Shown one piece after another: positions 1-40,878 of a stretch of 40,878 nt of DNA. This DNA comes from a virus, in the IMG/VR virus record IMGVR_UViG_3300031539_007568, positions 1-40,878 of that record, one strand, 5' to 3'. The stretch's first letter is position 1, and the number at the start of each line of letters is the position of its first letter. Under the pieces are notes generated by a model that ran no database searches, was not told the DNA's origin, and saw only the letters and a list, made by a program, of their open reading frames with translations. The translations under genes were made by a program, and so were the position numbers.

Positions 1-55
1 TATTTATAAATCCCTATTTAGGGTGTGTAATTAAAGGTTATATAACCCTATGAAA

Positions 56-64
56 ATAAATATC
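56..64 (-). promoter_or_regulatory. GATATTTAT motif just past a terminator stem
   Basis: Read on the minus strand this is GATATTTAT, the same 9-mer found upstream of several gene starts in this window. Here it overlaps the T-rich tail of the terminator for the fibre gene, so it may simply be that tail. It could also be a promoter for a minus-strand gene beyond the left edge. The sequence alone cannot separate the two. Confidence 0.35.
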
Positions 65-85
65 CCCAACTTTCGATTGGGGATA
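61..85 (-). terminator. Intrinsic terminator of the minus-strand virion operon
   Basis: The arms TATCCCCAA and TTGGGGATA form a 9-bp stem around a 7-nt loop. On the minus strand the stem is followed by TTTATTTTC; on the plus strand no T-run follows. It lies 23 nt past the stop codon of the large fibre gene, so it most likely ends the minus-strand operon. Confidence 0.75.
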
Positions 86-108
86 TAAAATTGTGAGATA
101 AATTTAGT

Positions 109-1998
109 TTAATAAGTGCCACCATCCAGACAATCAAATTCGGCCAACACCCTGACACCATCTGGTGCTCCATTATTTAGGTTAGTATTTCTTATTACTA
201 TATCATTCAATTGTGTTAACCAACCTCTATTAGTGTACCCAGTAGGTCCTGAATATTCAGTTACATCACCGCCTATAAAGGTGTTCATTTGTGCGATAGT
301 TAAATAAACATCTGTACTAACAACACCAGCACCATCTTGTATTTTAAAACCAGAGGCAATAGATGTAGGTGACGTATTACCAGTAGGGTTATAGTTTAAA
401 GTAATCTGTGGGTCTTCAATATAAAGTTCAGAAGTACTAATTGTTGTAGTTGTTCCGAAAACATCTAAATTACCGTGTACTATTAAATCACCAATACCAG
501 GAGTACTTGTCGAACCACCAGAACCAATTTCTAAACCACCTTGACCAATATAAGATGTTGTGCCTGTTGGGTTATTAACTGTTAATGCCCCAACAGTCAT
601 TCTATCCGTTGATTCATTATATTCAAACCCAGTTTCAGTTGCTAAACTACCAGAACCATTTGTATAAACAACTCTGTTTGGTGATAAATTACTTATCGTA
701 ATAGCTGATGCTGAAATATTAGCTGCGTAAACATTGTTCCATCTATTTGAAGGTTCACCTATATTGTAGGTTAAATCACCAATAGGTAATATATTACCAC
801 CGACATTTAACTCACCACCATTTAAGTTAATTGTAGCCCCCGAAGATGTACCACCAACCGTGATTATAAATTGTGAACCATCATCTTCTAAATCAATAGT
901 ACAAGTACCAATTTTGACTTTCTTAGCCCAAACATCATTCCATCTGTTTGTTGTTGAACCTAAATCGTATGTACAACCAGTATCAGGTATTAAACTACCT
1001 AGAACGAAGTTATTAACTAATAAATCATTAGTTGTTGTTTGACCAGTGGTTGTTAAGTTACCATTAACAGTTAAAGATTGTAAAGTACTTAAGTCTACCG
1101 TTAAATTTGGTTCACCTTGGTTTCTTAATATAGTTAATATATTACCAGATTTTGTGAAACCTGTTACGTATGTGTCTGTAAATCCTGTTGGTGAGAGACT
1201 ACCTAAATCCACCGAGTATGGTGTACCATCATTCCTATAGAAACTAACAACACTACCATTTAATGTACCACCAGTTGTAAATGTATTTTCCGTTATAACA
1301 GAATAAGGACCTCCAATTGGGGTACCCTTATAACCCAACAATAAAGATTGTGTTGGTGTATTATTAGTGGCGGAAGTTAATGAAGTACCACCAGTTGTGT
1401 ATACATCGTTTGTTTGTGTGTAAGATGTTAGTAAACCATAATTAACAACCTCAAACTGGTTACTACCTGTAACTGTTTGATTATAATAAGAAGGTCCGTT
1501 TAAAGTGGTTGTACCAGTTACGGTTAAATCACTAACATTAGTGACACCATAAAGTGTCACATTGTTAAATGAATCTATTGTTATAGGAACACTAGGTTTA
1601 CCACCGTTTAAACCTAAAGTTAATGTGTTGGGTGACCAAGTACCACCTGTTACATAACTATCAGTATCAACACCCTGAATGTCTGATATATTAGCTAATA
1701 CAAAACCTGTTGTTGTACCAGATAAAAATTTACCAATTAAACCAGAACCACTAATACCTTGATAGGTAGTTAACTGATTTCTTAATTTAAGGTTATATAA
1801 ATTGGAACCAACTTCAAAATAGTTAGCGTTATTATCTGAAGGTACCCATGTAGGTACTCCAGCTGTTCCACCTGAGAAGAATAGAATACCATCTCCAAGG
1901 TTAATTAAGGGTTCACCAGGTTTTACACCACTACTAGGTAATGATTGTCCAGGAATTACACTGTTTTTAAGTACATGTATTGTTCTTCTTGTTGCCAT
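109..1998 (-). CDS. Large tail fibre / baseplate-associated structural protein (629 aa)
   Basis: The N-terminus (residues 1-45, with GEPLINLGDGILFF) follows the pattern common in phage fibre and baseplate proteins, a Gly-Glu-Leu-Ala-Asn-type segment followed by dG-x-L-f. The rest is Gly/Thr/Ser/Asn-rich beta-type repeats. A motif like DxYVTGGT recurs near residues 113, 198, 238 and 276. Two modules centred on NRWN (351 and 418) resemble the nRWndvY repeats of marine T4-like structural proteins, and residues 505-535 (GNLDVFGTTTTIS...IEDPQITL) match another motif common in them. The protein ends in GGTY, as does the upstream neighbour. It is last in the minus-strand virion operon, with its own GATATTTAT motif upstream. 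The general role as a virion fibre is well supported; whether it is the receptor-binding tip is not known. Confidence 0.75.
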   Translation of the reverse strand: MATRRTIHVLKNSVIPGQSLPSSGVKPGEPLINLGDGILFFSGGTAGVPTWVPSDNNANYFEVGSNLYNLKLRNQLTTYQGISGSGLIGKFLSGTTTGFVLANISDIQGVDTDSYVTGGTWSPNTLTLGLNGGKPSVPITIDSFNNVTLYGVTNVSDLTVTGTTTLNGPSYYNQTVTGSNQFEVVNYGLLTSYTQTNDVYTTGGTSLTSATNNTPTQSLLLGYKGTPIGGPYSVITENTFTTGGTLNGSVVSFYRNDGTPYSVDLGSLSPTGFTDTYVTGFTKSGNILTILRNQGEPNLTVDLSTLQSLTVNGNLTTTGQTTTNDLLVNNFVLGSLIPDTGCTYDLGSTTNRWNDVWAKKVKIGTCTIDLEDDGSQFIITVGGTSSGATINLNGGELNVGGNILPIGDLTYNIGEPSNRWNNVYAANISASAITISNLSPNRVVYTNGSGSLATETGFEYNESTDRMTVGALTVNNPTGTTSYIGQGGLEIGSGGSTSTPGIGDLIVHGNLDVFGTTTTISTSELYIEDPQITLNYNPTGNTSPTSIASGFKIQDGAGVVSTDVYLTIAQMNTFIGGDVTEYSGPTGYTNRGWLTQLNDIVIRNTNLNNGAPDGVRVLAEFDCLDGGTY

Positions 1999-2021
1999 TT
2001 TTCTTTTTCTTTAATTTTATT

Positions 2022-2030
2022 ATAAATATC
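2022..2030 (-). promoter_or_regulatory. GATATTTAT motif upstream of the fibre gene
   Basis: On the minus strand GATATTTAT lies in the 39-nt gap between the 142-aa protein gene and the large fibre gene, 23 nt before the fibre ATG. The same 9-mer precedes three plus-strand units. I infer a late promoter that lets the fibre gene be transcribed separately from the operon. Confidence 0.5.
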
Positions 2031-2037
2031 ATTGACT

Positions 2038-2466
2038 TTAGTAAGTTCCACCCAATAAACAGTCATCTTGTATGATAGAACTATCGGCCGTTATTATTCT
2101 TGTATTTCCACTTAAATCAGAACCTAAATTCAAAACTGGTGTATAGATAACACCAGTAGATGTCCAAACTGTAGATGTACCACTAACAGTATTAATATCC
2201 CTATATCTCCTTACTGGTGAACCAAAATTTATTAAATTATCTGATGTTGGTATAACATCGGTTGGGTAAACTGTTATAGCGTTATTAATAGTTACCCCAC
2301 TTTCACAGGCAACAATAGTTTCAGTATAAATTGTTGCACCAGAAGAACAATTAATAATATCACCATTAATAATTAAATTACCGTCGATTGTACCACCAGT
2401 AAATGCATTACCAGGTTCGACAATAAAAATCTTAGTTATATCACTATTTCCACAAAAATTTGTCAT
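2038..2466 (-). CDS. Small fibre-like virion protein (142 aa)
   Basis: This short Gly/Thr/Ile-rich protein is built like a fragment of the larger fibre encoded downstream. It contains FTGGTIDGNLIINGDI near residue 22, an INFGSPVRRYRDI segment (residues 80-92) that is a diverged form of the NRWN module, and the same C-terminal GGTY. Its ATG overlaps the stop codon of the sheath-stabiliser gene (TAATG), which implies translational coupling. It could be a baseplate or fibre accessory subunit. No enzymatic motif is visible, and it is too short for a complete fibre. Confidence 0.6.
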   Translation of the reverse strand: MTNFCGNSDITKIFIVEPGNAFTGGTIDGNLIINGDIINCSSGATIYTETIVACESGVTINNAITVYPTDVIPTSDNLINFGSPVRRYRDINTVSGTSTVWTSTGVIYTPVLNLGSDLSGNTRIITADSSIIQDDCLLGGTY

Positions 2467-3506
2467 TATAATGGTACTGTTCCTCTTAATATTAGCTCAG
2501 ATAACTGAGTTGAATTTGTTCTAACTATACTTATGCTAATCATGTCTGTTTCGTTAACAGAAAATGGCATAGAAGTTGGCATTGAATTCACATAAAACGT
2601 AACTGATGAAATATTATCCGTATCAATAGATGTAAAAGTTGCTAAAGTATCAGATTGAAATGTTATTGTAGTAGGTGAGCCGGGTAAAAACTGTACTATA
2701 AAACTTATTGTCTTATCGTGTTGGGTTTCATCTTTAATTCTACTAACAACAACTTTAGGTTTTTTATCATCAATCTCATAAGAAAGTATTGCCCTTTCTA
2801 AACCTGGTTTAACCTCAAATTCATCTTCATTTAAAATATATGCTGCCATTCTTAACTCATATGTTTGAACATAATATCTTTTACCCTCAAGATCATCAAT
2901 TGTTGACTCATCACCAATACTTTCTAAATATATAGGAAAGTAATGACCCTTTATATTAACGTATGCTTGTGCTGAAGCGAAAGCTGTTAAAACTTTTTGG
3001 TTTAACTTATTTAACTCATTCATTCTGAAAGTAAAAAACCTAATATTATAGGTTAAATCCACACCTACAGGTTGAGGTATCATATAAACATCGGACCCTT
3101 TTTTATTACCATCCCAAACAGGAATTGTCATATAAGGAAATGTTTTTCTAACTGGTATTTTAAAATCAGCCGGATTAGTACCTGGTTGTGCATCAGGTTT
3201 TCTAACTACCGATATAAATGGTATTTTAATGTTTTTATATTTATCTGAATTTTGCCAAGTTCTTGTAAACTCAGACCATCTTTGTGCTGTTAAAAAAGTT
3301 ACAGGAACTTTATCACCACCTATCACAATATCTAAATCACTATTAACCCAATCAACAAACCCATTATCTAAATCAGCGTGGTCCACACCACGTGGTAAGT
3401 TAGCTTTATTCTGGTCGTGATAGTCATCAATATATTTTTTAGGTCCACCTTGTGGGTCGACTACCTTAATATTTAAATCTTTTTTATATTTTTTAGGTAA
3501 AGCCAT
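2466..3506 (-). CDS. Putative tail sheath stabiliser / tail completion protein (T4 gp15-like)
   Basis: This 346-aa protein follows the layout of T4 gp15. It has an early VPVTFLTAQRW segment, an IPFISVVRKPD stretch where gp15 has its LPRINLHLVD segment, a MIPQPVGVDLTYNIRFFTFR segment corresponding to the SPIKMIYELSIFTR region, and a later YLESIGDESTIDDLEGKRYY segment with the order seen in gp15. In T4 this protein caps the tail tube and sheath and joins the tail to the neck. The gene lies directly downstream of the gp14-like gene, the T4 order. C-terminal residues beyond about 255 look like an added beta domain. The assignment is by remembered pattern, not alignment. Confidence 0.5.
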   Translation of the reverse strand: MALPKKYKKDLNIKVVDPQGGPKKYIDDYHDQNKANLPRGVDHADLDNGFVDWVNSDLDIVIGGDKVPVTFLTAQRWSEFTRTWQNSDKYKNIKIPFISVVRKPDAQPGTNPADFKIPVRKTFPYMTIPVWDGNKKGSDVYMIPQPVGVDLTYNIRFFTFRMNELNKLNQKVLTAFASAQAYVNIKGHYFPIYLESIGDESTIDDLEGKRYYVQTYELRMAAYILNEDEFEVKPGLERAILSYEIDDKKPKVVVSRIKDETQHDKTISFIVQFLPGSPTTITFQSDTLATFTSIDTDNISSVTFYVNSMPTSMPFSVNETDMISISIVRTNSTQLSELILRGTVPL

Positions 3507-3509
3507 TTA

Positions 3510-4028
3510 TTAGTAATTTGGTAAAAATTCGTTAGAATCAGCAGTAATACAAGTAATAGTTCTATAGTAACCTTTATAACCAATTCTTGTATGTGCGTTA
3601 TCTGAATATATTTTACCGTCATTAGTCACTGTAAAATATTTTATATTATCCTCTCTATCTGAATACCCTATATAGTCACCATAACTAATTTCAGCACTCA
3701 ATTCTTCCAACTGTTCTTGGAAAATTTGAAATTTAAGTTGACCGTAATCTAAATACCTATTTACACCTTCACTATAAGTTTTATTTTCAGCTTCATCTAA
3801 AGCTAATTTAACTCTTAATTCTTTAGGTGCTTTAAATCTAATTTCATTTGTTTTAGCTTCACCATAAACATCATCAGTTTGTGTTTCTTTTCTATCTACC
3901 TGAAATAAAACTACGACTATGTTTAAATCACCTTCAACATATTCACGAGCCATTTCGTTTTCTATTCCGAAATCAATCTCATCAAAAAATTTGCCCATCC
4001 TGTTTACAGGGAATTTACGCTTTGCCAT
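3510..4028 (-). CDS. Putative neck / head-tail connector protein (gp14-like)
   Basis: This 172-aa protein is first in the minus-strand operon. I chose the ATG at 4028 (MAKRKFP); the in-frame GTG two codons upstream is less likely. The segments VYGEAKTNEIRFKAPKELRVK, the LKFQIFQEQLEEL stretch and GDYIGYSDREDNIKYF have the rhythm of phage neck or head-completion proteins: a strand pair, an amphipathic helix, then a G-D-Y-I strand. It immediately precedes the gp15-like gene, as gp14 precedes gp15 in T4. No enzymatic motif is visible. Virion function is likely; the exact subunit is tentative. Confidence 0.45.
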   Translation of the reverse strand: MAKRKFPVNRMGKFFDEIDFGIENEMAREYVEGDLNIVVVLFQVDRKETQTDDVYGEAKTNEIRFKAPKELRVKLALDEAENKTYSEGVNRYLDYGQLKFQIFQEQLEELSAEISYGDYIGYSDREDNIKYFTVTNDGKIYSDNAHTRIGYKGYYRTITCITADSNEFLPNY

Positions 4029-4112
4029 ATGCACACTTATATTTTAATAAATATTTGATTATATACGATTTTCTTTATTTTCCACAGTTAAGTACTATAT
4101 TTATTTTGTCGT
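4029..4112. promoter_or_regulatory. Divergent control region between virion operon and helicase
   Basis: This 84-nt AT-rich spacer separates genes reading outward in both directions. It holds the ATATTTAT core twice in opposite orientation: at 4047-4054 on the minus strand, 18 nt before the neck-protein ATG, and at 4097-4104 on the plus strand, 8 nt before the helicase ATG. No Shine-Dalgarno sequence is seen on either side. I infer back-to-back promoters of the same class. Confidence 0.5.
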
Positions 4113-5954
4113 ATGGTAGATTTAACCAAATTAAAGAATAAAACGACCTTAGAGAGGGTTCGAAACTACGAAGGTGCTAATGAACACATCTTAAAAATGA
4201 AGAAAAAATTGGATGTGGATGGATTTTTCTTGCTCACCCCTAGTCAAATAAGTTATATAGAAGAAAATTTTGAAAGGGAACCAATAGATATTAATAAGGT
4301 TGTAGATATAACGCCATATTTGGGTGAACAGTTAAAGGAAAAATATGAATTAAAAAATGTCCCAGAACGTGTTTTCATAGAAAAACTTTTAGCTGAGACT
4401 GATAAATCATACCATATTAGGGGTAAGTTATATAAAAACCAAAAAGAATCGGCATTATATTATCTACCAAAAACACAAATACATACTGATTTATTTGAGG
4501 AGAATTTAGATGATGTTGATATAGATTTTTCAAAATATATAGAATTAGATAAAAAAAATAGGGTACCCTTTAAACATCAAGAATCTGGAATTAAATTTTT
4601 ATATAAAAAACCCAAATGTATTTTAGCAGATGATATGGGTCTAGGTAAAACTTTTATGTCAATTGTTGCAGCTTTAGAAGTTAAAGCTGAAAAAATATTA
4701 GTTATCTGTCCGGCAAATGCTAAAATTAACTGGAAACGTGAGATTATGAATTTTGTTGATGAAGATGATATTTCTATAATCAAATCTGGCCACTGGAATC
4801 CTAAAAAATTTACAATCATAAATTATGATATTTTAAATAAATTTCACACCTTAATTGATGGAAGAAAAAACTATAAAGATTATGAGATTAAAAAATTTCT
4901 AGTAGATGAAGGTTTTGATTTATTAATACTAGATGAGGCACATTATGTTAAAAACCCAAAAGCAGATAGAACCAAAATTGTAAATGAAATTGCTAAACCA
5001 ATTAAAAGAAGGTGGTTATTAACAGGAACACCAATAGCTAATCGTCCTATGGATTATTATAACTTATTACATCTTTGTGATTCTAGTGTAACATCTAATT
5101 GGCAATTCTTTGCTTTTCGTTATTGTGCGGCAAAAAAATTCAGGAAAAAAACTAAATTAGGTAAAGAAAGGATTATTTGGATTACTGATGGGGCCTCTAA
5201 TTTAGAAGAACTACATAAAAGAACTACAAATTTAGTTCTGAGAAGAAAAAAGGAAGATCATTTAGATTTGCCACCTAAAATTATATCGCCTTATTATGTT
5301 GAGGTTGATGATAGAAAACGTTACGAATCTGTTTTTGAGGAATATCTTGAATGGGCAAAAAGTGAGGGTAAAAATCTTGGTGCTGGTAGACATATGGTTG
5401 AATTAGTTGTTCTTCGTAAATTTTTAGCTATGGAAATGGTTCAACACACTGTTGAGTTAGCTGAAAAAGCAATAGAGGAAGGTCATAAGGTAATTGTTTT
5501 TACTTGTTTTACCGATTCACTTTTAGAATTAAAAAGAAGATTTGGGGATGTGGCGGTTTGTCACCATGGACCAATGAATGATAAAGAAAAACAAAAATCT
5601 ATAGATTCTTTCCAAGAAGATGATAGAATAAAGGTTTTTATTGGTAATATAATTTCGGCTGGTTCAGCTATTACACTAACCGCAGCTTCAGAGGTTATTA
5701 TGAATGATTTAGATTTTGTTCCTGCAAACCATAGTCAAGCTGAAGATAGGTGTTATAGAATTGGACAAGATAAAACTGTAAATGTGTATTACCCATTATT
5801 TGAAAACACAGTGCAAACTATGATATTTGATACATTACAAAGAAAACGTGGTATTATCAATACTGTTATGGGTGAAGAACATAAAGAGATGGATATTATG
5901 ACAGATTTCATGGATTTAATAAAAACTTCCGTTAAGAAACACAACTTTATCTAA
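4113..5954 (+). CDS. SNF2-family DNA helicase/translocase
   Basis: This 613-aa superfamily 2 ATPase has Walker A as DDMGLGKT (173-180), the DEAH box as LDEAHYVKN (from 273), motif III as LLTGTP, and the C-terminal arginine-finger motif as QAEDRCYRIGQ (542-552). The DMGLGKT and RIGQ signatures are those of the Swi2/Snf2 group and look closest to SMARCAL1-like annealing helicases rather than to T4 UvsW. Family members move on double-stranded DNA and remodel forks or displace proteins, so a role in phage replication or recombination is likely. About 150 N-terminal residues before the helicase core are not recognised. It stands alone between two virion gene groups, with an ATATTTAT motif 8 nt before its ATG. 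Confidence 0.9.
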   Translation: MVDLTKLKNKTTLERVRNYEGANEHILKMKKKLDVDGFFLLTPSQISYIEENFEREPIDINKVVDITPYLGEQLKEKYELKNVPERVFIEKLLAETDKSYHIRGKLYKNQKESALYYLPKTQIHTDLFEENLDDVDIDFSKYIELDKKNRVPFKHQESGIKFLYKKPKCILADDMGLGKTFMSIVAALEVKAEKILVICPANAKINWKREIMNFVDEDDISIIKSGHWNPKKFTIINYDILNKFHTLIDGRKNYKDYEIKKFLVDEGFDLLILDEAHYVKNPKADRTKIVNEIAKPIKRRWLLTGTPIANRPMDYYNLLHLCDSSVTSNWQFFAFRYCAAKKFRKKTKLGKERIIWITDGASNLEELHKRTTNLVLRRKKEDHLDLPPKIISPYYVEVDDRKRYESVFEEYLEWAKSEGKNLGAGRHMVELVVLRKFLAMEMVQHTVELAEKAIEEGHKVIVFTCFTDSLLELKRRFGDVAVCHHGPMNDKEKQKSIDSFQEDDRIKVFIGNIISAGSAITLTAASEVIMNDLDFVPANHSQAEDRCYRIGQDKTVNVYYPLFENTVQTMIFDTLQRKRGIINTVMGEEHKEMDIMTDFMDLIKTSVKKHNFI

Positions 5955-5981
5955 TGATACTATAAACATTAACTATTCGGC

Positions 5982-5990
5982 GATATTTAT
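5982..5990 (+). promoter_or_regulatory. GATATTTAT motif upstream of the connector gene
   Basis: GATATTTAT lies in the 51-nt gap after the helicase gene, 15 nt before the next ATG. It is an exact match to the motifs at 2022, 10928 and 14351. It is a candidate late promoter for the gp13-like and fibre genes. Confidence 0.5.
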
Positions 5991-6005
5991 GAATAAAAGT
6001 CGAAC

Positions 6006-7142
6006 ATGTCACTTGTTATAGAAGAAGCGGAAAAACAAAAAGTATTTCGTCAGGTTAAACATAGATTAGGGGCACCACTCAGAAAAGTTGAGTTGGATGA
6101 CGAACAAATGTGCACCCTATTAGAAATTGCGGTTGAAGACCATTCATCTTACATAAACGAATGGTTAATTGAAACTCAATGGTCATCTTTAGACGGTATT
6201 AATTTAGATACTGCTGATTTAACTAAAGCTTTAACAACTAGAGGTTTAGGTTATGAAGATTCTTTCACATATGCCTACTCAAAAATTGTTGGGTTACAAG
6301 CTCGTGGACCATGGGAACTTAAACAAGATTTTGTTACATTAAGAAATGGACAACAAACATACTCTATCCCAGCTGGTAGAGAATTAAATGAAGTATTATA
6401 TTACCAACCACCCACTGTAGATTTAGCTTTATTTTCTAGTAACGGATTTGGTGGTGGTTATGGTGGGTTTGCGGCTGGATTTGGCGGGGCTCAATTTGCT
6501 GGTGGTGGTTTTGGATATGGTGGTTCATATTTAACCACATCTTTTGATATTGTATTAAGAAACTCTGACTATAATTTAAAACAAAGATTAATAAGTTCAG
6601 ATTTAATTTATAAATTAACCGCTGGGCCTAATGGTACCAGATTACTTCATTTAATACCAACACCAGGTAGTAGAATTGCTTTTGGTGGTCTTGGTTTGAA
6701 CGGCCAGTCAATTAATAATTCTAGAGTATGGTATTGGTATTATGAGACTACATCTGATGAGGAGAGACAAAGGTGTTTAAATGCAAATAAAGATATTATT
6801 AAGTTACCTTCCGATGTCCCAATCGATATCGTTAATTTTAGTGAATTAAATACACCATCTAAACAATGGGTGAGAGATTATTTTACAGCTCTATGTAAAG
6901 AAACCCTAGGTAGGGTTCGTGGTAAATTTGGTGGTGTACTAGGCGTTACAGATGCTGAAGTAACCATGGATTATGAATCGTTATTAAGTGAATCAAAAGA
7001 AGATAAAACAGCCTTAATGGAAAGACTTAATGAAAGGTTAGAAAGATTAAGACCTGAAGCAATGTTAACACGTAAAGCCACTGAAGCTGAAATGTTAAAT
7101 AAAGCATTACAATATAGACCATTAGGTATTACAGTAATATAA
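6006..7142 (+). CDS. Putative neck / head-tail connector protein (gp13-like)
   Basis: The N-terminal part (1-110) is alpha-helical. A very Gly-rich loop at 147-173 contains GFGGGYGGFAAGFGG. The C-terminal part has TLGRVRGKFGGVLGVTDAE followed by a long charged helix (residues 300-360). Such a helical C-terminus, with a segment reading grvRgkFgg...g...tld...Ll.Eg, is one I associate with gp13-type neck proteins of marine T4-like phages, but I cannot align it here. The gene is followed 1 nt later by a fibre gene, so a virion role is likely. The Gly-rich insert looks like a flexible or phase-separating linker and is unusual for a connector. Confidence is moderate for virion protein and low for the precise subunit. 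Confidence 0.45.
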   Translation: MSLVIEEAEKQKVFRQVKHRLGAPLRKVELDDEQMCTLLEIAVEDHSSYINEWLIETQWSSLDGINLDTADLTKALTTRGLGYEDSFTYAYSKIVGLQARGPWELKQDFVTLRNGQQTYSIPAGRELNEVLYYQPPTVDLALFSSNGFGGGYGGFAAGFGGAQFAGGGFGYGGSYLTTSFDIVLRNSDYNLKQRLISSDLIYKLTAGPNGTRLLHLIPTPGSRIAFGGLGLNGQSINNSRVWYWYYETTSDEERQRCLNANKDIIKLPSDVPIDIVNFSELNTPSKQWVRDYFTALCKETLGRVRGKFGGVLGVTDAEVTMDYESLLSESKEDKTALMERLNERLERLRPEAMLTRKATEAEMLNKALQYRPLGITVI

Positions 7143-7143
7143 T

Positions 7144-9033
7144 ATGTCATTTTATACAAGACCCAATTTTGAAGATAGACAACAAGTTCAGTATAGTGGA
7201 GACACTATCACTCTATCTGGTAAAACCCATATAAACACTACGGGTTATCTTAAAATAAATGCTCCAATATTAGATTGGACGGGGAGTACTTCAGCTAGTA
7301 CGCAATATAATATTGCAGGTATAAATGGTTATATAAATTATGGTGAACTTTCATCATTTATTGTACAACCACCAATAATAATACAGAGTGGTACAACAGG
7401 TACTACAACTGTAGATGTAACTGGATATTTTTTAGGTGGCCTCGATGCTGATGGGAGGGTAACATGGTTACAAGCCCCAACTGGTAGTGGTGGAACTATA
7501 ATCATTTCTGGTGGTACTGACAATTATGTTACTGGCGGTACCTATTCAAACGGTATTTTAATATTAAATAGACAAAACGGTAATGTTAGTATAACTGGTT
7601 TTACAACTGGTAATACTACGACAATACAATTTACTGGTAATACATCAGCAAGTTGTATTACTGACCTATATGTCCAACGTTTGAATTCTTGTTCACCACT
7701 TTACATACAAGATATAAGTGGTGGTGATGTAATTATATCACCGTTTAATAATGGAAATATTGCGATAGGTCACATATCGGCATCAACTAAATTAGATGTT
7801 TCTGGAAAAACAAAAACAACAGAATTTCAATTAACAAATGGTGCGGTTAACGGTTATGTATTAACTTCTGATTCTATTGGTAATGCAACCTGGCAACCAG
7901 CTCCTTCAGGAAGTGGTGGAACTATAGTTATTTCGGGTGGTACAATATCACCATATAAATTTGGATCTAACATATATGATATTGTAACACTTTCTGGTAA
8001 TAATTTTACATTGTCAAATCAATCTTTGGTATTGGGTGGAATTTCAAATATCGCTGACGGAATCGGTTCTACCATTATTAATGGTCAATATAATACTTTA
8101 AGTGGTGGTACTGGTACAACAATCATTAATGGATCTCTACATCTTATATCAAATAGTGAAGGGGCTATGGTTGGTAACGGATTTTTAAATACAATAAAGA
8201 AGAGTATATATGGTTCTATCATAAATGGTGATAATAACTTAATCGATGGTTCAATTCTTACATCAAATTATAGTTTTATTGGTGGTGGTAGTAATAATTT
8301 TATAGATAATTCGACCCGTAGTTTTATTGGTAATGGTAACAATAATACTATTTCAGTTTTTGGTACTATAGGTATTGGTAACTCAATTCTTAATGGTAGT
8401 GATAATCTAATTTCAACCAGTGTTGTCCATTCATCTATTGTTGGTGGTCAAAATAATAAATCTTATTTTTCATATTCCAGTATTATTGGTGGACAAGATA
8501 ATCTATCATTAGCTATTAACTCATTTATATTGGGCTCTAGTATTACGGCGACAAGTATTAATACCACATATACCGAAAATTTAATTGCTGGAGCTAACGC
8601 TGCCAATTCATATGTTGGACACTTAAGTGTTAATAATAATAATACAGTAGGTCCGATAAGACCTAATTATATAACAGAATTATTACATTCTGGAAATACT
8701 ACAGGTGGTACTTATAATATAACAATACCAATAAATTGGGTTGTTGAAGATGTACAAGTATATGTTAAAACAGTTGATACTAACGTTTTTGGTGCGACTA
8801 TTGGCACTTCAGCTGGTATTTGGGTTCCAACAACACCAACACCATTCGTACCTAACCATAATATTATTACACTATTTAGGACAGTAGCTGAAAATGGCCC
8901 ACATTTTTTCTCATCATCAGATTTAGCAACAGTTTATTTTGTTGATGCAGGAGCTTCTCCTATAGCATTAACTAATGGTGAGTATAAAGTATTAATAACA
9001 TATTGGGATGGTGGTGAAGCGGGAATATTTTAA
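7144..9033 (+). CDS. Fibre/adhesin-like virion protein with beta-roll repeats (629 aa)
   Basis: Residues 130-160 carry the same YVTGGTYSNGILIL pattern as the minus-strand fibre. From about 298 to 472 there are short repeats of the type SxIxGGxxNxI, for example IVGGQNN, IIGGQDN, FIGGGSNN and FIGNGNNN. These resemble the left-handed beta-roll head of trimeric autotransporter adhesins and of phage fibres with similar coils. The last 110 residues (from ITELLHSG) look like a separate globular beta domain, possibly the tip. The stop codon overlaps the next ATG (TAATG). No peptidase S74 chaperone motif is visible. Trimeric fibre or tip function is inferred from the repeat type and neighbours. Confidence 0.7.
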   Translation: MSFYTRPNFEDRQQVQYSGDTITLSGKTHINTTGYLKINAPILDWTGSTSASTQYNIAGINGYINYGELSSFIVQPPIIIQSGTTGTTTVDVTGYFLGGLDADGRVTWLQAPTGSGGTIIISGGTDNYVTGGTYSNGILILNRQNGNVSITGFTTGNTTTIQFTGNTSASCITDLYVQRLNSCSPLYIQDISGGDVIISPFNNGNIAIGHISASTKLDVSGKTKTTEFQLTNGAVNGYVLTSDSIGNATWQPAPSGSGGTIVISGGTISPYKFGSNIYDIVTLSGNNFTLSNQSLVLGGISNIADGIGSTIINGQYNTLSGGTGTTIINGSLHLISNSEGAMVGNGFLNTIKKSIYGSIINGDNNLIDGSILTSNYSFIGGGSNNFIDNSTRSFIGNGNNNTISVFGTIGIGNSILNGSDNLISTSVVHSSIVGGQNNKSYFSYSSIIGGQDNLSLAINSFILGSSITATSINTTYTENLIAGANAANSYVGHLSVNNNNTVGPIRPNYITELLHSGNTTGGTYNITIPINWVVEDVQVYVKTVDTNVFGATIGTSAGIWVPTTPTPFVPNHNIITLFRTVAENGPHFFSSSDLATVYFVDAGASPIALTNGEYKVLITYWDGGEAGIF

Positions 9034-10928
9034 TGATGGATATTAAAAATAATTATTTTTTTAAAAATTTTGATTCCATAAACATTGTTTACAGTGATTA
9101 TTGGGATTTTAATTTAGCTAATGATAGATTAGGTGATTGTTATGGTTATGCAACAAATTGTAAGGACTCTTGTAAATATGATATTATTGAAGATGGATTG
9201 GTTGTTTGGTTCGATATTAATAAAAGTGGTACTACAATAGACGGGACATCACTAACATCTTTAGTTGAATGGTCTGGAAGAACCATAACCCCCTCATCAG
9301 GATTTACCTTAAATGATTGGGGTTTAACTGGTATTGATAATGGTAGAGTATCTTGTTTATCGGGTGAGACATTAATCATAACTTCAGCTAGTACTAAATT
9401 GGTTTTATACCCTGTAACAGGTTATACTGTTAGTTTTAATTTCTCGGGTTGTAGTTCTGGTGTAACTGGTTGTACTACTGGTTGCACTGTGGGTTCAGGG
9501 CAATATATCTACCCTTGGATGTTTCATACTGGTACCACCACAACTGAAGGTTGTCCAGTGGGTGATACTGTCTGTTTAGATGGTGGCTTTTACCAAGGAT
9601 TTTTTAAATTAGATAGGGATGTACCGGCTCCAATATTAGTGGAATATGTAGATTCTTGTTGCCGTACTGGATATACATTAACATCGGTATCAGCTACCAC
9701 AGCTTGGCAAGTTATGCCTACTGATTTCCCTATTGGCTGGTCAATGGAAACCTGGATTCAATCTAATAATGAATTTTGTCAATGTATTTCAGGATTTACA
9801 AGTGGTACTACTTCTGGTGATACTGGAACCACTTTTTGTGTAACAGGTACGACTTTAAATGATATATACCCAAATAATAAAAACTTCTTTTTCTATATCG
9901 GTACTCGTGCTGAAAATAAATTTTGGAATGACTTTTCTGGAGAAACTGGGTTAAGTACAACTACTGGTATACCATTATCGCCATCAGCAGCTAAAGTCTT
10001 TGAAGAACACATTTCCGATGGTAGTCAAAGTTGGTTTAATATTAAAACACCTTGGGCTTGTAACTGTAATTGTGTTTGTACTGGTTGTACGGCAAATAAT
10101 TGTTGTGGTGTTGAAGAAGGCCCAACTGATCCTAATATTATAACTGGTGGGCAAAATTGGTTTTCAGTTTCAGCGCCATATGGTGAAGGATGTTGTAATA
10201 CAACTAGATGTTTCCCTAATGAAAGTAGTATCACTACTGGGACTACTTATTCTTATTGTGACCAGTTATCTGAAAACGCTTTAGGGTTTAGAATTACTGA
10301 TGATGGTAGAATTGGTTATAGAAAAATGACCGTATCAGGTGATTGTTACAATAATAAGTATAGAATTACTGGTACTATGATGGAAGAAGGTTACTCTGAA
10401 CCCAATGTAATACCAACAGGTACTAGTTGGAATCATATAGCCGTAACATATACAGCTGGTGGTGGTTTAAAAAATACTCTACCTTCTGGTACTTTAAAAT
10501 TTTGGGTTAATGGGTTAGTAAAATATAAAGTAGATAATTTTATTGGTTTACAACTTAGAGCACTTAATGAATGGAGTGATAAACAAATTGGGGTACCCTT
10601 TAATATGAGTTGGGGTGGTGGAACTCAAGGTTTGATTGAGAGTCAAACATTTAATGGTCCAGATTATTCTGATAGAGACTTACATTTACAACAAAACTTT
10701 GCAGGAAGTTTTGAGGGCGAGCTGTCCCAATTAAGATTTTATGATAAACCACTTAATGTTTTAGAAATAAGAAATAATTTTTTTGTTGATTGTAGAAGAT
10801 ACTGTAGACCTGACACATTTGGTGGGGCTCAAATTATACAACCTAATTCAGAATTTTGTGGTCAATGTAAAAGTGGGCCTTTACCTCCATATATTTTTAT
10901 ACCATGTGATTCTAATAACTTAATTTAG
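9033..10928 (+). CDS. Cys-rich virion protein with C-terminal LamG/concanavalin-like lectin domain
   Basis: This 631-aa protein has about 31 cysteines, many as CxC, CC or CxxC (for example ACNCNCVCTGCTANNCC near 345-361), far more than any neighbour. Two regions look like concanavalin-A-like jelly rolls: an N-terminal one starting DGLVVWFDINKSGT, and a C-terminal one at about 465-590 with SWNHIAVTYTAGG, GTLKFWVNGLVKY and GELSQLRFYDKPLN, the standard LamG signature. LamG domains bind carbohydrate, so a receptor-binding or glycan-attaching fibre role is likely. The start codon overlaps the previous stop. The cysteines may bind metal or form disulfides once the particle is outside the cell. Confidence 0.7.
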   Translation: MMDIKNNYFFKNFDSINIVYSDYWDFNLANDRLGDCYGYATNCKDSCKYDIIEDGLVVWFDINKSGTTIDGTSLTSLVEWSGRTITPSSGFTLNDWGLTGIDNGRVSCLSGETLIITSASTKLVLYPVTGYTVSFNFSGCSSGVTGCTTGCTVGSGQYIYPWMFHTGTTTTEGCPVGDTVCLDGGFYQGFFKLDRDVPAPILVEYVDSCCRTGYTLTSVSATTAWQVMPTDFPIGWSMETWIQSNNEFCQCISGFTSGTTSGDTGTTFCVTGTTLNDIYPNNKNFFFYIGTRAENKFWNDFSGETGLSTTTGIPLSPSAAKVFEEHISDGSQSWFNIKTPWACNCNCVCTGCTANNCCGVEEGPTDPNIITGGQNWFSVSAPYGEGCCNTTRCFPNESSITTGTTYSYCDQLSENALGFRITDDGRIGYRKMTVSGDCYNNKYRITGTMMEEGYSEPNVIPTGTSWNHIAVTYTAGGGLKNTLPSGTLKFWVNGLVKYKVDNFIGLQLRALNEWSDKQIGVPFNMSWGGGTQGLIESQTFNGPDYSDRDLHLQQNFAGSFEGELSQLRFYDKPLNVLEIRNNFFVDCRRYCRPDTFGGAQIIQPNSEFCGQCKSGPLPPYIFIPCDSNNLI

Positions 10929-10936
10929 ATATTTAT
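10928..10936 (+). promoter_or_regulatory. GATATTTAT motif before the 129-aa gene
   Basis: An exact GATATTTAT begins on the last base of the previous TAG stop and ends 5 nt before the next ATG. If it works as a -10 element the transcript would be almost leaderless. This tight spacing is the weakest fit to the promoter interpretation. Confidence 0.4.
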
Positions 10937-10941
10937 TTAAT

Positions 10942-11331
10942 ATGGCACAAAACTTTTTTATAAGAAAAAATTCAAATCTTCCAGTATTAAAACTTAAAGT
11001 TATTAATGATGGTAGACGTGATTTTCGTAAAATCTATGATCGTTTAGAAAACGCCGCTATCACATTTTCAATGATGGATGAAAAGGGTAATTATAAAGTT
11101 TTTAATAAACAAGCATTGTTACTACCTGTAGATAAAGAAATCTGTCAAGAAGATGGTGAATACTATCTTGGGTATCAATTTGATGTTAGAGATACAAGTA
11201 AGGGCGGTTGTTTTAAAGCAGAATTTAGAGTAGATTTCTTAGATGATGGTTGTTCACTGATTATACCAATAAGAGAAGACTTATATGTAAATGTACTTGA
11301 TAGTTTTACTAATGCAAAAATTGTTTGTTAA
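10942..11331 (+). CDS. Small virion-type protein, possibly baseplate/fibre adaptor (129 aa)
   Basis: This beta-rich protein begins MAQNFFIRKNSNLPVLKLKV, followed by ENAAITFSMMDEKGNYKVFN and a FKAEFRVDFLDDG strand. That resembles the immunoglobulin-like N-terminal domain of baseplate upper proteins, in which a chemical-modification-style strand pattern is followed by a payload, but here there is only one domain. It follows the LamG fibre and has a GATATTTAT motif 5 nt upstream. It is not firmly recognised: virion accessory is inferred from location, and no enzymatic residues are seen. Confidence 0.4.
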   Translation: MAQNFFIRKNSNLPVLKLKVINDGRRDFRKIYDRLENAAITFSMMDEKGNYKVFNKQALLLPVDKEICQEDGEYYLGYQFDVRDTSKGGCFKAEFRVDFLDDGCSLIIPIREDLYVNVLDSFTNAKIVC

Positions 11332-11423
11332 CGTTTACAATCATTCAAAATTTTCCGATTTTTAAATAGTAATTATTAATTTAACGAGTGGGTATTCTGT
11401 TCCCGTCCCAATCAGAAAAAAAT

Positions 11424-14333
11424 ATGAGTAAAAAAGAAACTATCATTCAGGCAACCCCTGAAGACATTAAGACCTTTCTTGAAGGTCATGACCCAGAAAA
11501 ATACATCGTAGCAATAGAATTAAATCAAACAGGTGACTGGTCTGTTGATGAATCAAATAGAGTTTATACTTTTATTGATGACCCTAAAAAGGGTAAGATG
11601 ATAAAAACCCAAAAATTTACACCTTTTTTATGGACTAAATCACTCAAAGGAAGTGGTTTTTATGAAGATGATATCGACAGAATGCGTAAAGAAGCTAAGA
11701 AATACGGTATTTTTACTGAAAAACTTAGAACTGACGATAATGAACGTCTTGAAGATGGTTTTAAATTTATTGTTAAATCATCTGGTACCTACAGAGATTT
11801 AATAAACTTTTTTAAACGTGGTGGGTTAGACCCTTGGAAAAGAAAAGATATGATTCAATTGGTTCAACCAATTGAACAATTCATGATTCAAACGGGTAAA
11901 AGATTATTTAAGGGTTGTGAAGAATATAATGATATCCATAAGTTGGTATTTGATATTGAGACGACTTCTTTGGATCCTGAATCTGGACATATATTTTTAA
12001 TAGGGATAAAAGATAATCGTGGATATAGACAAATAATTGACTCTTATAATGAAGATGGTGTTTGGTCTGAAGAAACAGAACGTAAAATGTTGATTAAATT
12101 TTTTGAAATATTATCACAACGTGACGCTTCGGTTATAACTGGTTATAATTCAGAAAATTTTGACTGGCATTACATATTAGGTAGGATGAAAATCCTAAAT
12201 ATGACCACTGAACTAACTAAATTTAGTAAAAGAGGTGATAAAACAACAACAATTAATTCTAATGGTGTTATAAAAACTAGACATCCAGAGATTCCAATGA
12301 TTCGTAAAACGGCATCACTTAAATTAGGTGCCGAACTTGAGGTATTTGAACAAACGGTAATGTGGGGGACTAATATTTTAGATACCTTACATAGAGTTAG
12401 ACAGGCACAAGCTTTAAACTCAAATATTAGGGAGGCGGGATTAAAATATATAGCTAAAGAGGCTAAAGTAGAAAGACCGACTCGTGTCTATGTAGATGGT
12501 GGTCAGTTAGGTAAAATATGGACTGAAAATAAAAATTATAACTATAACCCAACAAGTGGTCAATGGTACGATTTAGATGGTGTAAAGCCAAGTCCTAAAA
12601 CCCATGAAAATAAGAAGGGTGATATAGTTGTAATCGATGGTTATGAAGATAAATGGGAAATTAAAGATGGTAGATTTTTAATTACAGAATACTTAACGGA
12701 TGACTTATTAGAGACTGAACAAGTGGATGATATCTATACACAAGCAGGGTTTTTAACTTCATCATTAGTCCCAACAACTTTTGGACGTTCAATTACAATG
12801 GGTACGGCTACATTATGGAAATTATTAATGATGGCTTGGTCTTATGAAAATGGTTTAGCTTTACCCGATACATCACCTAAACGTGATTTTGTTGGTGGTT
12901 TATCTAGATTATTACATTTAGGTTACAGTAGAAAAGTAGCTAAATTTGACTACGCGTCACTCTATCCATCAATTCAATTAACACACGAAGTATTCCCTGT
13001 TAGTGATATAACTGGTGCATTAAGAGCTATGTTACTGTATCTTTATGATACTCGTAACAAGTATAAGGGTTTAATGAATGAGGCTGCGGCAGCTGGTAAT
13101 CAGATGTTAGCATCAACGTACGATAAAAAACAGTTACCGATTAAGATTTTAAATAACTCAGCCTTTGGTTCTATTTCAGCACCATATATTTTTCCTTGGG
13201 GTGATATTGATATTGGTGAACAAATTACCTGTACGGGTAGACAATATCTTCGTACAATGATTAAATTCTTTATGGATAGAGGGTATACCCCACTAGTACT
13301 AGATACTGACGGTGTTAACTTTTCATCACCAGTAGATGTTGAATCACGTAGTTATGTAGGTAAAGGTTTGCATCGTTTTGTTAAAAAAGATGTTGTTTAT
13401 GAAGGTATTGAAGCTGATGTAGCTGAATATAATGAAAGATTTATGTTTGGTGTTATGGGTTTAGATATTGATGAAATCATGGACTCAACTGTTAATTTCT
13501 CAAGAAAGAATTACGCTATTTTAAAACAAGGTGGTAAAGTAAAATTTACTGGTAATACGATAAAAGGTAAAACAATCCCAAAATATATTGAAATATTTCT
13601 ACATAAAGCTATTAGATTGTTATTAGATGGTAAAGGAAAAGAGTTTGTAGATTACTATTATGAGTATTTGGAACGTATCTATAACAAACAAGTTCCTTTA
13701 ATTCATATCGCAAACAAAGCTAAATTTAAAAGAACTATTGAGTCATACCGTAAAAGAGGGAAAGATAAAAACGGTAGAGAATTACCAAGACAAGCTCATA
13801 TGGAATTAATCATTAGGGACGGCGTTCAAGCTAATTTAGGTGATACACTCTACTATGTTAATAATGGTACACGTAAATCACATAATGATATATCTTTAAG
13901 TAGAACTAAAAAAGATCCACCAGAAGGTACAGTTAAATTTAATTCATATCTAATCACAGAGGATGAAATTAAAAAGAACCCTGATTTATTAGGTGAATAT
14001 AATGTCCCAAAATATATTGAGGCTTTTAATAAAAAAGTTTTACCACTTTTGGTTACATTTCCGTTACATGTTAGAGAGTCACTTTTAATTGATGATCCTG
14101 AACTTAAACAATATTTTACTTCTAAAGAGTTAGAACTAATTGGTGGGGTACCAACTGAACCACAAGACCAAGATACACTTGAAGAGTTAATGACTATGAG
14201 TGATGCAGAAATAGAATTCTGGAGACTTAAAGGTATTTCACCTGAATATATGAATAGAGATCGTTTCAAAGACATAGAGGATAATGTTATTGAAAATGAA
14301 GAAAGTATTGGGTTAAAAAGAAGTGTTGGTTAA
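11424..14333 (+). CDS. Family B DNA polymerase (T4 gp43-like)
   Basis: This replicative polymerase has a 3'-5' exonuclease: Exo I DIET (Asp177, Glu179), Exo II NSENFD (Asp247), Exo III YLTDD (Tyr423 to Asp427). Polymerase motif A is DYASLYPS, motif B is KILNNSAFGS and motif C is DTDG, where DTDS is usual; the K-K-x-Y-type motif is SRKNYA. All catalytic acids are present. I start it at the ATG at 11424 (MSKKETI, 969 aa) rather than the in-frame GTG at 11388, since A-rich aatATG is the local start context. The gap between Exo II and Exo III is about 180 residues against roughly 105 in T4, so an insertion of about 75 residues sits there. The polymerase thumb is complete. Confidence 0.95.
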   Translation: MSKKETIIQATPEDIKTFLEGHDPEKYIVAIELNQTGDWSVDESNRVYTFIDDPKKGKMIKTQKFTPFLWTKSLKGSGFYEDDIDRMRKEAKKYGIFTEKLRTDDNERLEDGFKFIVKSSGTYRDLINFFKRGGLDPWKRKDMIQLVQPIEQFMIQTGKRLFKGCEEYNDIHKLVFDIETTSLDPESGHIFLIGIKDNRGYRQIIDSYNEDGVWSEETERKMLIKFFEILSQRDASVITGYNSENFDWHYILGRMKILNMTTELTKFSKRGDKTTTINSNGVIKTRHPEIPMIRKTASLKLGAELEVFEQTVMWGTNILDTLHRVRQAQALNSNIREAGLKYIAKEAKVERPTRVYVDGGQLGKIWTENKNYNYNPTSGQWYDLDGVKPSPKTHENKKGDIVVIDGYEDKWEIKDGRFLITEYLTDDLLETEQVDDIYTQAGFLTSSLVPTTFGRSITMGTATLWKLLMMAWSYENGLALPDTSPKRDFVGGLSRLLHLGYSRKVAKFDYASLYPSIQLTHEVFPVSDITGALRAMLLYLYDTRNKYKGLMNEAAAAGNQMLASTYDKKQLPIKILNNSAFGSISAPYIFPWGDIDIGEQITCTGRQYLRTMIKFFMDRGYTPLVLDTDGVNFSSPVDVESRSYVGKGLHRFVKKDVVYEGIEADVAEYNERFMFGVMGLDIDEIMDSTVNFSRKNYAILKQGGKVKFTGNTIKGKTIPKYIEIFLHKAIRLLLDGKGKEFVDYYYEYLERIYNKQVPLIHIANKAKFKRTIESYRKRGKDKNGRELPRQAHMELIIRDGVQANLGDTLYYVNNGTRKSHNDISLSRTKKDPPEGTVKFNSYLITEDEIKKNPDLLGEYNVPKYIEAFNKKVLPLLVTFPLHVRESLLIDDPELKQYFTSKELELIGGVPTEPQDQDTLEELMTMSDAEIEFWRLKGISPEYMNRDRFKDIEDNVIENEESIGLKRSVG

Positions 14334-14350
14334 ATAATTGGTTTTTCTTT

Positions 14351-14359
14351 GATATTTAT
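14351..14359 (+). promoter_or_regulatory. GATATTTAT motif upstream of the post-polymerase genes
   Basis: GATATTTAT lies in the 42-nt gap after the polymerase gene, 16 nt before the ATG at 14376. It is an exact repeat of the motif at 5982, with almost the same spacing. It probably starts the transcript for the 14376-17104 gene group, which ends at the terminator at 17129. Confidence 0.5.
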
Positions 14360-14375
14360 AAAGAAAACAAATTAT

Positions 14376-15116
14376 ATGATTAATTGGATAAATGAATTTG
14401 TAGATCAAAGTGGTGTTAGAATAGGTAGTAACAACGTTAAATTAAGTGTTGATAATTCTGTATCGGCATCAAATAGTACAATAGACCCTATGTTCAACCC
14501 AGAAGATGGGGATCAACTTAAAAATGCTACTGCACAACAACGTCAACAAGGTTATAGAAACTTTCCGTGGTCTTTAGTACCAATGCCAGCACGTACACTT
14601 AATTTATCAACATCATTACCCACTTCTGATATAGATTCTGAACCAATATATTCTTATATGGATGATACTGAAGAAGTTACAAAATCTTATAAAGAGAAAA
14701 TGAGGGATAAGATTAAAAAGTCTAAAGAAACATTAACTCATAAACCTTCCGAGAAAACACCCGAAAAAAGGGGGAATAATTCATACCGTGATAAAATGAT
14801 TGATAAGGTAGATAAATCTAAACAAAGAATTAAAGAAGCTTCCAGAAAAAAAATGGAAGAATATGTTGAAGATATTATTAGTAAAAAAAACATATCTAAA
14901 GATGTTTTAAGTAAAAACGGTATTCCAGATGTTGATAATATATCTGAAGATAATCCAGTTTTAGTTAGAAAAGTTAAAAGTCTTATTGATATTATAGAAA
15001 AGAACCTGGCTACAGGAGAACAAAAAGGTATGATATTAAATTATTTAATTAGTAATATTGGTACTATGGACATCCCAACTGAATATAAGCAAGAAATGGT
15101 AAAAAAATTAAGATAA
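14376..15116 (+). CDS. Unknown phage protein with duplicated charged helix (246 aa)
   Basis: I place the start at the ATG at 14376 (MINWINEF); an upstream in-frame TTG would start inside the GATATTTAT motif. The N-terminal 90 residues are polar, with FNPEDGDQLK and a Pro-rich PWSLVPMPART. Then two near-copies of one helix follow: SYKEKMRDKIKKSKE and SYRDKMIDKVDKSKQ, about 40 residues apart. The C-terminal 80 residues look helical. The lysine/glutamate alternation suggests coiled coil. The stop overlaps the next ATG. No known family is recognised; location suggests a virion or assembly protein. Confidence 0.6.
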   Translation: MINWINEFVDQSGVRIGSNNVKLSVDNSVSASNSTIDPMFNPEDGDQLKNATAQQRQQGYRNFPWSLVPMPARTLNLSTSLPTSDIDSEPIYSYMDDTEEVTKSYKEKMRDKIKKSKETLTHKPSEKTPEKRGNNSYRDKMIDKVDKSKQRIKEASRKKMEEYVEDIISKKNISKDVLSKNGIPDVDNISEDNPVLVRKVKSLIDIIEKNLATGEQKGMILNYLISNIGTMDIPTEYKQEMVKKLR

Positions 15117-15622
15117 TGGCTAATAGTTCATTACAAGGACATACTTGGAATATCCCAAAAGAATTATATAACCACCTTAATCGTATTATGAATGCCTATA
15201 AGGGTGGTAAAAATGTTGAGGGTTATAAAAGACTTGAAAATATCTTAACAAATAAAAATATTAGTTATGAAAACCTTAAATTAATTAAGAATTTTTTTGA
15301 TACGTTTGGTGGTACCAATAATGATACAGCATATGTTCTTAATGGCGGTACTAAAATGAAGGGTTGGGTTAATGACACATTATATAGAGCGAGAGAAGCG
15401 ATAAAAAACCCTAAAAATGCTAAAATGAATGTCGGCATGAGTAACCAATTTCAAGATACATATACAACAGATAGTATGTCTACAGATAGTTTAAAAATAA
15501 AAAAACAAAAAGTAAGTTCTTCTTCTAAAAAAATTTCTAACAATAAAGGTATTTATGAGATCAAAGTAATGGAGAACTTTATAAACATTTTTGAAGAAAA
15601 TAAAAAAATGTGGCAAATTTAA
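15116..15622 (+). CDS. Unknown phage protein (168 aa)
   Basis: The protein begins MANSSLQGHTWNIPKELYNHLN and has a helical N-terminal half, including GYKRLENILTNKNISYENLK, followed by FFDTFGGTNNDTAYVLNGG, then a Ser/Thr/Lys-rich low-complexity stretch (about 115-145) and a short C-terminal helix. It is coupled to the previous gene by TAATG. I do not recognise the family. The low-complexity tail and neighbours fit a capsid-assembly or internal head protein, which is inference only. Confidence 0.6.
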   Translation: MANSSLQGHTWNIPKELYNHLNRIMNAYKGGKNVEGYKRLENILTNKNISYENLKLIKNFFDTFGGTNNDTAYVLNGGTKMKGWVNDTLYRAREAIKNPKNAKMNVGMSNQFQDTYTTDSMSTDSLKIKKQKVSSSSKKISNNKGIYEIKVMENFINIFEENKKMWQI

Positions 15623-15634
15623 AAAACAAAGATT

Positions 15635-15970
15635 ATGAATCCTAAAACACCAATTTCACCTGTATTAACGGACAACGCAAGTGTTCAGGACATGGGCCCA
15701 GGTGGCGTATTAAACCAATTACCAAGTCTAAAAGTAAGTGCTGAAGTAGAAAGAAAAAAATTAACAGTAATGAATGACTATAGTCGTGAAAACTTATATA
15801 GTGCTCAAAATCCAGACGCTAAAAGTGATATTGGACGTGGTGTAAATAATAACGCGGTCGGTACTAAAGTAGACCAATTAACTAAAAATACGTTATTATA
15901 TTCGTCAGGAAATAAATACAAACCTGGTATGGGTTACTATAACAGAAATTTTCCAGAACAATACTGGTAA
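15635..15970 (+). CDS. Unknown small phage protein (111 aa)
   Basis: This polar protein is rich in Asn, Pro and Lys, with motifs SPVLTDNASVQDMGPGG and a C-terminal PGMGYYNRNFPEQYW. It has no hydrophobic core of any length and may be largely extended or disordered, as some decoration or internal virion proteins are. The start follows AAAGATTATG, with no Shine-Dalgarno sequence. The next gene follows after 1 nt. No family is recognised. Confidence 0.55.
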   Translation: MNPKTPISPVLTDNASVQDMGPGGVLNQLPSLKVSAEVERKKLTVMNDYSRENLYSAQNPDAKSDIGRGVNNNAVGTKVDQLTKNTLLYSSGNKYKPGMGYYNRNFPEQYW

Positions 15971-15971
15971 A

Positions 15972-16355
15972 ATGAAACTTTACTCTATCTTAAATGAAGT
16001 TATTTTAGAGGCAGCCAGTAGGATGGAAGTAGAAAGGGCGATAACAAATCATCAACCAATCAGAATCTATTATCAAGGTGACGACACTATTCACGCAGGT
16101 GAAAGAGATATCGAACCCTATGTATTAGGACTTTCAAAAGCTGGCAACCCAATACTTCGTGCATATCAATATAGAGGTGTTACTGATACTGAACAACCAG
16201 GATGGAAGACTTTTTTATTAGATAAAATTAGAGATTGGGATGAAATAAGTTTTCCTTTTAGGTCACCTATTTCAGATAGATCACGTAATGCACAAAAATA
16301 TAATGATAGAGGTGATAAGAGTATGATAACAATTTATAAACAAGCAAGGTTTTAA
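15972..16355 (+). CDS. WYL-domain-like protein (127 aa)
   Basis: Residues 25-95 follow the WYL pattern: an N-terminal IRIYYQGDD strand, ERDIEPYVLGLSKAGNPIL, an RAYQYRG strand, then GWKTFLLDKIRDWDEI, the usual end of the domain. WYL domains are SH3-like folds that bind ligands or nucleic acid and normally sit behind an HTH in regulators. Here no HTH is present, so any regulatory role would need a partner. The N-terminus MKLYSILNEVILEAAS is an amphipathic helix. It lies among virion-type unknowns in one transcript. Domain call is fairly sure, role unknown. Confidence 0.6.
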   Translation: MKLYSILNEVILEAASRMEVERAITNHQPIRIYYQGDDTIHAGERDIEPYVLGLSKAGNPILRAYQYRGVTDTEQPGWKTFLLDKIRDWDEISFPFRSPISDRSRNAQKYNDRGDKSMITIYKQARF

Positions 16356-16356
16356 T

Positions 16357-17025
16357 ATGAGTATGGATCCTAAATTAATGGAAATTTTAAAGAAAGCTAA
16401 ACAGATAGATAAGGCTGCTGAAAAATTTGATAGTAGTGCCCCTAAAAAGGCTAAAGCGATGGGTCTAATGGACCAAATTAGTAGTGATAAATTAATTACT
16501 GCTGAAGAAATGGCACATAGTGGTGGTAATATGATGGTAGAGTCATCGATGGTTAATATTAAAAAAGATATCGGTAATCCTTCATATAATTCAGCCGTTA
16601 AAAACTCTAAATTACCGGCAGCAATACAAAAAGCTATGTTAGAGAACCCTATACCACAGGGTGATATTAACTATGGAACTGGTGTTGATGAAGAAGCAAT
16701 TAGACAAATAAGAGGATCTAATAATTTATCTGAAGATAGTGGTTCATATTACAGTGAAGAAGATGAGGTTGATATGTATGAAAAACCTGTTAGAATACCT
16801 GAAACAAAAAAGAAGGTTATAAAAGAACAAGTTGGCCAACCTATTAATGTTGATGAATCTTACCTTAGAAAATTAATAGCATCAGAAATAACTAAAGCAC
16901 TACCCAAAATTATAGAACATTATTTTGATAGTCGTTTAGTAAAAGAAAATGTACAATTTAAAGCCGGTAGTACTACCTTTTCTGGTACTGTAATGCCAAT
17001 GCCAAAAGTAAAAGGAAAAGGATAA
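16357..17025 (+). CDS. Unknown helical phage protein, possible head/scaffold component (222 aa)
   Basis: The N-terminus is a lysine-rich helix (DPKLMEILKKAKQIDKAAEKF). The middle (110-150) is acidic and low in complexity. The C-terminal part has a helix ESYLRKLIASEITKALPKI, followed by VKENVQFKAGSTTFSGTV, which looks like a small beta hairpin closing domain. It starts 1 nt after the previous stop. The acidic middle plus helices fit a scaffolding or internal head protein, but I do not recognise a family. Confidence 0.55.
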   Translation: MSMDPKLMEILKKAKQIDKAAEKFDSSAPKKAKAMGLMDQISSDKLITAEEMAHSGGNMMVESSMVNIKKDIGNPSYNSAVKNSKLPAAIQKAMLENPIPQGDINYGTGVDEEAIRQIRGSNNLSEDSGSYYSEEDEVDMYEKPVRIPETKKKVIKEQVGQPINVDESYLRKLIASEITKALPKIIEHYFDSRLVKENVQFKAGSTTFSGTVMPMPKVKGKG

Positions 17026-17047
17026 TTCTAAATTAAAAAAATTAGTC

Positions 17048-17104
17048 ATGGAAAAAGGTTGTGGATGTAAAGGTAAAAAAGGTACACCTAAAGGAAAAAG
17101 TTAA
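17048..17104 (+). CDS. Tiny Cys/Lys/Gly peptide (18 aa)
   Basis: A short frame in the 165-nt gap between two larger genes encodes MEKGCGCKGKKGTPKGKS. It has two Cys as CxC, six Lys and five Gly. It is followed 24 nt later by a strong terminator, so it would be the last gene of its transcript. The upstream context is A-rich like other starts here. It is too short for statistical support; the striking composition is the only argument. It might bind nucleic acid or metal. Confidence 0.35.
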   Translation: MEKGCGCKGKKGTPKGKS

Positions 17105-17128
17105 TTAAAAACCCTTTACAAAAAGAGT

Positions 17129-17160
17129 AAAAACCGTCATTTTTATGTGACGGTTTTTTT
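17129..17160 (+). terminator. Intrinsic terminator ending the 14376-17104 transcript
   Basis: The arms AAAACCGTCA (17130-17139) and TGACGGTTTT (17148-17157) form a 10-bp stem around an 8-nt loop, followed by more T residues. A-rich sequence before the stem makes it partly bidirectional. It separates the virion-type genes from the glycosyltransferase/nucleotide genes that follow. Confidence 0.85.
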
Positions 17161-17190
17161 GTTTATAATAGATCGTTTTAAAAAAAATAT

Positions 17191-18507
17191 ATGAGCCAAA
17201 TTAAAGTTTTAGTAGTCCCTTCAGACCGTAGTGGTGTTTCGATGTTTAGATCGGTTGATCCACATTTAAAATTACAAGAGTTATTCCCTAAAGAGTTTTT
17301 TGTTGATATTGTAACAGCCGGAACTGATACTCTTAATTGGGATGATGACAATTATTTAAAACAATTTAATATTGTACATTTCCATAGAACTATTAATACT
17401 ATTGTTAATGGCCAGTTACAACCTGTTTACGGTGATGCAGCAAAAGTTATTTTTGATAAACTTAAAAAAATGGGTATTACAACTATCATGGATATTGACG
17501 ATTATTGGATGCCAACTCATGAACACCCAGCACACGCAATATTAAAACAATCTAAAATTGATGATTTAATTAAATCTAATATTAAAATTGTTGATTGGGT
17601 TATGACTACAACTAAAGTTTTTGCTGATGAAATTAGAAAAATTAATAAAAATGTTGTCGTTATACCAAATTCTATAGATCCGTCACAAGAACAATTCCAA
17701 CCTAAAGATATTAAAAGTGATAAATTTAGAGTTGGTTGGTTAGGTGGTTCTTCTCATCTACACGATTTAGGTATTATAAAACAAGGTTTAAATACTTGGA
17801 TGAATGGTGAAGGTAAAGATGATACACAATTAGTACTTTGTGGATTTGATTTAAGAGGTAATATTACGGAAACCAATCCACAAACTGGTGAACAAAGAAC
17901 AAGAAAAATTTTACCTATTGAAAGTGTTTGGTGTCGTTATGAAGAAATGTTTACTAATAACTACGGAATACTTTCTCCAGAATATAAAAAACATCTTTTA
18001 AAATATAATCGAGAAAGTGATGGTAACTTTGACGATTCTAACGAATCTTATCGTAGAGTTTGGACTAAACCTATTACAACTTATGCGTCAAACTACAACT
18101 TATTTGATGTTTCTTTAGCACCAATTAAAGAACACATTTTTAACAAATGTAAGTCACAGTTAAAAGTTATTGAGGCAGGATTTCATAAAAAAGCTTTAAT
18201 AGCACAGAATTTTGGTCCTTATACTATTGATTTAGTCAATGTAATTGAGTATGGTGGTAAAATAAATGAGAATGGTAACGCTATCCTTATTGATTCAGTT
18301 AAGAATCATAAAGACTGGTTAAAGGCTATTAAATTTTTACATAAAAACCCCGATATGATTAAAAATATGGGTGAAAATTTATACAATACAGTTAACAGTA
18401 AGTATCATATTGATATCGTTACTAAAAGTAGGTCTGAATTTTATATGTCACTCGTAAATGAGAAAAAAAGAGAAACAAAAGAAATTGTTGAACAATTAAG
18501 TAGTTAA
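17191..18507 (+). CDS. GT-B glycosyltransferase, GT4-like (438 aa)
   Basis: The N-terminal half contains a SGVSMFRSVDPHLKL segment, a short DIDDYW element and a strand leading into VIPNSIDP, typical of the linker of GT4 enzymes. The C-terminal Rossmann half begins KFRVGWLGGSSHLHD and ends with the donor-site pattern SQLKVIEAGFHKKALIAQ. The E-x7-E motif is only partly kept. The enzyme should transfer a nucleotide-activated sugar; donor and acceptor are unknown. It is the first gene after the terminator, and lies apart from the main glycan island, next to exonuclease and dUTPase genes, which suggests a core phage function such as modifying DNA or virion protein. Confidence 0.8.
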   Translation: MSQIKVLVVPSDRSGVSMFRSVDPHLKLQELFPKEFFVDIVTAGTDTLNWDDDNYLKQFNIVHFHRTINTIVNGQLQPVYGDAAKVIFDKLKKMGITTIMDIDDYWMPTHEHPAHAILKQSKIDDLIKSNIKIVDWVMTTTKVFADEIRKINKNVVVIPNSIDPSQEQFQPKDIKSDKFRVGWLGGSSHLHDLGIIKQGLNTWMNGEGKDDTQLVLCGFDLRGNITETNPQTGEQRTRKILPIESVWCRYEEMFTNNYGILSPEYKKHLLKYNRESDGNFDDSNESYRRVWTKPITTYASNYNLFDVSLAPIKEHIFNKCKSQLKVIEAGFHKKALIAQNFGPYTIDLVNVIEYGGKINENGNAILIDSVKNHKDWLKAIKFLHKNPDMIKNMGENLYNTVNSKYHIDIVTKSRSEFYMSLVNEKKRETKEIVEQLSS

Positions 18508-18510
18508 AAA

Positions 18511-19239
18511 ATGAAAATGAGTAAGGTACCACAAGAGAATAATTTTGATGAAAACAAATTATTATTTCTTGAGATAGCCACGGTTTCACACGAAAAATTC
18601 TATTCTGATTTAGAGAAAAATAATCCTACTATAGCAAAGATATTTGATGATAGTAGGTTTTCTCTTGCAGAAAGATTTCCTGATTTTAAATCTGGTATTG
18701 AAGAAAATAAAATAGATTCTAAATTTCTATATGAAAAATGTGCAGGAATTTATCCAGAATTTGGTAAAATCGTTTGTGTGAGTCTAGGGGCTTTAGATTC
18801 TAAGGGTGAAATTAAAATCACCACATTTACTGGTAGTGAAAGAGAGATACTTTTAAAAACTAGAACCGTTCTAAATACGGCAGCTTCAAAATATACCCTT
18901 TGTGGGCATAATATAAAAAGTTTTGATTTACCTTACTTAGGTAAAAGATACTTAATCAACGGTTTAAGACCACCCTCATTACTCCCAACACACGAAACTA
19001 AACCTTGGGAAATAAAAGCAATAGATACAAGAGATATTTGGACTTTTAGTGGATTTAAAAGTTTTAGTTCATTACATTTAATAGCCAACTTAATGGATAT
19101 TGAAGTTACTTCATATATTAAAGGTGAGGATGTTAGTAAACTTTTTTGGAATGGTGAACTAGATAAAGTAATAGAGTTTTGTGAGTCTGAAATAAAAATA
19201 ACAATAGAAATTATAAAAAAATACAATTCTTATGAGTAA
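18511..19239 (+). CDS. 3'-5' exonuclease-like protein (PolB-exonuclease family) with altered catalytic residues
   Basis: The fold is that of the predicted 3'-5' exonucleases related to the PolB proofreading domain. Exo II is intact (CGHNIKSFDLPYLG, Asp139), and IDTRDIWTFSG matches the family's middle block. Exo I, normally FLDIETV, reads FLEIATV: the Asp is Glu21 and the Glu is Ala23. Exo III, normally CxxD, reads CESE (Glu227). Three of four metal ligands are therefore changed, two of them conservatively. It may be inactive, slow, or a structural or regulatory protein. It overlaps dUTPase by 8 nt, so both belong to a nucleotide/DNA maintenance group. Family call is good, activity doubtful. 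Confidence 0.75.
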   Translation: MKMSKVPQENNFDENKLLFLEIATVSHEKFYSDLEKNNPTIAKIFDDSRFSLAERFPDFKSGIEENKIDSKFLYEKCAGIYPEFGKIVCVSLGALDSKGEIKITTFTGSEREILLKTRTVLNTAASKYTLCGHNIKSFDLPYLGKRYLINGLRPPSLLPTHETKPWEIKAIDTRDIWTFSGFKSFSSLHLIANLMDIEVTSYIKGEDVSKLFWNGELDKVIEFCESEIKITIEIIKKYNSYE

Positions 19240-19849
19240 TGATATGAATGAATATATTAGGGAATTAAAACAATTAAAATCCTTAAATCTTTTACCACCA
19301 GATGAGATGGAAGAGTTAGATAGCTTAATTACGATGATGGAAAGTTCTGATATTCTTGGGCTAACCCAAGAAAATGATTACAGTAAATACAAATTACCAA
19401 TAAAATTTGTTAATAACTCCCGTAATGAAGATCCAACTTGGGCAAAAGAGGGAGATTCGGGTTTTGATTTAAGAGCTGAATTATTTGAAGTTGGTGGTAC
19501 ATTAACACTTAGACCATTCGAAAGAACTTTAATTCCAACAGGACTTTATTTTGAGTTGCCTAACGGTTATGAATTACAAATTAGACCACGTAGTGGTCAT
19601 TCATTTAAAACAGGTCTTATGGCTATTCTAGGCACTGTTGATACGGGTTATCGTGGTGAGGTTAAAGTTATCATGATTAACCTTAGTGATAAAGAACAAA
19701 TTATTGAACAGGGTGAAAGAGTGGCACAGGGTGTAGTTGCCCCAAGAGTTAGTGGTGATTTTGGTACAATGGTTAAATTAGAATCTGTTAAGGAGTTATC
19801 TAATTCTGAAAGAGGTGTAGGTGGTTTCGGATCAACAGGTAAAAAATAA
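19232..19849 (+). CDS. dut: dUTPase (dUTP diphosphatase, trimeric type)
   Basis: All five motifs of the trimeric dUTPases are present: I DSGFDLRA (75-82), II RPRSG (118-122), III GTVDTGYRGE (134-143), IV GERVAQGVV (161-169), V RGVGGFGSTG (194-203). It hydrolyses dUTP to dUMP and diphosphate, keeping uracil out of phage DNA and feeding dTMP synthesis. The first 55 residues form a helical extension (MNEYIRELKQLKSLNL) not needed for catalysis, making it longer than the usual 140-150 aa. Motif II is RPRSGHS where RPRSGLA is usual. It overlaps the preceding exonuclease-like gene. Confidence 0.95.
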   Translation: MSNDMNEYIRELKQLKSLNLLPPDEMEELDSLITMMESSDILGLTQENDYSKYKLPIKFVNNSRNEDPTWAKEGDSGFDLRAELFEVGGTLTLRPFERTLIPTGLYFELPNGYELQIRPRSGHSFKTGLMAILGTVDTGYRGEVKVIMINLSDKEQIIEQGERVAQGVVAPRVSGDFGTMVKLESVKELSNSERGVGGFGSTGKK

Positions 19850-19850
19850 T

Positions 19851-20342
19851 ATGTCAGTAGTAGCCGTAAAAATAGAAAAAAATAAAATTGTTATAGGTGC
19901 TGATAGCATCTTAGTAACTGGTCATACCCAAGAAAAAGATAAATTAGCTAAACTATTCCAAAATGAATGGGGTGTGGTTGGTGATGTTGGTGAAGCTCAA
20001 GAAGGGGCTTTATTCCAAATTTTTTCTAAAACAAGGAAACCTAGAGAGTCTAGTGTTGAAGCTATAACAGAATTTATGTTTGATTTTTTCTCTTGGAAGA
20101 AAGAGAAAACTGAAAGCACAGAATTAATTAATAGTTACATTATTGTCTTTAATGGTAAGGCCTTTTTAGTTGAGGGATTTTATGTTAAAGAAATAAAAGA
20201 TTATACAGCAATTGGAGCCGGTATGGATTTCGCTTTGGCATCACTATACTTAGGTTCTTCAGTACAAGATGCAATTAAAACTTCTTGTCACCTATCGATT
20301 TATTGTGAAGAACCTATTAATATAATTGAAATTAAAAAATAA
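19851..20342 (+). CDS. Proteasome/HslV-type Ntn-hydrolase with Ser nucleophile (163 aa)
   Basis: I start it at the ATG at 19851 (MSVVAVKIEK). The pattern MSVVAVK...IVIGADS...DKLAKLF...WGVVGDVGEA matches the first half of HslV and proteasome beta subunits. If Met1 is removed, Ser becomes residue 1, Asp18 becomes 17 and Lys34 becomes 33: exactly the spacing of the Thr1/Asp17/Lys33 catalytic set. The later part, TAIGAGMDFALASLYLGSS and EDPINI-type ending (CEEPINIIEI), also matches HslV. The length fits an HslV subunit. No HslU-type ATPase is in the window. It could be a protease that clears host proteins, or a modified subunit that enters or blocks host HslV. It is 1 nt after dut. Confidence 0.75.
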   Translation: MSVVAVKIEKNKIVIGADSILVTGHTQEKDKLAKLFQNEWGVVGDVGEAQEGALFQIFSKTRKPRESSVEAITEFMFDFFSWKKEKTESTELINSYIIVFNGKAFLVEGFYVKEIKDYTAIGAGMDFALASLYLGSSVQDAIKTSCHLSIYCEEPINIIEIKK

Positions 20343-20345
20343 AAT

Positions 20346-20522
20346 ATGGAAAATTTATATGATTATTATTTCCACTTCAACATTTATACTGAAGAATGGA
20401 ATGCCTTTCCTAGGGGTGAGAATTACATGGGAAATATTGAAAGGAAAAATACTGTCTATACTAATAGGGACTTAAATAAATTAATCGATAAGATTAAGGA
20501 ATTAGAGTTTCAATTAGTATGA
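20346..20522 (+). CDS. Small unknown protein (58 aa)
   Basis: The frame encodes MENLYDYYFHFNIYTEEWNA and ends in a charged helix (LNKLIDKIKELEF). It starts 3 nt after the Ntn-hydrolase stop in the usual aaatATG context and overlaps the next ATG by 4 nt (ATGA), so it is probably translated. No family is recognised. It is rich in aromatic residues (Tyr, Phe, Trp). It sits at the left border of the glycan island. Confidence 0.6.
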   Translation: MENLYDYYFHFNIYTEEWNAFPRGENYMGNIERKNTVYTNRDLNKLIDKIKELEFQLV

Positions 20523-22111
20523 TTAGTATAGTTTATTCTACCCGTAGTATTAATAAACAGTTTCAAGAACACATCAAAAAAACTATTGGTGTAAAAGATT
20601 ATGAAATTGTTGAAGTTATAAATAATGGAGATAAGTCCTTAACTGAGTGTTACAATTATGGTTTAGATAATACAAAAAACAAAATTGTAGTATTTTGTCA
20701 TGATGATATTATTTTAAAAGAGGGTTGGGGTAAGAAGATTATCAAACATTTTAATAATACTGATTATGGTATTATTGGTATGGCTGGCACTACTGATATG
20801 TCTGAAATTGGTCGTTGGTGGCAAGACTCAACTAAAATGGTTGGGATTGTTTCACATACAAATGAAGGTAAAACCTGGGAAAACAAATATTCAAATAATT
20901 TTAGTGATGAAGTAATTGAAACTGTCATGTTAGATGGCCTTTTTTTTGTTGTTGATAAAGATAAAATTAAAAATAGGTTTGATGAGTCTTTCAAAGGATT
21001 TCACTTTTACGATGTAGATTTCACGTTTAATAACCATTTAAGTGGTGTTAAGATTGGTGTTATGTTCGATATTAAAATCACCCATAAATCAATGGGGGCA
21101 ACTAATGATGAATGGGAAAAAAATCGTGAACAATTTATTGAAAAATATAAAGAAAAACTACCCCATAATATCAAACCAGAACTAAGGTTTGAAGTTAAGC
21201 CAAAAAATCTTAAAGAATACCCCAAACTTGGTATTATTATACCGACCAAAGGTAATGTTCAAATGTTAGAGGATTGTATAAACTCAATCTATAAACAAGG
21301 TGGTTACCCTGGAACTAGAATGGTAATCTATGTGGCTGATACAGGCTCAACACCTGAAGAGAAAGAAGAAATAAAAAATTTCTGTAACAGCCAACAATTT
21401 CTTTCAGATAGACATGGTGATGTTAGATTTATAGAATATGATTTCTATAATTTTGCTGTTATTAATAACGATATGGTGGAAAATCATGTAGAAAAGGATA
21501 CTGAAGTTTTATTATTCTGTAATAACGATATTAAACTTGTTAATAACGCAATAGAACGTATGATTGATGTTTATAACAAAAATAAAAAGAATGTCGGTAC
21601 TATCGGTGCACGTCTTCATTATGGTGATAACACAGTACAACACTCTGGTATTGTTATGTTTGTAAGACAAGATATGGGTGTTGGTATTAGTCACCACGGT
21701 TTAAGGTCTTACCATACTTATTACGATTCTTTAACCAGAAATGTTTTTGGTAATACTGGTGCATTCTTGATGATTAATAAAAAATTATTTGACGAAGTTG
21801 GTGGTTTTAATACAAACTATAGGGAGTGTTTTGAAGACGTTGAGTTAAATATTCAATGTATAAACCGTAACAAAGAGAATATTTTTGTTGGTGATGCTGT
21901 TTGTTACCACTATGAAAGTCAAACTAGAAATAAGAGTGAAGAAAAGCTTAAACGTGAGTCAGAAGACTACACAAAAAAGTTAATACCATTTATATTGAAC
22001 AATAAAAAAACATATAATTATTTTACAAATATTAAAGCTAAAGATTTTGAGTCTTTAATAGAGAGAAGTAGACAACAACAAATTGAAAAACAAAATGCGT
22101 TTAGGGTGTAG
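20519..22111 (+). CDS. Two-domain glycosyltransferase, GT2-type (530 aa)
   Basis: Two GT-A domains are joined. The first (1-215) begins ISIVYSTR and has the metal site FCHDDI; it ends with a block containing GFHFYDVDFTF. The second (from about 235) starts KLGIIIPTKGNVQMLEDCI, has LLFCNNDIKL as its DxD-like site and ends with the GT2 pattern FGNTGAFLMINKKLFDEVGGF plus ECFEDVELNIQ. Each domain should transfer one sugar, so the protein may add two residues in order, or a disaccharide repeat. The end overlaps the next gene by 17 nt. Domain call is sure, specificity unknown. Confidence 0.85.
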   Translation: MISIVYSTRSINKQFQEHIKKTIGVKDYEIVEVINNGDKSLTECYNYGLDNTKNKIVVFCHDDIILKEGWGKKIIKHFNNTDYGIIGMAGTTDMSEIGRWWQDSTKMVGIVSHTNEGKTWENKYSNNFSDEVIETVMLDGLFFVVDKDKIKNRFDESFKGFHFYDVDFTFNNHLSGVKIGVMFDIKITHKSMGATNDEWEKNREQFIEKYKEKLPHNIKPELRFEVKPKNLKEYPKLGIIIPTKGNVQMLEDCINSIYKQGGYPGTRMVIYVADTGSTPEEKEEIKNFCNSQQFLSDRHGDVRFIEYDFYNFAVINNDMVENHVEKDTEVLLFCNNDIKLVNNAIERMIDVYNKNKKNVGTIGARLHYGDNTVQHSGIVMFVRQDMGVGISHHGLRSYHTYYDSLTRNVFGNTGAFLMINKKLFDEVGGFNTNYRECFEDVELNIQCINRNKENIFVGDAVCYHYESQTRNKSEEKLKRESEDYTKKLIPFILNNKKTYNYFTNIKAKDFESLIERSRQQQIEKQNAFRV

Positions 22112-22877
22112 TTATAATTTATTTGATGGTGAGGAGTTATTAGAAGGTTCTATAAAACAAATAAGAAAACATGTAGACTACATAAGTGTTGTTTACCAAA
22201 CAGTTTCAAACTTTGGTAATCCTTGTGATTCGGGATTGGTTGTGCTACTAGAAAAATTAAAATCAGATGGACTGATAGATGAGATATTCGAATTCTCACC
22301 AAAAGTTAATAAAGGTGGACATTCTAATGAAATTCAAAAAAGAAATATAGGGTTATCTTTATCCCAAGGTGCCGGATGTACACACCATATGTCTATGGAT
22401 TCTGATGAGTATTACTTACCTTCGGAATTTGAATATCTTAAAAAAATCATAATTGATGGCGATTATGATTCTTCTTATTGCCAAATGCAAACATATTATA
22501 AAAGTTGGGAATATTCGTTAAATCCAGCTGAAGAATATTATGTTTCCCTAATATTCAAAATTAAATCAGACTCAACTTATGTCATAGGAGCACCAGCTCC
22601 AGTTTTGGTAGATCCTACAAGGAGGATGGTACCATCAGATAGACCTATAGTTTTAACAAGAGAACAAATTCAAATGCATCATGGTTCTTATATTAGAAAT
22701 AATGTAAGGGTAAAATTACAAAATAGTTCAGCGTCAGTTAATTTTAATAACGATATAGATAAAATTGTTAACCATTATAACACTTGGGAATACCCAAATA
22801 AAGTTTTATGGGGTGGAGCACCGAGTACATTACATAATGTTAAAAAAGTAGAAAACCTTTTTGAAAGTGATAAATAG
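22095..22877 (+). CDS. GT2-like glycosyltransferase (260 aa)
   Basis: The protein opens MRLGCSYNLFDGEELLEGSI, has a YISVVYQTVSN strand and the metal-binding site MSMDSDEYYLPSEF, where DSDE takes the DxD place. This is the layout of short GT2-like transferases and of the GT92-type domain. I use the ATG at 22095, not the in-frame TTG at 22083. It overlaps both neighbours by 17 nt. Its stop is TAG. Donor and acceptor unknown. Confidence 0.7.
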   Translation: MRLGCSYNLFDGEELLEGSIKQIRKHVDYISVVYQTVSNFGNPCDSGLVVLLEKLKSDGLIDEIFEFSPKVNKGGHSNEIQKRNIGLSLSQGAGCTHHMSMDSDEYYLPSEFEYLKKIIIDGDYDSSYCQMQTYYKSWEYSLNPAEEYYVSLIFKIKSDSTYVIGAPAPVLVDPTRRMVPSDRPIVLTREQIQMHHGSYIRNNVRVKLQNSSASVNFNNDIDKIVNHYNTWEYPNKVLWGGAPSTLHNVKKVENLFESDK

Positions 22878-23478
22878 TTTTTTTGATAAAAAATATTGTA
22901 TAAACCTAAAACACAGAAATGATAGGTGGGAAAATTGTAATAAACAATTTAAAAAATACGGTTTAGATGTGGAAAGATTTGATGCTATTAATGGTAATGA
23001 AGTCATACCTAAAGGTATTAATGGATTGTTACCTGGTGAGGTTGGTGTAATTCGTAGTAATTATAATGTTATTAAAAACGCTAAAGAAAACGGGTATAAA
23101 AACATTATCATTTTTGAGGATGATGTTGAGTTATGTGAAGATTTTACCAATAAATTTAACGAAATGTATAAGAAGGTTCCAAATGATTGGGGATTCTTAT
23201 ACATGGGTGGGAATCATGTTGGTGGTTTGGTACCTATAAATGAAAACGTGTCTCAAATAAAACACACATACGCCATCCACGCTATTTGTGTAAATGAAAG
23301 TGTTTTCGATCATATATTAGAACTACTACCTAATGAGAAAGAACAGGTAGATGTTACTTATGCTAAATTACAAAAAATATTCCCTAGTTATGTTTTTAGG
23401 CCACATTTAGCTTGGCAAAAAGATGGACATTCAGACATTCAAGGAGGATATCAGAACTATGATTTTTTAAAAAGATGA
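22861..23478 (+). CDS. GT25-family glycosyltransferase (LPS-type)
   Basis: The sequence DKKYCINLKHRNDRWENCNKQF, followed by FDAINGNEV, GEVGVIRSNYNVIKNA and NIIIFEDDVEL, is the hallmark order of GT25 enzymes, which add galactose or similar sugars to lipooligosaccharide or protein. The EDD site binds the metal and nucleotide sugar. No ATG is available: the frame starts at TTG (22861) or GTG (22867), both inside the end of the previous gene. A non-ATG start with a 17-nt overlap suggests translational coupling. Confidence 0.85.
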   Translation: MKVINSFFDKKYCINLKHRNDRWENCNKQFKKYGLDVERFDAINGNEVIPKGINGLLPGEVGVIRSNYNVIKNAKENGYKNIIIFEDDVELCEDFTNKFNEMYKKVPNDWGFLYMGGNHVGGLVPINENVSQIKHTYAIHAICVNESVFDHILELLPNEKEQVDVTYAKLQKIFPSYVFRPHLAWQKDGHSDIQGGYQNYDFLKR

Positions 23479-24284
23479 TAACAGTTTATTTACAAGGTGG
23501 GTTAGGTAATCAGATGTTTCAAATAGCTTCTACATATTCACACGCTAAAAATCACGGTGATGAAGCTGTATTTAATTTAAGTAACTCTCACACACCACAT
23601 CAAGGTGAAAACAGTTCAAAATACCAAGGTAATTTATTTAGGTTTAAAAATGACCCTAATGTCTATAACATATGTCATAGAACCTTTACACAACCAGGTC
23701 ATGCTTATTGTGAGTTACCTTATTTCCCTAATCTACAACTACAGGGTTTTTATCAATCAGAAAAATTCTTTATAAATCATAAACAAGAAGTTATTGACTT
23801 ATTTAGGTTAGGGTTAACCTCACCACCTTACAACCTTAGATGGGTTAAGATTAGTTCTGAATTAGAATCATTACGTAAGTCACTAAACAAACCAATCGTT
23901 TCTATCCATATTAGACGAGGTGATTACCTTAAATTTAAGGGAATTCATGACCCGTGTTCTGTTGAGTATTACAATGAGGCAATAACTTTAATGAAAGAGA
24001 AGATTGGTGATTTTCACACTTATTTTGTATCTGATGATATTGAATGGTGTAAGGCGGTTTTTGATGGTCGTGGTAGTTTCTCTAGTCATACAGATGAATT
24101 AGATGACCTAATATTATTAGTTAATGCAGACCACAATATTATAGCGAATAGTAGTTTTAGTTGGTGGGGGGCCTACTTAAATAATAACCCCAATAAGATT
24201 GTCATTGGACCTGAAAAATGGTTTGGCCCAAGAGGTCCACAAGATACCCAAGATGTAATACCTGAAAATTGGATTAAAATATAA
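23475..24284 (+). CDS. GT11-family fucosyltransferase-like protein (alpha-1,2 type)
   Basis: The opening MITVYLQGGLGNQMFQIAST, the IHIRRGDY motif (His145-Tyr151) and NSSFSWWGAYLN are the signatures of GT11 alpha-1,2-fucosyltransferases. The family uses GDP-L-fucose. No GDP-fucose synthesis genes are seen here, but a GDP-mannose 3,5-epimerase lies 11 kb downstream, so GDP-L-galactose is an alternative donor. The start overlaps the GT25 stop by 4 nt (ATGA). Length (269 aa) is normal. Confidence 0.88.
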   Translation: MITVYLQGGLGNQMFQIASTYSHAKNHGDEAVFNLSNSHTPHQGENSSKYQGNLFRFKNDPNVYNICHRTFTQPGHAYCELPYFPNLQLQGFYQSEKFFINHKQEVIDLFRLGLTSPPYNLRWVKISSELESLRKSLNKPIVSIHIRRGDYLKFKGIHDPCSVEYYNEAITLMKEKIGDFHTYFVSDDIEWCKAVFDGRGSFSSHTDELDDLILLVNADHNIIANSSFSWWGAYLNNNPNKIVIGPEKWFGPRGPQDTQDVIPENWIKI

Positions 24285-24288
24285 AAAT

Positions 24289-24909
24289 ATGTTATTAGAT
24301 TTAGTAAAATTAAAGGAGAAATATGACCTAAAAATTAAAGGTACTCTACACATTGGGGCCCACTTTGGTCAAGAGTATTCAACCTATGAAGAATTAGGTA
24401 TTAAAGATGTTATGTTTTTTGAACCATTACCTCACACATTCGAAACACTAAAACATAATGTTGGTGATAAGCAAGGTGTTAGTTTGGTTAATGCAGCCCT
24501 AGGTAATACTGTTGGTAAGATTGAGATGAACGTTGAATCAATTAACCAAGGTCAATCTAGTTCAATATTAGAACCGATAATCCATTTACAACAATACCCA
24601 CATATTAAATTTACAGATAAAATTACTGTAAATATCACAAAACTAGACACCTTTATTGAAGACCGTGAAAAGTACAATTTTATTAATATAGATGTACAAG
24701 GTTATGAATTAGAAGTTTTTAAAGGTGGTAGTGAATACTTAAACCATATTGATTACATTATGACAGAAGTTAATAGAGATGAGGTTTATGCTGGTTGTCC
24801 TAGAATTGAGGAATTAGATGATTACTTAGGTACCTATGGTTTTAAAAGGGTGGAAACTACTTGGGATGGTGGAACATGGGGTGATGCTTTTTATATTAAA
24901 GAAAAATGA
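24289..24909 (+). CDS. FkbM-type methyltransferase
   Basis: The N-terminal GTLHIGAHFGQEYSTYEELG is motif I of FkbM methyltransferases, with FFEPLPHTFETLK next and VNITKLDTFI then FINIDVQGYELEVFKGG, the family's central block. It should methylate a hydroxyl group, probably on a sugar, using S-adenosylmethionine. It overlaps the GT10-like gene by 4 nt, so the methylation may concern the same glycan. Confidence 0.85.
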   Translation: MLLDLVKLKEKYDLKIKGTLHIGAHFGQEYSTYEELGIKDVMFFEPLPHTFETLKHNVGDKQGVSLVNAALGNTVGKIEMNVESINQGQSSSILEPIIHLQQYPHIKFTDKITVNITKLDTFIEDREKYNFINIDVQGYELEVFKGGSEYLNHIDYIMTEVNRDEVYAGCPRIEELDDYLGTYGFKRVETTWDGGTWGDAFYIKEK

Positions 24910-25706
24910 AAGAAAAAATTGGATTAATAGGTGGTGATTTCCAACACGCATATTCTACAACATTATGGAAACACCCAACATATTTTGAATGGGATAAAGG
25001 TAATACTAATGATATTACTTTCTATGTTGATACTATGATACTACCTGGGTGTGGTGATACTACCAGTAAAAGAAAATTTGCTTGGTTAGTAGAATCTAGA
25101 ATGATAGTACCTACAGCAATAAAAGATATTAAAGAGAATTGGGAATTAATATCAAATTCTTATGAATATCTTTTTACACACCAAAAAGAAATATATGATT
25201 TAGCTGATAATTTTATTTATTTACCACCACACGGTCATTGGATTGAAAATCCACAGATATACCCAAAAAATAAATTAGTATCTATGATGAGTTCTAGTAA
25301 AAATATGGGTGGTGGTCATGGTTTTAGATTGGGGTGGGTTAAGAAACTACGTAATAAATTGGATTTATATGGTCGTGGTTTTAGGGAGGTACAAAAAAAA
25401 GAAGAAGCAATAGCTGATTATATGTTTTCTGTTACAATAGAAAATGATAAATATGAGACTTATTGGTCTGAAAAAATATTAGATTGTTTCGCCTGTGGTA
25501 CAATACCAGTATATCATGGTTCACCTGATATTGGTGAGTTTTTTAACATGGATGGTATTATTATTTTAACTGATGATTTTGATGTTACTCAATTAACACC
25601 AGAATTATATTATAGTAAAATTGATGCAATAAAAGATAATTTTAATAGAACATTAAAATATGGTATCATTGAGGATGACATATATAAAAAATATATAATT
25701 AAATAG
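24906..25706 (+). CDS. GT10-like fucosyltransferase (alpha-1,3/1,4 type)
   Basis: The C-terminal half has the GT10 signature: YMFSVTIENDKYETYWSEKILDC (broken in two in my reading as ADYMFSVTIEN and YETYWSEKILD), then ACGTIPVYHGSPDIGEFF. In GT10 this region binds GDP-L-fucose. The N-terminal half is diverged, with a KFAWLVESR segment typical of the family. GDP-L-galactose would be an alternative donor. Stop codon is TAG. Role in adding a terminal sugar is inferred. Confidence 0.7.
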   Translation: MKEKIGLIGGDFQHAYSTTLWKHPTYFEWDKGNTNDITFYVDTMILPGCGDTTSKRKFAWLVESRMIVPTAIKDIKENWELISNSYEYLFTHQKEIYDLADNFIYLPPHGHWIENPQIYPKNKLVSMMSSSKNMGGGHGFRLGWVKKLRNKLDLYGRGFREVQKKEEAIADYMFSVTIENDKYETYWSEKILDCFACGTIPVYHGSPDIGEFFNMDGIIILTDDFDVTQLTPELYYSKIDAIKDNFNRTLKYGIIEDDIYKKYIIK

Positions 25707-25709
25707 TAT

Positions 25710-26330
25710 ATGAAAAAATATAGTTATGATGGTAAAGAAGTTTCAAAAGAGTTATTTGAACAAAGTCACGAAAATTACAGAAAAAGTTTTCCTAACCACC
25801 CACTTAGTCATTTAAATGATTATAAACTTAATAGTGGAATATTAATTGAATCTGGTAGTTTATATGGTGATACAATTTATAGAGCATTAAATTTTGGATA
25901 TAAAAAAGTTATAAGTATTGAAATTAATAAAGAACTATTTCATTATGTTAGTAATAGATTTGAATCTGAAATTAAAGAGGGGATTGTAGAATTACATTTA
26001 GGTTCATCAATAGACGTATTACCTAAAATTCTTAAAAATATAAATGAGCCAGTAACTTTTTGGTTAGATGCCCATTTACATGGTAATAGTTTCGGTAAAG
26101 TACATGATGCACCTATAATACAAGAATTAGATATTATTAAAAGTCATAACATAAACAGTCATAATATTTTAGTTGATGATATGCGAATAATTAGAACACA
26201 AGGATGGGGAAGTGGAAATATGGAACAATTAGTAATTGATAAAGTTAAAAATATTAACGATAAGTATACTATAACATATGGACACGGTTTGGTAAATAAT
26301 GATGTTTTAATTGCCGAAAATAATGGATAA
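25710..26330 (+). CDS. SAM-dependent methyltransferase-like protein A (206 aa)
   Basis: The fold follows class I methyltransferases: GILIESGSLYGDTIYRAL (motif I), KVISIEINKEL, VTFWLDAHLHG and HNILVDDMRI. It shares this order with the protein at 27518-28108 (IETGTGEGE, SIEIYDE, FFLDAHFPG, FIIDDLRI), so the two are paralogues. The LDAH block is characteristic of this small family, whose substrates I do not know; sugar or surface-glycan methylation is inferred from the location. Confidence 0.6.
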   Translation: MKKYSYDGKEVSKELFEQSHENYRKSFPNHPLSHLNDYKLNSGILIESGSLYGDTIYRALNFGYKKVISIEINKELFHYVSNRFESEIKEGIVELHLGSSIDVLPKILKNINEPVTFWLDAHLHGNSFGKVHDAPIIQELDIIKSHNINSHNILVDDMRIIRTQGWGSGNMEQLVIDKVKNINDKYTITYGHGLVNNDVLIAENNG

Positions 26331-27030
26331 AATTTGTTTAATTAGACAACCAGCTGGTTTAGGTGATATACTATATACCCAAAAAATATATAAAGATTTA
26401 GTATCAAAAGGATATGAAGTTGTATGGCCAGTAATAGATGAATTTTTATGGTTAAATGATTATTTAGATACAAAATTTATTTCCATAAATAGTGATTTTC
26501 CATTAAAAGAGTATTATAATCAATTTTATGTTTTTAACTATAATAACGGTGATTTAAAATTTATACCATTACAAGATGCTGATAGATTGATTAGTGGTGA
26601 AAGAATTATGGCGTCTAAATACAAATTATATGGTATAGAATCTTCAGACTGGTCTAATTACTTGAAATTCAATAGAAATCATAAAAAAGAGGATAAACTT
26701 TTTTATGAGACACTAGGTTTAAAGGATGGTGAGGAGTATTGTTTAACACTTCGTAATTATGGGAGCCCACCAAATTTTTTAAAATTCCCAATTAACTATG
26801 TAGGTAACCTTAAAATTGTAGAGTTAGATTTTTATGAAGGATTCACATTATTTGATTGGTGTAAGGTTATTGAGAATGCTTCAGAAATGCATTTAATAGA
26901 TTCCTCAATAAATTATATAATTGATTTATTGACATTAAAAAGTGATAGACTATTCTTATACACTAGGAGACCTAATAACTTCTCCGAAATAGATTATATT
27001 TTTAAAACAAAATACACATTTGTAAGATGA
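26323..27030 (+). CDS. GT-B heptosyltransferase-like protein (GT9-like, 235 aa)
   Basis: The opening MDKICLIRQPAGLGDILYTQ is the pattern of GT9 and related GT-B enzymes, in which the loop after the first strand contacts the acceptor. The C-terminal half has IENASEMHLIDSSINYIIDLL, a diverged donor-site helix that in the family reads as the LvtnDsg..Hla block. At 235 aa it is short for GT9 (about 330). I use the ATG at 26323, not TTG at 26311. Both neighbours overlap it. Confidence 0.6.
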   Translation: MDKICLIRQPAGLGDILYTQKIYKDLVSKGYEVVWPVIDEFLWLNDYLDTKFISINSDFPLKEYYNQFYVFNYNNGDLKFIPLQDADRLISGERIMASKYKLYGIESSDWSNYLKFNRNHKKEDKLFYETLGLKDGEEYCLTLRNYGSPPNFLKFPINYVGNLKIVELDFYEGFTLFDWCKVIENASEMHLIDSSINYIIDLLTLKSDRLFLYTRRPNNFSEIDYIFKTKYTFVR

Positions 27031-27518
27031 TAGAAACAATAAGTTATAAAGGAAACGTATACCCAAAATTTCAAACATTAGGTAATGCGTCACAATTTGC
27101 CATACCGTACGCATTACATATTTGTAAAGGTGAGGGTTATGATATTGGTTGCATGAAAAAAGAGTGGTCATTCCCTGGATCTACACCAATAGATTTAAGT
27201 TTTGAAGATGATTATCACGCTTTAAATTTACCAAAAAAGGGGGTTGACTATATATTTTCAAGTCACTGTTTGGAACATATAGATGATTGGGTTGATACCA
27301 TGGATTATTGGTATGAAACCCTAAATAGTGGTGGTACATTATTTTTATATCTACCAGATTATTCACAAGTATATTGGAGACCTTGGAACAACAGGAAACA
27401 TAGAAATATGTTTAACCCACAAATAATAAAAGATTATATGGAAGATAGGGGTTATAAAAATATATTCGTTAGTGAAGTTGATTTAAATAATGCTTTTATG
27501 GTTATGGGGGAGAAATAA
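27027..27518 (+). CDS. SAM-dependent methyltransferase, type 11 (163 aa)
   Basis: GEGYDIGCMKKEW stands for motif I (E/DxGxG), VDYIFSSHCLEHIDDW for motif IV with the common LEH, and LNSGGTLFLYLPD for motif V. This is the core of methyltransferase domain 11 enzymes. Motif I is degenerate: DIGC in place of DvGcG. At 163 aa it is close to the minimal domain. Overlaps on both sides place it in the glycan operon, so sugar methylation is likely. Confidence 0.75.
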   Translation: MIETISYKGNVYPKFQTLGNASQFAIPYALHICKGEGYDIGCMKKEWSFPGSTPIDLSFEDDYHALNLPKKGVDYIFSSHCLEHIDDWVDTMDYWYETLNSGGTLFLYLPDYSQVYWRPWNNRKHRNMFNPQIIKDYMEDRGYKNIFVSEVDLNNAFMVMGEK

Positions 27519-28108
27519 TGGGTAGTATTAGAAGACATAAAGATTTTATAGAATCCATTATTTTTAAAAATAATTTAAAATACTACATTGAGACTGGGAC
27601 TGGTGAAGGTGAGTGTTTATCATATGCAAATACATTACCATTTAATAGATTATATTCTATAGAAATATATGATGAAATACATAAAAAGGCTGTAGAAAAA
27701 TTTTCACAATTTAATAATATCCACATAATGAAAGGTAATTCATATGAGGTGATACCTAGTATTTTAAAAAAAATAGATGGAAATGTTTTATTTTTTCTGG
27801 ACGCACATTTCCCAGGTGTGGATTTCCATTTTGAATCTTTTGGTTCTGAAAAAGATAAAGATAAAAACTTACCGTTAGAAAAAGAACTTAAAACAATTAT
27901 AGAAAACTTTGATACTAAAAATTCTGTATTCATAATAGATGATTTAAGAATATATGAAGACGGTCCTTATACTGGTGGTAATTGGCCTGATAGACATTTA
28001 TATGGTGGTGATAATATAAACTTTATCTACGATTTATTTAATAAAACACATAACATTGTAAAAGATTTTAATGACCAAGGTTATATAATATTAACACCAA
28101 AAACATAA
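27518..28108 (+). CDS. SAM-dependent methyltransferase-like protein B (196 aa)
   Basis: This is the paralogue of the 206-aa protein at 25710. YYIETGTGEGECLSYA is motif I, LYSIEIYDEIHKKA motif II, LFFLDAHFPG and FIIDDLRIYEDGP follow. The TGTGEGE motif here is a better SAM-binding loop than in its partner. One base of overlap joins it to the previous gene. Substrate unknown. Confidence 0.65.
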   Translation: MGSIRRHKDFIESIIFKNNLKYYIETGTGEGECLSYANTLPFNRLYSIEIYDEIHKKAVEKFSQFNNIHIMKGNSYEVIPSILKKIDGNVLFFLDAHFPGVDFHFESFGSEKDKDKNLPLEKELKTIIENFDTKNSVFIIDDLRIYEDGPYTGGNWPDRHLYGGDNINFIYDLFNKTHNIVKDFNDQGYIILTPKT

Positions 28109-28110
28109 GT

Positions 28111-28905
28111 ATGAAAATTTGTTTTAAAACTTGGGTCACCGACAATTATAGGGATATAATAGACATTGATAAATTAACTAATCAGTTAAAGTATTACCAC
28201 CCAGATATACCACATTTTATTTATGGTGATAAAGAAACAAATGAGGATAAAAGTAAATATCCGTGGATGTGGCCGGGGGTTATGATGCCTGTGTCAGCTA
28301 TGAGATATGCTGATGAATATGATTTAGTTATACATGTAGATGGTGATAGTACAATAGTGGGTCCATTAGATGAACTTATTGTTGGTGATTTTGATGTTGC
28401 TAGTGTTAGAAATAATCACTTTGGTGGTGGAGCTGGTATGGGTTCTATAATAACAATAGATGGTATTCCTTGGGATAAATTCCTAAATGTAGGTCTTAAC
28501 GCAACAAATGGTAAAGAATTTTTAAATGAATGGTTAGAAGGTTGTAAAAACGGTACTATTAATGGTAATTGGGATGATGAAAACAATGAACTTAATAGAC
28601 ATTTTTTTAAAGATAAATTTAAGAGTAAAATATTAGATGATGTTGGTACTGGGGTATCATATGGATTAACAAATGTGTTTGGTACTAATACACATTGGGA
28701 TAGTTGGAAAAATCTATATATGAAAGACGGTGAGGTATATCAACTTAACCCTTTGGGTGAGGAGGTAAAAGTAAAAGTATTACATATGGCAGGTGGTGGT
28801 CACGCTAAAAAAAATGTATTTAATGGTCAGAATATGAGACAATGGTTAAATAACTGGGTTAAACCAGAAGTTGCTGAACATATTAAAAAAATATCAAATG
28901 GGTAA
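28111..28905 (+). CDS. GT8-like glycosyltransferase (264 aa)
   Basis: DLVIHVDGDSTIVGPLDEL contains the DxD (DGD) metal site in the arrangement typical of GT8 and other GT-A hexosyltransferases. Near the C-terminus HMAGGGHAKKN resembles the conserved HxxG-x-KPW-type block of GT8. It begins MKICFKTWVTDNYRDI. It is the last transferase before the sugar-nucleotide genes. Confidence 0.65.
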   Translation: MKICFKTWVTDNYRDIIDIDKLTNQLKYYHPDIPHFIYGDKETNEDKSKYPWMWPGVMMPVSAMRYADEYDLVIHVDGDSTIVGPLDELIVGDFDVASVRNNHFGGGAGMGSIITIDGIPWDKFLNVGLNATNGKEFLNEWLEGCKNGTINGNWDDENNELNRHFFKDKFKSKILDDVGTGVSYGLTNVFGTNTHWDSWKNLYMKDGEVYQLNPLGEEVKVKVLHMAGGGHAKKNVFNGQNMRQWLNNWVKPEVAEHIKKISNG

Positions 28906-30217
28906 AAAAGAAGAAATTCTAAATTTAGTTTCAGAATATATAGAAGAAAAAAATAAAAATAAGGAATGGGTTGCTGGTAAGGATTGGGTTCATTATGCCG
29001 GTCCTTTTTTCGATGATAAAGAATATGTTAACTCAATAGGTTCTTTATTGGAGGGATGGCTTGTTTTAAACTCCAGTGGTACTAAATTCGAAAAAAAATT
29101 ATCAAAAATTTTTAATAAAAATTATGGTATTTTAACAAATAGTGGGTCAAGTGGTAACTTACTTATGATGGCGGCGTTAAAATCTAAGAGATTATTTAAT
29201 TTACCAGATGGTACAAAAGTGTTAACACCTATTGCTGGATTTCCCACAACCATTAACCCAATTTTTCAAAATAAATTTATACCAGTATTTGTTGATATAG
29301 AATTAGAAACTTTGAATTTAGATTTAAATAAAACAGAAGAATTACTTAAAAATGATTCAGAAATTAAAGTGATAACATTTGCGCATGTTTTAGGTAACCC
29401 ACCTAACATGGATAAAGTTATGGAATTAGTTGAGAAGTATGATTTAATACTTTTAGAAGATTGTTGTGATGCGTTAGGATCTACTTACGATGATAAACCA
29501 TTAGGTAGTTTTGGTAAAATGGCTTCATGTTCATTCTATCCGGCACATCATATAACTATGGGTGAGGGTGGTTTTGTCTGTATGAATGATATTGAAACTG
29601 AAAGGGTTGTTAGGAGTTTTAGAGATTGGGGTAGAGGTTGTTTTTGTGTAGGTAAAGCTAATGTACTTGAAAATGGTGTTTGTGGGTGTAGGTTTTCTAA
29701 TTGGTTACCATCATTACCTAATGAGATTTTTGATCATAAATATGTTTACGAAGAAATAGGTTATAACTTGAAACCAATAGAATTACAGGCCGCAATGGGA
29801 TTAGCTCAATTAGATAAATTAGAAGAAATTGGTATTTTGAGGAAACGAAATCATAAAAGACTATATGATATATTCAGTAAATATGAAAAATATTTTATAT
29901 TACCTAAAGCACAAGAAAAATCAAATCCAGATTGGTTTGCTTTCTCATTAACAGTTAAAGATGGGGTTAAATTTACTAGAGCGGAATTCTGTCAATTTTT
30001 AGAAGCAAATAAAATACAGACTAGACCTTATTTTGCGGGTAATATTATGTTACAACCAGCTTATACGGGTATGATGGATACTGAGAAAGTAATTAAAGAT
30101 TACCCAGTAGCAAGAAAAGTAACAACCGATACATTATTTTTAGGTTGTAGTCCCATAATAACAATAGAACAATTAGATTATGTAGAATCTATTGTTGATA
30201 AATTTTTTGATGAATGA
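28898..30217 (+). CDS. rfbH: CDP-4-keto-6-deoxy-D-glucose 3-dehydrase (E1, RfbH/DdhC-type)
   Basis: This DegT-fold enzyme removes the 3-hydroxyl of a 4-keto-6-deoxy sugar nucleotide using PMP and a [2Fe-2S] cluster. The lysine that holds PLP in aminotransferases is replaced by His: FYPAHHITMGEGG, His217. The cluster pattern of E1, as I recall it C-x57-C-x-C-x7-C, appears as Cys190-x57-Cys248-x-Cys250, with the last ligand probably Cys262 or Cys264 after a slightly longer spacer. GRGCFC and GYNLKPIELQAAMGLAQL also match E1. I use the ATG at 28898 (439 aa; about 437 is usual). The partner reductase E3 is not in this window. The enzyme opens the 3,6-dideoxyhexose pathway. Confidence 0.92.
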   Translation: MGKKEEILNLVSEYIEEKNKNKEWVAGKDWVHYAGPFFDDKEYVNSIGSLLEGWLVLNSSGTKFEKKLSKIFNKNYGILTNSGSSGNLLMMAALKSKRLFNLPDGTKVLTPIAGFPTTINPIFQNKFIPVFVDIELETLNLDLNKTEELLKNDSEIKVITFAHVLGNPPNMDKVMELVEKYDLILLEDCCDALGSTYDDKPLGSFGKMASCSFYPAHHITMGEGGFVCMNDIETERVVRSFRDWGRGCFCVGKANVLENGVCGCRFSNWLPSLPNEIFDHKYVYEEIGYNLKPIELQAAMGLAQLDKLEEIGILRKRNHKRLYDIFSKYEKYFILPKAQEKSNPDWFAFSLTVKDGVKFTRAEFCQFLEANKIQTRPYFAGNIMLQPAYTGMMDTEKVIKDYPVARKVTTDTLFLGCSPIITIEQLDYVESIVDKFFDE

Positions 30218-31158
30218 AAGTAGTATATATAACTGGTTGTTTAGGTTTTATAGGGTCATATATCACAAGACAATGTTTAGAATTGGGTTGGTATGTTAAA
30301 GGTATTGATAAAATCACTTATGCCGCCAATAGAAATTTGTTAACAGAATTTAATAAATTTGATAATTTCTCTTTTGTACATTGTGACATAAATGATTTAA
30401 AATTTCTATATGATTGTGATTATGTAATTAATACTGCAGCTGAAACACATGTGGGTAATAGTATATCTAGTAGTGATGAGTTTGTTAAATCTAATATTGA
30501 CGGTGTACATAATTTATTAGAATTAATTAAAACACATAGAGGTGAAAATGTTAATAAACCAATATTAATACATTTTAGTACTGATGAAGTTTATGGTGAT
30601 ATAGAAAATGGGGTACATACAGAAACACACCTACTCAAACCAAGTAATCCATATTCAGCAACAAAAGCTGCGGCTGATATGTTAGTTATGGCATGGGGTC
30701 GTACACATAAAGTACCATATATAATTGTTAGACCAACCAATAATTACGGCATTGGTCAGTACGTAGAAAAATTAATTCCTAAAACTTGTAAGTATTTGAA
30801 GTTAAATAAAAAAGTACCACTACATAATAATGGTACACCAGTAAGAACTTGGTTACACGCTCAAGATACATCAAATGCTATAATAAAAATAATTGAATCT
30901 GGTATTACTAATGAGATTTATAATATTTGTGGTGGGTTTGAATAGAGTAATTTAGATACAATAAAAAAAATACTTAAACTTAATCATATAAATGATATTG
31001 ATGCTTATGTGGATTTTTCATGTAGTAGACCAGGGCAGGATATTAGATATGCTTTAGATGATTCTAAATTAAGGAAATTAGGGTGGTCACCACAAAAAAT
31101 ATTTGATGAGGAGTTACCCCAAATAATAAGTTATTATAATAAAAATTTTATATGGTAA
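30214..31158 (+). pseudogene. Sugar-nucleotide 4,6-dehydratase interrupted by an in-frame TAG
   Basis: An extended SDR of the RmlB type: NAD-binding TGCLGFIGS (7-15), the catalytic STDEVYG (Thr123-Asp124-Glu125) and YSATK (Tyr147, Lys151). The TDE triad marks 4,6-dehydratases, which make the 4-keto-6-deoxy sugar that E1 needs. Codon 244 (30943-30945) is TAG. The same frame then continues for 70 codons as SNLDTIKKIL...CSRPGQDIRYALDDSKLRKLGWSP, the normal C-terminus of the family, and stops at TAA overlapping the next ATG by 7 nt, as other junctions here do. TAG ends at least five other genes in this window, so it is not fully reassigned. Choices: recent nonsense mutation, sequencing or assembly error, or readthrough. 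At 243 aa the short product would lack the C-terminal substrate domain. Confidence 0.8.
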
Positions 31159-32909
31159 AAATAAGTGATATAATAACCGAATTTTTAATTAAAAACAATA
31201 TTAAAGTTGTTTTCGGTATTATAGGTTCAGCTAACTCTCATATATATGATTCAATACACAAACAAGGAGATATAAAATTAATTTCAGTTCACCATGAACA
31301 AGCGGCTGTTATGGCTATGGGAGCTTATTATAGAACTACTGGTAATTTATCTGTAGCATTAGTTACTGCCGGTGGAGGATCTTCAAATGCCTTTACTGGT
31401 ATACTGTCTAATTGGGCCGATTCTATACCAGGTATTATAATTTCTGGACAAGAACAATCTTACTATATAGAACAATATGACGATATGAGAATGTATGGTA
31501 TTCAGGGTTATGATTCTGTTAAAACATATTCTAACCATACAAAACTATCTGTAAGAATTAATAAAGATAATCTATATAAAACTTTTCATGAGGCATTTAC
31601 TATAACACAAGAGGGTAGACCAGGTCCAGTATTTTTAGAAATACCGTTTGATGTACAAGGGCAAAAAATTATTGAGCAGCCAATAAAACCATACACTAAA
31701 ACTATAAATAATACTGAAAGTACTATAAATCACGTTACAGATATAATTAATCTACTTAATAAATCAAAAAGGCCATTAATATTAGGTGGTCATGGTGTTA
31801 AGTTATCTAAATCGGAAGTTATTTTTAAAAATTTTGTTGAAAGACACGGAATACCAACTATGTTGAGTTGGTCAGCGATAGATTTATTACCTAATGAAGA
31901 CCCAAATAATTTTGGAAAGTCTGGTGTACAAGGTCAAAGATCATCAAATTTTATTATCCAAAACTGTGATTTATTAATTGTATTTGGTAGTAGATTATCA
32001 TTATTACAAAGTGGATATTCTAGAGATGATTTTGCCCCAAATGCTAAAATAATTCATATAGATATTGACCCTAAAGAAACTAAAAAGTTTAATGGGTTAA
32101 ATATAAATCATGACGTTAGTTTAATCTTAGAAGAACTTAATAAGTCTAATGATATTAAAATAGAAATTAATGACTGGGTTACATATTGTAATACAATACG
32201 TAATAAATTCCCGTTAGTGATGCCAGAACATTTAAGTGATTCAAATAATTCATATACTTTTATTGATAAATTTTCAGGATTAGTTCCAGACAACTATACA
32301 ATAGTGACTGATATGGGTACGGCTTTGTTAAGTGGATTTTATGGATTTAAATTAAAACCCAATCAAAAAATGTTCACCTCACTTGGTTTGGGTGAAATGG
32401 GTTATGGTATCGCTGCCGCTGTTGGTGCTGGGTTTGGATCTAATCCAGTAATGTGTTTAAATTGTGATGGTGGTATGATGATGAACTTACAAGAACTACA
32501 AACTATTAAAACACATAACCTACCAGTTAAAATTGTTATCTTCAATAATGATGGGTACTTAATGATTAAACACACACAGAAGATGTTATTTGGTGACAAT
32601 AGAACATGTGTTGATAAAAATACAGGGGTAGAGTTACCGAATTATAAAAAAATAGCTTCAGCTTTTCAATATTCTTATTATACTGAAGATCAAATGGAAG
32701 AATTTTTTAAAGATGATAATCAAGCTATTATAGAAATTTTCATGAATCCAGAACAGGAATTTATACCAAAAGTTAAAGGTATTAAAAATTTAGATAATAC
32801 TATTACCGCTGGATTATTAGAAGAAATGTCACCACTATTACCAATAGAGGATATTGAATATTCCATGGAATCTAGGATTAATAAACGAAGTAGAAATATT
32901 ATAAGATGA
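31152..32909 (+). CDS. Thiamine diphosphate-dependent enzyme, YerE/acetolactate synthase-like (585 aa)
   Basis: Three domains are seen: an N-terminal pyrimidine-binding domain with the catalytic Glu49 (HHEQAAVMAMGAY), a middle domain, and the ThDP domain with CDGG...NND (Asp439, Asn466), where the first Gly of the usual GDG is Cys. This is the acetolactate synthase/pyruvate oxidase superfamily. In sugar clusters such enzymes, such as YerE for yersiniose, decarboxylate a 2-oxo acid and attach the acyl group to the 4-keto carbon of a deoxysugar nucleotide. Its place right after E1 and a dehydratase supports that role; plain branched amino-acid synthesis is less likely. The donor may be pyruvate or a longer 2-oxo acid made by the next genes. 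Confidence 0.8.
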   Translation: MVKISDIITEFLIKNNIKVVFGIIGSANSHIYDSIHKQGDIKLISVHHEQAAVMAMGAYYRTTGNLSVALVTAGGGSSNAFTGILSNWADSIPGIIISGQEQSYYIEQYDDMRMYGIQGYDSVKTYSNHTKLSVRINKDNLYKTFHEAFTITQEGRPGPVFLEIPFDVQGQKIIEQPIKPYTKTINNTESTINHVTDIINLLNKSKRPLILGGHGVKLSKSEVIFKNFVERHGIPTMLSWSAIDLLPNEDPNNFGKSGVQGQRSSNFIIQNCDLLIVFGSRLSLLQSGYSRDDFAPNAKIIHIDIDPKETKKFNGLNINHDVSLILEELNKSNDIKIEINDWVTYCNTIRNKFPLVMPEHLSDSNNSYTFIDKFSGLVPDNYTIVTDMGTALLSGFYGFKLKPNQKMFTSLGLGEMGYGIAAAVGAGFGSNPVMCLNCDGGMMMNLQELQTIKTHNLPVKIVIFNNDGYLMIKHTQKMLFGDNRTCVDKNTGVELPNYKKIASAFQYSYYTEDQMEEFFKDDNQAIIEIFMNPEQEFIPKVKGIKNLDNTITAGLLEEMSPLLPIEDIEYSMESRINKRSRNIIR

Positions 32910-33766
32910 AAATAAAAGCCGCCATTTTAGGTACTGGAAATATTGGTACTGATTTATTGATAAAGGTATTAAAAACAGATTTTATTGAATTAGTTGCCTT
33001 TGTAGGCCGTAGAGTTGATTCTGATGGTATGTTAGTTGCTAAAAAACATAATATAAACATATCAAATCTTGGTATAAATTATTTTATTGATAACCCAAAT
33101 TGTTGTGATGTTGTATATGATTGTACAAATGCGGCTGACGCTAAAATACATTCTAAAATATTTGAATCACAAAATATAAAAGTTATAGATTTAACACCAG
33201 CTAAGGTTGGTGATATGTGTGTTCCCGATATAAATAGTGAGATAATACTAACAGATAATAATGTAAATATGATTACGTGCGGTGGTCAAGCATCAATGCC
33301 TATGTTACATTTAATATCAAAACATTGTATTGGGACTGAATATATAGAAGTAGTTTCACAAATTGCCTCTAAAAGTGCCGGAATGGCGACAAGAATTAAT
33401 GTAGATAACTACATATATACAACACAAAAAGCTATAACAAAATTTACGGGATGTAATAATTGTAAAGTGATACTAAATTTAAATCCAGCTGAACCTTGTG
33501 TTGATATGCAAACAACAATTTTCATAAAAGCTAAAGAAATTAATTTTGATAACCTATTAGAAAGGGTGTTAGAAAAAATTGAGGAGTTAAGGGAATATAT
33601 ACCAAATTATGAATTAATATTACCACCAACATTAAATAGTAATGGTGTTATGGTTTTAAGTGTAAGGGTTAGAGGTGTTGGTGATTATCTACCAGAATAT
33701 GCGGGAAATTTAGATGTTATAAATTGTGCCGCAATTAAAATAACTGAAAAATTATTAGACAGATGA
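32906..33766 (+). CDS. Acylating acetaldehyde dehydrogenase (MhpF/BphJ type)
   Basis: NAD-binding GTGNIG (9-14), the catalytic Cys125 in TCGGQAS, SQIASKSAGMATR, and NLNPAEPCVDMQTT together define this family, which interconverts acetaldehyde, CoA and NAD+ with acetyl-CoA and NADH. It normally forms a complex with the aldolase encoded next door, passing the volatile aldehyde between active sites. The 4-nt overlap fits that pairing. In meta-cleavage pathways they degrade aromatics, but nothing else of such a pathway is here; running in reverse they would make acetaldehyde for aldol chain extension. Length (286 aa) is slightly below the usual 300-315. Confidence 0.88.
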   Translation: MKIKAAILGTGNIGTDLLIKVLKTDFIELVAFVGRRVDSDGMLVAKKHNINISNLGINYFIDNPNCCDVVYDCTNAADAKIHSKIFESQNIKVIDLTPAKVGDMCVPDINSEIILTDNNVNMITCGGQASMPMLHLISKHCIGTEYIEVVSQIASKSAGMATRINVDNYIYTTQKAITKFTGCNNCKVILNLNPAEPCVDMQTTIFIKAKEINFDNLLERVLEKIEELREYIPNYELILPPTLNSNGVMVLSVRVRGVGDYLPEYAGNLDVINCAAIKITEKLLDR

Positions 33767-34761
33767 AAAAAATTATTATAACAGATTCTAGCCTCAGAGA
33801 CGGTAATCATAGTGTTAAACATACAATTAGTTTAGATAGTATTGAGAGATATTGTCAATTCGCTGATAATGCCGGTATACCGATTGTAGAAGTTGGTCAT
33901 GGTAATGGTTTGGCAGCCTCATCATTATTAATAGGTAAATCACCCAACACAGATAAAGAAATGTTAACTATAGCAAGAAAAACACTTAAACATTCAAAAT
34001 TAGGTATACATACAATTCCAGGGTTAACAACATTAAATGACACAAAAAAAGCTATAGATTATGGTGTAGATGTGTTTAGGGTCGCCACACATTGTACTGA
34101 GGCGACACTATCTAAATCACATATTGAATATTTAGCTAAAATAAATAAAACAGTATATGGGGTATTAATGATGAGTGCTCTTATAGATGCCGACGAACTA
34201 GTTAATCAAGCTAAAATAATGGAAGATTACGGAGCTGAAGCCATTATTATAATGGATTCTACTGGTACCTACTTACCAAATGATGTTAAAGAAAGAATTA
34301 CTAAATTAAAATCAAATACAAAAATTAAAATAGGTTTTCATGCACACAATAATTTAGGGTGTGCTATAGCCAATTCATTAATAGCTGCTGAATATGGCGC
34401 TGATTTAATTGATGCATGTATTAGAGGATTTGGTGCTGGAGCCGGGAATGCACAATTAGAAATGTTAATACCAGTACTAGAAAAAAGTGGTTTTGAGTTG
34501 GGTATTAATTTTGAAGATACAATTAAAGAGGCGGATAAAGTTATGGATTATTTAGTACCGTCACACCCAATATCTACCCCAATAAATATTTTAACTGGGT
34601 TAAAGAAATTGTTTTCTGGTTTTGAAAAACCAATTATTAAAGCATCTAAATTATATGGTATTGAATACTCTTCTTTAATATTTGAATTAGGGAATAGAAA
34701 ATTAGTTGCTGGACAAGAAGATTTAATATTAGAGGTAGCTGAAAAATTGAAAAATAGATGA
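33763..34761 (+). CDS. 4-hydroxy-2-oxovalerate aldolase-like protein (MhpE/DmpG type)
   Basis: A TIM-barrel HMGL-like aldolase. SSLRDGNHSVKH (Arg12, Asp13) corresponds to the TLRDGmHavrH active-site strand, VEVGHGNGL and GFHAHNNLG (His193, His195, metal ligands with Asp13) follow, then GFGAGAGNAQLE and RKLVAGQEDL near the end. These enzymes cleave or form 4-hydroxy-2-oxo acids: pyruvate plus aldehyde. Next to the dehydrogenase and the TPP enzyme, the synthetic direction would give a longer 2-oxo acid donor for sugar branching. TLRDG has become SLRDG. Length is normal for the family (about 340). Confidence 0.88.
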   Translation: MKKIIITDSSLRDGNHSVKHTISLDSIERYCQFADNAGIPIVEVGHGNGLAASSLLIGKSPNTDKEMLTIARKTLKHSKLGIHTIPGLTTLNDTKKAIDYGVDVFRVATHCTEATLSKSHIEYLAKINKTVYGVLMMSALIDADELVNQAKIMEDYGAEAIIIMDSTGTYLPNDVKERITKLKSNTKIKIGFHAHNNLGCAIANSLIAAEYGADLIDACIRGFGAGAGNAQLEMLIPVLEKSGFELGINFEDTIKEADKVMDYLVPSHPISTPINILTGLKKLFSGFEKPIIKASKLYGIEYSSLIFELGNRKLVAGQEDLILEVAEKLKNR

Positions 34762-35531
34762 AAATATTAATTACTGGTGGTGGTGGTTTTATTGGTAAAA
34801 ACTTATCTGAAGAACTTGATGGGTATGATATTACATCAATTACTAGAAATGATTTTGATTTAACAGATATTAATAGTGTAAATAAATTTTTTAAGAATAA
34901 AAATTTTGATGTGGTTATACATACCGCTATTGTTGGTGGTAATAGAATGAAGATTGATAGTGATGAGACATTAACACAAAATTTATTAATGTTTAATAAT
35001 TTAGTAGAAAATAAAACACATTTTAAAAAATTAATAAATTTTGGATCTGGAGCTGAAATTAATTCACCAAATAGTCCGTATGGTATTAGTAAAAAAATTA
35101 TTAGTAATATCATAAGTAAAAATGATGATTTTTACAATATAATATTATTTGCGGTATTTAATGAGAAGGAGTTAAATAGTAGGTTTATTAAGTCTAATAT
35201 GTTAAATTATATGAATAAAAAACCTATGATAATCCACCAAAATAAATATATGGATTTTTTTCATATGACTGATTTAATATCTTTAGTCAAATTTTATATA
35301 AACAATAAAGTACTGCCTAAATCTATAGATTGTTCTTACCAAAAAAAAGTAACACTAAAAGACGTTGTAAATATGATTAATAATTTATCTGATTATAAAG
35401 TACCTATTATTATAGAAAAAGATGGTTTAGATAAATCTTACCTTGGAAATGATTTATTTTTGAATGATTTGCCATTAAACTTAATTGGCTTAGAAGAAGG
35501 CATAAAAAAAACATATAAAAGTTATAAATGA
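34758..35531 (+). CDS. NAD(P)-dependent sugar epimerase/reductase of the SDR family (257 aa)
   Basis: The N-terminal GGGGFIGKN loop (TGGGGFIG), TAIVGGN and PYGISKK (catalytic Tyr and Lys) mark an extended SDR. It is short, with a reduced C-terminal domain like the WcaG/GDP-fucose synthase and CDP-abequose synthase type. In the yersiniose pathway a reductase (YerF) reduces the newly attached acyl group; this protein is a good candidate for that step, or for reduction at C4. It overlaps both neighbours by 4 nt. Substrate inferred, not shown. Confidence 0.65.
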   Translation: MKILITGGGGFIGKNLSEELDGYDITSITRNDFDLTDINSVNKFFKNKNFDVVIHTAIVGGNRMKIDSDETLTQNLLMFNNLVENKTHFKKLINFGSGAEINSPNSPYGISKKIISNIISKNDDFYNIILFAVFNEKELNSRFIKSNMLNYMNKKPMIIHQNKYMDFFHMTDLISLVKFYINNKVLPKSIDCSYQKKVTLKDVVNMINNLSDYKVPIIIEKDGLDKSYLGNDLFLNDLPLNLIGLEEGIKKTYKSYK

Positions 35532-36529
35532 AAAAAATAGTAGTATTAGGGGGGGGAGGATTTATCGGATCTCACTTAGCAAAAAGGTTAAAAAAAGAGG
35601 GTAATCATGTGACAGTATGTGATATTAAAATTCATGAATATCTTAACCACGATGATTTTTGTAATAAATTTATTGTTGGTGATTTAAGGGATCCAAATGT
35701 TGTTAGCTCTGTAATAGATGATGGTGTTGACGAAGTTTACCAATTAGCTGCTGATATGGGTGGTGCGGGTTATATTTTTACTGGTGAACATGATGCCGAT
35801 GTAATGCATAATTCAGCTTTAATTAATTTAAATGTTGTGCATGAATGTGTAAAAAAGAATGTGGGTAAAGTTTTTTACTCATCGTCAGCATGTATGTATC
35901 CAGAACACAATCAATTAGATCCTAATAACCCTAATTGTAAAGAATCTTCAGCTTACCCAGCTAATCCAGATTCTGAGTATGGTTGGGAGAAGTTATTTAG
36001 TGAAAGGTTATATCTATCTTTTAATAGAAATTATGGTTTAAATGTTAAGATAGCAAGATTTCATAATATATTTGGACCTTATGGTTCTTGGAATAATGGT
36101 AAAGAAAAAGCACCAGCAGCTATGTGTCGTAAAGCGGCAGAAACACCAGATGGTGGGACAATAGAAGTGTGGGGTAGTGGTAACCAAACTAGATCTTTTT
36201 TATATGTTGATGAGTGTGTTGAGGCTGTTTTAAGGTTAATGGATTCTGATTTTACTGGACCAGTTAATATTGGCTCTGAGGAAATGATTTCAATTAATGA
36301 TTTTGCTAAAATGGCTATAGACATTTCGGGTAAAGTTATCCATATTAATAATCTAGATGGTATTGAATTTTTTGAAAAATACGGGCATAAATGTCCAATC
36401 GGTGTTCAAGGTAGGAATTCAGATAATACCTTATTTAGGGAAAAAGTGGGATGGGCAGTATCTCAACCACTAAGATTAGGTATGGAGAAAACTTTTGAAT
36501 GGGTTAATAAGATGGTACAAAAAAAATAG
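35528..36529 (+). CDS. GDP-mannose 3,5-epimerase
   Basis: The sequence follows plant GDP-mannose 3,5-epimerase closely: LAADMGGAGYI, SSACMYPE, YGWEK, RFHNIFGP, EKAPAAMCRKA, TRSFLYVDECVEAVLRL and QGRNSDN. The catalytic residues Cys122, Tyr151/Lys155 and Lys194 have the same spacing as Cys145, Tyr174/Lys178 and Lys217 of the Arabidopsis enzyme as I remember it. It converts GDP-D-mannose to GDP-L-galactose (and GDP-L-gulose). GDP-L-galactose differs from GDP-L-fucose only at C6, so it could supply the GT10/GT11 enzymes upstream. It ends the glycan island with a TAG stop. Confidence 0.9.
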   Translation: MKKIVVLGGGGFIGSHLAKRLKKEGNHVTVCDIKIHEYLNHDDFCNKFIVGDLRDPNVVSSVIDDGVDEVYQLAADMGGAGYIFTGEHDADVMHNSALINLNVVHECVKKNVGKVFYSSSACMYPEHNQLDPNNPNCKESSAYPANPDSEYGWEKLFSERLYLSFNRNYGLNVKIARFHNIFGPYGSWNNGKEKAPAAMCRKAAETPDGGTIEVWGSGNQTRSFLYVDECVEAVLRLMDSDFTGPVNIGSEEMISINDFAKMAIDISGKVIHINNLDGIEFFEKYGHKCPIGVQGRNSDNTLFREKVGWAVSQPLRLGMEKTFEWVNKMVQKK

Positions 36530-36533
36530 ATAT

Positions 36534-37322
36534 ATGGCAAGAAGAAAAAGGTTATCCGCTGACGAACGTCAAGATATTGACAATTATGTGTATAATAAAC
36601 AATCTGAAAACGGGAAACTACTCACACAAATTAGTGTTGATGTTAAGCCAAAAACTGAAAACCAAAAGAAGTTAGTTCAAGCTATTAAAGAAAAAGAAAT
36701 TATAATAACATCTGGATTCCCTGGAACAGGTAAAACATTTTTAGCTTGTGCTGAAGCATTAAAACTGTTAAGAAACCCAGAAAATGCCTTTAAAAAAATT
36801 ATCCTAGTTAAGTCAGTAACAACACTTAAAGATGAGGAAATAGGTTTTCTTAAGGGGACTATGGAAGAAAAAATGGAACCTTTTATGGACTCATTTTTAG
36901 ATAATTTTAATAAGATTGTTGGTGAGAGTTTAACTATTAAACTTAGAGAACAAGGTTATGTACAAATAAAACCTATAGCTTATGTTAGAGGTAGAAGTAT
37001 TGATAACTCTATTATTATTATGGATGAGGCCCAAAATATTAGTTTAGATAATATGAGGACGTTAATGACTAGGATTGGTGAAAACTCAAAAATGATAATC
37101 TTAGGTGATATTAAACAAAAAGATATTCGTAACAAAAAAGACAGTTCTTTAGAAGTCGTAATTGATAAATTTAGGGATAAAAAAAGTTTTGGTATTGTTG
37201 AGTTAAGAAATAAAGAAGATATTGTTAGAAATAAAATTATAGAAATAATCGAAGAGGTTTTCGATCAGATAGACGAAGAAAAAACCAATAACGGTGGTAA
37301 AAAACAATTATTAAAAGATTAA
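36534..37322 (+). CDS. phoH: PhoH-family ATPase
   Basis: Walker A is GFPGTGKT (61-68) and Walker B IIMDEAQN (from 161). The NPENAFKKIILVKSV block and the later MIILGD sensor strand match PhoH, as does KPKTENQKKLVQAI before the P-loop. PhoH proteins are ATPases, probably RNA-related, and are widespread in large marine phages; their job in phage is not settled. I start at the ATG at 36534 (MARRKRLS); an upstream TTG lies inside the epimerase gene. It marks the return to the phage backbone after the glycan island. Confidence 0.9.
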   Translation: MARRKRLSADERQDIDNYVYNKQSENGKLLTQISVDVKPKTENQKKLVQAIKEKEIIITSGFPGTGKTFLACAEALKLLRNPENAFKKIILVKSVTTLKDEEIGFLKGTMEEKMEPFMDSFLDNFNKIVGESLTIKLREQGYVQIKPIAYVRGRSIDNSIIIMDEAQNISLDNMRTLMTRIGENSKMIILGDIKQKDIRNKKDSSLEVVIDKFRDKKSFGIVELRNKEDIVRNKIIEIIEEVFDQIDEEKTNNGGKKQLLKD

Positions 37323-37323
37323 T

Positions 37324-37983
37324 ATGAAAATAGGAATATCAATAAACGGTGTATTAAGAAATTTCTTTGGTCAGATAGAAAAAACACATACTAAATATTT
37401 TAACCCAGAAGATGGAGATGAGTTATTTGTTGGTGATTATGATTTAGAAAAATGGATTACTTTCCCACAAGAAGAAGTTGTTAGGAATGAAATTCAATTT
37501 AACCCAGAATTCAATGAAAGAGAGTTTTTAAAATCAGATGAAATGTTAGAGACTGAAAGTGTTACTGACGATGAGATAACTGTTGAAGAATTTATTTATG
37601 ATAAATGTTGTTTAGAAATTTTTGGTTACGCAGAAGAAATGATTGATGGGGCTGTTAATACCGTAAATGATTTAAGTTTATTTTCAACAGGTAAACATGA
37701 ATTTATTATAACAAGTCGTGAAGCTGGTAGATCTGTACCATCAACACTATTTTTCTTATCAAAAACTGGGTGTATGATTCCAGATATTAAATTTACATTA
37801 GCCACAACAGATTGTTGGGACCATGTTGATGTTATGGTTACAGACCACCCAGAAATTTTACAATCAAAACCAGAAGGTAAAATCACAATTAAAATTGAAA
37901 AAACTTTTAATGAAGATACACCTTCAGATTATACAGTAAGATCCGTTAAAGAACTTAATGGACTAGACCTATTCAATGTTTAA
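37324..37983 (+). CDS. HAD-like protein with substituted catalytic residues (219 aa)
   Basis: The start MKIGISINGVLRNF has the form of the HAD phosphatase motif I (DxDGV), but both Asp are replaced (Ser6, Asn8). Later, FIITSREAGRSVPSTLFFLSKTG looks like HAD motif II (Ser/Thr), and DHVDVMVTDHPEILQSKPEGK like the motif III/IV region leading to the D-x-P segment. A 55-residue acidic insertion (about 40-95) separates motif I from the rest. It lies 1 nt after phoH. Without the nucleophile Asp it should not act as an ordinary HAD phosphatase; binding or structural roles are possible. Confidence 0.55.
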   Translation: MKIGISINGVLRNFFGQIEKTHTKYFNPEDGDELFVGDYDLEKWITFPQEEVVRNEIQFNPEFNEREFLKSDEMLETESVTDDEITVEEFIYDKCCLEIFGYAEEMIDGAVNTVNDLSLFSTGKHEFIITSREAGRSVPSTLFFLSKTGCMIPDIKFTLATTDCWDHVDVMVTDHPEILQSKPEGKITIKIEKTFNEDTPSDYTVRSVKELNGLDLFNV

Positions 37984-38020
37984 TATTTACTTATAAGTTT
38001 TAATAGTTAGATATATTTTT

Positions 38021-38398
38021 ATGAATAAATACAGAAGAGAAGAAGAAGACTCAGAATTATTTAAAATCGCTGGTAATTGTTATTACCTAGATTTAGACGC
38101 GTTAAGTGATTTTATTCGTATCGAAAAAACTGAAAGTGTCGACGATATTTTAGGTGAGGCGAAAAAAGAATTAGAAGAAAATCAAGAAAATATCCAAAAC
38201 GAAGAAACTTACGCTCAATTAATTGACATTACTAAATGGGAAACCACTAAAGTATTGATAGAGTCAATTTTAACAGAACAGGGTCCAGTAGATGAAGCTA
38301 TGGGAATAACAAAATTAGAGGGTCAATTATCAATTCCCTTTAAATTATCATTTAACACATTAATAAAATATAAAATTATAAAAGAAGATGGAAGATAA
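38021..38398 (+). CDS. Unknown acidic phage protein (125 aa)
   Basis: The protein starts MNKYRREEEDSELFKIAGNCYYLDLDALSDF and is rich in Glu and Lys. Two helical parts flank an acidic linker (AKKELEENQENIQN). It lies after a 37-nt AT-rich gap with near-matches (AATATTTAC, GATATATTT) to the GATATTTAT motif, so a weak promoter may sit there. It overlaps the next gene by 11 nt. Family not recognised. Confidence 0.6.
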   Translation: MNKYRREEEDSELFKIAGNCYYLDLDALSDFIRIEKTESVDDILGEAKKELEENQENIQNEETYAQLIDITKWETTKVLIESILTEQGPVDEAMGITKLEGQLSIPFKLSFNTLIKYKIIKEDGR

Positions 38399-39467
38399 CG
38401 TAAAAAGTCTCATTGTTGAATCGGTGAGTAAATTAGAAAAGAAAGATTTTAAAATCTATTTCTTTGTTATGGATACTAAAGGTAATCCTTTAGCTTCAGT
38501 AGCTACAATATATGAACATGCTAAATTATTGCGTGAATTAGGGTATGAATCGTTGATTCTACATGAGAAAAATGACTACGCTCCAATGGGTGTATCATTA
38601 GGTGATGAATACGCGGAAATACCTCACATCTCAATTGAAGGGGGTCAGTTAAAAGTTAATACTCAGGATTTTATTGTTATACCTGAAATTTTTTCTAACG
38701 TTATGGAACAAACAGCAAAGTTACCAAGTAAAAGAATAATTTTTTCACAATCATATGATTATATCTTTGAAATGTTATTACCAGGAAAAAATTGGGCTGA
38801 TTTTGGTATCACCGATGTTATCACTACAACAGAAAAACAAAAAGAATATATTGAAAATCTTTTTAGTAAAAGAGTAAAAGCTGAAGTGATTCCTGTAAGT
38901 ATTCCTGAATATTTTAAACCTTCAGAAACACCTAAAAAACCAATTATCGCTATTTCAACTAGAGATCAAAGAGATTTGGTTAAAATTTATAAAACGTTTT
39001 ATTTAAAATACCCTCACCTTAAGTGGGTGTCATTCCGTGACATGAGAGGTTTACCTAAAGAATCTTTTGCTAAAGCATTAAGTGAATCTTGTTTGGCTAT
39101 TTGGATTGATGAGGAGTCATCTTTTGGTACTTTTCCATTAGAGGCTATGAAATCTAATGTACCTGTTTTAGGTAAAGTTCCTAATATGGTTCCAGAATGG
39201 ATGGATGATAAAAACGGTCTTTGGACTCACGATATTTTAATGATTGCTGATTTAGCTGCAAACTATTTCCAAACTTGGTTAGAAGATGGTGAACCACAAG
39301 AATTATTTGATGAGATGGCTAAAGCGAAAGATTTATATACTGTTTCAGAACAAAAAGAAAGAATTGAAGAAGTTTACGGTAAATTTTTCCAAAATAGAAT
39401 TGATGAACTTAAAGCTATGTTACCAGCTGAAGTTGAAAATAATGTAGAAACACAAAAAACAACATAA
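38388..39467 (+). CDS. GT-B glycosyltransferase, GT4-like (359 aa)
   Basis: The C-terminal half has ESSFGTFPLEAMKSNVPVLG, the E-x7-E-like donor motif of GT4 enzymes, and an N-terminal part with VATIYEHAKLLRELGYES, the acceptor-side helix of the family. Between them VIPVSIPEYFKP forms the domain linker. It is separate from the main island and coupled to its neighbours, so it may belong to the core phage set with the 17191 enzyme. Substrates unknown. Confidence 0.8.
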   Translation: MEDNVKSLIVESVSKLEKKDFKIYFFVMDTKGNPLASVATIYEHAKLLRELGYESLILHEKNDYAPMGVSLGDEYAEIPHISIEGGQLKVNTQDFIVIPEIFSNVMEQTAKLPSKRIIFSQSYDYIFEMLLPGKNWADFGITDVITTTEKQKEYIENLFSKRVKAEVIPVSIPEYFKPSETPKKPIIAISTRDQRDLVKIYKTFYLKYPHLKWVSFRDMRGLPKESFAKALSESCLAIWIDEESSFGTFPLEAMKSNVPVLGKVPNMVPEWMDDKNGLWTHDILMIADLAANYFQTWLEDGEPQELFDEMAKAKDLYTVSEQKERIEEVYGKFFQNRIDELKAMLPAEVENNVETQKTT

Positions 39468-39468
39468 A

Positions 39469-40284
39469 ATGATTAGTACAACTATTATATTACCGATCCA
39501 TAAAATGGATGAAACCATAGCCCCTTATTTTGAGAAAGCTTGGAAAAGTATTGATAACCAAAAAGTTAAACCAGAATTATTATTAATTGTGGTAGCTAAA
39601 GGGTTAACAGATGAGATTAACAAAATTATAACAGAAAAAGAACTCCCTATTTCTAATTTTGAGTATAAAATTATAGAAAATGATGGTAATACAGATTTTT
39701 CATCACAAATTAATTTTGGTGTTGAGAATGTAAAAACAACATATTTTAGTATTTTAGAAGTTGATGATGAATATTCTAAGATTTGGTTCGATAATGTTGC
39801 TAAACATATTGAGGCATATAAAGAAGTAGATGTTTTTTTACCGATAGTACTTGATGTATCAGTAGAAGGTAGATTCTTACATTTTACAAATGAACCAGTT
39901 TGGGCAAAAGAATTTTCAGATAAATTAGGTTTCTTAGATAATGACGCATTACTTAATTACCCTAATTTCCAACTCTCTGGAGCTGTTATTAAAGTTGAGG
40001 CTTTTAAAGCTGTAGGTGGTTTAAAACCTAGTGTTAAATTACATTTCATATATGAATTTTTACTAAGAATGTCATATTATGATAAAAAAATGATGACGGT
40101 GCCTAAATTAGGGTATAAAAAAACTAATATGAGAACAGATTCACTTTTCTTCAATTATTATAATGGTGAAGAAAAAATTGACACAATTGAGGCAAGATTT
40201 TGGTTTAATACGGCAAGAAAAGAATGTTATTTTAAAAACGATCGTGGAATAAAATTTGATAGAGAAAATGCAACAATCCAATAA
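39469..40284 (+). CDS. GT2-like glycosyltransferase (271 aa)
   Basis: ISTTIILPIHKMDETIAPYF is a GT2 opening strand-helix, and FSILEVDDEYSKIW has the DxD-type site (VDDE). The later SGAVIKVEAFKAVGGLKP matches the GT2 acceptor loop. It starts 1 nt after the GT4-like gene and its stop overlaps the sigma gene start (TAATG), so the pair of transferases and the sigma factor are probably co-translated. Substrate unknown. Confidence 0.75.
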   Translation: MISTTIILPIHKMDETIAPYFEKAWKSIDNQKVKPELLLIVVAKGLTDEINKIITEKELPISNFEYKIIENDGNTDFSSQINFGVENVKTTYFSILEVDDEYSKIWFDNVAKHIEAYKEVDVFLPIVLDVSVEGRFLHFTNEPVWAKEFSDKLGFLDNDALLNYPNFQLSGAVIKVEAFKAVGGLKPSVKLHFIYEFLLRMSYYDKKMMTVPKLGYKKTNMRTDSLFFNYYNGEEKIDTIEARFWFNTARKECYFKNDRGIKFDRENATIQ

Positions 40285-40878
40285 TGGAAGAGGAAAAGAA
40301 AAGAGGCAGGAAACCTCAAAAAGATCCTTATTTCGGTATAATCCAAGAAGATGCTGTTAAAGAATTTCTATCATTAGGCTCTATGGTTGAAGATAAGAGA
40401 GCGATAGATGGTTTCATATGGTCTGGTACAACTAAGGAAGAATTTAGACGTAACGAAATATATCGATTACATCTTCAAATACCTCTTAATACTATGATTG
40501 AAAGTATTATTAGGAGGTATAAATTATACTCTAAAAATATGTCTTTTGAAGATTTGCATTCAGATACTTTATCATTTTTAATGATAAAATTTCATAAATT
40601 CAAACCAGCTAAAGGTAAAAAATCTTATTCTTACTATGGTACTGTTTGTAAGCACTATCTTTTAGGTAAATTAATTAAAGATGATAAAAAACTAAAAACA
40701 TTAATTTCTTATGAAGATGTCTCTTCTGAACTAGAAGAAAATGAAGATTTATCTTACCATATAGATAATCAAGAAGTTAATTTAACATCACTTTTAGGTG
40801 ATATCAGTGAAAGTATTAAAGAAGAATTAGAAAATAAAATACTAAATGATAATGAAATCAAAGTTGGTAACGCTCTAA
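40284..40878 (+). CDS. Late-transcription sigma factor, gp55-like (partial, cut by window end)
   Basis: From the ATG at 40284 the frame runs open past the right edge (198 codons seen). MSFEDLHSDTLSFLMIKFHKF, the lysine-rich break PAKGKKS and YSYYGTVCKHYLLGKLIKDD follow sigma region 2, and match T4 gp55 in order (dgiencimyihnFnp...yf..i...fl.riqk). gp55 directs RNA polymerase to late promoters. Two helices precede region 2. The basic N-terminus (EEEKKRGRKPQKD) is like a nuclear-type basic tail and may contact DNA. Together with the GATATTTAT motifs it gives a plausible late regulon. Confidence 0.7.
   Translation, partial: MEEEKKRGRKPQKDPYFGIIQEDAVKEFLSLGSMVEDKRAIDGFIWSGTTKEEFRRNEIYRLHLQIPLNTMIESIIRRYKLYSKNMSFEDLHSDTLSFLMIKFHKFKPAKGKKSYSYYGTVCKHYLLGKLIKDDKKLKTLISYEDVSSELEENEDLSYHIDNQEVNLTSLLGDISESIKEELENKILNDNEIKVGNAL

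Follow-up and report, generated by a model that had tools for sequence, protein, structure and literature searches.

A predicted N-terminal-serine hydrolase of the proteasome-like superfamily encoded by a core gene of a phage lineage

Phage members of the proteasome-like superfamily, PPH and AAH, have already been published, and AAH has also been moved into Bacteroidetes by phages (PMC8665760). Many isolated phages carry genes annotated as 'peptidase HslV family'. ClpP and the Clp unfoldases are treated in a review of 224 jumbo phages that leaves HslV unmentioned, and we found no paper describing the function of a phage PPH, AAH or HslV-like protein. BPH has no known ATPase and was inert in peptidase assays (PMC5777263). 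In the proteasome, Ser129 and Asp166 protonate and position the amine of Thr1, and the T1S proteasome shows 40-45% lower activity, i.e. 55-60% is kept (PMC4792962). Why proteasomes use threonine, and what role the Ser129-Asp166 'second triad' plays, have so far been studied mainly with engineered mutants. The initial annotation of the locus described here regarded natural Ser1 members as unusual. This agrees with the wording 'highly unusual' in the literature, although precedents exist in BPH outside Betaproteobacteria, CodW and one Anbu (PMC5777263).

The window analysed in this study is a viral DNA stretch of 40,878 nucleotides (IMG/VR record IMGVR_UViG_3300031539_007568). The gene at 19851..20342 (+ strand) encodes a proteasome-like Ntn-hydrolase of 163 aa (MSVVAVKIEKNKIVIGADS...). 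Translation of the ORF supports the annotation's claim that, after removal of Met, Ser1, Asp17 and Lys33 occupy the catalytic positions of proteasome-type enzymes; their codons lie at 19854..19856, 19902..19904 and 19950..19952, respectively (all + strand), Ser1 being the predicted nucleophile. With an oxyanion glycine also in place, all these superfamily residues are present, and there is no propeptide. A GTG at 19821 opens a longer frame in the window; the 10-residue longer protein that would start there was ruled out by the upstream in-frame stops of relatives. Such a stop lies 0-4 codons 5' of the ATG in 15 of 21 relatives, hence the ATG is the start and Ser1 directly follows Met. Removal of this Met is predicted from the small second residue, as methionine aminopeptidase usually acts on Met-Ser.

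The window protein matched PHROG 1040, 'peptidase HslV family' (E=2.3e-17), as did all 16 clade members tested, whereas Pfam and NCBIfam gave nothing for the window protein. The NCBIfam acyl-CoA ligase and Pfam InvH matches to some members were weak and scattered and were judged to be chance. An AlphaFold2 model built with 16 branch sequences as input had a pLDDT of 90.4 and a pTM of 0.87. It predicts helices at residues 49-58, 69-86, 125-133 and 138-148, i.e. the two helix pairs on which ring contacts depend, and a chain that ends in strand 157-162, with no C-terminal H5 helix. The initial annotation had staked its assignment on an Ntn-hydrolase fold match, and the PDB matches of the predicted structure were all proteasome-type Ntn-hydrolases. 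The best was BPH 5ovt (Z 22.9, rmsd 1.7 over 161 residues), followed about 4 Z units below by HslV 4g4e (Z 18.8) and proteasome beta 6z46 (Z 18.7). The top matches by PDB sequence were designed helical repeats and were discarded as spurious, the alignments being helix-only. The PHROG match and the predicted fold together uphold the proposal of a proteasome/HslV-like Ntn-hydrolase with Ser1 in place of Thr1; the model confirms the alpha-beta-beta-alpha fold of a proteasome-type Ntn-hydrolase, and on the predicted structure the nearest fold is that of BPH rather than HslV.

Relatives forming the Ser1 branch were taken from IMG/VR at 42-83% identity. Ser1, Asp17 and Lys33 were invariant in the 19 branch members sampled, down to 42% identity; S2, D18 and K34 in precursor numbering were invariant in both family alignments, and two oxyanion-region glycines in the aligned Ser1-branch members. 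Pairwise dN was ~0.02-0.4 with dS near saturation, and dN/dS was ~0.1 in most pairs. The nucleophile is encoded by TCA in the window and by TCA, TCG, AGT or AGC among the members, never by a Thr codon. Since Thr (ACN) is one mutation away from either of these Ser codon sets, TCN and AGY, the serine appears to be held by selection and not by the inaccessibility of threonine. Among 18 sampled wider-family proteins from isolated phages, 17 have Thr1, and Ser1 was found only in Rhizobium phage RHEph10, which the tree places on a branch separate from the Ser1 clade, its deep nodes being weak. RHEph10 and a relative (L049, L075, L076) make up a second, separate Ser1 lineage, in which Ser129 and Asp166 are kept. 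A single origin of Ser1 across the sampled phages is thus unsupported, with the same reservation about the deep nodes.

The gene is embedded in a conserved neighbourhood. A dUTPase gene (19232..19849, + strand) lies immediately upstream, preceded by a syntenic 3'-5' exonuclease gene (18511..19239, + strand), and a glycosyltransferase gene (20519..22111, + strand) is the downstream syntenic neighbour; the order exonuclease-dUTPase-Ser1 enzyme is kept in relatives. Where the flank is long enough, nearly all close relatives retain the full local order, polB - small genes - glycosyltransferase - exonuclease - dUTPase - Ser1 enzyme - glycosyltransferase. In loci found independently via polB (at least 67% identity), the Ser1 gene directly follows the dUTPase gene in 11 of 11; the whole block is absent from three polB loci at 47-48% identity. 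The Ser1 enzyme belongs to the core gene set of this phage lineage and is not sporadic cargo.

Several other features of the window deserve mention. An ORF of ~58 codons (20346-20519) lies between the Ser1 gene and the downstream glycosyltransferase gene and overlaps the start of the latter. Many glycosyltransferase-like genes and several methyltransferase-like ORFs occupy 17191-28905 and 38388-40284, including a family 11 (fucosyltransferase-type) glycosyltransferase gene at 23475-24284; these genes likely serve a glycan coat or the modification of DNA or the host surface. A sugar-building cluster at 28892-36529 encodes RfbH (above the NCBIfam cut-off), an acetolactate-synthase-like TPP enzyme, an acetylating acetaldehyde dehydrogenase and a 4-hydroxy-2-oxovalerate aldolase (both above family cut-offs), and, after the aldolase, two NDP-sugar epimerases. 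The pair of RfbH and TPP enzyme recalls the synthesis of branched 3,6-dideoxyhexoses of the yersiniose type, which is unusual for a phage.

Relatives are also encoded in Bacteroidota. On one contig of a Bacteroidetes MAG, a relative with 43% identity lies next to a dUTPase gene and phage-like genes; no HslU above the cut-off was found in this MAG, nor another PHROG 1040 match, so that it has no HslV. On this phage-like contig (L077), an ORF of the FtsH-like AAA+ metalloprotease type (18691-20340) lies ~8 kb from the Ser1 gene. Among 395 genomes of the same phylum, one further true branch member was found, the rest being weak matches that, where read, were ordinary HslV. In the order of that member, a Ser1-branch gene is present in 3 of 114 genomes: two sit among ordinary chromosomal genes, and the third is on a short contig beside a gene for a secreted-type protein. 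No AAA+ neighbour was seen beside the chromosomal relatives. One genome has three separate genes, for a canonical HslV, for a Thr1 BPH that matches the solved BPH at E 7e-27, and for the Ser1 protein. The latter thus counts as a distinct paralogue and not as HslV or BPH. Phage and bacterial Ser1 members adjoin in the tree, and on sequence grounds the branch appears to be common to huge phages and three or four Bacteroidota genomes.

We hold, with slightly better than even confidence, that the gene encodes an HslU-independent N-terminal-serine peptidase of group I (compact, BPH/HslV-type), probably ring-forming, which acts on restricted polypeptide substrates. The computational basis of this reading is the fold, the conserved triad, purifying selection, the start site, core-gene synteny and the absence of HslU from the searched records. 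The following mechanism may be proposed: methionine aminopeptidase would expose the N-terminal serine as the nucleophile, Lys33, oriented by Asp17, would activate its hydroxyl, and the oxyanion hole would be provided by the Gly46 region. As both ring-contact helix pairs are predicted in the subunit, the most likely assembly is a homo-oligomeric, self-compartmentalising ring, single or double. The enzyme would presumably be expressed together with the replication and nucleotide genes of the phage and would act during replication, cutting a restricted set of polypeptides from the host or the phage. HslU would not be required: the enzyme may take unfolded substrates unaided, which has been proposed for BPH, or may receive its substrates from a different unfoldase, for which the phage ClpC is one candidate.

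The residues around the putative nucleophile bear on the kind of reaction to be expected. In an alignment with T. maritima HslV, GSG is replaced by GAG and ICIYTN by LSIYCE. The Ala of GAG (20217..20219, + strand) stands in for the proteasome Ser129 and the HslV GSG serine, while the LSIYCE segment (20292..20309, + strand) places Ser, Cys and Glu at the proteasome Asp166, Ser169 and Gly170 positions. This combination is found in 18 of the 19 Ser1-branch members, the exception being L043, which keeps Ser129. The Asp166 position is already changed in HslV (Cys in five of six HslV rows); loss of Asp166 alone was accordingly dropped as a special feature, and the distinctive coupled change is that of Ser1 with Ala129. 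A link between Ser1 and Cys169 was dropped as well, given that RHEph10 combines Ser1 and Cys169 yet keeps Asp166 and Ser129, and that a Thr1 BPH also has Cys169. Replacement of this second shell counts against the preferred reading, in that the enzyme might be only weakly active or catalyse a different reaction; the inertness of BPH in peptidase assays counts against it too.

As the main rival reading, it is conceivable, though not probable, that the protein is a specialised acyl-transfer or single-substrate processing enzyme, such as a connectase-like protein ligase or a maturation protease, and not a degradative peptidase. Changes in the shell that binds the amine would suit a single peptide better than general hydrolysis, and the coupling of Ser1 to Ala129 and to Ser/Cys/Glu at 166/169/170 under strong purifying selection is in line with such a role; furthermore, for degradation the large relatives are already equipped with ClpCP, and connectase shows that the fold can ligate (PMC8665760). 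However, HslV also lacks Asp166 and is nevertheless an active degradative protease, the predicted structure has no connectase-like helical insertion over the active site, and no substrate motif was found. In an extended form, to which we give similarly low credence, the Ser1 branch would be a separate unnamed subfamily in which Ser1 co-evolved with the lost Ser129-Asp166-Ser169 network towards a different Ntn chemistry (one-substrate processing or peptide ligation), common to huge phages and some Bacteroidota.

The partner of the enzyme was the other point raised by the initial annotation, which noted the lack of an HslU partner in the window and suggested that the protein might use the host ATPase, poison host HslV or act alone. 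The first observation was correct, as no AAA+ gene of the ClpA/B/C/X/HslU type is present in the 41-kb record. Neither in six large virus records (108-380 kb) nor in one Bacteroidetes MAG was HslU found above the cut-off, although the virus records may be fragments. Among the large related records, four (130-380 kb) encode both ClpP and a ClpC-like unfoldase; the ClpC tripeptide loop is VGF or VGY in the two copies read, and the Ser, His and Asp of ClpP are recognisable in the copy read. Giant phage relatives carrying both a ClpC-like unfoldase and ClpP are found at L078-L081 and L083-L087, the 380-kb record having two ClpP genes. The evidence does not favour a protein that uses or poisons host HslVU: HslU and HslV are both missing from the MAG that carries a relative, the three chromosomal relatives lie away from any hslU, and the large phage relatives own ClpC and ClpP.

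We judge it rather improbable that the protein is a peptidase subunit that degrades folded substrates with the help of an AAA+ unfoldase, be it host HslU or phage ClpC. Such a partnership would accord with the dependence of HslV and CodW on HslU (PMC5777263) and with the ClpC-like unfoldase of the large relatives, but the VGF-type loop of the latter fits the ClpP of the same phages and not HslV, HslU was above the cut-off in none of the seven records or genomes searched, and the chromosomal relatives lack an AAA+ neighbour. That the protein poisons host HslV, joining its assembly and thereby blocking it, is very unlikely: the shared fold and the altered second shell would permit it, but a triad kept invariant by purifying selection is unlike that of a dead decoy, the fold is closer to BPH than to HslV, fold matches to the latter showing ~15-20% identity, and the MAG with the phage-like relative has no HslV. 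Equally hard to credit is a catalytically dead remnant, which the second-shell replacements might suggest, against the retention of Ser1, Asp17 and Lys33 at 42-83% identity and the low dN/dS in most pairs.

The preferred reading of an HslU-independent peptidase concerns a group of proteins that looks undescribed, namely a discrete Ser1 branch with other active-site residues replaced. In the literature we found no description of a coherent Ser1 branch with a replaced second shell that is core in a lineage of huge phages and present in Bacteroidota chromosomes. It offers a natural experiment, in which a fixed Ser1 and a lost second network occur alongside Thr1 relatives, and which includes one genome that also holds HslV and BPH genes. 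In giant phages with ClpC and ClpP, the Ser1 enzyme would add a third proteolytic component, and it is a small protein on which the role of phage proteasome-like proteins can be addressed.

Among the described systems, BPH (PDB 5ovs/5ovt/5ovu) resembles the window protein as its best fold match and as a compact subunit without H5. Its sequence kinship is weak, with E values of 0.03-0.3 for the Ser1 branch (0.08 for the branch profile) against 7e-27 for a true BPH (G271); BPH forms a heptameric double ring, and the acidic pore loop that follows its H2 is long, whereas only ~8 residues are predicted here (H2 ends at 86 and the next strand starts at 95), and the BPH row of G271 reads Ser/Asp/Cys/Gly where the Ser1 branch has Ala/Ser/Cys/Glu. 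HslV/ClpQ, which forms a hexameric double ring that HslU activates, shares with the Ser1 protein the triad positions, the fold, the short pore loop and a changed Asp166 position, and CodW, the Bacillus HslV/ClpQ, also its natural Ser1. Unlike HslV, the Ser1 protein has no propeptide and has GAG for GSG, and the curated NCBIfam HslV models gave no family for the window protein (E 7e-4 for the best branch member). With no HslV model match, no HslU above the cut-off in the large relatives and no propeptide, the window protein is not an HslV orthologue. Anbu differs by its C-terminal H5 coiled-coil helix, which the Ser1 protein lacks. The phage proteins of PHROG 1040 (from Aeromonas, Vibrio, Klebsiella, Escherichia and Rhizobium phages) belong to the same PHROG family and conserve Asp17 and Lys33, but those from isolated phages mostly keep Ser129, Asp166 and Ser or Thr169, unlike the Ser1 branch. 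In Aeromonas phage 4L372XY (L047, 863-2259), two adjacent 'peptidase HslV family' genes are of different types, one of them encoding a 183-aa protein of the MTCI type with changed oxyanion glycine and second-shell residues. The Ser1 branch may fall inside the published AAH or CPH. PPH/AAH (Fuchs et al. 2021) are, like the Ser1 protein, phage-borne, of group I and with no AAA+ partner found (PMC8665760); PPH, however, is ~140 aa long and has no helix H2 (PMC8665760), whereas the protein described here has 163 aa and a predicted H2 of 18 residues (69-86).
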